Below, piece after piece: positions 1 to 64,000 of a stretch of 64,000 bases of DNA; position 1 is the first letter of the stretch, and the number at the start of each line of letters is the position of its first letter. Under the pieces are notes generated by a model. It ran no database searches. It was not told where the DNA came from and worked only from the letters and a program-made list of their open reading frames with translations. Made by a program: the position numbers and the translations under genes. The stretch comes from Akkermansia muciniphila (GTDB taxonomy: Bacteria; Verrucomicrobiota; Verrucomicrobiia; Verrucomicrobiales; V1-33). The stretch covers positions 49,271 to 113,270 of the forward strand of contig CALQSQ010000002.1 of the NCBI GenBank assembly GCA_943333275.1, written 5' to 3'.

Positions 1-1023
1 CCGGTTGCTGCTCGCCTTGGCTTTGGCCTCAGCCTCCAGCTCAGCCACGCGGTTCCGACTGCTCTTGCCAGGACCTTTGGTGATCGGACCACCGGGAGGC
101 GTTCCGCGACGCGCGGACGGACGAACGATGGTGACCGGACGTCCGCTTTTCTTGGGCAGGTCCGGGGCCACTGGCACGAGCGGCTTGCCAGTGCGGATGT
201 CCTCCAGCAACTGGCGGACCTCGGCGGCATTTTGAAATCGATTATCCGGCTCCTGCCTCAGACAGCGGACGATCACATCATCCACACGTCCATCCACCTT
301 CAGGGCCGTGCTCGGCAGGGCAAACGTTCCCTGCGGCACCGTCCGCATCAGCATTTCATAATAGACCACGCCCAGGGCGTAAATGTCAGTGCGGGGGTCC
401 GGCACCGCTCCCCGTTCGTATAGCTCGGGCGCGGCATATTCCGGCGTGCCCATGGGCACCCACTCCGCATTCGCATCGCTTTGCTCATGCTCCATGAGCC
501 GCGCCAGACCGAAGTCCAGCAGCTTCACATCGCCGTCGGAATTTACGACAATGTTGGAGGGCTTGATGTCCCCATGAACGATCCCCTTCGAGTGCGCATA
601 GCTCAGCGCATCACACACCTGCGCCAGTAATGGCAACGCAATCTCCGGAGTCACCTGGCCATCAATGATGAGTTCATGGACATTACGCCCCTCGACATAT
701 TCCATCACAAAATAACACTGCCCATCCTTCACACCGAAATCGTAAATGCTGACGATGTTCGGATGGTTCAGTTTCGCCATCGCCCGGGCCTCACTACGAA
801 AACGATTCAGCGATTCCGCATCCGTTCCCGCCTCGGGCGGCAGAATCTTGATGGCCACCATCCGGTCCAAATCCTTCTGGCAGCCTTTATACACAGCCCC
901 CATTCCCCCCGAAGCAATCAGCGATTCCACATCATAACTCGGCAGCATCACCCCCAGTTCCTCGATCGTCGGCGGGACAAACGGAACAGGATCGGGCTCA
1001 GCCGCATGGGAAGGGGTGGACAT
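1..1023 (-). CDS. Ser/Thr protein kinase (Hanks type), C-terminus cut by window edge
   Basis: This gene is missing from the ORF track because it runs off the left edge. I translated it from the reverse complement, starting at the ATG at 1021-1023, and it stays open for 341 codons to base 1. The kinase domain covers about residues 30-285. A glycine-rich loop (IASGGMGAVYKG) is followed by the VAIKIL lysine, then HGDIKPSN in the catalytic loop, DFGLAR as the metal-binding motif, and GTPEYAAPE in the activation segment. The usual HRD arginine is glycine here (HGD), so activation may not depend on loop phosphorylation in the usual way. After the kinase comes a basic, proline-rich linker that probably leads to a sensor or effector domain beyond the window. 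It resembles the PknB-like kinases that are abundant in Planctomycetes and Verrucomicrobia. The substrate is unknown. Confidence 0.9.
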   Translation of the reverse strand, partial: MSTPSHAAEPDPVPFVPPTIEELGVMLPSYDVESLIASGGMGAVYKGCQKDLDRMVAIKILPPEAGTDAESLNRFRSEARAMAKLNHPNIVSIYDFGVKDGQCYFVMEYVEGRNVHELIIDGQVTPEIALPLLAQVCDALSYAHSKGIVHGDIKPSNIVVNSDGDVKLLDFGLARLMEHEQSDANAEWVPMGTPEYAAPELYERGAVPDPRTDIYALGVVYYEMLMRTVPQGTFALPSTALKVDGRVDDVIVRCLRQEPDNRFQNAAEVRQLLEDIRTGKPLVPVAPDLPKKSGRPVTIVRPSARRGTPPGGPITKGPGKSSRNRVAELEAEAKAKASSNR

Positions 1024-1361
1024 GGCAAAACAGGCGCTCTAGGGAAATGACTTGTAAAGGGGACGGCAAACACCGCATCCATCGCCACAATCCCAACATT
1101 TGGCAAGTCCCGCTTCATTCCAAAGCAGGGAAAATATCGCCCCATGACCAATTCCTGGCCTTTCCGAAAACGGCGGAATCAGGGCCTTTCTTGCTTCCAA
1201 TCCATGGCCACACCCCTTCCTGCTGGAGCCGATTGGAAAAAATTTTCCCATCACAAAACTTTTCTTGAAACTCGCCGCCGGGGATCCGCAGAAGCATCCT
1301 CAACAAACCCGGGGCCCAGCCCGGCTGATTCACCTTCGATTTCCTAAACCAAACACCAACC
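1024..1361. other. Intergenic region between divergent genes
   Basis: These 338 bases separate the divergent kinase and the secreted tail-fibre-like protein, so they should hold both promoters. I see no convincing gene. The short ORFs on both strands have no recognisable motif. A clear promoter or operator could not be picked out by eye. Confidence 0.5.
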
Positions 1362-3329
1362 ATGAATCCACAATTCCATCGATCCCTACTCCCTGCCATT
1401 TTCGCGGGCTGCCTGATGCTTGCCTCCCTGGCCTCTGCTCAAACGGATCTCATCACCTATCAGGGCCGACTCGAGCAGGACGGTGCCGCCGTGACCGGAG
1501 CTGTCAGCATGCGCATCAGCATCAGGGATGCAGTCACGGGGGGCAATGAACTCTTTTTCTCCTTCATAACGGTGACAGTAACCAATGGCGAATTTACCGC
1601 CCTCCTGGGGCCGTTCGGAGCCGGCGTTTTTAATGGTGGAAACCGCTGGATTGAAATCGCTGTGGATGACCCCGCAGTGGCGGGGCTTAACTATGTGCCG
1701 CTCACCCCCCGCCAGCCATTTACGGCTGCGCCCTATGCCTTGCGCGCCACCGTGGCAACCAGCGTGAGCGGTTCCGTGCCTGCGGCTCAGATCACGGGAA
1801 ATCTGCCTACAAGCCAGTTGAGTGGCACCATCAGTCCAACCATCCTCTCTTCCGGCACCACCGCCGGAACGATCACGTTCAGTCCGGCTGCAGGTGCCCC
1901 CTTTCTAGTCAGCAGCACCACCAAGGTGCTCAATTTAAACAGCGATCTGCTGGATGGATTGGATTCGACGGCCTTTCTTCAAAAGAGTGGCGGCACCATG
2001 ACGGGAAATCTCAGCATCGCCAATCCCGCCGTGGTGGATTTCGGAAGCACCACCAGGCAGATGCTCAATCTCTGGGGCACCACCTATGGCATCGGCGTGC
2101 AGGGTGCGGCGCTTTATCAGCGCTCCAATGCGGATTTCTCCTGGTTCAAAGGCGGGGTCCACAGCGACACGCAGAATTCCCCCGGAGCAGGTGGCGTGGA
2201 AAATATGCGGCTGGATAGCGTGGGCACCCTTTCCCTGTTCGGCACGGAGGCGGGCTTCTCCGTGGAAAACAGGTCGGATGCCACCAAGCGCTGGGTGACC
2301 TACGCCGACGGCGCGGGCGCACTTGACACGTTCCGCCTCTGGAGTGGAGTCACCGGCGATCGATTGACGGTCACCGAGGGCGGCAACATGAATGTCGTCG
2401 GCTCGGTCACCGCACCTTATATCGTCGCCAGCACCAATGATACCTCGCAGCATGCTCTGCAGGGTTACCATACCTCCGCGTCTGGTTCCGCAGCAGGGGT
2501 CTTTGGGCAGTCGAGCAGCACCGGGGGTTTCGGGGTTTATGGTGTGGGGATCAGTGGAGGCTACGGGAGTAAATTCGTCTGCAATGGAGCCGCGGGATGG
2601 GCCGTGTATGGAGTGAGTGATGTCGGCTATGCCGGCTACTTCCAGGGCAAGGTTAATATTAGTTCCTCCCTCAGCGTCTCCGGTTCCACCACCTTTCAAA
2701 ATGAAGTCACCGCTCAGGGCTCGCTGGGAGGCTTTGCCGTGAAGAATAGAAATGATCAGGCCAAACGCTGGGTCATGTACGCGCGCAACGGTGGTGGCGT
2801 GGACCAGTTGTCCTTCTACAGCGATACCACGGGAGACGTGGCCTCGCTCTCCCCCACTGGGGACATGTATCTCGTGGGGGCTCTTTCCACCACGGTGCTC
2901 ACCATCCGCGGTGGTGCCGACGTGGCGGAGCCGTTTGAAATGACCGAGCCGGAGGAACTCGAACCCGGCAGCGTCGTCATTATCGATGAAGACCATCCCG
3001 GCAAGCTTAAGCAGAGCACTCAGGCGTGCGACACCCGCGTCGCGGGCATCATCAGCGGCGCGGGTGGTGTGAAGCCCGGTCTGCGACTGCACCAGGACGG
3101 CGTGCTGGACGGAGACCACCATGTGGCCCTCAGCGGGCGTGTCTATGTCAAAGCCGATACCAGCGGCGGCCGCATCAAGCCGGGAGATCTTCTCACCACC
3201 TCCATCACGCCCGGTCATGCCGCCAAAGTCACCAATCACGAACGTGCCCAGGGCGCCATCCTTGGCAAAGCCATGAGTGGCCTGGATGAAGGCACCGGCC
3301 TCGTCCTAGTGCTCGTAACCCTGCAATAA
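1362..3329 (+). CDS. Secreted tail-fibre-like repeat protein
   Basis: This 655-residue protein has a signal peptide (residues 1-26, ending ASAQ) and is probably exported to the surface. An N-terminal beta-rich domain (about 30-130) is followed by a Thr/Ser/Gly-rich low-complexity stretch. Two copies of a roughly 70-residue unit follow, recognisable by NRSDATKRWVTYADG and NRNDQAKRWVMYARNG. The C-terminal 140 residues begin GADVAEPFEM and have a glycine/valine-rich beta pattern (SGRVYVKADTSGG, PGDLLTTS) like the C-terminal domains of phage-tail-fibre-like bacterial surface proteins. It may be an adhesin or structural fibre. The two metalloprotease genes follow in the same direction, 18 bases downstream. 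A 434-aa antisense ORF on the minus strand is a shadow. Confidence 0.75.
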   Translation: MNPQFHRSLLPAIFAGCLMLASLASAQTDLITYQGRLEQDGAAVTGAVSMRISIRDAVTGGNELFFSFITVTVTNGEFTALLGPFGAGVFNGGNRWIEIAVDDPAVAGLNYVPLTPRQPFTAAPYALRATVATSVSGSVPAAQITGNLPTSQLSGTISPTILSSGTTAGTITFSPAAGAPFLVSSTTKVLNLNSDLLDGLDSTAFLQKSGGTMTGNLSIANPAVVDFGSTTRQMLNLWGTTYGIGVQGAALYQRSNADFSWFKGGVHSDTQNSPGAGGVENMRLDSVGTLSLFGTEAGFSVENRSDATKRWVTYADGAGALDTFRLWSGVTGDRLTVTEGGNMNVVGSVTAPYIVASTNDTSQHALQGYHTSASGSAAGVFGQSSSTGGFGVYGVGISGGYGSKFVCNGAAGWAVYGVSDVGYAGYFQGKVNISSSLSVSGSTTFQNEVTAQGSLGGFAVKNRNDQAKRWVMYARNGGGVDQLSFYSDTTGDVASLSPTGDMYLVGALSTTVLTIRGGADVAEPFEMTEPEELEPGSVVIIDEDHPGKLKQSTQACDTRVAGIISGAGGVKPGLRLHQDGVLDGDHHVALSGRVYVKADTSGGRIKPGDLLTTSITPGHAAKVTNHERAQGAILGKAMSGLDEGTGLVLVLVTLQ

Positions 3330-3347
3330 TTCACCCTCGTGAATCGC

Positions 3348-4385
3348 ATGAAAAAACTGCCTTTCCTAGCCACCACGCTTCTGCTTGCCCTGTTCTGCGG
3401 GACACAGGTTCATGCCGAAATGGTCATCCGCATTTCGGTCAAATTCATCCTTGGCCCGGCGGACGAACACCCTGACAACGCCGGCGGAATCATCGGTCCC
3501 ACCGGCGTTAATCTCAACTCCACCCAGGCCATCCGCGACAATGTGGCCGTGATGAATGCCATTCTTCACAAGCAGGCGCAGGGCATGTCTGTGGCACTCA
3601 GAAACGACACTGTTTATGAAGTCAGCGGATTGGGCGGATCCTGGTTCACGGAAAATTTCCGCTCCTCCACCGCGCGCACCGCCGTCTATGACATCGCCAC
3701 CGCCAGCGCGGCCAGCAAGACCACCTGGAAGTGGCACGATGATTCAGTGAACATCTACATCAATGACTCCAGTTCGGGCTACTGCTCTCCAGTCTCAGAC
3801 AACAAGCCCGTGATCGTAGCAGGCGCGGGAGCCTATCAGGAATTGCTCCTGCATGAGATGGGGCATTTCTTCAACCTCGCTCACACTCACAGCGGGGATG
3901 GAGATGGCGTATTGCCCACCGGTGCGTGGCAGGATGGCGATGGCTTGTCCGAGACCCTCGCCGACGATGCGGATGTCGGGGATGGTGCCACGGCGCTTGC
4001 CAATATCACCGCCAAGTATCCGCTGGCCACGCAAAAGCAACGGGAGGACCTGGCCTACAACCTCATGTCCTACCACCAACCCCAGGACCGTTTCGTGCCG
4101 CAGCAGCGCCAGATCTTTCTGGAAGCAGCCAATGCCGATCGGGCCCCCATGGTGGCCGGCAGGGCCTATTTCATTGCTTCCACGGGCTTGAATGGGAATG
4201 ACGGACTGACCTGGGCTGAACGGAAGAAAAACATCGGAAACGCCTACACCATCTCCACCACCGCCAACGATATCCTCCTCATCGAAACCGGCAGCTACAA
4301 CGCAGCCACCGAGAGCCTCCCTCTCACCCTCACCAAGCCCATGGTGCTCAGCGCCTGGCGCGGAGCCGTCAACATTACCAGATAA
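3348..4385 (+). CDS. Secreted zinc metalloprotease
   Basis: I chose the ATG at 3348 over the track's GTG at 3339 because it gives a clean signal peptide (MKKLPFLATTLLLALFCG...HAE). The mature protein is about 320 residues. A metzincin-like zinc site HEMGHFFNLAHTH lies near residue 170 (HExxHxxxxxH, with glutamate as general base). Further on, NLMSYHQPQDRF resembles the Met-turn region (MSY) of M43/M12-type peptidases. The last 80 residues (RAYFIASTGLNGNDG...) look like the start of a parallel beta-helix (DUF1565-like) that ends after about one turn. The next gene, 4 bases downstream, has the same architecture, so the two are paralogues in one operon. Natural substrates are unknown. Confidence 0.82.
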   Translation: MKKLPFLATTLLLALFCGTQVHAEMVIRISVKFILGPADEHPDNAGGIIGPTGVNLNSTQAIRDNVAVMNAILHKQAQGMSVALRNDTVYEVSGLGGSWFTENFRSSTARTAVYDIATASAASKTTWKWHDDSVNIYINDSSSGYCSPVSDNKPVIVAGAGAYQELLLHEMGHFFNLAHTHSGDGDGVLPTGAWQDGDGLSETLADDADVGDGATALANITAKYPLATQKQREDLAYNLMSYHQPQDRFVPQQRQIFLEAANADRAPMVAGRAYFIASTGLNGNDGLTWAERKKNIGNAYTISTTANDILLIETGSYNAATESLPLTLTKPMVLSAWRGAVNITR

Positions 4386-4389
4386 ATAT

Positions 4390-5748
4390 ATGAGCCTCCC
4401 ATCCTTTCTCCTCCACTGCGGACTGGGCATCCTGATCCTGAGCGCCGGGCTCCCGCAGTTGCACGCCGCCGACCCCGATGGCGATCCCTTGCACATCTAT
4501 GTGGACTTCTCATTCAAACTCCTCAAGACCAATACTGCCGGGCCGAATCCAGGAGCCACCCAGACGGCCATTGACGATCTCTGCGCCAATGCCAACAAGG
4601 TCCTGGACCAGCAGCAACGCGGATGGCGCATTCGCTGTGTGGAGCGCGTGGAAATCAATCCCACCCTTCCTCCCGCGAGCAGAACGTTCTACACTGGCAC
4701 CCAGATTCTGGGGAACGGCAACGCCTTCCATCCCAATGTCCAGGTCGTGGGCATGAACAACTGGTATCAATGGTATTCACAGTTGGATGCGAACGGCTGC
4801 GCGGTGGCCCCCGCCAACTTTTCCGGATGGGCGAATCAGACCACTCCCGCCGCTGAGCAGGCGGTCACCATCAAATACGCAGATCAGATCAACGACATGT
4901 TCACCACCGCCGTCCTGGCCAATCCCGTCATGTTCCATTACCGCACGGATGTTGGCAATGCCTACGTCATCCATGGCAGCAACTGCGGAGGCTATGGCAT
5001 GTTTCCAAATCAGAATCATGCCTCCACGAATTTTTTCCTCCTCAGCACCGTCGGCGACCTCTCTTTCTTCCTACATGAAATGGGCCACTACAGCAATCTC
5101 GAGCACACCTTCGCCACCAAGGAAGGCACCGCCGGCGTCATTGGTGACGAAGGCACTGCCCTCTCGGACACCCTTCAGGACGTCTGGGACTTCGGCACCA
5201 ACAGCCCGCTCCTCGCTGAAGTCACCCCAGCCCCGGCCCGATGGGATTCCCTCGCCCAGCGCATGTATGGCGGAAATTACTCCACGCTCAATGGCCCGCA
5301 GAAATTACAAGTCCGCACCATGGCCTCCATTGGCGATCAGAACTTCGGCGCCAGTTACACCACGGATCAGATTGAAAAGATCTGGCTCGTCTGGGAAAAT
5401 TTGATGAGCTACCACAAGGGGGCCGATCCTGACTCCACCAACTGGCTCTTCTCCGAGCAGCAAATGGACCGCTGGTCGGATGCCTACGCGCTGCAGCGGC
5501 CCATCGCCTCCGGGCGCATGTGGTACTTTGGCGGCAATGGAGGCTTCATCCGTTTCGGCACCGCCCAGGACCCCTACCTGAGCATCCAGAGCGCCAATGC
5601 CGCCGCCAGTTCCGGCGGCGCGGACATCATCGTCGGGCGTCCCGGGAGCTATGCCTCCCCCGCCGCCAATGGAGCCTCCTACACGCTTAGCAAACCCGTC
5701 ACCATCCGCGCCACCCGGGCCGGAGCCTTCAGCATTTACGGCCATTAA
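4390..5748 (+). CDS. Secreted zinc metalloprotease, paralogue of the preceding gene
   Basis: This 452-residue protein has an N-terminal signal peptide (MSLPSFLLHCGLGILILSAG, cleavage near LHAAD). The zinc-binding motif HEMGHYSNLEHTF lies at about residues 228-240 and follows the HExxHxxxxxH metzincin pattern. A Met-turn-like NLMSYHKG lies near residue 340. As in its upstream neighbour, the C-terminus (RMWYFGGNGGFIRFGTAQDP...) resembles one incomplete beta-helix turn and ends TRAGAFSIYGH. It is about 100 residues longer than its partner, mainly between the N-terminus and the zinc site. It follows its neighbour by 4 bases and is 12 bases ahead of a small secreted protein, so the three are very likely cotranscribed. 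Confidence 0.82.
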   Translation: MSLPSFLLHCGLGILILSAGLPQLHAADPDGDPLHIYVDFSFKLLKTNTAGPNPGATQTAIDDLCANANKVLDQQQRGWRIRCVERVEINPTLPPASRTFYTGTQILGNGNAFHPNVQVVGMNNWYQWYSQLDANGCAVAPANFSGWANQTTPAAEQAVTIKYADQINDMFTTAVLANPVMFHYRTDVGNAYVIHGSNCGGYGMFPNQNHASTNFFLLSTVGDLSFFLHEMGHYSNLEHTFATKEGTAGVIGDEGTALSDTLQDVWDFGTNSPLLAEVTPAPARWDSLAQRMYGGNYSTLNGPQKLQVRTMASIGDQNFGASYTTDQIEKIWLVWENLMSYHKGADPDSTNWLFSEQQMDRWSDAYALQRPIASGRMWYFGGNGGFIRFGTAQDPYLSIQSANAAASSGGADIIVGRPGSYASPAANGASYTLSKPVTIRATRAGAFSIYGH

Positions 5749-5760
5749 AATTCCACCGCC

Positions 5761-6201
5761 ATGAAATCCAAAATCCTCCTCCTCATCCTCAGTTCCGCCC
5801 TCGCCACCTGGGCCGCCTTCACCGTCCCGTGGCAGACCAACGATGCCGGCGGCGGCGCCAGTTCCGCCACCATCGGCGTCACCACTTGGAAACTCACCGG
5901 CACCATTGGCCAGTGGGATGCGCATGCCACGTCGAGCACCAATGCCGCAGGCTATGCCCTTAATGGCGGCTACTGGGCCATTGCCGTTCCCACCGAGGGC
6001 GGCGGGCCACGGCTCACCATCACCCTCTCCGGCCCCACGGCCCTCATCAAGTGGAACGCCGATGCCGTCGGCTACAAACTCCAATACTCCCACAACCTCA
6101 CCCAGTGGACGGACTACGAGACCACCATCACCGGCGCCTCCGGCATCTACTGGTCACTCGGCAACGGCCCCCGTTATTTCTTTCGATTGAAACATCTCTA
6201 G
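5761..6201 (+). CDS. Small secreted protein with TIGQ/GGYW repeat-type domain
   Basis: This 146-residue protein has a signal peptide (MKSKILLLILSSALATWAAF). The central part carries the pattern NDAGGGASSATIGV...LTGTIGQWDA...YALNGGYWAI. That pattern (GG-S...GTIGQ-DA...L-GG-W) recurs in many short secreted proteins of Verrucomicrobia and Planctomycetes. The C-terminal part (WNADAVGYKLQYSHNLTQW) resembles a fibronectin-III-like or C-terminal adhesion segment. The function is unknown. It lies 12 bases after the second metalloprotease and probably belongs to the same export-related operon. Confidence 0.7.
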   Translation: MKSKILLLILSSALATWAAFTVPWQTNDAGGGASSATIGVTTWKLTGTIGQWDAHATSSTNAAGYALNGGYWAIAVPTEGGGPRLTITLSGPTALIKWNADAVGYKLQYSHNLTQWTDYETTITGASGIYWSLGNGPRYFFRLKHL

Positions 6202-6242
6202 GCCCCCAGCCCCGCCGCCCGTCCACCCATCCGCCCCACCCC

Positions 6243-6971
6243 CTACCACCGGATGCCCCGCACCGTCAGGTACTCCGGGCTACTCTGGTTATACTGCCCC
6301 TTCACCGCCTCCTTCACTGCCTGGAACTTCTTCTCCAGACAATCCCCCACATAATACAATCTCCTCCGCGCCTCCCGCGCCGTCGTCAGCGGCGGCGTCA
6401 GATTGGAAATGGACGTATTCGCACTCGTAAACTGCGTCAGCAGCGAACCAAACGTCGCCAGACTGATCCCCGTCGCCGTCGGCGTATACGGCGAGCACGC
6501 ATTCAATGCCGTGATAAAAGTCCCCAGGTGCGCCGCCAGTTCCACATACCCCTGCTCCCCCTTGCTCCGCGCCACCTCCGCCGGCGGCACTGGCCCACCC
6601 GGCGGCACCTCCACCGGCGCCTTCGTACTCTTCGGCGGACGCACCCCCCGCATCTTATCCGCCGCCGCCTTCACCGACTTGAACTGGCTCGCCCACGCCT
6701 TGTTACTCTTCACATACCCCACCGCCTGCGTCACCGTCGCCCGGATCAACTTCACCAGATTCACCCGCGCCGTCGCCGCATTCGTATACCCCACCGTCAG
6801 ATTCTCCACCAGCGTATTCGCCGTCCCCACCGACGTGATAAACGTCTGAAATGACGACACCGTCAGCGCCGTATCCGCCGGAGCATACGCCGGCGTAAAC
6901 GACGCCACCGCATCCTTCAACAACTGCGCCTTACCCTGACGATCACGAAAAGACTTCTCAGAAACGGACAT
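6243..6971 (-). CDS. Hypothetical alpha-helical protein
   Basis: This 242-residue protein has no signal peptide. The sequence is rich in Ala, Thr and Val with regular helical periodicity. A basic, proline-rich linker (RPPKSTKAPVEVPPGGPVPP) near residues 110-135 separates two helical halves. The codons are strongly C-ending and the gene is much more GC-rich than the AT-rich stretch just upstream. It does not match a family I can name. The gene stands alone, and its 5' flank is the decayed 21-bp repeat described separately. Confidence 0.65.
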   Translation of the reverse strand: MSVSEKSFRDRQGKAQLLKDAVASFTPAYAPADTALTVSSFQTFITSVGTANTLVENLTVGYTNAATARVNLVKLIRATVTQAVGYVKSNKAWASQFKSVKAAADKMRGVRPPKSTKAPVEVPPGGPVPPAEVARSKGEQGYVELAAHLGTFITALNACSPYTPTATGISLATFGSLLTQFTSANTSISNLTPPLTTAREARRRLYYVGDCLEKKFQAVKEAVKGQYNQSSPEYLTVRGIRW

Positions 6972-7041
6972 AATAGGAAAAAGGAAAAGAGATTCACCAA
7001 CTCACCGCCCCCTCTCTGGCATCCACCTGAAAGAAACTAAG

Positions 7042-7251
7042 GCGATTTTCAGAGACTCTTACACCATTTGCAGAGACTGTCAACCCATAAATAAAGAGTC
7101 TTTTGCTCTCTTACCCATCTCTCAGAAGCTCTTACTCGTCACTTCCAACCTCTTGCCCGTATCTTACCTCATTATCAACGACTCTCAGACCCTAAACAAA
7201 CATCCTTACCTCATTTGCAACGACTCTTACCCCAACCGCAACTTATTTACG
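7042..7251 (-). repeat. Degenerate 21-bp tandem repeat, ten units, coding-like on the minus strand
   Basis: On the minus strand the segment falls into ten consecutive units of exactly 21 bases with no slippage. The best-matching units are GTAAGAGTCGTTGCAAATGAG (7210-7230), CTGAGAGTCGTTGATAATG (7168-7188), TTGACAGTCTCTGCAAATG (7063-7083) and GTAAGAGTCTCTGAAAATC (7042-7062). Read in register they give heptads such as VRVVANE, LRVVDNE, LTVSANG and VRVSENR. Units near 7105-7146, 7189-7209 and 7231-7251 contain TAA or TAG stops, so no protein is made across the whole array. It is either a dead heptad-repeat gene or a non-coding repeat with structure. It ends 70 bases upstream of the start of the 242-aa gene. 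Confidence 0.75.
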
Positions 7252-7379
7252 CCCCAAGAAACCCTATTTCTCTCCCACTCCCCGCCAAAAATGCCCAAAA
7301 ATTCCCCGAAAAAATCCCACACCTCTCTGCTCAGGCAATTTCTTACCCTTCAAAAAATCAACGAGATTTCAAAGAACAA

Positions 7380-8441
7380 TTATTTCAACTCACTTTTTTT
7401 GAGATTTTCCTCGATAAATTTGAGAATTTTTTGGGTATCGCTGCTATCAGAAGGCTCTTTACCGCAAAAATCTTGCTCAATGCGCTGGGCTTCCATGAGC
7501 AACGGCCCAACTTCAGTGAAGCGTTTCATCGAAACATACAACAAGGACAGGTGTTTTAGAACACTGGCAACATCGGCGCAGTTCATGCCAAATGCTGACT
7601 CGAAAATGGCGAAAGCGCCAAGGCAGCATTCCTCTGCCTCCTCCAGGTGGTTCGTCTCGCTAAGCAAACACCCTAGTTTATCGAGTAGGGAGGCCACGCG
7701 GGGGTGCTCTTTTCCAGACACGGATTCCTCAATGGCCAACGCGCTACGTATAAGCTTTTCCGCCTCCTCCAGTTGGTTTGTCTTCATCAGAAATGCAGCG
7801 AGATTTTCGAGAGGAATAACCACCCTGCCATGGTTTGGAGCTGTCTTCTCCTCTGCCAGGCTCAAAATTTCTCGCAGGAGAGCTTCCTCCTCTTTGTAGC
7901 GCTTCAAACAGTCAAGCGCATAGGCCGCACATGTAGCATTTGACACCCACGCCTGATCTTCGGTGACTTTATCACTAAGGGCCAGGGCGCTCTGGTAGTG
8001 AATCAGTGCGGTAGGGCAATCTCTTTTGTCGAAGGCAATCAAGCCCTTGCCTTCATGCGTTTGACGCAGGCGTTTAGAATCGGCAGGGTTGGCGGCAAGA
8101 ACTTTGTCAAAGGCTTCGTCGGCCTTGGTGAGTTCTCCATGCCCCAGCAACGTCAGACCGTGCACCAGCAGGTCGTCGCATTGAATCCCTTTTTCGAGCA
8201 ACGCATGCACCTCGTCTGTGGAGAGTTTCATATTGCGGGCCAATTCCTTTTCCAAAACCTCGTTCCTTGTGGTGGCAAGACAATACCCTCTCCGCCAAAG
8301 GGAGTAGATGCCTCGATAAAGACCCGGCATTTTCTCCGCAAGCCCCTCCTCCTTGCTCGTGCTGGCGGGCGGCTCTGCATGGAGCAGCGTGGCCAGCGTG
8401 AGAATTCCAAAACAAAGAGAGACGAGGCGGGGCGTTTTCAT
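7380..8441 (-). CDS. Secreted tetratricopeptide-repeat (TPR) protein
   Basis: The track starts this ORF at 8483. I prefer the ATG at 8441, which begins a signal peptide (MKTPRLVSLCFGILTLATLLHAE). The mature protein is about 330 residues of helix-turn-helix repeats. The clearest TPR_12-like units are in the C-terminal half, with consensus elements such as LEEAEKLIRSALAIEESVSG and LEEAEECCLGAFAIFESAFG. Alternating 42-residue spacing (H-P-R-V-A-S-L-L-D-K-L-G) is typical of kinesin-light-chain-like TPRs. The likely role is protein-protein interaction in the periplasm. The gene lies 54 bases downstream of the stop of the kinase-WD40 gene on the same strand and may be cotranscribed with it. Confidence 0.78.
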   Translation of the reverse strand: MKTPRLVSLCFGILTLATLLHAEPPASTSKEEGLAEKMPGLYRGIYSLWRRGYCLATTRNEVLEKELARNMKLSTDEVHALLEKGIQCDDLLVHGLTLLGHGELTKADEAFDKVLAANPADSKRLRQTHEGKGLIAFDKRDCPTALIHYQSALALSDKVTEDQAWVSNATCAAYALDCLKRYKEEEALLREILSLAEEKTAPNHGRVVIPLENLAAFLMKTNQLEEAEKLIRSALAIEESVSGKEHPRVASLLDKLGCLLSETNHLEEAEECCLGAFAIFESAFGMNCADVASVLKHLSLLYVSMKRFTEVGPLLMEAQRIEQDFCGKEPSDSSDTQKILKFIEENLKKSELK

Positions 8442-8495
8442 GAGTGGAGGGGAAGAGTTAGCCTGCATGGGGGCGGTTGGCAAGGCTGGGGCGCG

Positions 8496-11400
8496 TTAGT
8501 TGGGGGTGAGGAGGATGCCTTGGACGGGGGTGGGGTCCGGGGCGGGGATGGGGGGGGCGGACCAGTCGAGGTGGAGGGTGGCGAGGGAGGTGCGGAGGCG
8601 GTGGAGGTCCCAGAGCTGGATGTTGTATTGGCTGCCGTTGATGGCGAGCCGGGAGCCGGTGTGATCCAGGGCGAGCCAGCCGATGGAGCGGGCATCCGGG
8701 TGATCAAGGGTGGCGAGGAGGGCGCCGGTGGTGGGATCGATGAGGTCCACGCCGTGGGAATTTCTTGAAATGGCGAGGGTGTGGCCGTCGCCGGAGAGGA
8801 CGGGGTAGTTGTAAACCTGGAGCGCGCCGGGGTTGGGTCGCGTCCAGCGCGGTGCCCAGGTGCCGACGTCCCACGCGGCGAGGCCGGCGTGGCTGGCAGT
8901 GTAAAGCGTGCGGCTGTCGGGACTGAAGACCATGTAGCACTGGAGGGTATCCGGGAGGCGGTGGACAAGGGTGCGGGTCTGCACGTCCCAGACGCAGGAG
9001 AGTTCGGCATGGTTGTCGCAGGAGGCGGAGACGATCCAGCGGCCATCGGGGCTTTGTTTCACGGGGTTCATGGGCACGCCGGGCAGGGTGAGTTTCTGCG
9101 CAGCAGCGTGCTCCCCGCGCGTGGGGACGAGCCAGAGGTCATCGCCCGCAGTGGCCGCGATCAAGCCGGTGGCGGGGCTCTGGCTCATGCGGGCCATGCT
9201 GAGCCGCGTGCCCCAGACCAACTGCGGGGCGGTGACGGACCATACGCCGTTGTTGATGGCTGAGAGCCTGCTCTGGTAAATGCCCCGGCCGGGCGCGCAA
9301 ATCCAGAACCCGCCTCCCTCGGGCGCAAACGAGACTTCATTGACGAGGCCGGTGGATAATTTCAACAACTTGCGTCCATCCGCGGCATCCAGAATCCATG
9401 TGCCGAGCGAGCCGCCTACGACGGCGAATTTTCCATCCGGAGAAAGCGCCACGCCCCAGGGGCCGCGCTGGATATTCTCATCAGGTGCCTGCCGGGGCAG
9501 TGCGACGTGCCGGACGACGTTGGGAACCGTCATGCCATAGCGCACTAACTCATGGCGGTTGGTGTCGTTGACCAGCAATGTCCGGCCGTCGGTGCTGAAT
9601 TGCAGATCGTATCCAAAGGCTGGTATCACCGCGCCGGTGCGGCCGCTGGAGAGTTCCCAGAGTCGCAGCGTGTAATCAAAGCCGATGGTCGCCAGCCATT
9701 CGCCGCTGGGATGCCAGGCCACGCCCTGCAGCTCGGAATGGTGGCCCATGAAGCGCCGGCGATGCGGGGACGGGCCATCGAGATACCAGACGAAGAGGTC
9801 GGTGACGCCGGTGCCGATGGCGATGGCCTGGCTGTCGGGACGCCAGGCGACGACGGGGAAAAAGGAATTGCTCCAGCGTGGATTTTCCAAAGTGTGGACC
9901 GTCTCACCCGTCGCGGTGTCATGGATTTCCAACGTGCCGCTCTCCCGCGCCACAATGGCCAGCCATTTTCCATCCGGGCTGAACGCCTTGGGGGCGGGAT
10001 TGGTGAGAGCGGATGAAAAACGAATGCGCTGGGTGGGATGGCGCCAGTCTTCAATCGTCACCATTTTGCCATCGATCTCCCCATAGGCGATCGACTGCCC
10101 ATCCGCAGAAAAGACCAGCCCCCAGACCCCGGCGTATTTCACTTCTGCCCAGGCCTTTTCCTTGACCTGCCAGATGCGAAAGAGGGAACCTTCGAAACAG
10201 ACAAGCAGCGCATTTCCATCCCCACTGAAACTCGTGGCCTCTTGAAAGACCAGCGAGGGATCGGGCGGGGAAATTTCCTCGTCGGGGATGGAGGATTTGA
10301 AAGTTCGCAGCCAGAGACGTTTCTCCTGCACCTCGGCGTAGATTTCTCCATTCGGCATGATGGCGGTCCAAGTGGTCTGGTGAAAGGGACGACGGTCCAC
10401 TTCGCGGAAGCCGGGCGTGGCCAGCAGGGTGATAGCATCGCTGCGTAAATCGAGATCATTTCCCAGCAGCGCAGCTTCCCTGGCCGCCTCCAATCCCGCA
10501 TCTCTCAATTCCCATTGGCCACTTTGACGGATGGCATTCACCTGCTGCGTCAGTGCCTGGTGGGATGTGGCTCGCAGGGAGGCATTGGCCCGCTGCTGGA
10601 TGACGACTCCCGTAATCACCGCGGCGGCGAGCAGCATGCTGAGGGCGGCAAGCGCCGGATGGCGTTTGGCATAGAGCCACACGCGCTCCATGGAGGAAAC
10701 CGGCCGGGCCGCGATGGCTTCGCCCGCCAGCCAAGACCGCAAATCCGCAGCAAAGGCGGCGGCAGATTCATAGCGGCGCGACGGATCCTTCGCCAGGGCG
10801 GTATGCGTGATCGTGGCCAGATCCAGTGGCACCCCCAGTTTCCGCAGCGGGGAGGGTTCGGTCTCGGCAATCTCCCGGAGCAATGCCGGCAAGCCTTCCG
10901 CCACAAAGGGCGGACGCTGCGCCAGCAATTCATAGAGGATGGCACCCAGACTGTAAACATCACTGCGCACTGTGGCCATGCGCGCATCCTTCGCCGCTAC
11001 CTCCGGCGCCAAATACTGCGGCGTGCCCAGCATCGCAATGGAACGCGTGAGATTGCTGTCGGTATTGGCGATTTTCACCAGGCCAAAATCTGCGACATAA
11101 GCGCGGTCGGTTTCATCAAAAAGAATATTTCCCGGCTTCAGATCACGATGCAGCACGCCATGCGCGTGGGCATGCGCCACGGCATCCGCCAGCTCCGCCA
11201 GCAGCGTGGCAATCTTCCGCCACTCGCCTGCAAAACGCGCGCGCCGCTCCGCCAGCGTCCCGCCGGATGCCAGCTTCATGGTGAAAAAGGGAACGCCCGC
11301 CCATTCGCCAAATTGATGCAATGGCAGGATGCCCGGGTGATTCAAATCCGCCATGGTGCGGGCTTCGAGCCGGAATCGTTCGCGCAATTCATCGGTGATC

Positions 11401-11663
11401 GACTGTGGCAGCAGCATCTTGATCGCCACCTCGCGCTGCGGGGCAATCTGCCGCGCCTGATACACAATCCCCATGCCACCCCGCGCCAGTTCGCGCAGGT
11501 TCTCATGCCCCGGAATACAGAACGATTCGGCCGGTCTGTCCTCGCGATCCAGCTCGTGAGTGACGACCACCGCCCCCCGCATCAGACATCGCGGACACAG
11601 TCCCCGCAGCCTGCCGGGAGAAAGCGCGCTGCCACAGGAAATGCAAAGGTTGGGCGGAGTCAT
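8496..11663 (-). CDS. Ser/Thr kinase with zinc-ribbon N-terminus and WD40 propeller sensor domain
   Basis: The start is placed at the ATG at 11663 (MTPPNLCISCGS...), 5 bases after the sigma factor's stop. The track's 11732 start would overlap that gene. The protein has about 1055 residues. A four-cysteine zinc ribbon (CISCGS...LCPRC) occupies residues 7-27. The kinase domain (about 50-315) has LARGGMGIVYQARQ, AIKMLL, HRDLKPGNILF and DFGLVK, so it should be catalytically active. One transmembrane helix (ALAALSMLLAAAVITGVVI) lies near 340-360. The rest (about 400-1050) is a series of WD40/beta-propeller blades (VAWHPSGEWLATIGFDYTLRLWEL is the clearest). The propeller is probably extracytoplasmic. 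Coupling to an ECF sigma factor suggests the kinase activates or modulates that sigma factor, as proposed for similar pairs in Planctomycetes and Verrucomicrobia. Confidence 0.93.
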   Translation of the reverse strand: MTPPNLCISCGSALSPGRLRGLCPRCLMRGAVVVTHELDREDRPAESFCIPGHENLRELARGGMGIVYQARQIAPQREVAIKMLLPQSITDELRERFRLEARTMADLNHPGILPLHQFGEWAGVPFFTMKLASGGTLAERRARFAGEWRKIATLLAELADAVAHAHAHGVLHRDLKPGNILFDETDRAYVADFGLVKIANTDSNLTRSIAMLGTPQYLAPEVAAKDARMATVRSDVYSLGAILYELLAQRPPFVAEGLPALLREIAETEPSPLRKLGVPLDLATITHTALAKDPSRRYESAAAFAADLRSWLAGEAIAARPVSSMERVWLYAKRHPALAALSMLLAAAVITGVVIQQRANASLRATSHQALTQQVNAIRQSGQWELRDAGLEAAREAALLGNDLDLRSDAITLLATPGFREVDRRPFHQTTWTAIMPNGEIYAEVQEKRLWLRTFKSSIPDEEISPPDPSLVFQEATSFSGDGNALLVCFEGSLFRIWQVKEKAWAEVKYAGVWGLVFSADGQSIAYGEIDGKMVTIEDWRHPTQRIRFSSALTNPAPKAFSPDGKWLAIVARESGTLEIHDTATGETVHTLENPRWSNSFFPVVAWRPDSQAIAIGTGVTDLFVWYLDGPSPHRRRFMGHHSELQGVAWHPSGEWLATIGFDYTLRLWELSSGRTGAVIPAFGYDLQFSTDGRTLLVNDTNRHELVRYGMTVPNVVRHVALPRQAPDENIQRGPWGVALSPDGKFAVVGGSLGTWILDAADGRKLLKLSTGLVNEVSFAPEGGGFWICAPGRGIYQSRLSAINNGVWSVTAPQLVWGTRLSMARMSQSPATGLIAATAGDDLWLVPTRGEHAAAQKLTLPGVPMNPVKQSPDGRWIVSASCDNHAELSCVWDVQTRTLVHRLPDTLQCYMVFSPDSRTLYTASHAGLAAWDVGTWAPRWTRPNPGALQVYNYPVLSGDGHTLAISRNSHGVDLIDPTTGALLATLDHPDARSIGWLALDHTGSRLAINGSQYNIQLWDLHRLRTSLATLHLDWSAPPIPAPDPTPVQGILLTPN

Positions 11664-11667
11664 GGTC

Positions 11668-12414
11668 CTAATACTCTGCGGAAATCGGCGGGGAAGTTTC
11701 TGACGGAAAGCCCGGGCTGGCCAGCACCTCATAGAGATGCCTCATCTCCTCCGCGACCTCATGCGGCGCGCTCACGGTCCGGGCGATTTGCAATTCCAGT
11801 CGCTCGCGAAATTGTTGACGCAGCCGCAGGATCTGCGATTTCACGGCGCCCAGACTCATTCCCAACTGCTCTGCCGCCTGTTCATAAGGAATCGGCTGCG
11901 AACCTGCAGGTAAAAATGCCAGCAGCACCTGCAGCGCCGCACCTCGTCCGTCCTCCTCCCACTCCGTCGCCAGCGATTCCAGGGCCGCATCCATGACTTG
12001 CTCCGCCCAGGCCTGGTCAAATATTTTCGTCGTGGCCACGTCCCAATCCCCGGGCTCGAATCCTTCCTCTGCCATGGCATCAAGGCTGGCCAGCATCTGC
12101 CCTCCACCACGTTTCTGAGCATGGTTGTGTTCGCGATCTTTGTGCAGCACCCGCATCAGCGCGCCCAGGAGAAAATTCCGAAATTTACCCCGCGCCCGAT
12201 CCGCCCGATGCCAGCCCTTGGAGGCCAGCAGTGAACTGAAAAATTCCTGCGTCATATCCTCCGCATCCGCCTGCTTCCATCCCTGCTGCCTAAGAAAATC
12301 CGCGACCGGACGCCAGTAGGCCTGGCACAACTTTCCCAGAGCCTCGCGCCCCGCAGCATCGCCGTTCATCGTGGCCCGGGCCAGCACGCTCCAGTGTGTC
12401 GTGGGAAAGTTCAT
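11668..12414 (-). CDS. ECF-family RNA polymerase sigma factor, kinase-associated type
   Basis: This 248-residue protein starts MNFPTTHWSVLARA, an N-terminus characteristic of the ECF sigma factors encoded beside Ser/Thr kinases. Region 2 (about 25-110) includes AEDMTQEFFSSLLASKGWHR for promoter melting and -10 recognition. Region 4 (about 165-215) holds the helix-turn-helix IPYEQAAEQLGMSLGAVKSQ that contacts the -35 element. The C-terminal tail of about 30 residues is longer than in minimal ECFs and may be the phosphoacceptor or partner-binding segment. Its stop is 5 bases from the start of the kinase gene, so the two form an operon. It likely directs transcription of a stress or surface regulon in response to the kinase. 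Confidence 0.92.
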   Translation of the reverse strand: MNFPTTHWSVLARATMNGDAAGREALGKLCQAYWRPVADFLRQQGWKQADAEDMTQEFFSSLLASKGWHRADRARGKFRNFLLGALMRVLHKDREHNHAQKRGGGQMLASLDAMAEEGFEPGDWDVATTKIFDQAWAEQVMDAALESLATEWEEDGRGAALQVLLAFLPAGSQPIPYEQAAEQLGMSLGAVKSQILRLRQQFRERLELQIARTVSAPHEVAEEMRHLYEVLASPGFPSETSPPISAEY

Positions 12415-12547
12415 CGTTAACCTGTGGCGATCCTATCAGGCAGCCCACAGCGGGCAATCGCAAAAATTTCTGAAAACCTGCAAGGACAACATTTCCATCC
12501 CAAAATTCCCTGCTGGCAACGGCGGGAATTTACGTTATTTCATTTCC

Positions 12548-13807
12548 ATGAACTGGACCCGCGCCTTGCTCACCACTCTGATGCTCACACCCTTCGCCGC
12601 CGCGCCCGCAGAGGACGCATCGGAGGATGAACTGCTATTCTTTGGCACGGGAGTGGAAACCCCCACACCCATCAAGGCCCCGCCTCCCCCGCCCGTCGAT
12701 CCTCCCGAGCCCGCACCAGCAGAAGCCGCATTGAAACTGGACGTTGCTTCCCTCGGTCTTCTGCTGCTCGACGCGCCAAGGCAATCCGCCGTCGTGGCCC
12801 GGCCGGAACTGCTCAAGGCCAGCGGCCGTCAAAGCGGCACCGGGAAACCGGAACTCAATTTCCAAAAAGGCGGCGACGCCATGCAGACCGCGCTGCAATA
12901 CGCGCTGGCCGCCGTGCGCCAGCAGAAAGTCGCCGTGCCCTCAGGTGTCACCATCACCTATCAACTGGCCGGTGACTATGCAAACCATGAGCACGACAGC
13001 GCAGGCCTGGCCGCCGGTGTGCTACTGCATTCCATGATCACAGGGACGAAAGTGGATTCCAATATCATCCTCTGTGGCGGTCTGGGCAAGGCAGGCGTCG
13101 TCACACCCGCCAATGCGCTCGGGCTGCGACTGCGCGCCGCCCCGGATAACGGCACGATGACGCTCGGCGTGGCCCTGGAATCCGAACCAGAGATCCGCGA
13201 CCTCGCGCTGATGGGCGAACCCGCCACGCTGCTGCGCTGTGAAGTCATCGGCCTCGTCACCTTTCCCGATGCCCTCGCCCTGGCCTCCGCCACCCCGCCG
13301 CCAAACCTCGCCAAAGCACGGGAAATTTTCCAGAGTATCCGCACCGCCTGCGCCGCAACTCCCGTGGGCACCTTTATCAAGAACCCGAAGGTCCAGCAGA
13401 AGCTGAATGAAGTGCTCACGCTCGCCCCACAGCACCTCTCCGCCCGCCTGCTCCTGCAAGCAGGCACCGGAAAACTTCCCGGTCGCATGACCTACCTCAC
13501 CAGCCAGCAGGCCATCCTCACCGCCACGCAACCGTTCGTCATCGCCCTCAGAAAACAAGACGCCGCCGAGATGCGCAAGACCGCCACCTCCGGCGGAAAC
13601 ACCCTCAGTCTCATGCAGGCGCGCATTCATCCGACCGTGGAGCGCTACCTCGTCACCACCCGCGCCTTCATGCGCGCGACCAACAACTATCTCGAACTCA
13701 GCACCGCCCCGCAATTCGCCGGCATGCGCCAGAAGGCGCGCGATGAATGCATCAAACTGGAGAATGATCTGAAGGCTGAGAAGGTGAAATTGGAGTCAAA
13801 GAAATAA
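12548..13807 (+). CDS. Secreted protein with a possible degenerate Lon-protease-like fold
   Basis: The track ORF opens at 12371, inside the antisense sigma-factor gene. The ATG at 12548 begins a signal peptide (MNWTRALLTTLMLTPFAAAPAE) and gives 419 residues. A proline-rich spacer (IKAPPPPPVDPPEPAPAEA) follows. Residues about 130-230 resemble the Lon/S16 proteolytic fold: HDSAGLAAGVLLHSMITG aligns with the serine motif (usually PSAG). ILCGGLGKAGVVTPANALGL aligns with the segment that carries the catalytic lysine in Lon, but no lysine is in place there. If the similarity is real, this would be a non-peptidase scaffold or pseudoenzyme. The C-terminal 180 residues are helical and end in a charged coiled coil (LENDLKAEKVKLESKK). 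The assignment rests on motif resemblance by eye. Confidence 0.6.
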   Translation: MNWTRALLTTLMLTPFAAAPAEDASEDELLFFGTGVETPTPIKAPPPPPVDPPEPAPAEAALKLDVASLGLLLLDAPRQSAVVARPELLKASGRQSGTGKPELNFQKGGDAMQTALQYALAAVRQQKVAVPSGVTITYQLAGDYANHEHDSAGLAAGVLLHSMITGTKVDSNIILCGGLGKAGVVTPANALGLRLRAAPDNGTMTLGVALESEPEIRDLALMGEPATLLRCEVIGLVTFPDALALASATPPPNLAKAREIFQSIRTACAATPVGTFIKNPKVQQKLNEVLTLAPQHLSARLLLQAGTGKLPGRMTYLTSQQAILTATQPFVIALRKQDAAEMRKTATSGGNTLSLMQARIHPTVERYLVTTRAFMRATNNYLELSTAPQFAGMRQKARDECIKLENDLKAEKVKLESKK

Positions 13808-13843
13808 GGCCCCCGTGCCCCGGCGTTTCCATTTCCATTTCAA

Positions 13844-15079
13844 ATGAATTCGCCGACTCTTTCCCGCACCGCCTGGCTCACTGTGGCCCTGCTCTGGCCG
13901 GTGGCGATGCTGAACTACCTCGACCGGCAGATTTTCTCCACGATGAAGCAGTCGATCATGGCTGGCGTGCCGGACATTGGCAATGATGCGAGGTTCGGGG
14001 AACTGATGGCGGTGTTTCTTTTTGTCTATGGACTCTTCAGCCCCATCGGAGGTTACGTGGCGGATCGTTTCAACAGGCGATGGGTCATCATTGGCAGCCT
14101 GGCAGTCTGGTCCACGGTCACCTTCCTCACCGGGCACGCACGGACCTACGAGCAACTCTGGTGGGCGCGCGCGCTCATGGGCGTGAGCGAGGCGTGTTAC
14201 ATTCCAGCAGGCCTCGCCTTGCTCGCAGACTTCCACGCAGGCGGCACCCGCTCGCGGGCCATCGGCATTCACCAGTCGGGAATTTATTTCGGCATCATTC
14301 TCGGAGGCACCGGCGGACTCATCGCCGATTCCAGCCACGGCTGGGGCGCGGCATTCACCTGGTTCGGACTCGCAGGCGTGATCTATGCGGCCGTGCTGGT
14401 TTTCTTTTTAAAGAATGCCCCGCGTGATGAAGCGGCTGTTGGTGGCGATGGAAATGGCAGCGTGTGGTCGTCGCTGCGAGGACTCTTCGGCATTGGGTCC
14501 TTCCTACTGCTGGTGCTGTATTTCACCCTTCCTGGCATGCCGGGATGGGTGGTGAAAAGCTGGATGCCCGCGCTGCTGGCGGAAACATTTCATCTCGGCC
14601 AGGGTCACGCCGGTGTCTCCGCCACCCTCTGGGTCACCATCGCCTCGCTCGGCGGTGTGCTGCTGGGCGGCGCGCTCTCAGACCGCTGGATGCGACGCTC
14701 CCAGCGCGGACACATTTACATCAGTGCGCTGGGCATGGTGCTCTGCATCCCGGCGCTCTTCGGCATTGGTTACGCCCCCACCCTCAACGTGGCCATCGGC
14801 TTTCTCATCCTCTTCGGACTCGGCTGGGGATTCTTCGACACCAACAACATGCCCATCCTCTGCCAGATCGTCCCCGTCCGCCTGCGCGCCACCGGCTATG
14901 GCCTGATGAACATGGCCAGCATCACCGTGGGTGGTTTCGCAGTGAAAAAAGTGGGGGCCATGCGCGATGCCGGAGCACCGCCATCATTGATCTTTGGCAT
15001 CTGCGCCATTGCCGCAGCCGTTGCCGTCGCACTGGTCCTGTTCATCAAACCCCGGCCTGCGGAGTCTCCCCTCGTATAA
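13844..15079 (+). CDS. Major facilitator superfamily transporter
   Basis: This 411-residue inner-membrane protein has about 12 hydrophobic segments. Near the N-terminus, LNYLDRQIFSTMKQSIM and ADRFNRRWVIIGSLAVWS fit the first helix and the loop 2-3 signature of MFS carriers (GG-x-ADR-FNRR). A second half-signature lies at LSDRWMRRSQRGHIYISALGM. The overall style resembles the Spinster/anion-cation-symporter branch, which moves sugars, sugar acids or organic anions with protons. The gene follows the Lon-like gene by 36 bases but has no functional link I can see. The substrate cannot be told from sequence. Confidence 0.88.
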   Translation: MNSPTLSRTAWLTVALLWPVAMLNYLDRQIFSTMKQSIMAGVPDIGNDARFGELMAVFLFVYGLFSPIGGYVADRFNRRWVIIGSLAVWSTVTFLTGHARTYEQLWWARALMGVSEACYIPAGLALLADFHAGGTRSRAIGIHQSGIYFGIILGGTGGLIADSSHGWGAAFTWFGLAGVIYAAVLVFFLKNAPRDEAAVGGDGNGSVWSSLRGLFGIGSFLLLVLYFTLPGMPGWVVKSWMPALLAETFHLGQGHAGVSATLWVTIASLGGVLLGGALSDRWMRRSQRGHIYISALGMVLCIPALFGIGYAPTLNVAIGFLILFGLGWGFFDTNNMPILCQIVPVRLRATGYGLMNMASITVGGFAVKKVGAMRDAGAPPSLIFGICAIAAAVAVALVLFIKPRPAESPLV

Positions 15080-15101
15080 GGTAGAGACCGCAGATTTCCG
15101 C

Positions 15102-16481
15102 CTAAGGTTTTTTCAGATCCTTCTGCAAATCCTTCTGCATCTTGTTGAGGAACTGCTCCACCCAACCGATGTTGTATTTCCCGCTCTTGAAGTCCGAGTT
15201 GTCGAGAATGGCCTGCTGGAAGGGAATGGTCGTCTTGATGCCCTCGACCAGAAACTCCGTCAGCGCGCGCTGCATCCGGGCGATGGCGATGTCCCGCGTC
15301 GCGCCCGTGACGATCAATTTGGCGATCATCGAGTCGTAATAAGGCGGCACCTGGTAGCCGGAGTAAATGTGTGAATCAACCCGCACGCCGCGTCCACCCG
15401 GGGCGTAGAAATTCTTAATCCTTCCCGGACTCGGCGCGAAGTTGTTGAAGGGATCCTCCGCATTAATCCGGCATTCGATGGAATGGCGGCGCGGCTCGTT
15501 TTTCTTCACGTGAGGCGAGAGCGGCTCACCGGAGGCAATCCGGATTTGCTCCTTGATGAGATCGCAGTCGTAAACTTCCTCGGTCACAGGATGCTCCACC
15601 TGAATCCGCGTGTTCATTTCCATGAAGTAAAAATTCTCCTTGTCGTCCACCAGGTATTCAATCGTCCCGGCATTGACGTAGCCAATCTCCTCACAGAGCT
15701 TGACCGAGGCGGCACCCATGCGCTTGCGCAAACGTTCGCTGATGAATGGCGACGGGCATTCCTCGATAATCTTCTGGTTGCGCCGCTGCAGGCTGCAATC
15801 CCGCTCGCCGAGGTGCACCACATTGCCCTTGGAATCACCAATGATTTGAAACTCAATGTGGTGGGGATTTTCCACCAGCTTCTCCATATACATGTCCCCG
15901 TTGCCGAAACATTTCTCGGCCTCGGCCTTCGCCGCCGCAAAGGAGGACAGCAGCGTGGCTTCATTGTGCACAGCCCGCATGCCTCGTCCACCACCACCGG
16001 CGGAGGCTTTGATCATGACGGGGTAACCAATTTTCGCCGCCCATTCCTGCGCTTCCTTCTCCGTGGAAATAAGTCCGTCCGTCCCGGGGGTGATCGGAAT
16101 CTTGTATTTCCTGGCTGTGGCCCGGGCGCGGTTTTTGTCGCCCATCAGATCGATGACATCCGCGCTTGGCCCGATGAACTTGATTTTGCAGCTCTCGCAA
16201 ATCCGGGCAAACTTCGCGTTCTCACTGAGGAATCCGTATCCCGGGTGGATGGCATCCACATTCGCCACCTCGGCCGCGCTGATGATCCGGTCGATCATGA
16301 GGTAACTCTGACTGCTGGGACCGGGCCCGATGCAAATGGCATCGTCCGCCAGCTGCACATGCATCGAGCGCTCATCGGCTTTGGAATATACGGCCACGGT
16401 ACGCACACCCAGCTCTTTGCAGGCACGAATGACACGCAGGGCGATTTCGCCGCGGTTGGCTACGAGGATCTTTTTAAACAT
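15102..16481 (-). CDS. accC: Acetyl-CoA carboxylase, biotin carboxylase subunit
   Basis: This 459-residue protein matches the usual AccC length. It catalyses ATP- and bicarbonate-dependent carboxylation of biotin on AccB, the first half-reaction of malonyl-CoA synthesis. The N-terminal domain starts [20 protein letters not shown]. The ATP-grasp domain has the glycine-rich loop [10 protein letters not shown] near residue 165. [14 protein letters not shown] near 288-301 holds metal-binding and catalytic residues. [11 protein letters not shown] and the C-terminal AINAEDP-like motif (CRINAEDPF) are also in place. The last residues are Lys-rich ([11 protein letters not shown]). It is downstream of accB on the same strand (107-base gap), the normal accBC order. 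Confidence 0.97.
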
Positions 16482-16588
16482 GAACGGGGGATGGAGGGAG
16501 GCCGGGGATTGGATGCAAACCCCTGGAACGGTGGCGAGTCGGAACGTGCAAGGGCGGGACGAATGGGAGAATCAAGACGGCAGTGAAT

Positions 16589-17065
16589 CTACTTTAATTC
16601 AAACAGAGGCTGGTCGTATTGCACTGGCGTGCCATCGCTGGCGAGAACCCTGGCCAGTGTGCCGGCCTTCTCAGACTTGATTTCATTCATGACTTTCATC
16701 GCTTCGATGATGCAAACAATCATCCCCTCCTCAATCCAGTCCCCCTCCTTCACGATGGGCGACTCTCCGGGAGAGGTGCTCCGGTAAAAAGTTCCGACCA
16801 TCGGGGAATCAATCGTCATTCCGTTGGGGGCAGCCGGCTCAGCCGAGGGGGACTCAGTGGCGGCCGGGGGTAGCATCGGGCTCACTGGCTGCGGGGCCAC
16901 GGGCGCGGCCGGAGGCTGCGGCGGATGGGCCATCGAATTGAGAAAGGCTTCATAATCCATGCCCTTCTTGAGTTTGATTTTCATGCCATCCCGCTCCATG
17001 TGAAAGAGCGAGAGGTCGTGGCGCTTCATCATTTCGATGATCTGGCGGATTTCTTTAAGGTCCAA
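16589..17065 (-). CDS. accB: Biotin carboxyl carrier protein of acetyl-CoA carboxylase
   Basis: This 158-residue protein has the usual AccB layout. An N-terminal segment MDLKEIRQIIEMMKRHDLS is typical of the family. A Pro/Ala-rich linker (about 55-85) follows. The C-terminal biotinyl domain contains SPMVGTFYRSTSPGESP and the biotinylation site EAMKVMNEI, where the lysine receives biotin from BirA. It carries carboxybiotin from AccC to the carboxyltransferase. It is first in an accB-accC operon whose promoter should lie in the 17066-17378 gap. Confidence 0.97.
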   Translation of the reverse strand: MDLKEIRQIIEMMKRHDLSLFHMERDGMKIKLKKGMDYEAFLNSMAHPPQPPAAPVAPQPVSPMLPPAATESPSAEPAAPNGMTIDSPMVGTFYRSTSPGESPIVKEGDWIEEGMIVCIIEAMKVMNEIKSEKAGTLARVLASDGTPVQYDQPLFELK

Positions 17066-17378
17066 GGTAATGGCTCCAGGTGGATGATTGATAAATGTTG
17101 GGTGGCGCGGGGTGGCTAAACCCCGGCGAGAATAGTGATCGAGACCAACGCTGGCCCCGGAGGCATGGCGAAATTAGAATTAATCTCCCCATCGTCAAGT
17201 GTCTGATACATGCCCCCTGCCCATCCGGCAATCCTAATATTTTCCCCACCCCCGACCCGAATTGCACCCCCCGCCTCCGTTTCCGCCCCCTGTCACGCAC
17301 CTCCAATCAGAACAATGTCAAAAATCCGCTTGCAATACCCCTCCCGATAGCCACTATGCCAGCCCGCGCAAGCTAAAC
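17066..17378. other. Intergenic region upstream of accB and tRNA-Glu
   Basis: About 310 bases lie between the divergent accB and tRNA-Glu genes. I find no coding signal on either strand. The region should hold the accBC promoter and the tRNA promoter, but I cannot place either with confidence. Confidence 0.5.
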
Positions 17379-17453
17379 GACCTCTTCGTCCAGCGGTTAG
17401 GACACGGCACTTTCACTGCTGTAACACGGGTTCGATTCCCGTAGAGGTCGCCA
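17379..17453 (+). tRNA. tRNA-Glu (anticodon TTC)
   Basis: The 75-base cloverleaf is readable. The acceptor arm GACCTCT pairs with AGAGGTC, followed by G and an encoded CCA. The anticodon loop CTTTCAC shows TTC, and the T-arm ACGGG-TTCGATT-CCCGT is perfect. The sequence closely follows bacterial tRNA-Glu genes (TTCGTCCAGCGGTTAGGACAC). The genes just downstream are accessory, so its 3' end is a plausible integration site, but I saw no second copy of the 3' end elsewhere in the window. Confidence 0.96.
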
Positions 17454-18404
17454 TTCCTTATCCAAGGCTGATTCCAGCGTTTTTGAGTGAGGCAAAAGGG
17501 GTGAAGTAATACAGAAAGTAATACGCCTCGTCAGATTATTCCACCCAGTATCACAGTAGTTCAAAGCAAGAGCGTTCGGAAAGTCGCAGGGAAATATGAG
17601 ACGAACTTGTTTTTGCTGAGGAACCCGGGATTTCTCCAAAAATTCGCAACAATGCGATCTTGGCAGGACCGTCTCTGACTTCAATGCCGAGCCGCTTTCA
17701 CACGATGTCCTCTTGCTCCAGAGCACTTCAAACCACTTAATCCCTCGCGCGTGCGCGGGAGAATTGCATCTGCGCCTCTAGATTGGGGTTTTTCAAAGCA
17801 ATAAGACACCCTTGGTTGGAATGGCCTCAAATCAATTTTGAGCCATGGATTCTGAAAGTGGCTGAGAAAACCGTCCGGAAATGCTAAACCGTTTCCGGAC
17901 GCTGTCGGCCCGGCGATCACGAGCGAAATATGCGCCGAGCCTTGCCGCAACCCGCCCTTGGACCCATGATTCATCTGAGGATGATGAGCAGGATGTTGGG
18001 CTTCGAGGGCTCGGCGGCAATGACGAAACCCGATGCGAACAGAAGACACAGGAGACGTGCCTTGATGCAGGGAACCAACAGCACACGAAGAACGAATCCG
18101 GACAGGAGTTTCTGGGGTGGGCAGGAGGGTCGGCTCCCTTCGCCCACCGGGGAAAAGAGACCCGACAACCACGCCTTCCTTCCCCGATCAAATATCTTGC
18201 ACGCACCTCCCATCCGCGCTCTCATCCCGTCGTCTGATGAACCTCAAACCCGCCAGCCTTCTTCTCAAGCGAGCCGTCGTCACGGCCCGCCGAATTTGGC
18301 TGGCCTGACCACCACGGTTTGAGGAACTCCCGCGCTGTCGCTTTTCATCATTTAAAGCCATCAGACACAGCCCATCCGGGCGGAACCTCAGACCGGTTCC
18401 TCCC
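17454..18404. other. Gene-poor stretch with decayed sequence
   Basis: Nearly 950 bases between the tRNA and the EamA transporter have no convincing intact gene. Overlapping short ORFs exist in all frames with no conserved motif. The one recognisable item is a sulfatase N-terminus fragment, listed separately. The stretch looks like degraded insertion material behind a tRNA. Confidence 0.6.
17944..18066 (-). pseudogene. Sulfatase N-terminus remnant
   Basis: On the minus strand the reading frame gives a signal-peptide-like stretch (ARLLCLLFASGFVIAAE) followed by PSKPNILLII, the first strand of the secreted type-I sulfatases abundant in Verrucomicrobia (usually ...KPNILLIISDD). Directly after LLII the frame meets a stop. 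In the neighbouring frame the text continues QMNHGSKGG, as if the catalytic DD pair and the frame had been lost. No later sulfatase motif (CxPxR) is seen, so only the first 40 codons or so survive. Confidence 0.45.
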
Positions 18405-19340
18405 ATGGGCACTGCCTCCTCCGATCCACCCCCGCATCACCCGGCACCGCGCATCGATCTGCGTCGCGGCACCCTGTGGATGTTGCTCTCCCTCGGCTGC
18501 TTCACGGCCAACTCGCTGCTCATCAAGCATCTTTCCACGGACCGCCACATCGATCCGTGGCTGACGATGAGCTTCCGCTGTGGCATCGGCCTGCTGATGA
18601 TAGCGATCGTGTTCGGGCCGTCCGGCGCGCTCAATGTCCGGCGTTCGTTCCTGAGCTGGTTGCTCGCCTCCCGCGGCGTGCTCGGCGCCCTGGGCACGGC
18701 GGCCTATTATACAAGCGTGGGACCGCTGGGTGCAGGCAAGGCCACCTTGATCGGCAACACCTGGTGCGTGTGGGCCGCCATCATGGCGGCGTTCGTGCTG
18801 CATGAGCGGCTCGGGCTGATGAAGGTCCTCGGCATCGTCATCGCCATCGTTGGCCTGGGTCTGCTCACGGACATCTCACCGGAATCGCTGGCGCACGATG
18901 GCAAATGGGTGGCCGTGGCCCTGGCCGGGGCCATCCTCGCGGCGCTGGTCGTGGTGGTGATCCGCCAGCTCACGAAGACCGAAACCACGGCCACCATCTT
19001 CGCCTCGCAGTGCATGTATGGCCTCCTGCTCGCGCTGCCTTTCGCGGCCAGGCATGTGATTCATCTGACCGCCATCGATGTGACGCTGCTGCTGGTCGCG
19101 GCAATGTGCGCCGGCGTGGGACAGATCGGGATGACGGAGGGCTTCCGCTATCTCACCGTGGCCGCGGGCGGCGCGTTCCAGATTACGTTGCCGTTGTTCA
19201 TTTCAACCGGCGGCGTGCTGTTCTTTGGCGAGCGCTTCAGCCTCGTGCAGGCGTTGGGCGGCGCCCTGATCCTCGCAGGATCGTTTCAAACGGTGGCCGG
19301 CATCCGCTGGCGCAGGGCATCCGTGGCGACAGGGAACTGA
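18405..19340 (+). CDS. EamA/DMT-family transporter
   Basis: This 311-residue integral membrane protein has ten predicted helices in two homologous halves, typical of EamA (drug/metabolite transporter) proteins. The first half starts at LWMLLSLGCFTANSLLIKHL and includes AAYYTSVGPLGAGKATLIGN, the conserved helix 3-4 region. The second half includes GGAFQITLPLFISTGGVLFFGE and ends ALGGALILAGSFQTVAG. It could export amino acids, nucleotides or other metabolites; the sequence does not say which. It stands alone in the accessory zone after the tRNA. Confidence 0.85.
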   Translation: MGTASSDPPPHHPAPRIDLRRGTLWMLLSLGCFTANSLLIKHLSTDRHIDPWLTMSFRCGIGLLMIAIVFGPSGALNVRRSFLSWLLASRGVLGALGTAAYYTSVGPLGAGKATLIGNTWCVWAAIMAAFVLHERLGLMKVLGIVIAIVGLGLLTDISPESLAHDGKWVAVALAGAILAALVVVVIRQLTKTETTATIFASQCMYGLLLALPFAARHVIHLTAIDVTLLLVAAMCAGVGQIGMTEGFRYLTVAAGGAFQITLPLFISTGGVLFFGERFSLVQALGGALILAGSFQTVAGIRWRRASVATGN

Positions 19341-19410
19341 GCCCACCCGCATCCCGATATTTCAGCAGGTTTCCCCTCGGATGGCAACCCCTATCCCGAA
19401 GCCTTCCCTT

Positions 19411-19495
19411 CCCCTTCCGTCACTCCCACGGCGCAACCGGGGCTGGATCCGCCCACAGTCCTCGGCGTATTGCACGAGCTTAACGATGCGCGACC
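19411..19495 (+). repeat. Imperfect direct repeat, left copy flanking the Sel1 gene
   Basis: The left copy begins CCCCTTCCGTCACTCCCACG and closes with GAGCTTAACGATGCGCGACC. A matching copy lies after the Sel1 gene at 20362-20443. Both ends of the repeat are well conserved and the middle is diverged. Confidence 0.7.
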
Positions 19496-19547
19496 CGAAA
19501 CCGAATTTCTCCTCGCTATCATGCTGGAATCCGCTATCTCATCAACC

Positions 19548-20330
19548 ATGAAGGCATTACTCGCTACGCTTGCTCTCACGTTCGGACTGCTTTGTGCGTC
19601 AGTTTCCGCAAAGGAAAAGAAGGACGATGCACCCGATCCCAAGAAATTTGAGGAATACAAAGCAGGGGCCGAGAAGGGAGATGCCCAGGCTCAGGCCATA
19701 CTCGGAGTTTGCTACGCTACAGGCACCGGCGTGGCGCAGGACTACGGGGAGGCAGCAAAGTGGTGGCTCAAGGCGGCGGAAAAGGACAATGCCACTGCTC
19801 AAGTCAGTCTCGGATTCTGCTACGCTAACGGCATCGGCGTGGAGAAGGACGCAGGGGCGGCAGTGAAATGGTATCGAAAGTCTGCTGGGCAGGACAATGC
19901 CGCTGCTCAATACAATCTCGGATTTTGCTACCTTAGAGGCAATGGGGTGGAGAAGAACGGTTCGTTGGCAGTGAACTGGTTTCGCAAGGCTGCGGAGCAG
20001 GACAATGCCGCTGCTCAATACCATCTCGGAGCCTGCTACCAAGACGGCATCGGCGTGGAGAAAGACGCTGCGGAGGCAGTGAAATGGTTTCGCAAGGCTG
20101 CCGAGCAGGGCTTCGATCAAGCCACGGATAAACTCGCTAAGATGTGCGAAGATGGACAAGGCATGGACAAAAATTTGGCGGAAGCGTATGGTTGGTATGC
20201 CCTCTCCTCAAGAAAACACCGCTGCGAGGCCCTGCAGTCAATAATGTCGAAGGAGCAGTTGGAGGAGGGAAAGAAACGTGCCAAGGAATTGCGCGAACAG
20301 ATTGATGCCAGAATGAAGAAAGGCAACTGA
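19548..20330 (+). CDS. Secreted Sel1-like repeat protein
   Basis: The ATG at 19548 starts a signal peptide (MKALLATLALTFGLLCASVSA); the track's 19470 start would precede it. The mature protein carries about five 36-residue Sel1-like repeats. A typical unit reads AAAQYNLGFCYLRGNGVEKN followed by AVNWFRKAAEQ. The repeats stack as alpha/alpha solenoids that bind other proteins. The C-terminal tail (QSIMSKEQLEEGKKRAKELR) is charged and helical. The gene sits precisely between two roughly 80-base direct repeats, which suggests it moved or was duplicated as a unit. Confidence 0.85.
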   Translation: MKALLATLALTFGLLCASVSAKEKKDDAPDPKKFEEYKAGAEKGDAQAQAILGVCYATGTGVAQDYGEAAKWWLKAAEKDNATAQVSLGFCYANGIGVEKDAGAAVKWYRKSAGQDNAAAQYNLGFCYLRGNGVEKNGSLAVNWFRKAAEQDNAAAQYHLGACYQDGIGVEKDAAEAVKWFRKAAEQGFDQATDKLAKMCEDGQGMDKNLAEAYGWYALSSRKHRCEALQSIMSKEQLEEGKKRAKELREQIDARMKKGN

Positions 20331-20361
20331 CCCGGGTTTCCTGAGTCTATTTCTGAGCCTC

Positions 20362-20443
20362 CCCCTTCCGCCACTCCCACGGCGCAACCTAGCCCAACTC
20401 GCCAGAGTCCCGTCCTACTGCGTAATCTTAACGATGCGCGTCC
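20362..20443 (+). repeat. Imperfect direct repeat, right copy flanking the Sel1 gene
   Basis: The right copy begins CCCCTTCCGCCACTCCCACG and closes with AATCTTAACGATGCGCGTCC, matching the 19411-19495 copy at both ends. The shared element TAACGATGCGCG is echoed by TAACGATGAGCGC at 20861. Confidence 0.7.
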
Positions 20444-20539
20444 TAAAGAACCGTTTCACCACGGTGCCCGTGTAGGTGCGGGGATTGGCAGGTGTCCAGT
20501 TCAATAGGTCGCTGCTTAACACGTTACACCAACTGTTAC

Positions 20540-20845
20540 TCAGGAGGCCACGTCATTGTGAATCTCCCCCTCTGCTGCTACCTCAAACGTCTCGTCACGG
20601 AAGTCGATGCCCCGCAAAACTTCCGCGAAGTTCGGGCCAGACCAAATACAAAGGCAAACATCCTCGCCGTCCTGACGACGGGCAAACTCGATGCTGTCAA
20701 TCAAGAGTCTGATGCCAGTCTCCGAATTCAATGGAACGCGAACGAACATGCCTCTCTGAATCTCGCCCTCGACTATCGATCCAGCCATGACAAATAGCTT
20801 CCGGTCAGGAATCTCGAAGGTGTCTCTGACGTGGAATCTAGGCAT
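20540..20845 (-). CDS. Small protein with EF-Tu domain-2-like beta barrel
   Basis: The start is placed at the ATG at 20845 (MPRFHVRDTFEIPDRKLFVM), giving 101 residues. The pattern FxVRDTFEI...GSIVEGEIQRGMFVRVPL is that of the second domain of translational GTPases (as in EF-Tu, where FxVEDVF...GRGTVVTG precedes a G-x-v-x-x-G-x turn). No GTPase domain is present, so this is a stand-alone beta barrel of unknown role. It has the size and isolation of a gene-cassette ORF, and the next gene upstream is another small ORF on the same strand. Confidence 0.65.
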   Translation of the reverse strand: MPRFHVRDTFEIPDRKLFVMAGSIVEGEIQRGMFVRVPLNSETGIRLLIDSIEFARRQDGEDVCLCIWSGPNFAEVLRGIDFRDETFEVAAEGEIHNDVAS

Positions 20846-20877
20846 AGCGTGTGAGTGGCCTAACGATGAGCGCATGC

Positions 20878-20962
20878 ACCACTACCAGCGGCGGCGCACG
20901 TCGATCACGGGGTTGAGGTTGTAGTTAGGGGAAAACATCGAAACAGGGCGGCTGGTAGTGGT
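20878..20962. repeat. Inverted repeat between two cassette-like genes
   Basis: ACCACTACCAGC (20878-20889) is perfectly repeated as GCTGGTAGTGGT (20951-20962), with a 61-base loop. A shorter pair, CCTAAC (20859-20864) and GTTAGG (20924-20929), overlaps it. The GTTAGGC seen on the minus strand agrees with the attC core GTTRRRY. It lies just past the stop of the 126-aa gene, where a cassette recombination site would be. The attC reading is weak. Confidence 0.4.
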
Positions 20963-20964
20963 TG

Positions 20965-21345
20965 TCATGACGCGGCTTGTTCTCCGGTCTTTTCTGTTGG
21001 AACGTCGATGAGATCAAAAGCCATTCGCCGACCAATACACAGAAGGCTCTGCTCCAACGCGGTTAATTCAGAAGGGCTCCGAGTTGCTGCGTCAATCAAC
21101 CGTCTGCGCCATCGTGTCCAGTTCGCCTCGATCCCCTCGACCGCTTCACTCGATGCAAGGGGCGAGTCATCAAAGCCGAACTCAAATCCGCAGTCACACA
21201 TCTCGAAGGACGCCGATCCGTCATCAAAATACGGCGGCTCGGCAAACGATTCGCTGCCGCAGACGGGGCAAAGATACAGGCCATTCTCAGCTTGGTGCAA
21301 AACGAAGACTTCGCCGCTCGGGTGATGGCAGGAATGAGTCTTCAT
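20965..21345 (-). CDS. Small zinc-ribbon protein of unknown function
   Basis: This 126-residue protein carries two pairs of cysteines in a zinc-ribbon layout: YLCPVCGSESFAEPPYFDDG and FEMCDCGFEFGFDDSP. The combination CPxCG...PPY...SFExC-CGFEFGxDD is a recurrent small-protein family whose function I do not know. The C-terminal half is helical and basic (WTRWRRRLIDAATR). The gene has no obvious partner except the neighbouring beta-barrel ORF on the same strand. Confidence 0.65.
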   Translation of the reverse strand: MKTHSCHHPSGEVFVLHQAENGLYLCPVCGSESFAEPPYFDDGSASFEMCDCGFEFGFDDSPLASSEAVEGIEANWTRWRRRLIDAATRSPSELTALEQSLLCIGRRMAFDLIDVPTEKTGEQAAS

Positions 21346-21467
21346 TTCTTGGAGAACAGTGTTATTCTGTGTCCAACGTGGACGCTGTGCAGAAAAGAGG
21401 GTTGGACACTGTGCGGGAGGGTGGAAGGTGAGTTCCCGATGAGAGGGAGGGTGGCGATGGGGGAAGG

Positions 21468-21711
21468 GTGTCCAAATTGGGCAGGAACGTCAATGACAAA
21501 ACCGTCCAGTTTCCGGATTGGTCGGCGCGGCCGCGGGAGTTGGAGGTGGAGGTGTTGCCTGTGGCGGGGAAGGCTGGTGCAGAAGCTGCGGGAGAAGCAG
21601 TATGCGGGGCGGACGGTGGATACTTATGGGCAGTGGGTGGAGATGTTCCAGCAATGCTGTGCGGCGAAGGGGATGGGCCTGGAGGCAGTGAGCGGGGTCG
21701 TGGATGGTTGA
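21468..21711 (+). pseudogene. Tyrosine-recombinase (integrase) N-terminal remnant
   Basis: The text KLREKQYAGRTVDTYGQWVE in one frame matches the SAM-like core-binding domain that opens phage and integron integrases. A preceding part (KTVQFPDWSARPRELEVEV) lies in another frame, so there is at least one frameshift near 21570. The sequence ends GLEAVSGVVDG and then stops, and no catalytic domain (R...HxxR...Y) follows. It is a dead fragment that testifies to past site-specific recombination here. Confidence 0.5.
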
Positions 21712-21753
21712 ATTTCGCGTTTGATTATTGCAATCAATAGGCAATAATGGTGA

Positions 21754-22416
21754 ATGGCCAAGAAACTTAACTGGACCGCTCATTCCAAGTTTGCCCAAGG
21801 CATCGCTGAGGGCATGTCTGCCACCCGTGCCTATATGGAGGCAAGGCCAGGTGCCAACCTCGCCCAAAGCTATGCGGCCAAGGAGGCTTGTGGATTATTA
21901 AAGCAGGGTAAAATCATCGGAATGGTTGAGCACTATCGCAAGGCGCTCGTGGAGCGTGCGACGGAGGAGTTTATCCTGACCCGTAACGAAATCCGCCGTG
22001 CTCTGACGTTGGTCGTGACCACGCCGGCCACCAAGCTCCAGGAACCCGATAACGAGTGGCTGGTGCAAGAGTTGTCTGTCACGGAAGGGCCAAACGGGAC
22101 TACGACGAAGGTCAAGGGAATGTCTAAACTGGGGGCGCTGCAAGAGTTGGCAAAGTTAGACGGTCACTATGAGGCGGAAAAGGCCCCGCTTCCACCCAAG
22201 AGCCTCACTTTCGGGATCGAGGATGCCCACGAGGCGTTTTCCCACGATCCGATGTACCTGGAGTTCCTCAAGGAGGCCGCGGTCTTCGAGGCAGCCAAGC
22301 GCGCCAAGGTGATCGAGATTCAGGAGGCGGCACTTCCGCCGGCCCGCCGGACCCAGGCGGACTTGGACGCGGCACTGGACGCTGATGAGGAGTTTCAACA
22401 ACTCATCAGATCATAA
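21754..22416 (+). CDS. Phage terminase small-subunit-like protein
   Basis: This 220-residue protein has an N-terminal helix-turn-helix-like region (residues 5-60). SKFAQGIAEGMSATRAYMEA followed by SYAAKEACGLLKQGKII fits the pattern of terminase small subunits (F-x-x-x-Y-x-G-x-x-A-T-x-A-Y...A..G..LL..PKI). Those proteins bind phage DNA pac sites and recruit the large subunit. The middle (VTTPATKLQEPDNEWLVQEL) resembles the central region of some TerS proteins. The C-terminus is acidic and helical (LDAALDADEEFQQLIRS). No large terminase or other phage gene follows; instead a resolvase does. It is likely a prophage relic or a re-used DNA-binding protein. Confidence 0.55.
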   Translation: MAKKLNWTAHSKFAQGIAEGMSATRAYMEARPGANLAQSYAAKEACGLLKQGKIIGMVEHYRKALVERATEEFILTRNEIRRALTLVVTTPATKLQEPDNEWLVQELSVTEGPNGTTTKVKGMSKLGALQELAKLDGHYEAEKAPLPPKSLTFGIEDAHEAFSHDPMYLEFLKEAAVFEAAKRAKVIEIQEAALPPARRTQADLDAALDADEEFQQLIRS

Positions 22417-22514
22417 AAACGAAGGATCCACCCGAACTGTGTTCAAATAATCACCCTCGGAATTTGCGCTGAGTTGAACCGGGAGAATCTGCGGGAAGGC
22501 GGCTATAAAGTGAG

Positions 22515-22540
22515 TTCAGGAATACATTTGTATTTCTGAA
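22515..22540. promoter_or_regulatory. Near-perfect palindrome upstream of the resolvase gene
   Basis: TTCAGGAATACA-TT-TGTATTTCTGAA is an inverted repeat with 12-base arms and one mismatch. It ends 21 bases before the resolvase ATG. It could be an operator or a resolution (res) subsite bound by the recombinase itself. The surrounding bases are AT-rich compared with the rest of the zone. Confidence 0.5.
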
Positions 22541-22561
22541 TACACTCGACTACTGTTCAAC

Positions 22562-23194
22562 ATGAGCAAGCCACCAATCCCAGCCGTCATCCTCGTCCGA
22601 GTATCCACCGTCAAACAGGATTCTGACCGCCAAGTTACCGAACTCCGGGCGGTTGCCGTCTCCCGAGGGTGGGAGGTGGTGGAGGTCTTGGAGGAAACAG
22701 TTTCGGGTCGGGCGGACCAATCGGAGCGGTCCGGCCTGCACCGGGCGGAGGAACTGGCGCTAACTGGTAAGATCAAGAAGGTGCTGGTTCACGAGGTCAG
22801 CCGTGTGGCCCGGAGGGTAAGTCTGGTGCATTCCTTCGTGGAGATGCTGGAATCCTACGGGGTATCGCTCTACTGGCACGCTCAGGCCATCGAGACGCTG
22901 CTGCCTTCCGGTAAGCGCAACCCTGCCGCGGGGATCATGCTGGCGGTGCTGGCTGAGATGGCACGGGCCGAGACGGAGACGCTGCGGGAGAGGATCAACA
23001 GCGGGCTGGCAGAGGCCCGGCGCAAAGGGGTCACTCTTGGCCGGCCCAAGGGCAGCGGGGCTACTGAGCGGCAATTTCTGGCCAAACACCGGGATGTGGC
23101 CAAGCTGCTGCGGGAAGGTCAAAGCATCCGCAATGTTGCCAAGATCACGGGGAAAGGAATCTCCACGGTCCAGCGGGTGAAGGCGGCTAGCTGA
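22562..23194 (+). CDS. Serine recombinase / resolvase
   Basis: This 210-residue protein is of resolvase/invertase length. The catalytic domain starts AVILVRVSTVKQDSDRQVTE, where the serine in RVST is the nucleophile. SGRADQSERSGLHRAEELA and VLVHEVSRVARRV are the conserved active-site arginine regions. A long helix (LAEMARAETETLRERINSGLAEA) is followed by the linker RRKGVTLGRPKGS, the usual junction to the DNA-binding end. The C-terminal HTH (IRNVAKITGKGISTVQRVK) is of the Hin type. A palindrome lies just upstream. It probably served a transposon or plasmid-like element. Confidence 0.93.
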   Translation: MSKPPIPAVILVRVSTVKQDSDRQVTELRAVAVSRGWEVVEVLEETVSGRADQSERSGLHRAEELALTGKIKKVLVHEVSRVARRVSLVHSFVEMLESYGVSLYWHAQAIETLLPSGKRNPAAGIMLAVLAEMARAETETLRERINSGLAEARRKGVTLGRPKGSGATERQFLAKHRDVAKLLREGQSIRNVAKITGKGISTVQRVKAAS

Positions 23195-23273
23195 AAGGTA
23201 TCATTTCCGCTTAGGCGGAGACCTGAACGAGGAAGCTGCGCCCACATAGGTTTCAAAATGGGAAGGGGATCCG

Positions 23274-23783
23274 TCAGCTCACGGCACGGATGTTTCCGAT
23301 GACCTCCCCTTGCCAGGGGGATTCCGGCCATCCCGGGCGTCCCGCCTCCTGATAACTGCGATCCAGTAATCCGCGTATTTCATCGCAGGGGAAGCCAAGG
23401 GAATGCAGAAAGCCTCCGATCACCGTTCCCGTCCTGCCCCGCCCCCCGACGCAATGGATCGTCACACCCTCCTGCTGGAGACCTGAGCGGAGGAGGTTGA
23501 CCGCCCGATTGACCTGTTGCTCCTCGAAGTCCGGGGCGGTTGGCATTTCTTCTTCGTACTGATCTTCCAAGGGGATCATTCCTAGCATCCGGAGCGGTGC
23601 CGGGTCATAGGGTTGTGACTCCTGGCTGAGGCGCAGGACTAGGGCAATACCAAGTTCGTGGAGTTCATTCCAGCGTGTGGCCGCATCGGGCTGACGCATC
23701 GCGACCAAGGGATGCCATCCCTCAACGGACAGACGAAAGTGGATCCATGGGAGCGGGCGGTCGATGGAAAATGCGCGAAGCAT
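23274..23783 (-). CDS. Dual-specificity/tyrosine phosphatase-like protein
   Basis: The start at the ATG at 23783 (MLRAFSIDRPLPW) gives 169 residues. The active-site loop HCVGGRGRTGTVIGGF (CX5R) is complete, with cysteine nucleophile and phosphate-binding arginine. An upstream aspartate region (PLEDQYEEEMPTAPDF) could supply the general acid. The architecture resembles CDKN3/PTP-like single-domain bacterial phosphatases, which act on phospho-Ser/Thr/Tyr or inositol phosphates. It could counteract the Ser/Thr kinases in the window, but nothing in the context shows that. The gene is single and lies between the resolvase and a lipoprotein gene. Confidence 0.85.
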   Translation of the reverse strand: MLRAFSIDRPLPWIHFRLSVEGWHPLVAMRQPDAATRWNELHELGIALVLRLSQESQPYDPAPLRMLGMIPLEDQYEEEMPTAPDFEEQQVNRAVNLLRSGLQQEGVTIHCVGGRGRTGTVIGGFLHSLGFPCDEIRGLLDRSYQEAGRPGWPESPWQGEVIGNIRAVS

Positions 23784-23977
23784 GATCGGGAGAATAATGG
23801 CTGGGCTGCAACAAAGGATGGCGCAGACCCTATCGCCGTCAAGGTGACAGGGGTGACGCAGCCCCCTCACTCCCCAATCGCGATCCCCCCTCCTACGCCG
23901 CCCTCGAAAAGGAAATTCCTTTCAGCCAGAGCGACAAAAATCAACGCCAGTGCTACACCACTCAAGTGTTCCAAGGT

Positions 23978-24301
23978 TCAGTCATCCATCCTCTCCACAA
24001 CCTTGATCGTGGAAATCTCCGGGTCGCCCGGCTTCAGAGCTTTAAACTTCAACTCCGCGCCTCCATAGCGGCCGAATGGACGCGCCGGATGTTGGTCCAC
24101 CGTCATCGGCACCATAACCAACCCGCGCTGTCGGCACCAGGCATCCGCCTTCTGGTAAGCCGCAGCCTTCGCGCGGCCACCATTTGTCAGCCCCACCTCC
24201 GTGGTCGATATCATATACGTCTGCGGACCCGCCGGCACCACGCCCGTCGAACATCCAGTTAGGATTAAGGCCAGTCCACACGCTTGCACAAATCGCTTCA
24301 T
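23978..24301 (-). CDS. Small lipoprotein
   Basis: I chose the ATG at 24301 because it gives a signal peptide with a lipobox (MKRFVQACGLALILTGC), so the mature protein starts with a lipid-modified cysteine and is about 91 residues. The body contains TNGGRAKAAAYQKADAWCRQ, similar in style to small envelope lipoproteins of unknown role. A tail of mixed charge (LKPGDPEISTIKVVERMDD) follows. The first 18 residues of the track ORF before this start are not needed. Confidence 0.75.
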   Translation of the reverse strand: MKRFVQACGLALILTGCSTGVVPAGPQTYMISTTEVGLTNGGRAKAAAYQKADAWCRQRGLVMVPMTVDQHPARPFGRYGGAELKFKALKPGDPEISTIKVVERMDD

Positions 24302-24555
24302 GCCTAGACCTCTAGCGTCCAGCCTTTCCCACTGCAACCGCCAAAGCACCCGCATTCATAAAGACCACGCTCAGTCGGCGAGAATCCTGAACCGCATTTT
24401 CAGTGACTGATCTTACTGGGAAACCCGCCGACGGGAAATGGATCAAATTATTTTGAGGATTGGGATGAGAAGATTTTTTCAATTCAGAGTGGAGATTTGA
24501 AATCGAATGGCGTGATCGGTGAAGATTGGAGGTGACTCGTAGTGTTGTTGATTTG

Positions 24556-27500
24556 CTACGGATTCGAAATCCGGAAACGCATAAACATCCGCTTGTTGGT
24601 GCCAACGGGCACGCTGAAGGCGTGCTGCGGGGGGATTCCGGTGTCGGGGATCGCTGTCCAAGTGGCGGGGAGCAGGGAGGTGCTCCACTCCGCTCCGTAG
24701 GTGATTCCAGAGACGCCCGGTGGGTGGTTGAAATAAACCACGAAGTTCCCGCCGATGATCTGCCCAACCGGCAGTTGCCCATCGCCGCCCACTTTGGGGT
24801 TAAATCCGAAGGCAAACTCTGTCAGGTTCACCAGTCCATCGTGGTCGTAATCATTCAGGTCAGCACCGTCCCCGCTGTTTGCAATGCTCCCAAAATGTGT
24901 CTGCCGCCAGACCTCCACCGCTGTGACATTGCCTAGCAGCGCGAGGTCGAACGGATTTTCGTCAGCGTCATTACTGGCCAGGCGCAGGGCCGCCGTTTTG
25001 GGGCCGGCGGACGTTGGGGCGAACTGCACTATGAACGTCGTGCTGCCCAGCGGACCGGCAACGGGGGCCACAGGCGGGACTGTCACGGTAAACATCCCCG
25101 CGTCCGCCCCATCAATCAGAATCCCCAATCCCGTCAGATCTCCCTGCCCTGTATTCTTGATCGTGAAAATGAGGCTGCTGGTCCCATTTACCGCCACAGT
25201 GCCGAAACTCTTCACTCCTCCGTCCGCGAGATTGGTGGAGGCGGGTTGCCTCACTTGGATCTCGGGCGGACCTGGCAGGAAGGTTGCACCAATGGTCTTG
25301 TTGGTATCCATAATCACTCCGAGCGGATTGGTTGCACCTGAGGCGTCACCGCTCCATTCGCTGAAAAAATATCCCTGATCTGGCGTTGCTGTTAGGGTGG
25401 CAGTAGCCCCCGGAGCGAATGGCCCATCCCCTGTAACCGTGCCATGGGAGACAGGAGAAACCGTAAGCACCTTAGGGTTCTCGGAGGCGAATAACTGGCC
25501 AACTTCAATCGCGGATAAAGCGCGGTTGTAAATGCGGACGTCGTCGAGGCTTCCCGCAAAAAAGCTCTGATCTCCGCCAATCCTCAACGGTTGGGCACCC
25601 TGGTTCAAATCTCCTGTCGCGGCGATACTGGCGTCGAGCACTCCGTCCACGTAGATTTTCAGTGTGCTCTTATCCCATGTGAACACGACATGATGCCAGG
25701 CCACGGTGGGTAACTGTGCTGACGAATCAACGAGCTGCTGTCCTCCTGAAGTAAAAACAGCCGCCCTGATTTTTCCTGATTGCTCAAGCTGCAATGTCCA
25801 CTGGCGCTGCGCTCCGTCCTTATTCACCAAATCACTTCGGACCCGCCCGCCCGGACTGAGCGCCGCCACATTGAGCCAAACAGAAACTGCGATCGCATCC
25901 CCTTCGAACGCAGGAGCTTCAGGCACCTCAACTAGTTCGTTTGTTCCATCGAATGAAAAACTGGCAGTCGGAATCAGGAAGCGGTCGGCAATGGGCGCTG
26001 CACCCTGATTGGTGCCGTGATGAATGAAATCCGTTAAGTCATCCGCATTCCCATTGAATGGATAATACGCCACCAGCCCCCTCCAAACACCGCTATCAAT
26101 TCCAGTGAGCGTAAGCGAGGCGACATTGCTCATGACGGTGCCATTCGTGTCAGTGACTTTTACCGTGTAGTTCCCAATGTGCCAAGGCTGGGCGCTGACG
26201 ATGTTGTAACTGCTGCCCGTGGCATTCGGTATATCGACGCCGTCTTTCTGCCACTGGTAGCTGAGCGTGCCTTGCCCGGTTGCGGTGATGCTGAAGGTCA
26301 CCGGCTGGCCACGCTGCACGTTTGCGGTTGAAGGTTGGCTGCTGATCGTAGGAGCAACTATCGCCACCGTGTGATAATGTCCAGCCGCAATGGCTGTCAC
26401 CCCGGTTAGCCCGGCAGGCACGATAGCCTGCCCGAATTCAGGGTAGGCACCTGTGTTGGTCTGGCCTGAACCCCAAGCCACCAACGTGCCATTGCTCTTC
26501 AAGGCCACAGAGTGAGTAACGCCTCCCGCTATGGCAGTGACTCCGCTTAAGCCCAGAGGCACATTCGTTTCACCCCAGGCGTTATCTCCCCACGCCACCA
26601 CAGTGCCATCGCTCTTCAAGGCAATCGAATGATACCAACCCGCCGCAATGGCTGTCACCCCAGTCAAGCCACCAGGAACGCTGATTTGACCAAACTCATT
26701 TCCTCCCCATCCCACCACCGTGCCATCGTTCTTCAGGGCCAAAGTGTGGGTAGCTCCTCCTGCAATGGCTATCACTCCAGTGAGGCCCGGAGGAACGCTG
26801 ATCTGACCAAATTCATTCCCTCCCCACCCCACCACCGTGCCATTGCTCTTCAATACAACCGTGTGCTGTTCTCCCCCTCCAGCAATAGCCGTTACCCCAT
26901 TCAGGCCGACAGGAATATTTGTTTGGCCGTAGTCGTTTCGCCCCCAGGCCACTATTGTGCCATCACTCTTCAGGGCCACAGAATGGCTTGTCCCCCCTGC
27001 AATGGCAGTAACACCATTTAAGCCAGCAGGAACGTCTGCTTGGCCATAGTTGTTGGCTCCCCATGCCACTACCGTGCCATCTCCCTTCAAGGCCAAACTG
27101 TGACCTCCATTGGCACCTCCCCAAAGCGCTGTCACCCCAGTTAAGCCTCCGGGAACGGTTGTTGCGGAGCTATGGCCCCACGCCACCACGTTGCCAGTCG
27201 GAGCAATCGAAGTCAGCACGAAAGAGTCGTTAGATGTCAGCGCGCCATCACTTACGGTTATTGTGATGGTGGCAACCCCGCTCTGCCCACCGTGCAGAAA
27301 AGCCTTCGGTGTCACCGTTACCGTGCGGTTCGCGCCGCTGCCACCGAAGACAATGTTCGAGTTCGGCACCACCGCCTGGTTACTTGAGGTGCCGCTTACG
27401 ACGAGGGAGGCTGCAGCCGTCTCGGCATCACCCACGGTGAAAGGAATCGCTGCCGTGCTCACGCCCCGATTTGTGCTCTGATTGGCGATATCGCTAATCG

Positions 27501-28791
27501 TTGGGGCCGTATTTGGATCCCCAAGGTAGCGGACTGCCGCGAAGCCTAGATTGCCATCGATGTAAGCACCGGCAGCGATGACGATCTTCCCATCACTTTG
27601 TATCGCAACGCTGTGCCCGACAGAATCACTCTCGCCAAGAGCAGTTGTAAGCCTGCCAGTGCCATTGAAGCTGGTATCCAAGGTGCCGTTGGTGTTATAG
27701 CGCACCACTGCGAGATCGCGGTTGCTGCCGTTAAACGAAAACCCCGTCATGACGATTTTTCCGTTGTTTTGCAACGCCATCCTGAGCCCCCAATCATCAC
27801 CCCCGCCGACAGTAGTCGTCACTATTCCGCTCCCGTTGAACGTCGTGTCGAGCGTGCCATTGGTATTGTAGCGAACCACTACGAAATCGCGATTGCTGCC
27901 GTTGCCGGTAGATCCTGAGACTACGATTTTCCCATCACTCTGCAGAGCCATACCGTAGGCAACATCGTCTCCATTTCCGATGGACGTGGTCACTTTCCCC
28001 CCGCTGCCAAAGCCCGCGTCCAACGTTCCGTTAGAGTTGAATCGTGCGACGGCAATATCAGTATTGCTGCCGTTAAATGAATCCCCTGCCACAACGATTC
28101 TCCCGTCAGTTTGGACTGCCACTTTCCATCCGGTATCGCTGCCAGAGCCGATTGGCGTGATAACTTTTCCAGTGCCATTGAAAGTCGTGTCTAAGCTCCC
28201 GTCAATTTGGTAACGCAGCAGCGCAAAGTCGTTCTGACTCACGCCCGACAGGAGAATTTTTCCATCACTCTGCAGCGTTACACTGAAGGCGATGTCGTCG
28301 CCGACGTTCGTAATGACCTTCCCGGTGCCACCAAAGCTCGAGTCCAGGGTTCCGTTGGGGTTGTAGCGTAACAGCACGAAATCGTTGTCAATGCCATTGT
28401 GCGAAATAACAGAGACGACAATCTTGCCGTCGTTTTGAACAACGACCCCCGTGCCTTGGTCGCCGATGAGCCCTATACTGGTGGTGACCTTGCCGGTGCC
28501 GCCAAAACTCGTATCCAAACTCCCGTCGGCATTGTAGCGCACCAATGCACAGACCTGTCTGGTGCCGTTATCGGAATATCCTGCGATGACGATTTTCCCA
28601 TCACTCTGGACCGCTATGCTCCAGCCCTGATCATCGTTGCTCCCGATTGCGGTGGTGACCTTCCCTGTGCCGCCAAACGTGAGATCGAGCTCCGCAGGAG
28701 CAGCGTTAGCCGTGAAGGTCACGCTTCCCACAAGCAGGAACGCAATCGCGATAAAACTCAATAGGCGGTAATGTGCGCGTCTCTGGCTCAT
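24556..28791 (-). CDS. Giant secreted modular protein: delta-60, RCC1, Ig, LamG-like, InlB-type and ASH-like domains
   Basis: The start at the ATG at 28791 (MSQRRAHYRLLSF) gives 1411 residues with a signal peptide ending TANAA. Domain order by eye: about seven delta-60 repeats (LDTSFGGTGKVTTSIG type) at about 30-425; a cadherin-like or PKD-like unit near 430-530; about six RCC1-type 50-residue repeats (SHSVALKSDGTIVAWG) at about 533-815; an Ig-like domain (FSITATGQGTLSYQWQKDG) at about 815-900; a LamG/concanavalin-like domain (GLVAYYPFNGNADDL) at about 905-1100; an InlB/Big repeat (GYFFSEWSGDASG) at about 1110-1180; and an ASH-like domain at about 1180-1290. The C-terminus (MFMRFRISNP) is nearly identical in pattern to that of the next gene. 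It is likely an exported adhesive or surface-exposed protein. Long plus-strand ORFs are shadows of these repeats. Confidence 0.88.
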   Translation of the reverse strand: MSQRRAHYRLLSFIAIAFLLVGSVTFTANAAPAELDLTFGGTGKVTTAIGSNDDQGWSIAVQSDGKIVIAGYSDNGTRQVCALVRYNADGSLDTSFGGTGKVTTSIGLIGDQGTGVVVQNDGKIVVSVISHNGIDNDFVLLRYNPNGTLDSSFGGTGKVITNVGDDIAFSVTLQSDGKILLSGVSQNDFALLRYQIDGSLDTTFNGTGKVITPIGSGSDTGWKVAVQTDGRIVVAGDSFNGSNTDIAVARFNSNGTLDAGFGSGGKVTTSIGNGDDVAYGMALQSDGKIVVSGSTGNGSNRDFVVVRYNTNGTLDTTFNGSGIVTTTVGGGDDWGLRMALQNNGKIVMTGFSFNGSNRDLAVVRYNTNGTLDTSFNGTGRLTTALGESDSVGHSVAIQSDGKIVIAAGAYIDGNLGFAAVRYLGDPNTAPTISDIANQSTNRGVSTAAIPFTVGDAETAAASLVVSGTSSNQAVVPNSNIVFGGSGANRTVTVTPKAFLHGGQSGVATITITVSDGALTSNDSFVLTSIAPTGNVVAWGHSSATTVPGGLTGVTALWGGANGGHSLALKGDGTVVAWGANNYGQADVPAGLNGVTAIAGGTSHSVALKSDGTIVAWGRNDYGQTNIPVGLNGVTAIAGGGEQHTVVLKSNGTVVGWGGNEFGQISVPPGLTGVIAIAGGATHTLALKNDGTVVGWGGNEFGQISVPGGLTGVTAIAAGWYHSIALKSDGTVVAWGDNAWGETNVPLGLSGVTAIAGGVTHSVALKSNGTLVAWGSGQTNTGAYPEFGQAIVPAGLTGVTAIAAGHYHTVAIVAPTISSQPSTANVQRGQPVTFSITATGQGTLSYQWQKDGVDIPNATGSSYNIVSAQPWHIGNYTVKVTDTNGTVMSNVASLTLTGIDSGVWRGLVAYYPFNGNADDLTDFIHHGTNQGAAPIADRFLIPTASFSFDGTNELVEVPEAPAFEGDAIAVSVWLNVAALSPGGRVRSDLVNKDGAQRQWTLQLEQSGKIRAAVFTSGGQQLVDSSAQLPTVAWHHVVFTWDKSTLKIYVDGVLDASIAATGDLNQGAQPLRIGGDQSFFAGSLDDVRIYNRALSAIEVGQLFASENPKVLTVSPVSHGTVTGDGPFAPGATATLTATPDQGYFFSEWSGDASGATNPLGVIMDTNKTIGATFLPGPPEIQVRQPASTNLADGGVKSFGTVAVNGTSSLIFTIKNTGQGDLTGLGILIDGADAGMFTVTVPPVAPVAGPLGSTTFIVQFAPTSAGPKTAALRLASNDADENPFDLALLGNVTAVEVWRQTHFGSIANSGDGADLNDYDHDGLVNLTEFAFGFNPKVGGDGQLPVGQIIGGNFVVYFNHPPGVSGITYGAEWSTSLLPATWTAIPDTGIPPQHAFSVPVGTNKRMFMRFRISNP

Positions 28792-29023
28792 CGTATTTTG
28801 CCTTCCGAAGGTGATGTTATCGGGGACAGGTGAGGGTCGTTCAATCATAATAACGCACGATACTCGTTGTTCGCTCCCATTGCCAGCTGAAAAATTCTGA
28901 TAGGAATTTGCTTTTTAAGGGGGGCGTTGGATTGGGGATCGGAATCGGGAAGCGTGGGGGCAGTTTTTCGCAGGTGGCGTGATGGATGAAAATTGGAGGC
29001 CATTTGTATTGTGGTTGGTTTTG

Positions 29024-32000
29024 CTACGGACTAGACACCCTGAAGTGCATGAAGATCCTTTTGTTGATGCCCATCGGGACGCTGAAGGTATGTTGGTTGC
29101 CAGTCCCGGTGTCGGCTACTGGCAGCCAGGTTCCGGCGGCCATCGTCGGGCTCCATTCTGCGCCGTAGGTGATGCCGCTGACTCCGGCGGGTTGGGTGAC
29201 GTTCATCACCAGATTGCCTCCGATGCGTTGCGCCTGTGGCAGGGATCCGGCGCTGTTCTGCTTGGGGTTTAGTCCTAGGGCAAATTCTACCAGATTCACG
29301 ACTCCATCCTTCTCGATATCATTCAAATCGGCTCCGGCTCCGGTGTTGTCGGGGCTTCCAAAGTTGGTAAGGCGCCACAGTTCCAAGGGAGTCAGTCCGA
29401 CATAGAGGACGAAAGTGTCGTTGGCGGTATTGGTTCCATCGCTCGTTTGGACGGTGATGGTGGTCGTCCCCTTCTGGTTGGCGGCGGGTGTGACGGTGAC
29501 GGTGCGGTTGGCTCCGCTGCCCCCGAAGACGATGGCGGTATTTGGCACCAGGGTGGTGTTTGAGGAACTGCCACTCATGGTCAGGGTTGCCGGAGCCGTT
29601 TCCACATCGCCAATCGTGAACGTGAGGGCTCCGGTGTTGGCGTTCAGGTTGATGATCTGGTTGGAAATGTCGGTGATCGTTGGGGCATCGTTGATGGCCA
29701 GGACGGTGAGGACGAAGGTATCGTTCACGGTCAGCAGGCCGTCACTCGTGGTCACGGTGATGGTGGAGGTTCCACTTTGGTTCGCTGCCGGAGTCACGGT
29801 CACAGTGCGGGCTGAACTGGTGCCACCGAAGACAATGTTTTCATTCGGAACCAGGGCCAGATTGCTGGAACTGCCGGTCAGAACCAATAGAGCCGGAGCG
29901 GTTTCGAGATCGCCGATGGTGAAATTGAGCGCCCCGGTATTGGCGTCCTCGTTGATCGATTGATTTGTGATATCCGAAATGGTCGGCGCGTCGTTCACTC
30001 CCGTGACAGTGAGCAGGAAGGTGTCGGTGCCCGTTGTATTGCCATCACTCACCGAGACGGTAATCGTCGCGGTGCCATTCTGATTGAGTGCAGGGGTCAC
30101 GGTGACGGTTCTTGAGGCCCCCGAACCACCGAAGACAATATTGGCATTCGGGACCAGGGTCGTATCGCTGGAACTGCCGCTCACGGTGAGGGAAGCCAGC
30201 GCGGAGTCCAAATCCCCGATGGTAAAGGCCACGGCCCCCGTGTTGGTATCCTCGTTGATGGTCCGGTTCGCGATGTCCGTGACCGTCGGGGTGTCATTCA
30301 CGACCGTTACGGTGAGGAGGAACGTGTCGCTGGCGGTCAGAACCCCATCGCTGACCGTGACCGTGATGGTTGCAGTGCCGCTTAGATTGGCCACGGGGGT
30401 GACCGTGACGGTGCGGGAGGTGCCTGTGCCTCCCAGCACCACATTAGCCAGGGGCACCAGAGTCAGGTTACTGGAAGCACGGGTCACGACCAGCGCGGTC
30501 GCCGCCGTTTCCGGATCTCCAATGCTGAAGGCGACAGCCCCGGTAGTGGTGTCCTCGTCAATGCTGCGGTCCGCAATGTTTGTGATGGTCGGGGCATCAT
30601 TCACAGCGGTGACGGTGAGCAGGAAGGTATCGCTGGCCGAGCCTGCTCCATCGCTGACCGTAAGGGTAATCGTGGCGGTGCCTGCCTGATTGGACGCAGG
30701 AGTGACCGTGACCGTGCGCGAGGCCCCGCTTCCGCCAAAGACAATGTTCGCATTGGGCACCAGGGTGAGATTATCGGAAGTGCCACTCATGGTGAGGCTG
30801 GCGGTGGGCGTTTCCAAGTCCCCGATGGTAATTGCCACCGCTCCGGTGTTGGCATCCTCGTTGATCGTTCGGTTCGCGACATTGCTGATGGTCGGCGGGT
30901 CATTGACTGGATTGACCGTAAGCAGGAAGGTATCGCTGGCGGTGACGGTGCCATCGCTTACGGTCAGAGTGATGGTGGAGCTGCCGCTCAAATTGGCTGC
31001 GGGCGTGATATTCACCGTGCGTGAGGCCCCAGTGCCCCCGAGCACCACGTTCGCCAGGGGAACCAGCGCCAGATTGCTGGAAGCACGGGTGACGGTCAGT
31101 GAGCCCGCGGCGGTTTCGATATCGCCAACCGTGAAGGCAATCGCTCCGGTTGCGGTGTCCTCATTCGTCGCCCGATCCGCAAGGTCCGAAATCGTCGGCG
31201 CGTTGTTCAGGCCCGTGCCGGCCAGAGCGATATCAAAGGCATTCTCATCGGCATCATTGCTGGCGATGTGGATCGCCGCCGTGCGCGCTCCCAGTCCTGT
31301 AGGGGTAAAGATCACCGACACCGTCATGCTTTCTCCGGCGGCCAGAGTTGTCTTTGGCAGGCTGCTTAACGCAAAATTCGCCGCATGGGTGCCATCCTTG
31401 GTGATCGCCAGCCCGGTCAAAGGCGTGGCCCCGACGTTCCGGATCACGAAGGAAACCGGAGCAGTGCTGTGGGTGAGGGTGATGGACGGACAGGTAATGG
31501 TGGCGGCGGCATCTGTCAGATCCGTGTCCACCGGCTGCTCCACCGCAATCTCGGGCGCGGCCGTTCCCCGACTGATGCGGTTGTTGTTCGAGTCCGCCAC
31601 AAACAGGAGTCCTGCCGAGGTGGAGGCAATACCGTAGGGTCCATCGAATCTGGCGTTCATCCCCCGTCCATTGGCACTCCCCGTGAGACCAGCCACGCTG
31701 CCAAGCGTCGTTACCGTCCCGGCAGAAGTCACCTTGCGGATGGTTCCGTTAACCGTGTCGGTCACATAGAGATTTCCCGCGCCATCGATGGCGATGCCCG
31801 AGGGGTTATTGAACCGTGCCTCGCTGCCCGTCAGATCCAGCGAACCCGTCGTCTCCGCCAGTCCCGCAAGTGTCGTCGTCAGTCCGGCGGCGGTGATTTT
31901 GCGGATCGTCTGGTTAAACTGATCGGCCACACAGACATTGAACAGCGTATCCACCGCCACTCCGTTCGGAAAATAGAACTGTGCCGCCGTGCCGGTGGCG

Positions 32001-35000
32001 TCCGTGCTGCCGTGGGTTCCCGCTGTGCCGGCGAGCGTGCTCACGACCCTGGCGGAATTGATCTTGCGGATCAGGTGGTTGTTGGTGTCCGCCACATAGA
32101 CGTTGTTGTTCGTATCCACCGCCAGGCCATGCGGGTAGTTGAATTTCGCTCCGGTTCCCGGCCCGTCATTGCTGCCGGTGGTTCCAACCACGCCTGCGAA
32201 GGTCGTGACCACTCCGGCGGAGGTGATTTTCCGGATGGTGTGGTTGTTGGTATCCGAGACGTAAACATTGCCTGCCGCATCCACGGCGAGGCCTGAGGGA
32301 TTGTTGAATCTGGCGGCGGTTCCGGTGCCATCCGTGCTGCCTGCGGTGCCAGCCAGTCCTGCCAGCGTGGAAACGGTCCCGGTAGCGGTGATTTTGCGGA
32401 TGGTGTGGTTGTTGCTGTCGGTCACATAACTAATCCCGGCCGTATCTACTGCCACCGCGTTGGGATACGAGAACCGAGCCGCCGACCCCACCCCATTCGC
32501 GCTTCCGGTCAGCCCCGGCGATCCTGCAAAGTTGAGCCAGACGTAGGCTTCCACCGCTGTGCCTGCCAGGCCAATCACGAAATCCCCCTCGTTCACATCA
32601 TTGCTGGTCAAATGCAGGTCAGCCCGGCGATACCCCGCCGCCACCGGAAGGAAGGTCACGGTGAAGGTGGTGCTCGCCCCAACCGCCAGCGTGGTCGCGC
32701 CTAGGCTTCCGACCAGGTAGTCCGCCACATCCCCGCTGCCCATGCTCAGAGCCAGTCCGGTCAGGTTTGTCGTGCCCGTGTTGCGGATGGTGAAGGTCAC
32801 CGGACTACTCTTGCGTCCCAGATTCACACTTCCGAAATTGGTGACCGACGTGCCATCGATCAACTCAACGCCTCCCGGCCCCTCCACCACAATTTCCGGG
32901 GCATTCACAGAGAGCAGGAAGGAAACGCTGGTCGTGAGCAATCCATCGCTCACCGATACCGTGATCGTCGCACCGCCAAACTCACTGCCCGCGGGTGTCA
33001 CGGTCACCGTGCGGGCAGCACTGCTTCCGCCAAAGACAATGTTCGCCACTGGCACCAGCGTCGGGTTCGAGGATCCGCCGGAAAGGGTGAGTTGATCCGC
33101 TGGAGTCTCAAAATCTCCAATCGTAAACGGAAGGGCGCTGGTGGCGGTGTTGAAATCGATCACCTGGCCCGCGATTGCCGTGATCGTCGGGGCATGGTTG
33201 ACTATGAGCACGAACGTGTCCGACGCGGTCAACTGGCCATCGCTCACGGTTAGCGTAAGGGTTGTGGTTCCAAATTGATTGGCCGCCGGCGTCACCGTCA
33301 TGCTGCGGGAGGTTCCGCTTCCAGTGAAAACGATATTCGCATTTGGCACGAGCGCCGTGTTGCCGGAGGTGCCCGTGACCGTCAGACTGCCCGCTGGGGT
33401 TTCAAGATCGCCGATGGAAAAGGCGATGCCTCCCGTGCTGGTATTCTCATTGATGGTTCGGTCTGCGATGTCCTCGATCGTGGGGGCGTCATTCAAGGGA
33501 CCAACCGTCAGCACGAAGGCGGAACTGGTGGTCGCCGTGCCATCACCAACCGTCACCGTGATCGTCGCCTGCCCGTTCTGATTTGGCAGGGGAGTGACCG
33601 TGACAGTGCGCGCCATGCCGCTGCCGCCGAGAACAATGTTCGCGTTCGGCACCAAGGTCGTGTTGCTCGAGGTGGCGCTCAACGTGAGGGAGCCTGCGGC
33701 GGTTTCCACGTCGCCAACCGTGAAGGAAATGGCCCCGGTGTTCGTGTCCTCGTCAATGGTGCGGTCAGGGATGCTGGTGATGGTTGGAGGATCGTTCACG
33801 GGCGTCACCGTAAGGAGGAAGGTATCCGTGGCGGTGAGTTGACCATCGCCCACCGTCACAGTGATGGTGGTCGTGCCCGATTGATTCGGAAGAGGCGTCA
33901 CCGTCACGGATAGGGAGGCCCCGAGGCCACTGAAGACAATGTTCCCGTCGGGCACCAGTGCCGGGTTGCTGGAGGTGCCGGTGACCGTGAGTCCAAGCAG
34001 CGCGGTGTCCACGTCGCCCACCGTGAAGGCTACTGCTCCGGTGTTGGTGTCTTCGTCGATGGTGCGATCCAGTATGTTCGTGATCGTCGGCGCATCGTTG
34101 ATCGGATTGACCGTCAGCAGAAAGGTGGTGCTGGTGGTGGCGGTGCCATCACTCACGGTCAGGGTAATGGTGGTCGTCCCGAATTGGTTGGCCGCCGGCG
34201 TGACCGTCACGCTGCGGGAGGCTCCGCTTCCGCCGAAGACGATATTGCCATTGGGGACCAGCGTAGCGTTGCTGGAGGCACCGCTCACCGTCAGGCTCGC
34301 GACGGGGTTTTCCACATCGCCAACCGTTAAAGCAACCGCCCCTGTGTTGGTATCCTCATCGATAGCGAGGTCGACGATGTTGGTGATGGTTGGCGCGTCA
34401 TTGACAGCATTGACCGTCAGCAAAAAGGTATCGACACCGGCCAGGGCTCCATCGCTCACCGTCACGGTGATGATGGCCGTCCCAGACTGATTGGCGACTG
34501 GCGTCACGGTCACCGTGCGGGACGCACCGCTTCCGCCGAAGACGATGTTTGCATTCGGAACCAGGGAGGTGTTGCTCGATGTCCCAGTCACGGTGAGAAC
34601 GGGACTATCCACATCGCCAACGGTGAAGTCCACGGATCCGGTGTTGCCGTCCTCATCAATGGTCCGATCGGTGACGTTGCTAACCGTTGGCGCATCGTTA
34701 ATCGGATTGACCGTCAGCAGAAAGGTGTCCTGGGTGCTGAGATCTCCGTCGCTCACAGTCACGGTGATGGTGGCCGTTCCGGACTGATTCGCTGCAGGAG
34801 TGACGGTCACGGTGCGGGAGGCCGCGCTTCCACCGAAAACGATGTTGCCGGTGGGAACCAGCGCGGCATTGCTCGAAGTGCCGCTGACCGTGAGACCCGC
34901 CACCGGATTGTCCACATCACTAACAGTGAAGGCGATCGCACCTGTGTTGCTCTCCTCGTCGATGGTGCGGTCGACGATGTCCGTGATCGTCGGTGCATCG

Positions 35001-38000
35001 TTAATCGGATTTACCGTCAGCACAAAAACTTCGTTCGTTAAGGTCCCGTTACTCGCTGTCACGGTGATGGTGGCCGTGCCCGACTGATTTGCTGCAGGCG
35101 TCACAGTCACGGTGCGGTTTGCCCCACTCCCTCCGAACACAATATTGGCATTCGGGACGAGCACGGCGTTGCTGGACATTCGACTTAGAATGAGTGCATC
35201 GGAGGAGCTTACGCCATTGCCGACTATGAACGGTAGGGCTTCGGTGGCTGTATCTTCGTTCGTACCAGTATCAGCGATGCTAGTGATTGACGGTGGAATG
35301 ACTATTGCAGCGGTGTGTAAACCGCCTGCCGCAATGGCCGTCACGCCGCTCAAGCCGGCAGGGACGGTCGTTTGACCACTCATGTTCCATCCCCACGCTA
35401 CCACCGTGCCATCGCTCTTCAAGGCCACGGTGTGATTACGCCACGCCGCAATGGCCGTCACCCCGCTCAAGTCGGCGGGAACTGTCGTTTGACCATTGGT
35501 GTTTTTCCCCCAAGCCACCACCGTGCCATCGTTCTTCAAGGCTATCGTGTGATAATCCCCCGCAGCAATGGCCGTCACGCCGCTCAGGCCAGCGGGGACT
35601 GTCGTTTGACCATCGTCATTGCCTCCCCACGCCACTACCATGCCGTCGCTCTTTAAGGCCACGGTGTGACGTTCACCGGCAGCAACGGCCGCCACCCCGC
35701 TCAAGCCGGCGGGAATGGTCGTTTGACCTTGGCCGTTGTATCCCCACGCGACCATGGTGCCATCGCTTTTCAAGGCCATAGTGTGGACAACACCTGCCGC
35801 AATGGCCGTCACCCCACTTAAGCCGGAGGGAACGGCCGTTTCGCTGTATCCCCAGGCCACCACCGTGCCATCGTTCTTCAAGGCTACTGTTTGATAATCC
35901 CCCGCAGCAATGGCCGTCACGCCGCTCAGGCCAGCGGGGACTGTCGTTTGACCATCGTCATTGCGTCCCCACGCCACCACCGTGCTATCACTCCGCAAGG
36001 CCACGGTGTGCATAAAACCCGCCGCAATGGCCGTCACTTCGCTCAAGTCGGCGGGAGCGACCGTTTGGCCATAGCCGTTGTATCCCCACGCCACCACATT
36101 GCCTGCCGGAGCAATCGCAGCCAGCACAAAGCTGTCGCTAGATGTCAGAACGCCGTCGCTCACTGTAATCGTGATTGTTGCAACGCCGCTCTGCCCTCCG
36201 TTCAGAAAAGCCTTCGGCGTGACCGTCACGGTGCGGTTTGCACCACTTCCTCCGAAGACAATGCTGGCATTCGCCACCAGCGCCTGGTTGCTTGAAGTGC
36301 CGCTCACAATCAGCGAAGCTGCTGCTGTCCCAACATCACCCACAGTGAAAGGAATTGCCCCCGTGCTCACGCCTCTGTTTGTGCTCTGATCTGCAATATC
36401 GCTAATCGTCGGTGCATCGGTGTTGGTGATTGCCAAAGTGTGATAAGTTCCCGCGGCAATGGCTGTCACCCCGGTTAAGCCCGCAGGAACGATGGCTTGA
36501 CCATAGTTCGATGCTCCCCAAACCACCACGGTGCCATCGCTCTTCAGGGCCACAGTGTGATCACTTCCAGCCGCCGCAATGGCCGTCACTGCGCTCAATC
36601 CGGCTGGAACGGTCGTTTGTCCCTTGTCGTTCAATCCCCAAACCACCACCGTGCCATCACTTTTTAAGGCCACAGTGTGATTCCACCCCGCAGCAATAGC
36701 CGTCACCCCACTTAAGCCGGGAGGAATGGTAGTTTGCCCAAGTTCATTGTTTCCCCACGCCACCACATTGCCGTCGTTTTTTAAGGCTACAGTGTGATTC
36801 CACCCCGCAGCAATAGCCGTCACCCCACTCAAGCTGGGAGGGACGGTCGTTTGATCATAGCCGCTGTATCCCCAAGCCACCACGGTGCCATCGCTCTTCA
36901 AGGCCACTGTGTGATTTCCCCCTGCCGCAATAGCGGTCACTCCGCTCAGATCGGCAGGCACCGTCGTTTGAGCATCGAAGCTGGCTCCCCACGCCACGAC
37001 TATCCCATCGCTCTTTAAGGCCACTGTGTGATACGAACCCGCCGTAATGGCCGTCACCCCGCTCAAGCCGAGGGGAACGGTCGTTTGAAGAGAGGCGTTG
37101 TATCCCCATGCGGCCACCGTGCCATCGCTTTTTAAGACCACAGTGTGACCATACCCAGCCGCGATGGCCGTCACCCCGTTCAAACTGGCGGGAACGTTCG
37201 TTTGTCCAAACTGATTGTACCCCCAGGCTGTCAGGGAGCCTTGAGGAGCAACCGAAGTGAGCACAAAACTGTCGCTAAATGTTAGCACGCCATCGCTCAC
37301 GGTTATCGTGATCGTGGCAATCCCGCTCTGCCCTCCGTTCAGAAAAGCCTTTGGCGTCACCGTCACCGTCCGGTTTGCCCCGCTCCCGCCGAAGACAATG
37401 TTTGCGTCCGGCACCAACGCTTGGTTGCTGGACCTGCCAGTCAATGTCAGCGCAGCCGCCGGCGCGCCAACATCACCCACGGTGAAGGGAATTGCTCCCG
37501 TGCTCACTCCACGGTTCGAACTCCGATCCCCGATGTCGCTTATCGTTGGAGGGATGGTATCAACAGAGACATAGTCCGAATCAGCCGTAGTCATCGCAGT
37601 GGCGGGGATTGAATTGCAAACCAACCGGAAACCAAAATTGCCAATACCTCGGTATGTAGAATTTCTGATGAAACTGTCGCGGACCGCGGCCTTACATTCC
37701 TCGCTGTCTGATTGCGAACTGCCTCCCCGGTAAACATGGTCCCCACCACCACCATTCCAAGTGCCATAACACCATTCCCATACGTTGCCGCTCATATCGT
37801 GCAAACCAAAGCCATTCCCTGCCTTTGTTCCGACAGGTTGCTGTGATTCGGCGTTCCCCCGATACCAAGCCACCGTATTCAGGTCATTGCTTCCGCTATA
37901 CGCGCAGCATCCGTTTACACCCTGCTGGCCTCCTTGTGCCGCCCACTCCCACTCTATTTCATTTGGGAGGCGGTAGCCGTTCGCGCTGGCATTTACAAAT

Positions 38001-38692
38001 GGCAGGCCTCCCGACGATCTGATGACTGCACCACCATCTGTTGTGTAAACTGGAATCAATCCTTCTTTTTCACTACGCGCATTACACCACTTCACAGCAT
38101 CAAGCCAGGCTACGCCCCTTACAGGATAGGTGTTTCCGCCACCTCCAGCCGCCCCAATTTCATAGCTATTCGCTATTGCCCAAGTCGACACCGATTGCCA
38201 CTCCCCCAACAGCACTTCGTATTTACCCAAGTAAACGGAATCTACATGCGGCCATCCATAAAGTTGCCCCAACTCTGAATTTCCAAGTGAACCAGGAGGC
38301 ACCTGCACAAATTCCTCCTTGGTTGCCCTCAATCGAAACCTCATTTGCGATGAGAACTGCTGATTCCAGTCTGTGCCTGCATCCCAAGTGATGCGTCGAT
38401 TCACGCCAGCCTTCACCCTACTGCCAATCGCTCCCGTCGCTGAGGGCGATGGAACGGCCCATGTCGTTCCGTCATCCGAAGAAATCTCCAGCGAGATCGT
38501 CACAGATCCGAACGCCCCGGTTACATCATAATCAATATCCACCAGCTTTGTCCCCGCCCGCTGGACGGCCCGAACATTGTCCACCGTTAGTTGCGCCGCC
38601 ACAGGTCCGCAGGCCATTGCCAACACGCCAATCGCGGCTCCGAGAAAACGTATCCCAAAAGAAATTCGCCCAGTCTTACCCCGAGACTGCAT
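29024..38692 (-). CDS. Very large secreted protein: FGE/SUMF1, RCC1, cadherin-like tandem repeats and NHL domains
   Basis: The track starts this ORF at 38755; the ATG at 38692 (MQSRGKTGRISFG) gives a better signal peptide and about 3222 residues. From the N-terminus there is a beta domain; an FGE-sulfatase/SUMF1-like domain (GLHDMSGNVWEWCYG, YRGGSSQSDSEECKAAVRDS, NFGFRLV) at about 125-365; two RCC1-type arrays of about eight to nine repeats each (at about 485-760 and 865-1135); a long run of about 95-residue cadherin-like repeats (TISDI.NRTINEDTNTGAVAFT, ATITVTVSDG); an ASH-like domain near 1940; an NHL propeller (YVTDSNNHTIRKITATGTV) at about 2050-2370; another ASH-like unit; more cadherin-like repeats; and the same C-terminal tail as the 1411-aa neighbour. 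Such tandem repeats usually bind calcium or sugars. It is probably an adhesin or surface layer component. Confidence 0.9.
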   Translation of the reverse strand: MQSRGKTGRISFGIRFLGAAIGVLAMACGPVAAQLTVDNVRAVQRAGTKLVDIDYDVTGAFGSVTISLEISSDDGTTWAVPSPSATGAIGSRVKAGVNRRITWDAGTDWNQQFSSQMRFRLRATKEEFVQVPPGSLGNSELGQLYGWPHVDSVYLGKYEVLLGEWQSVSTWAIANSYEIGAAGGGGNTYPVRGVAWLDAVKWCNARSEKEGLIPVYTTDGGAVIRSSGGLPFVNASANGYRLPNEIEWEWAAQGGQQGVNGCCAYSGSNDLNTVAWYRGNAESQQPVGTKAGNGFGLHDMSGNVWEWCYGTWNGGGGDHVYRGGSSQSDSEECKAAVRDSFIRNSTYRGIGNFGFRLVCNSIPATAMTTADSDYVSVDTIPPTISDIGDRSSNRGVSTGAIPFTVGDVGAPAAALTLTGRSSNQALVPDANIVFGGSGANRTVTVTPKAFLNGGQSGIATITITVSDGVLTFSDSFVLTSVAPQGSLTAWGYNQFGQTNVPASLNGVTAIAAGYGHTVVLKSDGTVAAWGYNASLQTTVPLGLSGVTAITAGSYHTVALKSDGIVVAWGASFDAQTTVPADLSGVTAIAAGGNHTVALKSDGTVVAWGYSGYDQTTVPPSLSGVTAIAAGWNHTVALKNDGNVVAWGNNELGQTTIPPGLSGVTAIAAGWNHTVALKSDGTVVVWGLNDKGQTTVPAGLSAVTAIAAAGSDHTVALKSDGTVVVWGASNYGQAIVPAGLTGVTAIAAGTYHTLAITNTDAPTISDIADQSTNRGVSTGAIPFTVGDVGTAAASLIVSGTSSNQALVANASIVFGGSGANRTVTVTPKAFLNGGQSGVATITITVSDGVLTSSDSFVLAAIAPAGNVVAWGYNGYGQTVAPADLSEVTAIAAGFMHTVALRSDSTVVAWGRNDDGQTTVPAGLSGVTAIAAGDYQTVALKNDGTVVAWGYSETAVPSGLSGVTAIAAGVVHTMALKSDGTMVAWGYNGQGQTTIPAGLSGVAAVAAGERHTVALKSDGMVVAWGGNDDGQTTVPAGLSGVTAIAAGDYHTIALKNDGTVVAWGKNTNGQTTVPADLSGVTAIAAWRNHTVALKSDGTVVAWGWNMSGQTTVPAGLSGVTAIAAGGLHTAAIVIPPSITSIADTGTNEDTATEALPFIVGNGVSSSDALILSRMSSNAVLVPNANIVFGGSGANRTVTVTPAANQSGTATITVTASNGTLTNEVFVLTVNPINDAPTITDIVDRTIDEESNTGAIAFTVSDVDNPVAGLTVSGTSSNAALVPTGNIVFGGSAASRTVTVTPAANQSGTATITVTVSDGDLSTQDTFLLTVNPINDAPTVSNVTDRTIDEDGNTGSVDFTVGDVDSPVLTVTGTSSNTSLVPNANIVFGGSGASRTVTVTPVANQSGTAIITVTVSDGALAGVDTFLLTVNAVNDAPTITNIVDLAIDEDTNTGAVALTVGDVENPVASLTVSGASSNATLVPNGNIVFGGSGASRSVTVTPAANQFGTTTITLTVSDGTATTSTTFLLTVNPINDAPTITNILDRTIDEDTNTGAVAFTVGDVDTALLGLTVTGTSSNPALVPDGNIVFSGLGASLSVTVTPLPNQSGTTTITVTVGDGQLTATDTFLLTVTPVNDPPTITSIPDRTIDEDTNTGAISFTVGDVETAAGSLTLSATSSNTTLVPNANIVLGGSGMARTVTVTPLPNQNGQATITVTVGDGTATTSSAFVLTVGPLNDAPTIEDIADRTINENTSTGGIAFSIGDLETPAGSLTVTGTSGNTALVPNANIVFTGSGTSRSMTVTPAANQFGTTTLTLTVSDGQLTASDTFVLIVNHAPTITAIAGQVIDFNTATSALPFTIGDFETPADQLTLSGGSSNPTLVPVANIVFGGSSAARTVTVTPAGSEFGGATITVSVSDGLLTTSVSFLLSVNAPEIVVEGPGGVELIDGTSVTNFGSVNLGRKSSPVTFTIRNTGTTNLTGLALSMGSGDVADYLVGSLGATTLAVGASTTFTVTFLPVAAGYRRADLHLTSNDVNEGDFVIGLAGTAVEAYVWLNFAGSPGLTGSANGVGSAARFSYPNAVAVDTAGISYVTDSNNHTIRKITATGTVSTLAGLAGTAGSTDGTGTAARFNNPSGLAVDAAGNVYVSDTNNHTIRKITSAGVVTTFAGVVGTTGSNDGPGTGAKFNYPHGLAVDTNNNVYVADTNNHLIRKINSARVVSTLAGTAGTHGSTDATGTAAQFYFPNGVAVDTLFNVCVADQFNQTIRKITAAGLTTTLAGLAETTGSLDLTGSEARFNNPSGIAIDGAGNLYVTDTVNGTIRKVTSAGTVTTLGSVAGLTGSANGRGMNARFDGPYGIASTSAGLLFVADSNNNRISRGTAAPEIAVEQPVDTDLTDAAATITCPSITLTHSTAPVSFVIRNVGATPLTGLAITKDGTHAANFALSSLPKTTLAAGESMTVSVIFTPTGLGARTAAIHIASNDADENAFDIALAGTGLNNAPTISDLADRATNEDTATGAIAFTVGDIETAAGSLTVTRASSNLALVPLANVVLGGTGASRTVNITPAANLSGSSTITLTVSDGTVTASDTFLLTVNPVNDPPTISNVANRTINEDANTGAVAITIGDLETPTASLTMSGTSDNLTLVPNANIVFGGSGASRTVTVTPASNQAGTATITLTVSDGAGSASDTFLLTVTAVNDAPTITNIADRSIDEDTTTGAVAFSIGDPETAATALVVTRASSNLTLVPLANVVLGGTGTSRTVTVTPVANLSGTATITVTVSDGVLTASDTFLLTVTVVNDTPTVTDIANRTINEDTNTGAVAFTIGDLDSALASLTVSGSSSDTTLVPNANIVFGGSGASRTVTVTPALNQNGTATITVSVSDGNTTGTDTFLLTVTGVNDAPTISDITNQSINEDANTGALNFTIGDLETAPALLVLTGSSSNLALVPNENIVFGGTSSARTVTVTPAANQSGTSTITVTTSDGLLTVNDTFVLTVLAINDAPTITDISNQIINLNANTGALTFTIGDVETAPATLTMSGSSSNTTLVPNTAIVFGGSGANRTVTVTPAANQKGTTTITVQTSDGTNTANDTFVLYVGLTPLELWRLTNFGSPDNTGAGADLNDIEKDGVVNLVEFALGLNPKQNSAGSLPQAQRIGGNLVMNVTQPAGVSGITYGAEWSPTMAAGTWLPVADTGTGNQHTFSVPMGINKRIFMHFRVSSP

Positions 38693-38755
38693 CGCAGAGA
38701 AGGACACGGAGCGGATGAGTTTGCGAGCGAGAGGAGTGAGACGATCCATCATCAT

Positions 38756-39158
38756 AATTCCTTCATCTTAGACCATGGGGTGGGACAAATACAGGCATAG
38801 AGTCGGAATAATTTGAGAAATCTTTGTTAAGGCACCCGAACCAATGGGCCCGCGATTTTCCTGCTCCGACATCACTCTGCTACCATGAAATGCATGACGA
38901 ACCAACCCAGAAATCGGAAATCGACGGGGGGACCAGGGAGAATGATCTGAAATTGCATCGACCTACCTACCTATTAACCCAACTGGAGAAATTTGTTTCA
39001 CCTTCCGAGCAGATTTCTTCTGTGCAGGGGGATTTTGTTCGGATTTGATCCAAAGCAGCGAAGGAAACAGGTCTGAATCACGAGGAAGCGATGATGCTGC
39101 CAAGTCTTTATCCCTTTTCCACATTGAGGGCGAGAGGGGATAGCGATTGATGCGCTCC
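38756..39158. other. Intergenic region upstream of the giant gene
   Basis: About 400 bases contain only a 74-aa plus-strand ORF (38824-39048) with no motif and no clear ribosome site, which I do not call. The promoter of the giant gene should be near its right end (38700-38830). Nothing else is recognisable. Confidence 0.5.
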
Positions 39159-39383
39159 TCACTCCATCGCCAGCATTTCCGGCAGCACTTCCACCGCCAT
39201 TGCCAGGCTCGCCCGGGTGGCGGTGGCCCGCTGGTTCCAGATCATCAATGTCTTGGGGCTCCTTGTGGCGAGTTCTGGCAGGCGGTATTCGCGGACTTCG
39301 GGGCGCGCGGGGTCGAGCAGCGCGATCAGCTTGTCATAGTGTCCGTGGATATCACCGATGAGGTCGTAGGGTTGTGTTTTCAT
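39159..39383 (-). pseudogene. Metallophosphoesterase N-terminus fragment fused to unrelated tail
   Basis: This 74-codon ORF opens MKTQPYDLIGDIHGHYDKLIALL, the first strand and GDIHG metal-binding motif of calcineurin-like metallophosphoesterases (PP2A-like bacterial serine/threonine phosphatases). After residue 23 the similarity stops. The remaining 50 residues (LPELATRSPKTLMIWNQRAT...) do not contain the expected GDxxDRG or GNHE motifs. It appears to be a truncated gene joined to other sequence, so it cannot be an active phosphatase. Confidence 0.5.
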
Positions 39384-39516
39384 GAAGGCGGAAGTGGTTT
39401 TTCGGAAAATTTATTGAAGAGCAGGCAAGCAATCATCAGGGACCGCTAATGGAACCAGAAATCCGATTCGCACCGGTTTTCGCCTGTGATTAGAGGTGTT
39501 CAAAGGATTGCTTCAT

Positions 39517-40671
39517 TCATTTTTCCCAGGATAATTCGGGATTGAGAAATGTCCCCGTCGCCGGGATCGTGCTCCAAGATACCCTTGTGAGGTCGAGATC
39601 CTGTCCAATGGCGCTGATGGAAAACCACTCCTTTCCTGGCAATTCCTGTTCCGATAGACTCTGCCACGGGGCATGAGGACCGGCCTGGACCTTGACGTCA
39701 CGCAAGCCGGGCACGTCTTCACCAGGGGCCCAGCCAAGGGTAACCATGGCCTGGTGGTGACCTGATTGAACCAGCCGCCGGGCCAGCTGGCGTGCCCTCA
39801 GGGCACCGCAGCGGTCAACCTTCCAAACATCCTTCCCGCACAGGGCGCCGCCGCCAATGGGCACCGAAGGACCGTAGTGATCGACCACCAGTTTCTTGCC
39901 GGAAAGCCCGTTATCACCTCGCGGACCTCCCACCACAAAATCACCGGCACCGTTGAGGTGCAAATGAGCTGGTTGAAAGGATTCGGAAGCTCCCACCAAG
40001 CCCCCGCCCTCCGCTTCCTGGAGACAGGCGCGCACCACCGGAATCAGATCCCGGTGCTGGGTCTCCATGTCAATTCCGCGGGCATGCTGCAGGCTGATGA
40101 CCAGTCGCCTCCAATGCACCTCCCGACCGTCGTCTTCAAGATCGGTGAAGATTTTGAAATCGGGGCCGTAGCGGTCTGGATTCGTAGTCCGGAAGATTTG
40201 CACGGCTCTTCCAAGGCGGTGTGCCAGCCAGTGGGCTGCGGGCAGGAAATTGGTCTCCGGGCGGGCCACGGCATAGCCATGCACCACATTCTGATCATCG
40301 GAAAACGGACGGATATCCGCCTCCTCCGACGTCAATACCTCCTCACAAACCCGGACGATGATTTCCAGGGATTCCGGCGACGGGCCCCAAATCTCGCCAT
40401 GTCCGGCATCGGCGAAGACACTTCGGACGATGGAGTCGAAGGGCACCGGAACGGGTCCTCCATCAATTGCCATGCGGCCGTCCACAAAAACTGTTCCATC
40501 ATGGACAGCGACCTCCACGCCAACGAGACTGCGGGAAATGAAATCAGGATGGGACTGTGTCTGGGCAAACTCGACGAGTCGCTCGGCGATGGTATCAGCA
40601 AGGCGGTCGGGGTGTCCGGCCGAGACATACTCGGCGGTATCGATGCGGGAGAAGGCGTTATTTGGGATCAT
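39517..40671 (-). CDS. Divergent S-adenosylmethionine synthetase in an AAA+/vWA operon
   Basis: This 384-residue protein has the three-domain MetK layout. It would make S-adenosylmethionine from ATP and methionine. Conserved motifs include AEYVSAGHPDRLADTI (ATP-binding GHPD), DQNVVHGYA (usually DQG-MFGYA), LAHRLGRAV, and GGPRGDNGLSGKKLVVD followed by IGGGALCGKDVWKVDR, the phosphate- and metal-binding core. Several stretches differ from housekeeping MetK: GAGDQG-type residues are changed and the substrate loop is unusual. It is the last gene of a five-gene operon and overlaps the vWA gene by 4 bases (ATGA). It is therefore probably an accessory paralogue with a dedicated role, not the main MetK, but I cannot check whether another copy exists. 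Confidence 0.82.
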   Translation of the reverse strand: MIPNNAFSRIDTAEYVSAGHPDRLADTIAERLVEFAQTQSHPDFISRSLVGVEVAVHDGTVFVDGRMAIDGGPVPVPFDSIVRSVFADAGHGEIWGPSPESLEIIVRVCEEVLTSEEADIRPFSDDQNVVHGYAVARPETNFLPAAHWLAHRLGRAVQIFRTTNPDRYGPDFKIFTDLEDDGREVHWRRLVISLQHARGIDMETQHRDLIPVVRACLQEAEGGGLVGASESFQPAHLHLNGAGDFVVGGPRGDNGLSGKKLVVDHYGPSVPIGGGALCGKDVWKVDRCGALRARQLARRLVQSGHHQAMVTLGWAPGEDVPGLRDVKVQAGPHAPWQSLSEQELPGKEWFSISAIGQDLDLTRVSWSTIPATGTFLNPELSWEK

Positions 40672-42041
40672 GTTGGTAGTGGGGTAATGTCAGCGTTGAG
40701 AAGTTGGAGGTCATTGGGAGAACCTGGTGAAGTGAGCCCGGCGAGGAACCGCATCCCGCCAGATCGAAGATGAGCGAGCAGGTCCGACTGCGGGGTGCCC
40801 ACCCAGCCATCGGTCAGAATGACCACCCGGCGCGGCCGGCGGCCCTTGGGGATGGCGGCAAGATGCGCGAGAACACAATGGATATTGGTGCCCAGGGTAT
40901 TGCGCAGTTTATCCGTGTGGAGGCGGCAGGGCTTCACCTCATCGACGACCGTGGAGAACACAAAGAGACGCAGCAGTCCCTCCCGGTGGGGCTTGGCAAG
41001 GGCTCCACCCAGCACCGCCAGCACATTGTTCATCGAGCCGCTGATATCCAGATAGACATGAGCAATCGGGTGTTGCACCAGGCCATTGCGGACTTCGAGT
41101 GTCTGCGCATGAAAGATCACAGGCCACGTTCCATACAAGGCCCGCCATGCGGCCACCCGCCGGTCAGCCGCCTGTGGGACGACCGTTTCCACGGTTCGTG
41201 GTCGTGAAATCCGCTCCATTTTCCAGGTTGTCCCGCTTTCGCCCCGCAGGACTCCCGCGCGCTTCAGCAGAGTTTTCATGGCGGCCCGCAGCGGAGCGTG
41301 CGGATCGACGGGCTTGGTCATGAGCCATGCTTGGGCGGCCGCTCCCTCATCGCGCCCGCCGAGGTTGATCGGCGGCCGGGGCCAGGCACCTACGATCTTG
41401 ACCACGATCTCCTTAATCAGAGAGTCCCTGGGGGGGTCGCCCGAAGGATCCTCATGGTTGCCGATGAGGACGAAGGGGGTAGTTTCCGAAGCGGAACATT
41501 CCTCCACCAACAGCCTGAAAACCTCCAGATAGGTCACCCCATTTGGATTTGGCCCATAGAGCAGGGAGAGGACGCGCCTTTCCGCATCACTGGCGTCCTC
41601 CGCGAAACGAATCTGCTTTGGCCAACCCGCGGGGGGTCGCAGCAGGCGCGCCGGAAAGTCCTCAACCGGGTTGATCTCCTCGAAGAAGCCAGTGTAAATC
41701 GGTGCGGGAAACTGGATGCAAAGCATCGCATTGATCACGGCATCGAAGGCAATATTATGGGCGGGCGTCGGGCGATCGAAGAGCCGCGTGTGGCCCAGCA
41801 CCACATGATACAGTTCATGCATGATCAGCATGAAGAGGTGTTCGTCTGTGCGGCAATGGTCTCGCACAAACTGCGGATTGATGAGCAGCCGTGGACGAAT
41901 CGTGCACTCCACAGCGGCTGTGGGGATCGATTCGTCGATTGTGATGTCCAGCAGCCCGAGCAATTGCTCAAACTGCCAGGTGGCGGCGGGAACGACGTTG
42001 AAGATGCGGCGTCGCAGACTGTCGGCGGTGGGGCTGTTCAT
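40668..42041 (-). CDS. Putative metallopeptidase with vWA-like domain (DUF2201 type)
   Basis: The ATG at 42041 overlaps the upstream gene's stop by ATGA and gives 457 residues. The N-terminal half holds MHELYHVVLGHTRLFD, a zinc-peptidase-like HExxH with a further histidine (about residues 83-98). The C-terminal third has the MIDAS-type metal-site motif VYLDISGSMNNVL (DxSxS) and VVILTDGWVG, as in von Willebrand A domains. This peptidase-vWA arrangement is known next to MoxR AAA+ ATPases, where the vWA protein is thought to pass substrates or signals to the ATPase. The upstream neighbour two genes back is exactly such an ATPase. The catalytic activity of the peptidase half is unproven. Confidence 0.85.
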   Translation of the reverse strand: MNSPTADSLRRRIFNVVPAATWQFEQLLGLLDITIDESIPTAAVECTIRPRLLINPQFVRDHCRTDEHLFMLIMHELYHVVLGHTRLFDRPTPAHNIAFDAVINAMLCIQFPAPIYTGFFEEINPVEDFPARLLRPPAGWPKQIRFAEDASDAERRVLSLLYGPNPNGVTYLEVFRLLVEECSASETTPFVLIGNHEDPSGDPPRDSLIKEIVVKIVGAWPRPPINLGGRDEGAAAQAWLMTKPVDPHAPLRAAMKTLLKRAGVLRGESGTTWKMERISRPRTVETVVPQAADRRVAAWRALYGTWPVIFHAQTLEVRNGLVQHPIAHVYLDISGSMNNVLAVLGGALAKPHREGLLRLFVFSTVVDEVKPCRLHTDKLRNTLGTNIHCVLAHLAAIPKGRRPRRVVILTDGWVGTPQSDLLAHLRSGGMRFLAGLTSPGSPNDLQLLNADITPLPT

Positions 42042-42481
42042 GGCTGTGCCTCCCGGGTCAATTTTTGATCGCGCCAATCCTCCACACGAAATGGAGAGCC
42101 CAGGAGCGACCCGATGGAATAGTCGGGGGTGCGGGCTTTAATGAACAGGCCATCGATTCGCCGCGACAGCAGGGCGATGACCAGCGCGACGCTCCGCACC
42201 TTCACACTGCGGACGACTTCCGCCTTGTCGGGAAATCCAATCAGAAATCCGGGGAGGCGATCCACGGCCGCCTCCACTTCCTCCACGGGGGGGATTTCCT
42301 CCCAGCCAAAATCGAAGATGCCTTTCCTGTCGGAATGTTCCTGGCTCCGAACTTTCAGGGCGGGAATGATAGCGCTCAGACTGAAGACGAAATGCCGTGC
42401 GGCCACGGGCCTTTGCGCCACCACCACCTCCGTGCGGGGAGGGCAGCTCATGTTGTGCAGGAGGGAACCGGCGAAGTTCAT
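42038..42481 (-). CDS. Unknown protein of the MoxR-vWA-MetK operon
   Basis: The start at the ATG at 42481 (MNFAGSLLHNMSCPP) overlaps the ATPase stop by ATGA and gives 147 residues. The track's 42685 start would lie inside the ATPase gene. The sequence is a mix of beta strands and helices (TEVVVAQRPVAARHFVFSLS, VRSVALVIALLSRRIDG) with no signal peptide or membrane helix. I do not recognise a family. Its fixed place between the ATPase and vWA genes, with tight overlaps on both sides, argues for a subunit or adaptor of the same complex. Confidence 0.7.
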   Translation of the reverse strand: MNFAGSLLHNMSCPPRTEVVVAQRPVAARHFVFSLSAIIPALKVRSQEHSDRKGIFDFGWEEIPPVEEVEAAVDRLPGFLIGFPDKAEVVRSVKVRSVALVIALLSRRIDGLFIKARTPDYSIGSLLGSPFRVEDWRDQKLTREAQP

Positions 42482-44064
42482 GATGGATTTGGCCCGTGTG
42501 GGTTGACCAGTCCAAACTGCTTCCACCAGACATTGAATTTTTTGTGAACCGCTTCCGGCTTTATATCTCCGAAACCATCCGGCAGCAGCCCATTGAGCAG
42601 ATTCCTGCAATGAGCGTCCCGCTCGTAATGGGCGTGGGTTGAATCCTCTGTAAAACTTCCGCAGATGGACGCGACCTCCCGGCACGCGGTCAACTGGCTT
42701 CCGTGCACCATGAATTTCTTCGTCCCATGACTCAGCACCCGCCTCAGCTCGCCCGCCAGCATCTCCACAGCGATGCCCGGCAGATCCCGCGCCAGGCGCA
42801 GACGCAGGTAAACGACCAGAGCCAGAGTCGTCCGCAGGGCCCGCACGGGTTGCGACGCCAGTGCATCACTCACCAGACTGGCGAAATCGACGTTGGCCAA
42901 TTTTTCCCCCAAGCGACAGGCAAGTGCCAGCCGTTTCGCTGGATCGGTCACTGCAAGCAACTGCTTCCAGGGATCGTTTGCTTCCAGAGCACACAGCCGC
43001 CAGGCTTGACGGTGCGAGGCAAACAGGGCGGCCTCCTGAATTGGCGTGCCCTGGGCCAGTCCCGGCAACCCATGCCGGAATGCCAGCCATGCGGCATCCT
43101 CCCAATCCGGCCTCGCCATCCCGGCGAACTCCGACAGCACTGTCCGCGCCGCCTGCACTGCGAGAATCGAACGCAAGAGCATGGTGACTCGCCGGGTGGA
43201 AAGGGTGTGCCCGCAGGCGGCGGCGTGAGGCGCGAGGGCAATCAGATAGTCGGCCAGCGTTTCCGGGGGCGACGAGGTCAACGCCTGGAATAATTCCTGC
43301 CCCCGCTCCACCAGCGCCTCCACCGTGACGGGAAACTCATGCGGACCCCGAAATTGATCCAGCAGCACACTGCGCCGCTGCGTGTTATTGAGGTTCTCCC
43401 AACCGGGGGCCTCCACGATGAATGCAAATCGGTCTGCGAGCGCTGGATCAAGCGGTTCCGCTCCAAAGTAGGTGGTGCCGTCGTCCTCCGCATCGCGGGC
43501 CGGCGGCGGATTCATGGCGGCCCAGCGGTAGCGCAGCCGGTGCAGATCCACTCCTTGCACGCGCCGTTCATGGATGATGGGAAAGAGTTTGTTCTGCAAT
43601 TCCGGCCGAGCTCGGCTGAGTTCGTCGATAAACACGACCTCGGCATCCCAGATTGACGAAGGCGTGGAGATATAGCGCAGCGCGGTCTGGTCCTCGTTGG
43701 GCAACGGAATCCCCACCAGGTCATCGTAGTTCACGAGCGATGCATTGTAGAATCGGAAGACCAACCCCAGCGACGCAGCAAGACGCTCCAGCAGGAAACT
43801 TTTTGCCGTTCCATGCCTCCCCACCAACAACAGCGGGTCGCCAGAGATCAGCGACGCCAGCACTACGGGTTCCAAGGCCTCCCAGCCCTCTAGCCCCAAC
43901 GGTTGCGTCAGCAGGGAACGGATCCGGCCATGGCGGGATGCCGCAGGTGGGGGTTCTATGGATTCCTCCTCCACCGGTTCCGGTGGCGAAACTGGATTCG
44001 GTGTCACAGGCTGTGCCTGATTTCCCTTGGTGACGGGCTGGCGTTTCGCGGTGAGGGCACTCAT
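42478..44064 (-). CDS. MoxR-family AAA+ ATPase
   Basis: The start at the ATG at 44064 (MSALTAKRQPVTKGN) overlaps the preceding stop by ATGA; the track's 44205 start would overlap that gene much more. The protein has 528 residues. After a Pro-rich N-terminus, the P-loop is LLLVGRHGTAKSFLLERLA (Walker A GxxGTxKS) and the Walker B is VVFIDELSRARPELQNKLF, both typical of MoxR/RavA. A sensor-1 region (YRWAAMNPPPA) follows. The C-terminal 200 residues are helical and probably form a lid or substrate platform. MoxR ATPases remodel or activate partner proteins together with vWA proteins. This is the core motor of the operon. Confidence 0.9.
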   Translation of the reverse strand: MSALTAKRQPVTKGNQAQPVTPNPVSPPEPVEEESIEPPPAASRHGRIRSLLTQPLGLEGWEALEPVVLASLISGDPLLLVGRHGTAKSFLLERLAASLGLVFRFYNASLVNYDDLVGIPLPNEDQTALRYISTPSSIWDAEVVFIDELSRARPELQNKLFPIIHERRVQGVDLHRLRYRWAAMNPPPARDAEDDGTTYFGAEPLDPALADRFAFIVEAPGWENLNNTQRRSVLLDQFRGPHEFPVTVEALVERGQELFQALTSSPPETLADYLIALAPHAAACGHTLSTRRVTMLLRSILAVQAARTVLSEFAGMARPDWEDAAWLAFRHGLPGLAQGTPIQEAALFASHRQAWRLCALEANDPWKQLLAVTDPAKRLALACRLGEKLANVDFASLVSDALASQPVRALRTTLALVVYLRLRLARDLPGIAVEMLAGELRRVLSHGTKKFMVHGSQLTACREVASICGSFTEDSTHAHYERDAHCRNLLNGLLPDGFGDIKPEAVHKKFNVWWKQFGLVNPHGPNPS

Positions 44065-44294
44065 TCCGCCCCCCTTTCCGATGCCCCGTGACGTGCGAAG
44101 ATTGTGTCCCGACGCAATCTTGCCTTTTCGAGGTCCGGCGTGCGGAGTGAAATCCGCACCCGCCGCTTGGTGAAGTCCGGCAGATGCACCGTGGCATGGC
44201 ACCACCAGGTGCCGTTGTTGTCCCAGAGGTGGTGGTTGGCATTCCGGAGATTGGTGCGCAAGGCCAGTTGGGGCGCGGGGATCGATTGGCTCAT
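44061..44294 (-). CDS. Small integrase-arm-like DNA-binding protein
   Basis: This 77-residue protein starts at the ATG at 44294 and ends overlapping the ATPase start by ATGA. The core WWCHATVHLPDFTKRRVRIS followed by LRTPDLEKARLRRDTIFA has the three-stranded pattern seen in the arm-binding N-termini of tyrosine recombinases (W..........R...SL.T.d...A...R). No catalytic domain is attached. It is the first gene of the operon and could be its DNA-binding regulator or specificity component. Related short proteins in this bacterial group may be annotated as hypothetical. Confidence 0.6.
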   Translation of the reverse strand: MSQSIPAPQLALRTNLRNANHHLWDNNGTWWCHATVHLPDFTKRRVRISLRTPDLEKARLRRDTIFARHGASERGAE

Positions 44295-44759
44295 GGGATG
44301 GTTCGGTTGATGGACGATTTTACTTCGCGCATCAGGAACGGCCCCTCGGCCAGATGTCTCCCGCAGCCCTCCTTGTTGCCTTCGGAGTGCCGCCAGATTC
44401 ATCTCAGAGAATACTCTTGTTCGGGCCGGTGAAGACCCGCACATCGGACCGGAACCGAAGTTCCCGCCCAAGGCACCTTTGCGTTCTCTACGCCAGGTTG
44501 CCAGGTTCGTCGCCGCCGACGAGCCGTTCTTGATGCTAACGTGGACAGAGTAACCCAACTTTGCCAATTTTCAAGTCCAGCCTGTGTCATAAAGACAATT
44601 CATCGGAAGCTGTCGAGCACTCGGGATTCCGGCTGTCCGAGAAATTCACCCACAGATGGCAATGAATATCTGCACCGCTCTCACTTCTCCTGAACTCCAA
44701 AGAGGCCCGTTATGACACGCCCGAGGTTTGAAAGACGACGGAAATCGATTAGTATTGTG

Positions 44760-45065
44760 AACACAATCCCCCTCACCTGCCAGCAGGGTTCTCCCTGTTC
44801 AGTCCCACAAGGCCGGGGGCCTGAAGTCCCAAACACGAAGCGGATCAATGATGGCAATCCCGTGGCCCTGATGGATGTGATGGAGGATGAGTTTGCGCAA
44901 CAAGGTGGATTTTTCCCGAACCCTTCTTCCCAATGATGTAGGTATGAAAACGCCCATCCTCGGGATGGATCACGAGTGGGGCCTCTCCGCCACAAGTGGA
45001 ACGACCGAACCATTGCGGGGTGCGGGAAGTTTCTGCATACACTTTGGAAGTTTTCCATTTGACTT
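44760..45065 (-). pseudogene. VirD4/TraG-like (or HerA-like) ATPase fragment with a frameshift
   Basis: On the minus strand one frame gives FHTYIIGKKGSGK, a P-loop of the type in conjugative coupling ATPases. One base insertion (an extra A right after GGAAAA) shifts the frame. In the next frame the text continues STLLRKLILHHIHQGHGIAI and then IDP, which is the normal continuation (GKTGTGKSTLL...GHGIALIDPHG). The piece spans only about 100 codons and has no upstream or downstream parts. It therefore is a decayed remnant of a conjugation- or DNA-translocation-related gene, cut where the Dnd operon begins. Confidence 0.6.
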
Positions 45066-45088
45066 CCACGCTTGTTCTGGAAACTTCC
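45025..45088 (+). promoter_or_regulatory. Repeated GGAAGTTT elements upstream of dndB, candidate operator
   Basis: Three copies of one motif lie just before dndB: GGAAGTTTCTG (45025-45035) and GGAAGTTTTCCA (45046-45057) as direct repeats 21 bases apart, and TGGAAACTTCC (45078-45088) as the inverted form 20 bases before the ATG. DndB homologues in other bacteria are reported to repress their own operon by binding inverted repeats, so this may be the DndB-binding control region. The motif differs from the known ones, so the role is inferred. Confidence 0.4.
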
Positions 45089-45107
45089 CACATCCACCCC
45101 TCCAAAA

Positions 45108-46205
45108 ATGCAGACCGACGATTACGAGCTTTCATTCCCAGCCTTGCGAGGTGTCCAGGCTGGTAAAGAGTATTACGTTGCGATGTGTCCAATCAACCTT
45201 GTTGTCGATCTGATCAAGATCAACGACGACGACGACGGGGTTCCAGCCGATCTCAGGGCCCAGCGCAGCATGAACAAGGCCCGGATTCCGGCGATTACCG
45301 ACTACATCCTCCAGAATCCGACCAGCTACGCGTTCTCCTCTCTCACGGTCTCAATCGACAGCAGCGTTGAGTTTTCCCCCTTTGGAACCGAGGGACTTGC
45401 CCGCCGGATGGGCATTTTGAAGGTTCCCTACGGAGTGACCTACCTGATCAATGATGGGCAGCATCGAAGGGCGGCGCTTGAGCAGGCCCTCAGAGAAAAG
45501 CCGGAACTCAGGAACGAAACGATCTCTCTGGTGATTTACATTGACCAAGGTCTCAAGCGTTCCCAGCAACTCTTTGCTGACCTGAACCGTTATGCGGTCC
45601 GGCCAACCACTTCGCTGAGCATACTTTACGACAATCGAGATCCTATGTCCCGCCTCATGCAGGACGTCGTGGATAACGTAATGATCTTCCGTGATTTGAC
45701 TGAGAAGACCAAAACAACCATTTCGAACCGTTCCCGGAAACTATTCACCCTCAGTGTCCTATATCAGGCAACCGCCGACCTTCTAAGAAAGAAGAAGGGA
45801 ACGGAACCAACCGCCAAGGACCAGCAGATTGCAGTGGCTTACTGGACCGAAGTGGGCAAGAACATCACGGAGTGGCAGCAAGCGGCGGACCGAAAAGTAG
45901 CGACATCGGACCTTAGGCGGGACTGTATCCACGCTCACGGAATTGCGCTACGCGCTCTTGGCAGACTTGGCGTGGACTTGCTGGCATCACATCCCAATGA
46001 TTGGAAGAAGAGGCTAAGCGGACTAAAGACGGTGGATTGGAGTCGACAAGGCTCAGGACTTTGGGAGGGGCGGGCGATGACCGGTGGCAAAATCAGCAAG
46101 GCTCACAACAATATTCTTCTCACAGCCAACGTGCTCAAAGGGGCGGTTGGGCTTCCTCTGAATCCGCAAGAAGAGGAAGTAGAGACTCAATTCAAACGTC
46201 GATAA
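45108..46205 (+). CDS. dndB: DNA sulfur modification protein DndB (DGQHR domain)
   Basis: The ATG at 45108 gives 365 residues; the track's 45072 start is TTG. The sequence opens YELSFPALRGVQAGKEYYVA and contains the signature LINDGQHRRAALEQAL at about residues 120-135. Other conserved parts are RSQQLFADLNRYAVRPTTSLS and a long helical C-terminus. In other bacteria DndB binds DNA, represses the dnd operon and shapes the level of phosphorothioation, and the DGQHR fold is ParB-like. It is the first gene of the operon, 27 bases before dndC. No strong ribosome-binding site is visible. Three repeated GGAAGTTT elements lie just upstream and are candidate operators. Confidence 0.93.
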   Translation: MQTDDYELSFPALRGVQAGKEYYVAMCPINLVVDLIKINDDDDGVPADLRAQRSMNKARIPAITDYILQNPTSYAFSSLTVSIDSSVEFSPFGTEGLARRMGILKVPYGVTYLINDGQHRRAALEQALREKPELRNETISLVIYIDQGLKRSQQLFADLNRYAVRPTTSLSILYDNRDPMSRLMQDVVDNVMIFRDLTEKTKTTISNRSRKLFTLSVLYQATADLLRKKKGTEPTAKDQQIAVAYWTEVGKNITEWQQAADRKVATSDLRRDCIHAHGIALRALGRLGVDLLASHPNDWKKRLSGLKTVDWSRQGSGLWEGRAMTGGKISKAHNNILLTANVLKGAVGLPLNPQEEEVETQFKRR

Positions 46206-46232
46206 GAACACAGAATCGGATTAAGAAATTTC

Positions 46233-47645
46233 ATGAACGAAGAACGCATTACAGGGGAGCGCATTCAGGCTCTATTACAAAAAATTCGCGAGGTATACCT
46301 CAGCGACGGTCGACCATGGGTAATCGGCTACAGTGGGGGCAAGGACTCATCTTGTGTGCTTCAGCTCACTTGGTATGCCCTAAGAGGCCTTCCGGAAGAG
46401 CAACGAACGAAACCTATTTACGTAATTACATCAGACACCCTGGTGGAAACACCAGCGGTGGTGAACCAGTTGGTCGAGACGCTGAAGCAAATTGGCGATA
46501 AAGCCACTGCTGAAAAAATGCCAATCAGTGTTCACAAGGTGATTCCAGCCATACGTGACACGTTCTGGGTGAACATGATTGGCCGAGGCCTTCCAGCGCC
46601 ATATACCAATTTTCGGTGGTGCACTGATAGGATGAAGATTGCCCCAACGACCACATTTATCAAAAGCAAGATCGCGGAATACGGAGAGGTGGTAATTCTT
46701 CTCGGTTCCCGGCGTTCGGAGAGTTCGTCTCGCGGACAGGTCATGGCCAATCGCCGCGATAAGGGCGCTTACCTTTCCTGGCACAACGACATCGCCAACG
46801 CGCTCGTCTTCACACCGATTGAGGACTGGCATACGAATGATGTTTGGGAGTATCTCATGGCGGTTCCGAGCCCTTGGGCCGGACGCAATGACGCGATCGT
46901 CACGATGTATCGTAACGCTCAAGCCGGTGAATGTCCGCTGGTTATCGACAAATCGACGCCATCCTGCGGTGGGGGACGTTTCGGGTGCTGGACCTGCACC
47001 GTTGTGCAAAAAGACCGCTCCATGGAAGCCATGATTGAGAATGGCGAAGATTGGATGCAGCCGATGCTGGATCTTCGCGACTGGTTGACCGAAACCCAGA
47101 TTCCGGAAAACAAGCCAAAGATCCGTGATCACCGCCGCCGCAATGGCCGCGTGGAGTATTTCGACGCCGGAGGAGAAAAGAGAATCGTGTGGGGACCCTA
47201 TAAATTGGAATTCCGAAAGGAGATTTTGCGGAGATTGCTCCGCACTCAAATGACAGTCAGAGAAACCGGCCCGGATCCGGAAGTGCATCTGATCCGCCCG
47301 GAGGAACTTCATAAAATCCGCCAACTTTGGCTTCACGATGAGGGAGATTGGGAAGACGAACTTCCGGCAATCTATGAGGAGGAAACCAAAGAAGTCATGG
47401 ATTGGTTGGTAGACGACCATGCCGGCGTGGGGGGTGTCGAGAAGCAGCTTCTTGAGGACGTGGCTAAAAAGTCTGATTTGCCTGCAAACCTCATTCGTGA
47501 GCTCCTTGATGTTGAAAGGAATCATGCAGGAATGAGCAGACGATCCGGGATCTACGACCAGATCGACAAGATCTTCAACAAGGACTGGCGTGATCTTGAG
47601 GATGCGCTTTCTGAAACAGTAAACCAACCCGGCATCGACTCATGA
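46233..47645 (+). CDS. dndC: DNA sulfur modification protein DndC (PAPS-reductase-like, Fe-S)
   Basis: This 470-residue protein belongs to the adenine-nucleotide alpha hydrolase/PAPS-reductase superfamily. The PP-loop is VIGYSGGKDSSCVLQL at about residue 30. Four cysteines expected to hold a 4Fe-4S cluster lie at GECPLVIDKS and SCGGGRFGCWTCTVV (about residues 230-255). RWCTDRMKIAP and LLGSRRSESSSRGQ are further conserved DndC segments. DndC is thought to activate the DNA backbone with ATP and use sulfur delivered by DndA to make the phosphorothioate. Its stop overlaps the dndD start by ATGA, implying translational coupling. Confidence 0.97.
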   Translation: MNEERITGERIQALLQKIREVYLSDGRPWVIGYSGGKDSSCVLQLTWYALRGLPEEQRTKPIYVITSDTLVETPAVVNQLVETLKQIGDKATAEKMPISVHKVIPAIRDTFWVNMIGRGLPAPYTNFRWCTDRMKIAPTTTFIKSKIAEYGEVVILLGSRRSESSSRGQVMANRRDKGAYLSWHNDIANALVFTPIEDWHTNDVWEYLMAVPSPWAGRNDAIVTMYRNAQAGECPLVIDKSTPSCGGGRFGCWTCTVVQKDRSMEAMIENGEDWMQPMLDLRDWLTETQIPENKPKIRDHRRRNGRVEYFDAGGEKRIVWGPYKLEFRKEILRRLLRTQMTVRETGPDPEVHLIRPEELHKIRQLWLHDEGDWEDELPAIYEEETKEVMDWLVDDHAGVGGVEKQLLEDVAKKSDLPANLIRELLDVERNHAGMSRRSGIYDQIDKIFNKDWRDLEDALSETVNQPGIDS

Positions 47646-49651
47646 TTTTCACCAAAATTGTCCTGGAGAACTACGGGCTCTTCTCCGGCCGAAACGAGTT
47701 CGACTTGCAGCCACGCGAGAAACGGGGGAAGGTTCGGCCTGTCGTTTTGTTCGGAGGAAAGAACGGAGCTGGGAAAACCACCTTCCTTGGTGCCATCCGC
47801 CTTCTATTTTACGGACGTCGTTCTCTTGGGGATCGCCTGAGCCAGAAGGATTATGACGAGGCCCTGGTCGCAAGAACTCACCGGAACAAGACCACTCAGA
47901 ATCGCGGATCCTATGGCAAAGTTGGCGTTGAGTTCGATTTTGTTCAGCAAGGAGAAAAAAACAGCTTCTATGTGGAACGGTCATGGACGATTTCAAGTTC
48001 AGGGACTGTGACTGAGTTCTTCCGCGTCGATAAAGAAGGAAAGCCATTTGATGAGATCAGCGCAACTCATTGGGAAGCATTCGTCGGGGATATCGTGCCC
48101 GAGAGGCTTTCACAGCTATTCTTTTTCGACGGAGAAAAGATCAAGTCGATTGCGGAAGACGCCTCCAGCAACGAAGCGATCTCGGAGGCTATCCAATCGC
48201 TCCTGGGGCTCGATGCAGTGCTTGCACTCAAGAGCGATCTTGCAGTTTATCGCTCAAAATTGCTCAAGAGCGAAGATCCAGCAGCCTATGAACGCGAGCT
48301 TCAGGAAATTACTAGAGAGCTCTCGTCATTCAGGACCCAGCTCGACTCGATTGACGAAGAAATTTCCAGCGTGAAAACACAGATAGATGGCGTCACTTGT
48401 TCGATTACAAACTTGGACTCACAGCTGCAGCAACGAGGTGGATCACTTGCGGAAAAGCGTTCTGAGAATCAGTTTCGATTTGAGCAGACCAAGGAATTGA
48501 TCACTCTTAAGGAACAGGGTATCCGCGAAGCATGCGAAGGCGCCGCTCCATTCGTGATGTGCCCGGGCATTGTATCGCTCCTTCAAAGTCAGCTTCATGC
48601 GGAGTCCGAAGGGCGTAGCCAGGCCGTGAGAGCCCGGACCGTCCAAGATGTGCGGGATCATCTCCTGCAAGCCAGTCAAGGGGAAGGTCGCCAGCAAACC
48701 TCAATCCGATCCTTCATTGATCAGCAACTCGATGAGTTTTTCCAGACGTCCATAGGCAATAAACCAGTCCGGACAATCCACGGCCTGTCCGAGAGGGCCT
48801 CCGTGCTCATGGAGGAAATTGTGAGTTCGGCTGGTCCCGATCAAGCTTCCCAGTTGGCGCAACTCTTTCTTGAACTGGAGGATGCCCACCAAACACTCAA
48901 GACGCTACAGCGCGATTTGAGCCACACTCCCGATCAGCGAGACCTTGCTGACCTTGTTACCTCCCTCAATGCATCCCACCAGCGGATGGGCAACTTGAAG
49001 CAGCAGGAACAGAAGCTCAATGAAGACCGGCGGCAAGTGGACATGAAGGTTGCCCAAGCTGAGCGCAACAAGGACCGGATTGAAGACAAACGCGCCACCG
49101 CCTCGAAGCAGCGTCTCAAGCTGGCACAGCTCCAAAAGCTCGGACCAGCCCTTGAGGAATACCGCCGCCGCCTAGCCCAAGCCAAAATTGAAACGCTTCA
49201 AAGTGAGGTGACTCAATGCTTCAACAAGCTTGCCAGGAAGGATGACTTCGTTCGTCGAATCGAGGTTGATTCATCCTCCTTTGCCGTCACCCTCTTTGAT
49301 CAACAGGGTAGATCCATCCCCAAAGAGGAATTGTCTTCTGGAGAGAAGCAAATCTTCGCAATCGCACTCCTCTGGGGCCTTGGCAGAACATCCGGAAGGC
49401 CACTACCAGTTGTCATCGACACTCCGCTTGGACGCCTTGATTCCGATCACAGGGCGAAGCTTATCGAGCACTACTTTCCCAATGCCGGGCATCAGGTGAT
49501 TCTTTTGTCCACCGATACCGAAGTGGATCAGCCGCTTTTCAAGCAACTTAGCCCCGCAGTTTCACATTGTTACCACCTCGAATATGACCAAAAAGAAGGC
49601 CGCACCAACGCCACGGAAGACTACTTCTGGCGCCCCAAGCAACTTGCTTGA
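47642..49651 (+). CDS. dndD: DNA sulfur modification protein DndD (SMC-like ATPase)
   Basis: This 669-residue protein has SMC/Rad50-like architecture. The Walker A motif is FGGKNGAGKTTFLGAIRLLF at about residues 37-56, and LFFFDGEKIKSIAED is the following conserved loop. Long coiled-coil stretches lie at about 210-270 and 420-510. The ABC-type signature LSSGEKQIFAIALLWGLG is followed by the Walker B VVIDTPLGRLDSDHR near residue 597. In other systems DndD hydrolyses ATP and acts on DNA with DndC and DndE during sulfur insertion. It overlaps dndC by 4 bases and dndE by 68 bases. No premature stop is seen. Confidence 0.97.
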   Translation: MIFTKIVLENYGLFSGRNEFDLQPREKRGKVRPVVLFGGKNGAGKTTFLGAIRLLFYGRRSLGDRLSQKDYDEALVARTHRNKTTQNRGSYGKVGVEFDFVQQGEKNSFYVERSWTISSSGTVTEFFRVDKEGKPFDEISATHWEAFVGDIVPERLSQLFFFDGEKIKSIAEDASSNEAISEAIQSLLGLDAVLALKSDLAVYRSKLLKSEDPAAYERELQEITRELSSFRTQLDSIDEEISSVKTQIDGVTCSITNLDSQLQQRGGSLAEKRSENQFRFEQTKELITLKEQGIREACEGAAPFVMCPGIVSLLQSQLHAESEGRSQAVRARTVQDVRDHLLQASQGEGRQQTSIRSFIDQQLDEFFQTSIGNKPVRTIHGLSERASVLMEEIVSSAGPDQASQLAQLFLELEDAHQTLKTLQRDLSHTPDQRDLADLVTSLNASHQRMGNLKQQEQKLNEDRRQVDMKVAQAERNKDRIEDKRATASKQRLKLAQLQKLGPALEEYRRRLAQAKIETLQSEVTQCFNKLARKDDFVRRIEVDSSSFAVTLFDQQGRSIPKEELSSGEKQIFAIALLWGLGRTSGRPLPVVIDTPLGRLDSDHRAKLIEHYFPNAGHQVILLSTDTEVDQPLFKQLSPAVSHCYHLEYDQKEGRTNATEDYFWRPKQLA

Positions 49652-50039
49652 TCTTACCCTACAGCGCATCCCCTTCGCGGAGTCCATCGACGCGAAAATG
49701 AGAACGTTGAGAGGACGCACGGGTATTACTCCGAACATCCTTGCTCGATTCGGCTTCTGCCTGTCACTCGAGGAACAAGGCTCTCCTCAGGATCCCTTCG
49801 AATCTGAAGGTGTGGGAAGGGAGATCAATCGCAATACTCTGCTTGGAGACAACGATTCGGTCTATATAGCCCTTCTGCGAACCTGGGTGGCCAAGAACGA
49901 CCTCATCGAAACCTGCACGCAGAAGCAGTTCAATGAGTTTCTCGTAGCGCACATGAACCGCGGCTTCGAATTGATCAGTTCGAGAATCCGTGGTCTTCCG
50001 GATCTTGCGTCACTTGTCGGTCGCGAATTCAAATCCTGA
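49584..50039 (+). CDS. dndE: DNA sulfur modification protein DndE
   Basis: This 151-residue protein is the size of DndE or slightly longer. The family core is at RIPFAESIDAKMRTLRGRTG and NILARFGFCLSLEEQG, followed by FLVAHMNRGFELISSRIRGL near the C-terminus. DndE from other bacteria forms tetramers that bind nicked DNA and help DndCD. The first 25 residues (KKKAAPTPRKTTSGAP) are basic and lie within the dndD overlap, so a shorter internal start is possible but no better codon is visible. The gene ends 5 bases before dndA. Confidence 0.92.
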   Translation: MTKKKAAPTPRKTTSGAPSNLLDLTLQRIPFAESIDAKMRTLRGRTGITPNILARFGFCLSLEEQGSPQDPFESEGVGREINRNTLLGDNDSVYIALLRTWVAKNDLIETCTQKQFNEFLVAHMNRGFELISSRIRGLPDLASLVGREFKS

Positions 50040-50044
50040 CAGCC

Positions 50045-51214
50045 ATGGATCAGTCGAAACGCCCCATTTACCTAGACTACCAGGCAACGACACCCGTCGA
50101 TCCCAGGGTCGTGGAAGCGATGCTCCCTTACTTTACGGAACACTTCGGGAATCCTGCTTCAAACAGCCACATCTATGGGAACGAGGCTTTGGCAGCAGTG
50201 GAGAAGTCCCGGGAGATTCTTGCGAAGTCCATTCAGGCAAAGTCACAAGAGATCACCTTTACGTCAGGAGCCACTGAGGCAATCAATCTTGCCATCAAGG
50301 GTGTAGCGATCGCCAACGAAAAAAAAGGCAGGCATTTCATCACTGCCGCAACCGAGCACAAAGCGGTTCTCGATTGTTTTGCATGGCTTGAAAGAAACGG
50401 CTACGAAACGACCATCCTGCCAGTAGACTCAGGTGGTTTGATTTCGATCGATGATCTGAAGTCCGCAATCCGACCAGACACGGTTATGATTTCAATCATG
50501 GCCGCGAATAACGAAATCGGAGTTCTTCAGCCGATTGAGGAAATCGGAGGCATCTGCCGTGAGGCCGGAGTCTACTTCATGACGGATGCCACCCAGGCTC
50601 TCGGAAAGATCCCAATCAATGTTCAATCGCAGAACATCGACTTGCTGGCTGCTTCGGCTCATAAAATCTATGGACCTAAAGGCATAGGAATGCTTTATGT
50701 GCGACGCAGCAACCCGAAGGTCCAACTGGTAGCTCAAATCGATGGTGGAGGTCATGAGCGGGGCCTGAGGTCGGGAACTCTACCCACTCCTCAAATCGTT
50801 GGATTCGCGAAAGCCGTTGAGTTGGCGAATATGGAATACAAGGAGGAGACGAGACGCCTCATGAATCTTCGTAATAAGCTTGAAGCTCAGATTCAGAACC
50901 TAATCCCCAGCGCAATTTTGAATGGAAATCGCGAAAGACGCCTTCCAAATAATTTGAATTTCTCATTTCCTGGGGTGGAGGCAGAGGCATTAATCGCCTC
51001 GCTCGTTGGTAAACTCGCTATTTCTTCTGGGTCTGCGTGCACGTCCGCAGAAATTAAGCCGTCGCACGTATTGGAAGGAATTGGCTGTAGCGTTTCGAGA
51101 GCAAGATCATCTGTGCGCATAGGGATCGGTCGCTTCACCACTGAGGAAGAAATTGACCAAGCCACAGATGCTTTGAGAAATGAGTTTCAACGCCTTTTAA
51201 CATTCTCAGCTTAG
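50045..51214 (+). CDS. dndA: Cysteine desulfurase DndA (IscS/NifS-like)
   Basis: This 389-residue fold-type-I PLP enzyme removes sulfur from cysteine and supplies it to DndC. It opens RPIYLDYQATTPVDPRVVEA. The PLP-binding lysine is in LAASAHKIYGPKGIGML (about residues 203-219) and the catalytic cysteine is in SSGSACTSAEIKPSHVL (about residues 325-341). The GSACTS sequence is the NifS/IscS active-site loop. It is the last gene of the operon, where it more often sits divergently in classic dnd clusters. It converges with the Mrr gene 59 bases away. Confidence 0.95.
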   Translation: MDQSKRPIYLDYQATTPVDPRVVEAMLPYFTEHFGNPASNSHIYGNEALAAVEKSREILAKSIQAKSQEITFTSGATEAINLAIKGVAIANEKKGRHFITAATEHKAVLDCFAWLERNGYETTILPVDSGGLISIDDLKSAIRPDTVMISIMAANNEIGVLQPIEEIGGICREAGVYFMTDATQALGKIPINVQSQNIDLLAASAHKIYGPKGIGMLYVRRSNPKVQLVAQIDGGGHERGLRSGTLPTPQIVGFAKAVELANMEYKEETRRLMNLRNKLEAQIQNLIPSAILNGNRERRLPNNLNFSFPGVEAEALIASLVGKLAISSGSACTSAEIKPSHVLEGIGCSVSRARSSVRIGIGRFTTEEEIDQATDALRNEFQRLLTFSA

Positions 51215-51272
51215 GCCAAATTTAGGCGACATTTGATCGCTTACTTGTGCGCCTGGCTCGTCGCTACTTTTC

Positions 51273-52112
51273 CTATTCATCCGCAAAATAGTCACTATCG
51301 ATTCTATACGTTGAGTAGGACTTTAAAGTGGAAACGCCTACACCGTGTGTAATCATTAGATCACACAACCTATCCCCGTTGATTAAAACAATACTCTTTT
51401 GTTGTTTTTCAGCATAATCAATAGCTGTATTCGCAAATGAAGACGTCGTAATAAATACTCCCTTTTGAACATTTTCCATGGCCCCGACAAACTGTTGAAC
51501 ATCTGGGCGCCCAACCTTCTTTTCGGCGTACCTCTTAGCCTGAATATATATTTTACCTAAGCCTAACTCGTCTTCCTTAATTATCCCATCGATCCCGAAA
51601 TCCCCTGAGGATTCAGTCACTCGTCCTGCATCCTTGATGCTGCCACCGTAACCCATGGCAAGTAGTAGATCTACAACCAAGCGCTCAAAAAACGCTGGCG
51701 GAGAAGCGAGTATTTGATCTAGCAACATCGTCTTTACGGAAGATCGATGCTCCAAGTATGAATCAAATAACTTCTCCTCAGGTATCTTATCGTCGCTTGT
51801 CTCCTCTGATTGAACAGTATTTTTTGCTTCTAGAGTTGATTGGTGTGGCTCGAGTATCTTGTATAGCGTTCCATTCTTATTCTTGCTGTGGATGGCAAAA
51901 TGTTTTATCGGGCTGGCTGACGGGAAGTCTAGTCCATAGCAATGCTTCCTGATCTTATTATTTACTAGTCCATCAGGCGTCTTTGCTCCAAAAGTATACA
52001 GGCCACGGGCAATTATTTCGTTGTATATTTTTTTCGAAGTAAGGGGCGTGCCAGCGGTTGCGAGCACCTCTTTTATAGCCCCAACTATTGTCATGGAGTT
52101 TTTTGTATTCAT
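51273..52112 (-). CDS. HARE-HTH/Mrr-family restriction endonuclease
   Basis: This 279-residue protein has two parts. The N-terminal 90 residues are a HARE-HTH winged helix (VGAIKEVLATAGTPLTSKKI, then IIARGLYTFGAKTPDGLVNN). After a charged linker comes an Mrr-type nuclease domain (about 140-279): FERLVVDLLLAMGYGG, then SSGDFGIDGII and KIYIQAKRYAEKKVG, which give the D...QxK catalytic pattern. VFITTSSFANTAIDYAEKQQ is the usual later segment. HARE domains are predicted readers of modified DNA or chromatin-like states and Mrr nucleases cut modified DNA, so a role in recognising phosphorothioate or its absence is plausible. It is the last gene of the RelA-DGQHR-HNH-Mrr operon and abuts the HNH stop. 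The codon use is AT-richer than the dnd genes. Confidence 0.9.
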   Translation of the reverse strand: MNTKNSMTIVGAIKEVLATAGTPLTSKKIYNEIIARGLYTFGAKTPDGLVNNKIRKHCYGLDFPSASPIKHFAIHSKNKNGTLYKILEPHQSTLEAKNTVQSEETSDDKIPEEKLFDSYLEHRSSVKTMLLDQILASPPAFFERLVVDLLLAMGYGGSIKDAGRVTESSGDFGIDGIIKEDELGLGKIYIQAKRYAEKKVGRPDVQQFVGAMENVQKGVFITTSSFANTAIDYAEKQQKSIVLINGDRLCDLMITHGVGVSTLKSYSTYRIDSDYFADE

Positions 52113-52607
52113 CTAGAGGTCGGGATATACATCAAAAGCTAAAGATCTGCACTTTTCGATCTGAAAGTCCAGCCATGGCTTAAACCATCGATCTTCATTT
52201 TTCCACGGCAAAATGTGAATGTCATTGGATTTTGCAAGATTGTGAAGCTTGCAAAGAAAGACACGATTGAGTTGCAAAGTGGGCCCCCCCATAGAATATG
52301 GAAATAGATGGTCTTGTTGAATTTCTTCATCAAGATGACATTTATAACCCCACAATTCCTCACACTCGCAGTATGTTTGCAATCCGGATGAGGACGAAAA
52401 TGCGCGAGGGCCTTGAATTGCCTCTTGCAACTTGTTTCGTGATATTCCGATCGGCAATGCGAGTTCTTCGAGGTGTTCAGGGTGTAAAAGAGCGAGACGC
52501 TTATAAAGATCGTTGCCAACACCGGAATAGCTTTTACGCCAGCCGTGTCTCAAAGAGGCATGCAAGGCCTGTAGAAAGCGCGAACCATCCAGAAATTGGT
52601 GCATCAC
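52113..52607 (-). CDS. HNH-type endonuclease
   Basis: This 164-residue protein has an N-terminal helical domain, followed by an HNH-like core. CEELWGYKCHLDEEIQQDHL opens the fold, LFPYSMGGPTLQLNRVFL follows, and LCKLHNLAKSND closes it. The DH...N...H pattern fits the metal-dependent ββα nuclease, and the cysteines may bind a structural zinc as in ScoMcrA-like HNH enzymes. It overlaps the start of the DGQHR gene's stop by 4 bases and abuts the Mrr gene, so it is translated with both. It could be the cleavage partner of the Mrr protein or of the DGQHR protein. Confidence 0.8.
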   Translation of the reverse strand: MMHQFLDGSRFLQALHASLRHGWRKSYSGVGNDLYKRLALLHPEHLEELALPIGISRNKLQEAIQGPRAFSSSSGLQTYCECEELWGYKCHLDEEIQQDHLFPYSMGGPTLQLNRVFLCKLHNLAKSNDIHILPWKNEDRWFKPWLDFQIEKCRSLAFDVYPDL

Positions 52608-54217
52608 TTCCAGTTGCTTAGTGAAACAGTGATACTCTCCTCATTGCCGCCGTAGACAATTATCTTCAGAGTAAGAATGAGCGGGTCTTGACTGGCCTTG
52701 TTGGGGTACACTTTTGGGGGAAGAAGATACTCCCCACTGGACTTGAATCGAATCGGATCGGCTGCACTGCTCTTTGCATCAAAGATCTCTAGATGTCTTG
52801 CGTTAGTCGATCTGCTTTTGACGCGGAAATATTTTCTTCCTGCCATCGGTATCGTTTTCTTTGTTCCCCTCATCAGGGTCTCATCGTGAATTCCCTTTTT
52901 AATCGCTTTCTTATTCCCATTCAAATGCTTGAATTCCATAACAACTTCGAGCTGATCTCCCGAAAGGTAATCCCAGATATTTGATACACCTGCTGGCAGT
53001 GCCTGATTCTGGAAGGAATATTCAAAGACATCTTTCGCTAATGTCTTTGATTTCTCGACCCATCGAGTCGAAGAAATGACGTGCTGTTGGAAATTCCAGT
53101 CGGTTTGACCAAAGTTAAGTTTATTGAATAGACTTTTCCAATCAGCTGAGGTTGGATTAGCATTACACTCTCTAAGGAATGTCAAAGCGCCACAGACGTA
53201 AGCATCGATCATTATTTTGTGGCAGAATTCTCTTTTGCCAAAGAATACCGACTTATCAGGTGCGCTCTGGACAGTTTGCTTCAAAATTTCGAATGAGTCG
53301 GAAAGTTGAGATGCGAGTTCTCTAGGTTCTATGTGTCCTTGTGATGCATTTAAACCATAATATGATTCATTTATAATGCTTTCGAGATCTGCGCAGTCAT
53401 ATTGGTGGCCTAAAAATTTAGGTTTTGAATCAAGCTTGTCGTTAAACTTTATGTCGTCGTGAAAGCCATTTTGGTTTCCCGTGAGGTGATTAGTTGGGGA
53501 TTTGCATAGATATGCAACGGCTTCCATAGAGCGATGATGCCCTCCATTTTTTTTGTATTTATCCAGTTCAAAGGCGAAAGTCAGCCACTCCTTATGCAGT
53601 GGGTCTAGCGGGGTGGCTTCCGTGGTGACTTGAGCAAATATTTTTGCTAGATTTCTGCCTGTATAAAATGTTCCAGAATTGTTGAGCAATAGAACGACCG
53701 GGATCAGATTGTCGCGTTGTTTGCAGAGAGAATCACCCAGGCCAGTGATGCGGTGCTGCCCATCGATAATCCACAGCGGTGGGGATTGACCACTTTGTGG
53801 GACTGGGAGATCGATAACTTTCATGGGGGTCGTGTATCCTCCTGGGGCCTGATAGGGTGATATTGTAATGCCAGTTGGTCCTCCTATGCATCGCTCAGCA
53901 ACTAGGACGGGATTAGGCATGAATTCCCCTGTATCATTGAACGTGTCGGTAATACGTTTGCTATTTTGGGGAATTAGTGGTCTTTGCCACTGCTTTACTG
54001 GCGGCGTCAAAACGTTAGTTGCAATGTCGTAGTTTGCCGTTTTTGTAGAAAAGTTTGGCACTTCGGCGATACTAAGAAGGTCTCCTGCCTTCAGAAATCC
54101 AACATATAGTGGGTATGTTGATGTGCCTGATTTGATGTAGTTTTCGAGAGCGTAGAGTTGCATCGGATTTATCTTATTGAGTATATCGTTATTAGAAGAA
54201 CTGAGGATGAGTGACAC
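52604..54217 (-). CDS. DGQHR-domain protein (DndB-like), alarmone-operon paralogue
   Basis: This 537-residue protein carries the signature LWIIDGQHRITGLGDSL at about residues 148-164, which marks the DGQHR family. The N-terminal 100 residues include a DndB-like segment (PLYVGFLKAGDLLSIAEVP). Its C-terminal half is unlike DndB and has a beta-rich end (DPLILTLKIIVYGGNEESIT). The protein is longer than DndB (365 aa), which suggests an added domain. It overlaps the RelA/SpoT-like gene by 26 bases and the HNH gene by 4 bases, so it sits in the middle of a tight operon. It probably senses DNA or its modification, but this is inference. Confidence 0.88.
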   Translation of the reverse strand: MSLILSSSNNDILNKINPMQLYALENYIKSGTSTYPLYVGFLKAGDLLSIAEVPNFSTKTANYDIATNVLTPPVKQWQRPLIPQNSKRITDTFNDTGEFMPNPVLVAERCIGGPTGITISPYQAPGGYTTPMKVIDLPVPQSGQSPPLWIIDGQHRITGLGDSLCKQRDNLIPVVLLLNNSGTFYTGRNLAKIFAQVTTEATPLDPLHKEWLTFAFELDKYKKNGGHHRSMEAVAYLCKSPTNHLTGNQNGFHDDIKFNDKLDSKPKFLGHQYDCADLESIINESYYGLNASQGHIEPRELASQLSDSFEILKQTVQSAPDKSVFFGKREFCHKIMIDAYVCGALTFLRECNANPTSADWKSLFNKLNFGQTDWNFQQHVISSTRWVEKSKTLAKDVFEYSFQNQALPAGVSNIWDYLSGDQLEVVMEFKHLNGNKKAIKKGIHDETLMRGTKKTIPMAGRKYFRVKSRSTNARHLEIFDAKSSAADPIRFKSSGEYLLPPKVYPNKASQDPLILTLKIIVYGGNEESITVSLSNWK

Positions 54218-55118
54218 GAAGGCCTGCGGGTGTAGCGGCGTTCAGGACGAGAACGTCAAACCGAGTCTCGTCGACCATGCGAGAGAATGTGGAGTATTCC
54301 CTGAGTGCTTGTTCCCGCTCGGATTCTTTGAATTTGAATTCATGGAGAAGCTGTGCTCGCGTTCGGTCGTAAACGAGAAGGAATGATCCGGGAAGATTTT
54401 CCTCGGATTCCCACTTCGTGGCCTGCATGAACCGCTCAGTAAGAGTCGGTAGAATCGAGGTGAATGGGGAACGCTTCGAAACCAGAATTTGTGGCATCGC
54501 TTGCGAATCTGGCAAAGGCTCCCCGATCTCGATAGCTTCCACTCCATCGCGAATGTAGCCTAGGTAGCTAGAGACGTCCTCTGACGGTTTCCCTTCCTTG
54601 GTTTGTTCGCCGAAAGACTCCGATTCAATCGCCCAAAGATGCTGGGCCAGCGTGCGGAGTTGAATTTCCAAAAGCTGGCTTCCGTGACGAATGTTCAGGT
54701 GGACACATCGGTATCCGGAAGGTGGCGGATTTTTCCGGTAGTCATGAATATCCCGAAGATCCAGTTCTTTGATCAGGAGCTCCAACATTCGTTCCTGGGC
54801 AGCTACATTCTCGACCAAGAGGCGCAGGCCCACGATGTCCGCCACGCGGGACAGATCCATTCCGCGGTTCTGAACCCGCTTGAGTTTCCGGATGATCGAT
54901 TTAGTCCGCTTCGATCGGCCCGTGAGCAGGGACGGAATCTTTGTCGCCGCCAGTATCGCTTCCAGCTTCAGGGACATGTCGATCAGCAAGGGATCGAATG
55001 CGGCTCTATAGTCCTCCAGCTGGCGAATCAAGTCGTCGGAAATAGGCCCATCGCGGAGGGCCTTACCGAGTCGCTTGATCTGATTTCCTGAAAATTCCAT
55101 TTCTGAAGAAAATTTCAT
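54192..55118 (-). CDS. RelA/SpoT-domain nucleotidyltransferase-like protein
   Basis: This 308-residue protein contains a RelA/SpoT (ppGpp synthetase-like) domain at about residues 70-185. Recognisable parts are MDLSRVADIVGLRLLVENVA (metal-binding aspartate and GxR), PPPSGYRCVHLNIRHGSQ (GYR.H loop) and LLEIQLRTLAQHLWAIESES (ExQxRTxxxxxWA). The order and spacing match small alarmone synthetases. The C-terminal 120 residues are a different domain with mixed alpha and beta structure. The start could be the ATG at 55118 or the one at 55100; both follow similar CTTCAGAAATG text. It could make an alarmone or a modified nucleotide on activation and thereby stop growth of an infected cell. The stop overlaps the DGQHR gene. 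Confidence 0.87.
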   Translation of the reverse strand: MKFSSEMEFSGNQIKRLGKALRDGPISDDLIRQLEDYRAAFDPLLIDMSLKLEAILAATKIPSLLTGRSKRTKSIIRKLKRVQNRGMDLSRVADIVGLRLLVENVAAQERMLELLIKELDLRDIHDYRKNPPPSGYRCVHLNIRHGSQLLEIQLRTLAQHLWAIESESFGEQTKEGKPSEDVSSYLGYIRDGVEAIEIGEPLPDSQAMPQILVSKRSPFTSILPTLTERFMQATKWESEENLPGSFLLVYDRTRAQLLHEFKFKESEREQALREYSTFSRMVDETRFDVLVLNAATPAGLRVTHPQFF

Positions 55119-55407
55119 TTCTGAAGGAAATTCCTTCTGAAAAGTTAATTACCTCAGGGAATCGGGCAGCGCCAGCGAATTCGACAGCCTTGAAAGGAAT
55201 CAGCAGGGCTTTACGCACCAAAATTCCAAAGAATGTCTAAGGGGCGATTCGAGCGGGATCGGGGCGTTTCTCACTCGGAGAAACAAATGCGTGACAGCAA
55301 GGCGCCTAAAAAGCGGATTAACCCATGATTTCCATGTTTACTTTAGATTAGAATAAGTAGAATTTGGTGAAATTTTGGTGCTTCGAATCTCTTGAAGGGG
55401 ATCTGAT
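55119..55407 (-). promoter_or_regulatory. Intergenic promoter region of the RelA-like operon, with palindrome
   Basis: About 290 bases separate the DGQHR pair and the RelA-like gene, so the RelA-DGQHR-HNH-Mrr operon probably has its own promoter here. The segment is AT-rich. A perfect 15-base palindrome GAAGGAAATTCCTTC lies at 55123-55137, overlapping the ribosome-binding region of the RelA-like gene. A repeated CTTCAGAAATG (or close variant) brackets both candidate start codons. The palindrome could be an operator or hide the ribosome site. I found no other gene in the interval. Confidence 0.45.
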
Positions 55408-57111
55408 TTATGGGAGAATTCCAACGACCGTCGGCTGGGAAGAAATTCGCCCAGAGGCAGTCATCCATTCACCTGTGTCCCGGTTGATCATTCGGGTATT
55501 CTTCCACCGCCGAGCAAGCTCCTCCTCCTGGTCTTCCGGAGTTCCCGCAATCAGATGATTCATGAGACGGTGTGCCCAAGATGCGTTACGTGTGAGAATC
55601 CTTCCACCGTCGACTGAGTAGGTTACGCCATACCAGGGGGAGCTTGGACGGTGGGCTTCGAACTTTCGGGCTTCGTCGAGCTCCTTTAATTTGCGAAAAA
55701 CTCCTTGCATGGAGCGGCCCCTTCCCCCGTCTTCTGGTAAGGTGATCATTGATGCCACGGAGTTCGCCAGAATTTCCTGTCCAAGTGGTCTCAGAAGGAG
55801 ATGGCCCCGGTTTTGCAGGGAATTGTCGAGCAGTTCACCCCGTTGGTTGACTTTGAAAAAATCCCGCCACTGGCTCAGTTCCCGACGAAAGTCATAGGCC
55901 GTATACTGCCGAAGTTCCCGAAAAATTGGCAGTCCGCTCACGGAGTTGAAGTATTCTACGGCCAAGGCTTCGGCTTCTTCGATTGCGGATTCCGACGGAC
56001 GGACCGCCACAGCACCGCGAATCTGGGGTTCCCAATGCCTGACCAGATGCTTGGCCGCGGCATGGAGGTAGGTGCGGACCACCGCCCTGATGGACTGAAG
56101 TGTGGTGAGATAGTGGTTCCCAACGGCAGGAATGCTCGTCCGTTTGAAGTCCACCAGAGAGGTGCCGTCGCGGAGTTTAAAAAGCCGGTGGGAGACGGCG
56201 ATTCGGCGTGCGACAATCGAAAACCCATCGTTTTCGTCGAGCAGGATGTTCTCACCCTTATCGGTTCGCTTGGCGTAGGAATTGATGGCGATAAAGACCG
56301 CACGCACCCGCCGATTCGCCTCGGCCCTGGTCTCACCCCGAACGACGGCGGGGATGTATTCAACCACGAGGGAATCATTCAGGACCGCTTGGAGACGCGG
56401 AATGTCCGTGTCGAATTCCTCCTGAAACTGCTCTTTGGTGATGGTGGTTCCCTTGGCCTGGCCATCTCTATTACGCATCTGCAGGAATCCCATGTCCCGA
56501 ACCTCCCGGATGCCACGGATTCCCAAGACACGGTGTTGGCCATCCAGCGCGAAAACCCTGGTGTCATCGAGATGGAGTCGCCCGACTCGGCCCTGCGGCT
56601 CGAGGGGAGCAAACTCAGTAGCGTTGACTTTCGCCCGTCCTTCGGCATCCCAGTTTTCGTGGTTGGGCTCGTCGATCCAAGCAGGGCTGACCACTGCAAT
56701 GATCGGACCGAATTTGCGCTCTGGGCGGGCCAAATAGGCTGCCAGGGCGGGCTGCCTTGTCCAATCCGGAGCCCGTTGCTTCACTTCGTCGGCGATGTTT
56801 TCATCGACTTTCAGGCGGCCGGTTTCCGGGTCGATATGCCCCTGCATGAACGGCATTTCAGACCCGAGCTTCACGTGCTGCCCGATCCATTCCAAGGAAT
56901 GTGTTACCACATACGAAGGAACCGCAACGGAACCATCCGACTGACTCGTACTTCCCATCTGACTCGAGAGAGCAACGAAGCTGCCAAGCTCTTCAACAAC
57001 ATTACTGAGCAGGCTCTCCAGAGCGTTACCCTCTCGTTGGCCCTGCATCCGCAAGATGCTTTCGATTTCGTCAAGATCCTTAATGGTGACTTTCTGTTGG
57101 TTCATAGCCAT
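55408..57111 (-). CDS. DGQHR-domain protein (DndB-like), tandem paralogue A
   Basis: The ATG at 57111 (MAMNQQKVTIKDL) gives 567 residues; the track's 57234 start lies inside the upstream gene. The signature ALDGQHRVLGIRGIREVRDM lies near residue 205. Other shared segments with its tandem copy are SEMPFMQGHIDPETG, QRAPDWTRQPALAAYLARPE, and INSYAKRTDKGENILLDEND. The C-terminus (GRISSQPTVVGILP) is unique. The two copies match along their whole length, so this is a duplicated pair. DGQHR proteins resemble ParB-type DNA-binding or nucleotide-using proteins. It is 73 bases after the other copy's stop. Confidence 0.9.
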   Translation of the reverse strand: MAMNQQKVTIKDLDEIESILRMQGQREGNALESLLSNVVEELGSFVALSSQMGSTSQSDGSVAVPSYVVTHSLEWIGQHVKLGSEMPFMQGHIDPETGRLKVDENIADEVKQRAPDWTRQPALAAYLARPERKFGPIIAVVSPAWIDEPNHENWDAEGRAKVNATEFAPLEPQGRVGRLHLDDTRVFALDGQHRVLGIRGIREVRDMGFLQMRNRDGQAKGTTITKEQFQEEFDTDIPRLQAVLNDSLVVEYIPAVVRGETRAEANRRVRAVFIAINSYAKRTDKGENILLDENDGFSIVARRIAVSHRLFKLRDGTSLVDFKRTSIPAVGNHYLTTLQSIRAVVRTYLHAAAKHLVRHWEPQIRGAVAVRPSESAIEEAEALAVEYFNSVSGLPIFRELRQYTAYDFRRELSQWRDFFKVNQRGELLDNSLQNRGHLLLRPLGQEILANSVASMITLPEDGGRGRSMQGVFRKLKELDEARKFEAHRPSSPWYGVTYSVDGGRILTRNASWAHRLMNHLIAGTPEDQEEELARRWKNTRMINRDTGEWMTASGRISSQPTVVGILP

Positions 57112-57184
57112 ACAATCGGTGCAAGCAACCAAAAATCGCCCGCTTCCTCCAAAGTTGGAGAAAGCGGACGGCGAGGTTTTAAAG

Positions 57185-58870
57185 TTAAACGGGGTTGGGA
57201 AGCTCGATCTTTCCTTCATCGAACGGCCTCGCATCGCCGCCGTCGATCGGACGCCATGTTTTTCGGTTTCGATCTACCATGCGGGCCGTTGCGAAGTCTA
57301 CCCAGAGTTGGGAGAGGGCAGGTTCTTCCATCCCAGCGACGAGATAGACCAGTAAGTCATGCGCGAGCCCGCGCGATGAGGTGCTTGTGATCATTTTCTG
57401 ATCCATCGGATCGTAGGTTACCCCGAACCAAGCGTTCTCAGGCTGGTGTGCTTCGAACTTACCCTCTGAATCCAGCTTCGAGATTTTAACAAAAACCGCT
57501 TCAAGAGTCATTCCACGCCCCCCAAGGTTTCGTGGTTTGATGAGAGTCCCTACAGCTTCAGCAAGAATAAGCTGGCCAACCGGGCGGAGCAGCAAGTGCC
57601 CACGGTTATCAGGTTCATTTTCGCTTGGAAATTCCCTCCAGCGAGTAACAGCCTCCGCCCTGCGGTTCAAATCTCCTTTTTCCAGAACTTGAAACAGGGG
57701 GAGCATGTGCAGGTGAGACAGAAAATCGAAAAATTCGTCCTTCGCGACAGCTAGATCATCCTCACTTGGACGAATCGGCATCTGGCCGCTGAATTCGGTG
57801 TCCCAGTCCTTCGCTCTAACGGGATTGACCGCCGACAGATAGCCTTTTGCCATGTCCTTGATCGTCTGAAGTGTGGTATACCATTCGGTTCGTTGCTTCG
57901 GAATGGACGTAGTCTTCCAATTCACGCGATTATTTTTGTCGCTCGCGTTGAAAAGCTCATGGAAGATGCCGGCTTTCCTCGCGACGATTGCGTAGCCATC
58001 GGTCTCATCGAGAAGAATATTTTCACCCTTGTCTGTCTTCTTCGCGTATGAATTGATCGAGATGAAGGTGTTGCGGATTCGTCGTGAAGCTTCGGATCTG
58101 GATTCACCGGCAATCACCGCCGGAAGATACTCAACAATCATCGTCTCGTTGAGAAGTGACTGTAGCTCCTCCAAACTGAGATGGAAGCGATCCAGGAATT
58201 CCTCACGTGAGTAGGCTCGGTTTTTCTCCTTGCCGCTTTTATCCTTCATGACCAACCCGCGCGGCCCGTTTCTAACATCCCTAATACCCTGAATGCCAAT
58301 GACTCGATGCTGTCCGTCCAGTGCATAAACCTTGATTCCGTCAAGCTTGAGGAGTCCGATACGTCCTTCGAGATCGAGGGCAGAATATTCGGTCGCGCTT
58401 TTCAACGCACGGCCGTCCCTACTCCAATTTTCGTGCCTTGGATCATCCACCCAGTCCGGACTGACGACGGCAATGATGGGGCCGAATTTCCGCTGGGATT
58501 GCGCCAGATAAGCTGCCAAGGCAGGTTGACGACTCCAGTCCGGGGCGCGCTGCTTTACTTCCTCGGCATTTTCCTGGTCGATGATCAGTTTTCCGGCGGC
58601 ATCAATCTTGGTTTCCATGAAGGGCATCTGGGAGCCTAGTTTGATATTGTCTGCGATCCATTCGAGGGAGTGTGTTGCCGCAAAGGAAGGGACCAGTTTA
58701 GGGCTTCCGGATTCCGTCAACACTTTTCCCATCGCGCTAGCATGGACGAGGACGTAGCCTTTCTTATCGGTAGCCTCTTGTAAAAGCTGCGCCAGAATGA
58801 CTTTCTTGCGTTGATCTGCTTCCTGTTGCTCCCGCACAAGGCGGTCGAGTTCTGAATCGTTGGTGCTCAT
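57185..58870 (-). CDS. DGQHR-domain protein (DndB-like), tandem paralogue B
   Basis: This 561-residue protein carries YALDGQHRVIGIQGIRDVRN at about residues 184-203, and its homologous segments match paralogue A (SQMPFMETKIDAAGK, QRAPDWSRQPALAAYLAQSQ, INSYAKKTDKGENILLDETD). The N-terminus (DRLVREQQEADQRKKVILAQ) differs from A and is a helical extension. The start is 6 bases before the GIY-YIG stop, so the two genes are close and likely cotranscribed. The paralogues may form a heteromer or have diverged in target recognition, and neither has a clear nuclease motif. Confidence 0.9.
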   Translation of the reverse strand: MSTNDSELDRLVREQQEADQRKKVILAQLLQEATDKKGYVLVHASAMGKVLTESGSPKLVPSFAATHSLEWIADNIKLGSQMPFMETKIDAAGKLIIDQENAEEVKQRAPDWSRQPALAAYLAQSQRKFGPIIAVVSPDWVDDPRHENWSRDGRALKSATEYSALDLEGRIGLLKLDGIKVYALDGQHRVIGIQGIRDVRNGPRGLVMKDKSGKEKNRAYSREEFLDRFHLSLEELQSLLNETMIVEYLPAVIAGESRSEASRRIRNTFISINSYAKKTDKGENILLDETDGYAIVARKAGIFHELFNASDKNNRVNWKTTSIPKQRTEWYTTLQTIKDMAKGYLSAVNPVRAKDWDTEFSGQMPIRPSEDDLAVAKDEFFDFLSHLHMLPLFQVLEKGDLNRRAEAVTRWREFPSENEPDNRGHLLLRPVGQLILAEAVGTLIKPRNLGGRGMTLEAVFVKISKLDSEGKFEAHQPENAWFGVTYDPMDQKMITSTSSRGLAHDLLVYLVAGMEEPALSQLWVDFATARMVDRNRKTWRPIDGGDARPFDEGKIELPNPV

Positions 58871-58875
58871 TATGG

Positions 58876-59236
58876 TTATTTGGTGTATCGAATTTTGTTG
58901 GTGAGTGGGGAAGTGAGGCGGATCAGCGTTTTTTCGGCTTCGCTGATCGCCGAGAGAGGAACTTCGTGGTGCCAGAACTCGTAGTTGCCGTGGGCGTCAC
59001 TAATCCGAGCTTGGGCCAAGTCGTCGTTATGCGAACGCGCGGGGCTCAAGTGCTGGGCAAAGACGTCTGCGAAGGTTGAAGGCTTTTCCGACATAGAGGA
59101 TTTCGATCGATGCCGGCAGCCCGAGGAAGCGGTTGATCCTCAGAATCCCGTAAATCCCCGATCGTGCGGGCACGGCTTTAGACGCGGCTGTGGAGAATTG
59201 GACTGAGTGCCAATTTTGTAGGTGTTGCTCATTCAT
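58876..59236 (-). pseudogene. GIY-YIG nuclease gene with a likely frameshift
   Basis: Two overlapping ORFs together make one GIY-YIG domain. The first (ATG at 59236, MNEQHLQNWHS) has SGIYGILRINRFLG and ILYVGKAFNLRRRL, the GIY and YIG parts. The second, in another frame, continues AQHLSPARSHNDDLAQARIS and ends AISEAEKTLIRLTSPLTNKI, the E...N tail of the fold. If one T of the CTTT run near 59068 is removed, the text reads RRRLAQHLSPARS without break. This may be a real frameshift in a dead or phase-variable gene, or a sequencing error. It lies just upstream of DGQHR paralogue B. Confidence 0.7.
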
Positions 59237-59343
59237 GAGCGGAGAATACACGATAAATCCATACGATGTCAACAACTTTTTTCTAGTTGGAGCAACAAAT
59301 TTGTAAAATCAGGATTTAGAGCCGTTGTTTTCCGTTTTATCTT

Positions 59344-59577
59344 TCAAATGAGCGAATATCGCCGTCCGTGCAATGCTCGGAAGACTTTGTCTGGGCGACT
59401 TCCGTCGGTCTCCACTCCAAGACAATGGCGGCGAATTGCCTTATTGACGACGCTTCCCGGGTATTTTGTTGGCAGGGGATGAAGTCCTCTCGCCCTAATT
59501 ATCGTCGCAATTTCATTTGATTGCATGGGGCGCCCCTCCGATTTGAGCACCTCGATCACGGCTTCACGAATTGTCAT
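59344..59577 (-). CDS. Stand-alone HARE-HTH winged-helix protein
   Basis: This 77-residue protein is a single HARE-HTH domain. Its IREAVIEVLKSEGRPMQSNE, then IARARGLHP-like (IIRARGLHPLPTKYPGS) and VVNKAIRRHCLGVETDGSRP segments line up closely with the N-terminus of the Mrr protein (EVLATAGTPLTS..., ARGLYTFGAKTP, VNNKIRKHCYGLDFPSASP). It therefore shares a direct ancestor with the Mrr reader domain. It may guide the GIY-YIG nuclease or DGQHR proteins, or act as a regulator. The 220-base gap to the methyltransferase gene upstream could carry a promoter. Confidence 0.85.
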   Translation of the reverse strand: MTIREAVIEVLKSEGRPMQSNEIATIIRARGLHPLPTKYPGSVVNKAIRRHCLGVETDGSRPDKVFRALHGRRYSLI

Positions 59578-59797
59578 GGGTAGTTGGAGATTTTGGTTAA
59601 TTTGGCAGCAAATGCTTAATCCATGGACCTGGCACAGAGGGAATTTACCACCGACTGCCTGTTTGGCGACACCTTATACGCGCACTGTGATCTGTGAAAA
59701 CCCTGGGGACTAAGCGTGATCTGGAGGCCTCCGGCAGCCTTTGCGCTCTCCTGGAAGTCGGGGATGCCGGATTAGATGAAGGTGATTGAGTGGCGGG

Positions 59798-61828
59798 TCA
59801 CGCTGGAGGCAACTTCTTTTTTGGCATGAGGGATTCGGTCAAGCCATACCGGGAGCGGAGTTCCGCCAGGATCTCCGGAGCGAGGCCGTAGCCGGCGGAT
59901 TCTGGGGTGATATTCAAGCGGCGCAGGCGGTGGGAGAGCCGGTCGCAGGCGAGGCGCTCCGGATGATCCGGGCCGAGGAACCGCTCCTTGAAGCAGAGGA
60001 GTTGCTGGTAGGGAGGCTGGCGGTGATCGAAGACATCGGCGGACTGACGGCGAAGGTTGACCTTGATGCGCCAGAGCATGAGCGGAAACGGATTCTCAAA
60101 AAAGCTGTCGTAATACTGGAAGGTGACCTTGCCGGAGTGTTTGTGGATTTTGATGATGTCAGCTTCGTCTGGGTCTCCGTAGACGCGGGCGGCACAGAGA
60201 ACATAAATTCGAAGGATGGCAGGAAGCTCCGGCAGCAGGCTGCGGTGGATCTGGAGGGAATCGTCATCCGGGCAGCCGTGGGCAAAGGCTTCGCAGGATG
60301 ATTCGATATTACGCGAATCTCCGGCGGCGAAGAGCAATTCGCGTGCAGAGGCAAGCGAGGCCTCATAAGTGCCAAAGAAGGTTTTGATGTCGGCCTGAAG
60401 TCGATCGCTCATGTATTTAAGCGGAACCTTTTTCCGGAAATTGGCCAGAGCCAGGTAAGCCAGCAGGTCATCCCGTCGCTGTATGCGCGCAGCTTCCAGG
60501 GTGGTTTCCCCGTAGCGAGAGATAAAGATTTGATGAACTTTGCGCGGGGTGCCGACAACGACGCGGAGTTCCTCGAGCCTGGGGAATTCCGCAGCGGTGG
60601 GGAAACGGCCGCGATCCAGCATAACCTGCCAGCATGCGTCCAACAGTTCCTTGTTGGTCTCGTAGAGGTCCACGGCCTGGCGTTGGAGCCGTGGGCGGAG
60701 GAATCCGAGTCGGCGACTGAGGTTTTCCCAATCGATGACCCGGCGCGTGCGGCGGGCCATCCAATCCTGTGCCTCGCGTGGATCCCGAAAGATGGCGTAG
60801 ATTCCCAGACCGACAGGAAAGGCTTCTGCGTCCAGCGCATGTTCGATGAGGGCCTGAAGTTCTGCTGGCTCGAAATATTTCTGAAAGGTTCCCCGGCTTG
60901 TCAGGTAACCGTCGGCATGAGGGCGGATGGTAGTATATTCCTCCTGGCCATGCACCATGGTGGAGACCAGCAAGGCTCCTTCGGCGAGTTTCCAAGCTGC
61001 CTGCAAGACGCTAACTCGCTCGGCGGGCTTTTCGATGACATTGAGGACGAATCCGAGATTCACGAACCGAGCCGAGCGTTTGGTTTCGGAGGGAAAATGG
61101 GCTGGGTCCCATCCTGAGGCACTAAGGCCCAGTGCATTAAGGCCGACCACATCGGATCCCAATCCACAGCCGTAGTCAAAGAAGGTATCGGATTCGCGAA
61201 GCAGGCCTAATTCCAGAGCGACACGAACAGGCTTGGACAGCTCATTGCGCACGAGGGCCGTGCGGTGGCGGTGGATGGCGGGAGTTTCAGGCTCATCCTG
61301 GTCTTGGATTTGTTCCCCAAGCTCGGTTAAACTGTGCCCTCGGATTTGGAATCCTTTTTCCCGAAGCAGTTGTTCCCAATTCTCCCGAAATCCGATGGTG
61401 GATGTTTCCTGGTAGAGACCAGCAGCGACCTCTGCTTTGGTCAGACGCGAGAAGAGGGAGCGTTTGGGATGTTCCGGTGGCAGAAAGGTTTCTTTGCGGT
61501 GAAGTATCGGGGGATTCGAGTGCGTTGAGAAATCCGTGCGCTTCACCACCCCGGTGGCCAGATTCACCCGCACGGATTCGGCCAGAGCTGGATGTGCGAT
61601 TGAAAGAAAATCCGGGTAGCGCAGGAAGGAGATGGCGAAGTCTGCCGTCGAAAACTTGAGGATGTTAAAAGCGGCAGAGAGTCCAAGCCGTTGGAGGAGT
61701 TTTCCCACAAAGTTTGCAAGTCCTTGGGGCAGGGTGGACTCGTCCGGAGCAAAAACATAGATGGCCGTGGGCAAGCGTTTGCCAAAGGGAAGGTCGGCCA
61801 CGGCCTGTTGATATTCCGCCAGATTCAT
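59798..61828 (-). CDS. DNA phosphorothioation-associated putative methyltransferase
   Basis: This 676-residue protein matches in size and layout a family I recall as a Dnd-linked putative methyltransferase. The N-terminus (AEYQQAVADLPFGKRLPTAI) and the block FNILKFSTADFAISFLRYPD are typical. The SAM-binding motif is DTFFDYGCGLGSDVVGLNAL at about residue 218, with GASGWDP-type following region (LSASGWDPAHFP). The C-terminal 300 residues are helical and rich in conserved Trp and Arg and likely contact DNA or other subunits. It is the first gene (from the right) of the minus-strand set. The substrate is unknown; DNA near phosphorothioate sites is an inference. Confidence 0.85.
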   Translation of the reverse strand: MNLAEYQQAVADLPFGKRLPTAIYVFAPDESTLPQGLANFVGKLLQRLGLSAAFNILKFSTADFAISFLRYPDFLSIAHPALAESVRVNLATGVVKRTDFSTHSNPPILHRKETFLPPEHPKRSLFSRLTKAEVAAGLYQETSTIGFRENWEQLLREKGFQIRGHSLTELGEQIQDQDEPETPAIHRHRTALVRNELSKPVRVALELGLLRESDTFFDYGCGLGSDVVGLNALGLSASGWDPAHFPSETKRSARFVNLGFVLNVIEKPAERVSVLQAAWKLAEGALLVSTMVHGQEEYTTIRPHADGYLTSRGTFQKYFEPAELQALIEHALDAEAFPVGLGIYAIFRDPREAQDWMARRTRRVIDWENLSRRLGFLRPRLQRQAVDLYETNKELLDACWQVMLDRGRFPTAAEFPRLEELRVVVGTPRKVHQIFISRYGETTLEAARIQRRDDLLAYLALANFRKKVPLKYMSDRLQADIKTFFGTYEASLASARELLFAAGDSRNIESSCEAFAHGCPDDDSLQIHRSLLPELPAILRIYVLCAARVYGDPDEADIIKIHKHSGKVTFQYYDSFFENPFPLMLWRIKVNLRRQSADVFDHRQPPYQQLLCFKERFLGPDHPERLACDRLSHRLRRLNITPESAGYGLAPEILAELRSRYGLTESLMPKKKLPPA

Positions 61829-62034
61829 CAGAGGAGTCTTGCATGATTTCGAAAAAGCGCGAGGGGTTTACCTCAATGGCTCCAAGCCTAATTTACCACG
61901 CAACCCTCAGGAGGGCGCTTTTTAAAAATGAAGCCTGATGTTCAGCATTGATGTATTTCAAAAATTCTGATTTTCGGCAACCAGTATGCAAGCGTATGAT
62001 TTAGATTCTCGATCTCTGATGACTGGGAGTCCAT

Positions 62035-62343
62035 ATGAGCATCGCGTTGGTGAAGCGAGTGGGCAGGGAATCCAATTACAAGCAGGTGCACATCGACCGG
62101 GAATCCTTTCGTCTGGAAAGCGGTGGCTACGCTCACGAAGAAGGCGTAGGCGGGCATTCCTTTGGCGGTATCCTTTTTGAGGCATTTGCTGGCGGTGGGC
62201 GGGATGGGGATTCCTACGAGGCCATGGAGTTCCTGGAAGCATTGCGAGAACGGGCAGGAGATCCCTCTACGCAGGTGGAGATTGATGATAACAGCGATGA
62301 GCCCCTACGCGACTGGGATCAGCTAATGCCGGATGATCTATAG
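62035..62343 (+). CDS. Small acidic hypothetical protein
   Basis: This 102-residue ORF has a plausible start (GGGAGTCCATATG just ahead). It reads MSIALVKRVGRESNYKQVHI at the N-terminus and ends very acidic (TQVEIDDNSDEPLRDWDQLM). There is a Gly-rich middle (GGHSFGGILFEAFAGGGRDG). I do not recognise the family. It is on the opposite strand to the Dnd-associated genes and could be an antitoxin-like or cargo gene. Confidence 0.45.
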   Translation: MSIALVKRVGRESNYKQVHIDRESFRLESGGYAHEEGVGGHSFGGILFEAFAGGGRDGDSYEAMEFLEALRERAGDPSTQVEIDDNSDEPLRDWDQLMPDDL

Positions 62344-62425
62344 GGCGGAAGAAGGTGAGAAATCGTGATAATTTGGATAAAGGGGACACCCCAATCCTCA
62401 CGGGAAAACGGAGTGCTACGAACTA

Positions 62426-62492
62426 CGAAATTAACGAATTTACGAATTAAGCCCCCCTTTTTTCGTTAATTTCGTTAATTTCGTTAATTTCG
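62426..62492. repeat. 9-base tandem repeat with matching inverted arm
   Basis: TTCGTTAAT is repeated about three and a half times from 62462 to 62492. The reverse complement arm CGAAATTAACGAA lies at 62426-62438, a perfect 13-base match to TTCGTTAATTTCG, with a C6T-rich loop between. The whole can fold into a long AT-rich hairpin. It lies at the left edge of the YgjP-like remnant and could be a terminator or a recombination scar. Confidence 0.7.
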
Positions 62493-62501
62493 TCGGCTTT
62501 G

Positions 62502-62822
62502 CTGCACGAGTTCGTGCCTGTGCTCATCAAAAAATGGCGGCCCAAACTGAAGGTGCATGTGTCGAGTTACTTCCTCCAACGCATGAAAACCAAGTGAGAA
62601 AGCTGCAATCACAAGGCCGGGCACATCCGCCTTAACACCGAACTTGTGAAGAAACCGAAGGATCTCCTCGAATACGCCATCGTCCACGAAATGGTTCATT
62701 TAATTGAACCAACGCACAGCGAGCGATTTATGGATAACCTTGGGAAGCATTATCCTACATGGAGAGAATCGCGTGCGGAACTCAACGATCTTCCGCTTTC
62801 AGCGGAGACTTGGCGGGAGTGA
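62502..62822 (+). pseudogene. YgjP-like (DUF45) metallopeptidase, truncated and nonsense-mutated
   Basis: The plus-strand frame from 62502 reads LHEFVPVLIKKWRPKLKVHV, then FLQRMKTK, a TGA stop, and ESCNHKAGHIRLNTELVKKP, then IVHEMVHLIEPTHSERFMDN and PTWRESRAELNDLPLSAETW. These are the conserved parts of the YgjP/M48-like family, including the HExxH zinc motif. The stop stands exactly where the family has tryptophan (KTKWGSCN), so a TGG-to-TGA change is likely. The N-terminal half is missing. This family often accompanies type I restriction systems, so it may be a relic of one. The listed minus-strand 71-aa ORF is its shadow. Confidence 0.75.
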
Positions 62823-62857
62823 CGCGATCACCTGGTTGAAGTCCTGGGCCAGAAATC

Positions 62858-63136
62858 CTAGAGGACTCCCTTTTTCCGACCTTTCGTGGATGGCACTGCA
62901 ACCGCCCCCGCCTGGCTGAGGAAGTCCGCCAGGTCCACCCCCAACCCTCCAGCGAGCTTGAGTAGAACCCAAAGCGTCGGCCGGGCTTCATCCGCTTCCA
63001 GATGCGTGACTGTAGTGCGACTGATGCCCACATTGAGCGCCAGTTGTGTGCAGGACAGGCCCTGCCGCAAACGCTCCCGTTTCAGCAGGAGCACAACCTG
63101 CCTTTCGACGGGATCGAGCTGAGAGGGATTTGGCAC
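62858..63136 (-). CDS. XRE-family helix-turn-helix regulator
   Basis: This 92-residue protein starts with GTG at 63136. The HTH is LKRERLRQGLSCTQLALNVG followed by ISRTTVTHLEADEARPTLWV, the phage-repressor (XRE) pattern. The C-terminus is basic (STKGRKKGVL). It could control an adjacent restriction-modification or toxin-antitoxin gene. The neighbours are a metallopeptidase remnant and a DUF805 gene on the other strand. Confidence 0.88.
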   Translation of the reverse strand: MPNPSQLDPVERQVVLLLKRERLRQGLSCTQLALNVGISRTTVTHLEADEARPTLWVLLKLAGGLGVDLADFLSQAGAVAVPSTKGRKKGVL

Positions 63137-63240
63137 CCCTCCAAAATTCTCACATTGACGGGGAATGCACGGGCATTAAAATGCCTGAATCTATTATGCC
63201 AACCGACACCAGAACAAATTGGATCGATGCGGTCCTGCTG

Positions 63241-64000
63241 ATGGATTGCCCTAAATGCCAATCGACGGCAAAGGTCAAAGCGAAAAATTGTTACGAAGGC
63301 AGTCGCTTTTGCGACCGATGCCGGGCAAAGTCGCCCCGAACGGCTTGGACGAACCCCAGGGAGGAGGAAACCCAGATCTATTCAATAACCGCTGCCAACT
63401 TGATTTTCTCCCCAAAAGGGAGACTGAGCCGAAAGGCGCTACTTATTCTCTGGGCACTGGGTATTCTTCCCGCCGTGCTTCTTGCCGCTTTTGACCAACG
63501 CTTGGCGACGGTCCTTTACTGCATCGGGTTTTGGATATTCGTAGCGATGCCCTCAGCAGCCAAACGGCTCCAAGATTCCGGGAGATCAGGCGATCTTGTC
63601 TGGTTTTCCCCACTCTTCATACTCGTCCTGGCATTCGTCATCCCGATCTCAGTGGCTTTCCTTGTGGTTCTGCTTGTGTGTTTGTGCCTGCTTTGGAAAA
63701 AGGGCAATCCCAACGCAAATCGATTTGGACCGCCGTCCAGCCGCATCCACTGGAAGCGCGAAATCAAGGAAGCGCGCCACATCACCTCAACACAACCGAA
63801 TCGACCTATGAAAATACACGGATTTTCCGCATCGATCCCCGAAGGAACCTCAACCGACGAGGGGTATATCAAGATGGTCCACGGAACAGTTTACTCTATC
63901 TTGCTGGGAAACGACACGGATGAGGACTGCGATGTCGAAGTTTCCATCGATGGGCGTTCCGTTGGAAGCTGGCGTCTGAAAAGTAGATGGACTATTCGTC
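63241..64000 (+). CDS. DUF805-type membrane protein with zinc ribbon, cut by window edge
   Basis: This gene is absent from the ORF track because it runs off the window, but the frame from the ATG at 63241 is open for 253 codons. The N-terminus is a four-cysteine zinc ribbon (MDCPKCQSTA...RFCDRCRA). Next come the DUF805 hallmarks: FSPKGRLSRKALLILWALG, AKRLQDSGRSGDLVWFSP, and KKGNPNANRFGPP, with four transmembrane helices. The C-terminal segment starting at residue 190 (MKIHGFSASIPEGTSTDEGY) is a soluble beta-rich domain that continues beyond the window. In-frame upstream starts exist at 63181 and 63196. DUF805 proteins are small inner-membrane proteins of unknown role. Confidence 0.8.
   Translation, partial: MDCPKCQSTAKVKAKNCYEGSRFCDRCRAKSPRTAWTNPREEETQIYSITAANLIFSPKGRLSRKALLILWALGILPAVLLAAFDQRLATVLYCIGFWIFVAMPSAAKRLQDSGRSGDLVWFSPLFILVLAFVIPISVAFLVVLLVCLCLLWKKGNPNANRFGPPSSRIHWKREIKEARHITSTQPNRPMKIHGFSASIPEGTSTDEGYIKMVHGTVYSILLGNDTDEDCDVEVSIDGRSVGSWRLKSRWTIR

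What the first reader, a model, noticed from the sequence alone, without database searches (positions are those of the whole stretch)
51273..55118. Candidate new module: RelA/SpoT-like enzyme + DGQHR + HNH + HARE-Mrr operon
Four genes overlap or abut (26-base overlap, 4-base overlap, 0-base junction), so they act together. A small alarmone-synthetase-like protein beside a DndB-like sensor and two nucleases, next to a phosphorothioation system, is a combination I have not seen described. A logical model is sensing of unmodified or phage DNA by DGQHR/HARE, cleavage by HNH/Mrr, and growth arrest by the RelA-like product.
Basis: partly seen in the sequence, partly recalled or inferred. Interest (0 to 1): 0.88.

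Follow-up and report, generated by a model that had tools for sequence, protein, structure and literature searches.

The report
Divergent CapRel-type toxin beside phosphorothioation genes
The "RelA-like" gene is really a distant relative of CapRel, a phage-triggered suicide toxin that blocks translation, and the three nuclease-type genes behind it look like a separately acquired cassette, so the four-gene "module" is probably two defence pieces stacked in one island rather than one new pathway.

Summary
The four ORFs are real, at the stated coordinates and spacings. The reading changes. The 308-aa "RelA-like" protein is a full-length homologue of the fused toxin-antitoxin CapRel (PADLOC PDC-S33, E=2e-38; best whole-length structural hits 7ztb/9erv). 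It has the nucleotide-binding residues (R68, R99, Y136). Its YXXY autoinhibition motif reads HPQF and the family's C-terminal tail is absent. Genome and order lack housekeeping Rel, so a stringent-response role is unlikely. CapRel and the DGQHR-HNH-HARE-Mrr trio differ sharply in codon usage (GC3 0.60 vs 0.44; RSCU correlation -0.06, versus 0.57 between CapRel and dnd genes), with the break at the gene junction. The trio looks separately acquired, so overlap is not proof of one pathway. The four-gene order was not found elsewhere (80 best RelA-like loci from 84,980 species; P0002 in about 1,100 genomes). A related pattern recurred: CapRel-like genes abut restriction genes in 7 of about 65 loci (hsdM-hsdS-CapRel-hsdR; hsdR-CapRel-Mrr; EcoRI methylase-DGQQR/HNH nuclease-CapRel), versus about 3% of random genes nearby. 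Best reading: an abortive-infection toxSAS layered with modification/restriction, a new variant of a known kind. Molecular coupling to DGQHR/HNH/Mrr is unproven.

The parts
54192..55118 (-). Divergent fused CapRel-type toxSAS (toxSYNTH about 1-200, C-terminal pseudo-zinc-finger-like domain about 240-308); HPQF in place of YXXY, no C-terminal tail
52604..54217 (-). DGQHR-domain protein (537 aa), orphan-like; low-GC block
52113..52607 (-). Small HNH-type protein (164 aa), 4-base overlap with the DGQHR gene
51273..52112 (-). HARE-HTH + Mrr_cat nuclease (type IV-like), catalytic D...QAK intact
45072..51214 (+). dnd phosphorothioation genes: DndB, DndC, DndD, DndE, DndA
55408..58870 (-). Two DGQHR/DndB-like paralogues (608 and 561 aa, 44% identical), same codon usage as dnd and CapRel genes
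59344..59577 (-). Stand-alone HARE-HTH protein, 42% identical to the HARE part of the Mrr nuclease
59798..61828 (-). DNA phosphorothioation-associated putative methyltransferase (TIGR04096)

Best explanation
The region is a layered defence island of two compositionally different pieces. Piece one, of the same make-up as the dnd genes and the two DndB-like DGQHR paralogues, includes a divergent fused CapRel-type toxSAS. By homology it is held inactive by its own C-terminal domain, is triggered by a phage product, and then pyrophosphorylates tRNA 3'-CCA ends to stop translation (abortive infection). Piece two is a low-GC DGQHR-HNH-HARE-Mrr cassette, most likely a modification-sensing (GmrSD/SspE-like plus Mrr-like) restriction unit, joined directly behind the CapRel gene and probably co-transcribed with it. 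Shown here: genes, homologies, catalytic residues, compositional break, lack of other RelA/SpoT proteins, recurrence of CapRel genes next to restriction genes elsewhere. Inferred: chemistry, trigger, restriction role of the trio, co-transcription.
For: Toxin identity: PADLOC PDC-S33 over residues 5-308, E=2.3e-38. The plasmid homologue L055, aligned over residues 5-308, is CapRelSJ46 itself. Foldseek of the AlphaFold model (pLDDT 80) gives 9erv and 7ztb as the top three chains over 337-345 columns, against about 190 for small alarmone synthetases. CapRel R79/R116/Y155 correspond to R68/R99/Y136. No other PF04607 and no HD_4 hydrolase in the genome; only 3 of 54 genomes of the order (own included) have any PF04607, in line with the reported absence of RSH in Verrucomicrobia (PMC3153485). 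Two blocks: GC3 0.60 for CapRel, 0.58 dnd, 0.61 DGQHR2/3 versus 0.44 for the trio; RSCU correlation of CapRel 0.57-0.58 with dnd and DGQHR2/3, -0.06 with the trio; change point 14 codons before the CapRel stop. CapRel lacks the tail that its fused relatives carry, at the same junction. Recurrent association: CapRel-like genes abut restriction genes in 7 loci of several phyla, 10 of 30 close neighbours, against about 3 of 100 random non-adjacent genes of the same loci.
Against: P0001 is very divergent (about 25% identity; branch length 2.33), so its chemistry cannot be read from homology alone. Its neutralising motif is HPQF and the C-terminal helix is missing, so autoinhibition as in CapRelSJ46 may not hold. 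Composition can differ between genes that work together. The HARE domain of the Mrr nuclease is 42% identical to a stand-alone HARE protein of the dnd-associated set, a link between trio and island.
Confidence: 0.6

Rival explanations
1. One reading: one module in which DGQHR/HARE sense unmodified or phage DNA, HNH/Mrr cut it, and the RelA-like product arrests growth.
For: Tight overlaps and one direction. L115, the best-scoring relative, also pairs a CapRel gene with a DGQQR-HNH nuclease, and L106 pairs one with an Mrr nuclease.
Against: Order not found elsewhere; codon usage splits at the junction; CapRel carries its own sensor-like domain.
Confidence: 0.15
2. Guard system, PrrC-like: the toxSAS is held off by restriction/modification proteins (here perhaps the DGQHR protein, since HPQF and the missing tail weaken self-inhibition) and fires when phage anti-restriction factors disable them.
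For: Recurrent hsdS-CapRel-hsdR embedding with 4-base overlaps. Loss of YXXY goes with loss of pZFD neutralisation in AT2faRel (PMC11782079). A toxin-antitoxin pair inside a type I system is known for DarTG2 (PMC12255303).
Against: No physical or functional evidence. The trio looks newer than the toxin. CapRelSJ46 needs no partner.
Confidence: 0.12
3. The CapRel gene is a decaying remnant: its 3' end was lost when the trio was joined to it, leaving an inactive or uninhibited but silent product.
For: Protein stops right after HPQFF while fused relatives carry about 15 residues or more beyond this point; the compositional break is at the same place.
Against: Otherwise intact ORF with all catalytic residues. 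The H of HPQF is shared with other members (THQRYF in L038, THSHYF in L029/L037/L040), so it is not simply decay.
Confidence: 0.13

Closest known systems
CapRelSJ46 (fused toxSAS toxin-antitoxin, PDB 7ztb/9erv)
   Same: Same domain order and length range; conserved toxSYNTH residues; top full-length structural match
   Different: About 25% identity; YXXY replaced by HPQF; C-terminal tail absent; chromosomal dnd island of a phylum without Rel rather than a phage-plasmid
PADLOC PDC-S33 (phage defence candidate)
   Same: P0001 matches the model over almost its whole length
   Different: A stand-alone candidate family; the dnd neighbourhood and the trio are not part of it
FaRel2/ATfaRel2 and the split pair in L038
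   Same: toxSYNTH controlled by a pZFD-type domain; L038 has THQRYF, close to THPQFF
   Different: Toxin and antitoxin are separate ORFs; in the window they are fused
DarTG2 embedded in a type I R-M operon (PMC12255303); PrrC in type I systems
   Same: Toxin gene placed inside or beside restriction-modification genes
   Different: Other toxin chemistry; here phosphorothioation genes and a DGQHR-HNH-Mrr cassette
GmrSD / SspE (DUF262 DGQQR + HNH)
   Same: ParB-like DGQ[Q/H]R protein plus HNH nuclease; SspE senses phosphorothioate
   Different: Here two separate ORFs, DGQHR not DGQQR, GmrSD_N score below cut-off (0.03)
Dnd phosphorothioation system
   Same: DndBCDEA present next door, with DGQHR and TIGR04096 accessory genes
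   Different: A dnd-type restriction arm was not shown; the window ends at the contig end

Membership tests
CapRel-type fused toxSAS | RelA_SpoT (toxSYNTH) domain with adenine-coordinating arginines and G-loop tyrosine | tested here: met
   R68, R99, Y136 align with CapRel R79, R116, Y155; PF04607 above cut-off
CapRel-type fused toxSAS | C-terminal pseudo-zinc-finger antitoxin domain in the same chain | tested here: met
   PDC-S33 match through residue 308; predicted strands/helices 244-303 and full-length Foldseek match to CapRel; domain orientation not resolved (rmsd about 12)
CapRel-type fused toxSAS | YXXY neutralisation motif | tested here: not met
   H304-P-Q-F307; nearest row has THQRYF
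CapRel-type fused toxSAS | C-terminal helical extension (anchor) | tested here: not met
   Protein ends at F308, directly after the motif; fused relatives carry about 15 residues or more; not recovered in the other frame
CapRel-type fused toxSAS | tRNA pyrophosphorylation and phage-triggered activation | not testable with these tools
   needs biochemistry; hence filed only as a CapRel-like variant, not as a CapRel proper
Housekeeping RelA/SpoT (RSH) | HD hydrolase, TGS and ACT domains | tested here: not met
   Only PF04607 found in the protein; no HD_4 in the genome
GmrSD/SspE-type nuclease (for P0002+P0003) | GmrSD_N (DUF262) domain plus HNH | tested here: inconclusive
   GmrSD_N 0.03, below cut-off; DGQHR TIGR03187 2e-8; HNH weak with conserved residues
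Mrr-type modification-dependent nuclease (P0004) | Mrr_cat domain with PD-(D/E)xK-type active site | tested here: met
   PF04471 3e-34, PDLC03657 2e-54, D...QAK present
Conserved four-gene module | Same gene order in other genomes | tested here: not met

The most novel reading that the evidence does not exclude
A toxSAS that has lost cis-autoinhibition (HPQF, no anchor helix) and is now held in check in trans by a DGQHR protein that reads the phosphorothioate/restriction state of DNA, so that failure of modification or restriction triggers tRNA pyrophosphorylation: a PrrC-like guard built from a CapRel toxin. The same logic would hold for the hsdS-CapRel-hsdR operons.
Probability: 0.1. Interest if true: 0.85.

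Novelty: new variant of a known kind. Interest (0 to 1): 0.48.

Why it matters
It moves the gene from 'alarmone signalling' to translation-blocking abortive infection. It places a CapRel-type toxin in an order that largely lacks Rel enzymes, where no HD_4 hydrolase was found in this genome either, so how such damage would be reversed is open. It also shows that CapRel-type genes recurrently sit inside restriction operons of unrelated bacteria, which makes a testable question of whether they guard those systems. It is equally a warning that gene overlap alone does not make a module.

Tried and rejected
(1) Frameshift idea: the +1 frame after the CapRel stop (SSSNNDILNKIN) resembles the missing tail, but adding it raised the profile score by only 2.6 bits and 190 of 1000 random tails did as well or better; rejected. 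(2) HPQF as simple decay: weakened, because the H is shared by other members. (3) Relatives of P0002: none in plasmids, phages, viral contigs, 388 Verrucomicrobiota-phylum genomes (own genome excepted), 36 genomes with RelA-like relatives, 297 Bacteroidota; 399 Pseudomonadota gave one weak hit with six stops, ignored. (4) P0003 in plasmids: none. (5) AlphaFold of P0002 alone: pLDDT 34, not used. (6) Promoter/terminator scan: no more than shuffles. (7) Repeats bounding the trio as insertion marks: only short chance-like matches. (8) DptF (TIGR03238) in own genome: none, but the control was also silent, so nothing follows. (9) First alignment too diverse for the genome scan. (10) Profile comparison of P0002 with the two DGQHR paralogues: only the 16 residues around DGQHR align.

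Full report
Observation. The four minus-strand ORFs exist at 55118-54192, 54217-52604, 52607-52113 and 52112-51273, with overlaps of 26 and 4 bases and a 0-base junction. The first overlap depends on a GTG start; an ATG 18 codons on would leave a 28-base gap. Domain calls: RelA_SpoT, HARE and Mrr_cat above cut-off; DGQHR below its trusted cut-off but with the exact motif; HNH weak but with conserved residues. Next to them lie dndB, C, D, E, A on the plus strand, and on the minus strand two DndB-like DGQHR paralogues, a HARE protein and the dnd-associated methyltransferase. The window ends at a contig end (one search gives the window as C2 up to 113270; one search gives C2 as 113270 bases).

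What the RelA-like protein is. It matches PADLOC PDC-S33 over residues 5-308 (E=2.3e-38). The E. coli plasmid homologue aligned over residues 5-308 (25.5%) is CapRelSJ46, by its match to PDB 7ztb. An AlphaFold model built with 33 rows (pLDDT 80) finds 9erv and 7ztb as the best PDB matches over 337-345 columns, while small alarmone synthetases match only about 190 columns. The global TM-score is moderate (0.53) and the rmsd large, as expected if the two domains are oriented differently. CapRel R79, R116 and Y155 are conserved as R68, R99 and Y136; Zhang et al. (PMC9712102) describe these as the adenine-coordinating arginines and the G-loop tyrosine. CapRel's YXXY motif, which plugs the ATP site, is H304-PQ-F307 here, and the protein stops at F308, whereas fused relatives go on for about 15 residues or more. 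The nearest row in a 71-row tree is L038, from another genome of the phylum, though both are long branches and the join may be false. L038 has a 254-aa toxSYNTH and a separate 89-aa ORF ending in THQRYFSDLTEILKSAG plus 11 more residues, near a DNA methylase. The H in the motif is therefore a feature shared with other members; the missing tail is peculiar to the window gene.

No stringent response to serve. The genome has no other PF04607 and no HD_4 hydrolase; both searches rang in E. coli, B. subtilis and other controls. Only 3 of 54 genomes of the order have any PF04607, the window's own included. This agrees with the published absence of RSH from Verrucomicrobia (PMC3153485). That the host belongs to that phylum is shown by the locus L081, a record titled Opitutia bacterium, which is the same locus as L034 of a same-class genome. 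A toxSAS role fits better than alarmone signalling; the chemistry itself is inferred.

One module or two pieces. GC3 is 0.60 in the CapRel gene, 0.58 in dnd and 0.61 in the DGQHR paralogues, but 0.43-0.44 in DGQHR, HNH and Mrr. RSCU of the CapRel gene correlates 0.57-0.58 with dnd, DGQHR paralogues and methyltransferase and -0.06 with the trio; none of 20,000 permutations reached the GC3 difference; the best change point lies 14 codons before the CapRel stop. The simplest reading is that the trio was joined behind the CapRel gene later, possibly taking its tail. An alternative, that the tail survives in the other frame, was tested and dropped. Against a full separation of trio and island, the HARE part of the Mrr nuclease is 42% identical to the stand-alone HARE protein at 59344-59577.

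Is the order found elsewhere? None has a DGQHR-family neighbour by comparison with the window proteins; the single motif hit (L082) sits in a frame with no other sign of being such a protein. Relatives are at most about 36% identical. P0002 itself was not found outside the genome in about 1,100 genomes, plasmids, phages or viral contigs, apart from one stop-ridden weak hit. So the order is unique as far as searched; sensitivity for so divergent a protein is limited.

A recurring neighbourhood. Looking at what does lie next to CapRel-like genes gave a broader pattern. In L059 (Planctomycetota) CapRel overlaps hsdS and hsdR by 4 bases each; L077 (Clostridiales) is the same with overlaps of 17 and 4; L031 (same phylum as the window) has hsdM-hsdS-X-CapRel-hsdR; L112 hsdS-CapRel; L132 CapRel-hsdR; L106 hsdR-CapRel-Mrr; L115 EcoRI-type methylase, GmrSD_N(DGQQR)-HNH nuclease, CapRel. 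That is 10 of the 30 close same-strand neighbours of at least 100 aa. Among 100 random non-adjacent genes of the same loci, PADLOC type I methyltransferase models hit 2, one of them very likely the hsdM of L059 itself (it is in the sample), and one sampled gene (L082) is an hsdR. L115 is the best-scoring relative and carries the same domain pair as the window (DGQ[Q/H]R + HNH); the window HNH hits the last part of the same PADLOC model as the L115 nuclease. Toxin genes inside type I operons are already known (DarTG2, PMC12255303); I found no paper in the held library describing CapRel there, but the library is open-access only, and that PDC candidates were partly found by such embedding is my recollection, not checked here.

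Mechanism. Best reading: dnd marks self DNA; the DGQHR-HNH-Mrr cassette is probably a modification-sensing nuclease unit (SspE couples DGQQR GTPase, phosphorothioate reading and nicking, PMC13251355); the CapRel-type protein is an abortive-infection toxin. Whether the layers talk to each other is open. The loss of YXXY and tail leaves room for control in trans, which I rate at about one in ten.

Verdict. Observation confirmed; interpretation partly supported; a new variant of a known kind. The unity of the module is the weakest part of the claim, the identity of the toxin and its restriction-operon habit the strongest.

Noticed in passing
L059:4994-12172, L077:6818-12238, L031:2673-11702, L112:6727-9002, L132:117-4196, L106:4593-10012, L115:5567-9050: CapRel-like genes embedded in or abutting restriction-modification genes in unrelated bacteria.
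   Followed up: yes
L038:7262-8319 (minus): toxSYNTH and pZFD-like antitoxin in two adjacent ORFs in a genome of the same phylum, near a DNA methylase and an AAA ATPase-like gene.
   Followed up: partly
window 55090-55125: Two tandem 18-bp copies spanning the start of the CapRel-like gene, giving two candidate ATG starts; a GAAGGAA-T-TTCCTTC inverted repeat lies just upstream.
   Followed up: no
window 59344-59577: Stand-alone 77-aa HARE-HTH protein, 42% identical to the HARE part of the HARE-Mrr nuclease.
   Followed up: partly
window 59027-59275: Short GIY-YIG-like peptide (GIYGI...EILYVGKAFNLRRR) followed in another frame by 58876-59094; possibly a frameshifted gene. Pfam gives no match.
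   Followed up: no
window 55408-58870: Two adjacent DGQHR/DndB-like paralogues (44% identical) not found in 357 other genomes of the phylum.
   Followed up: partly
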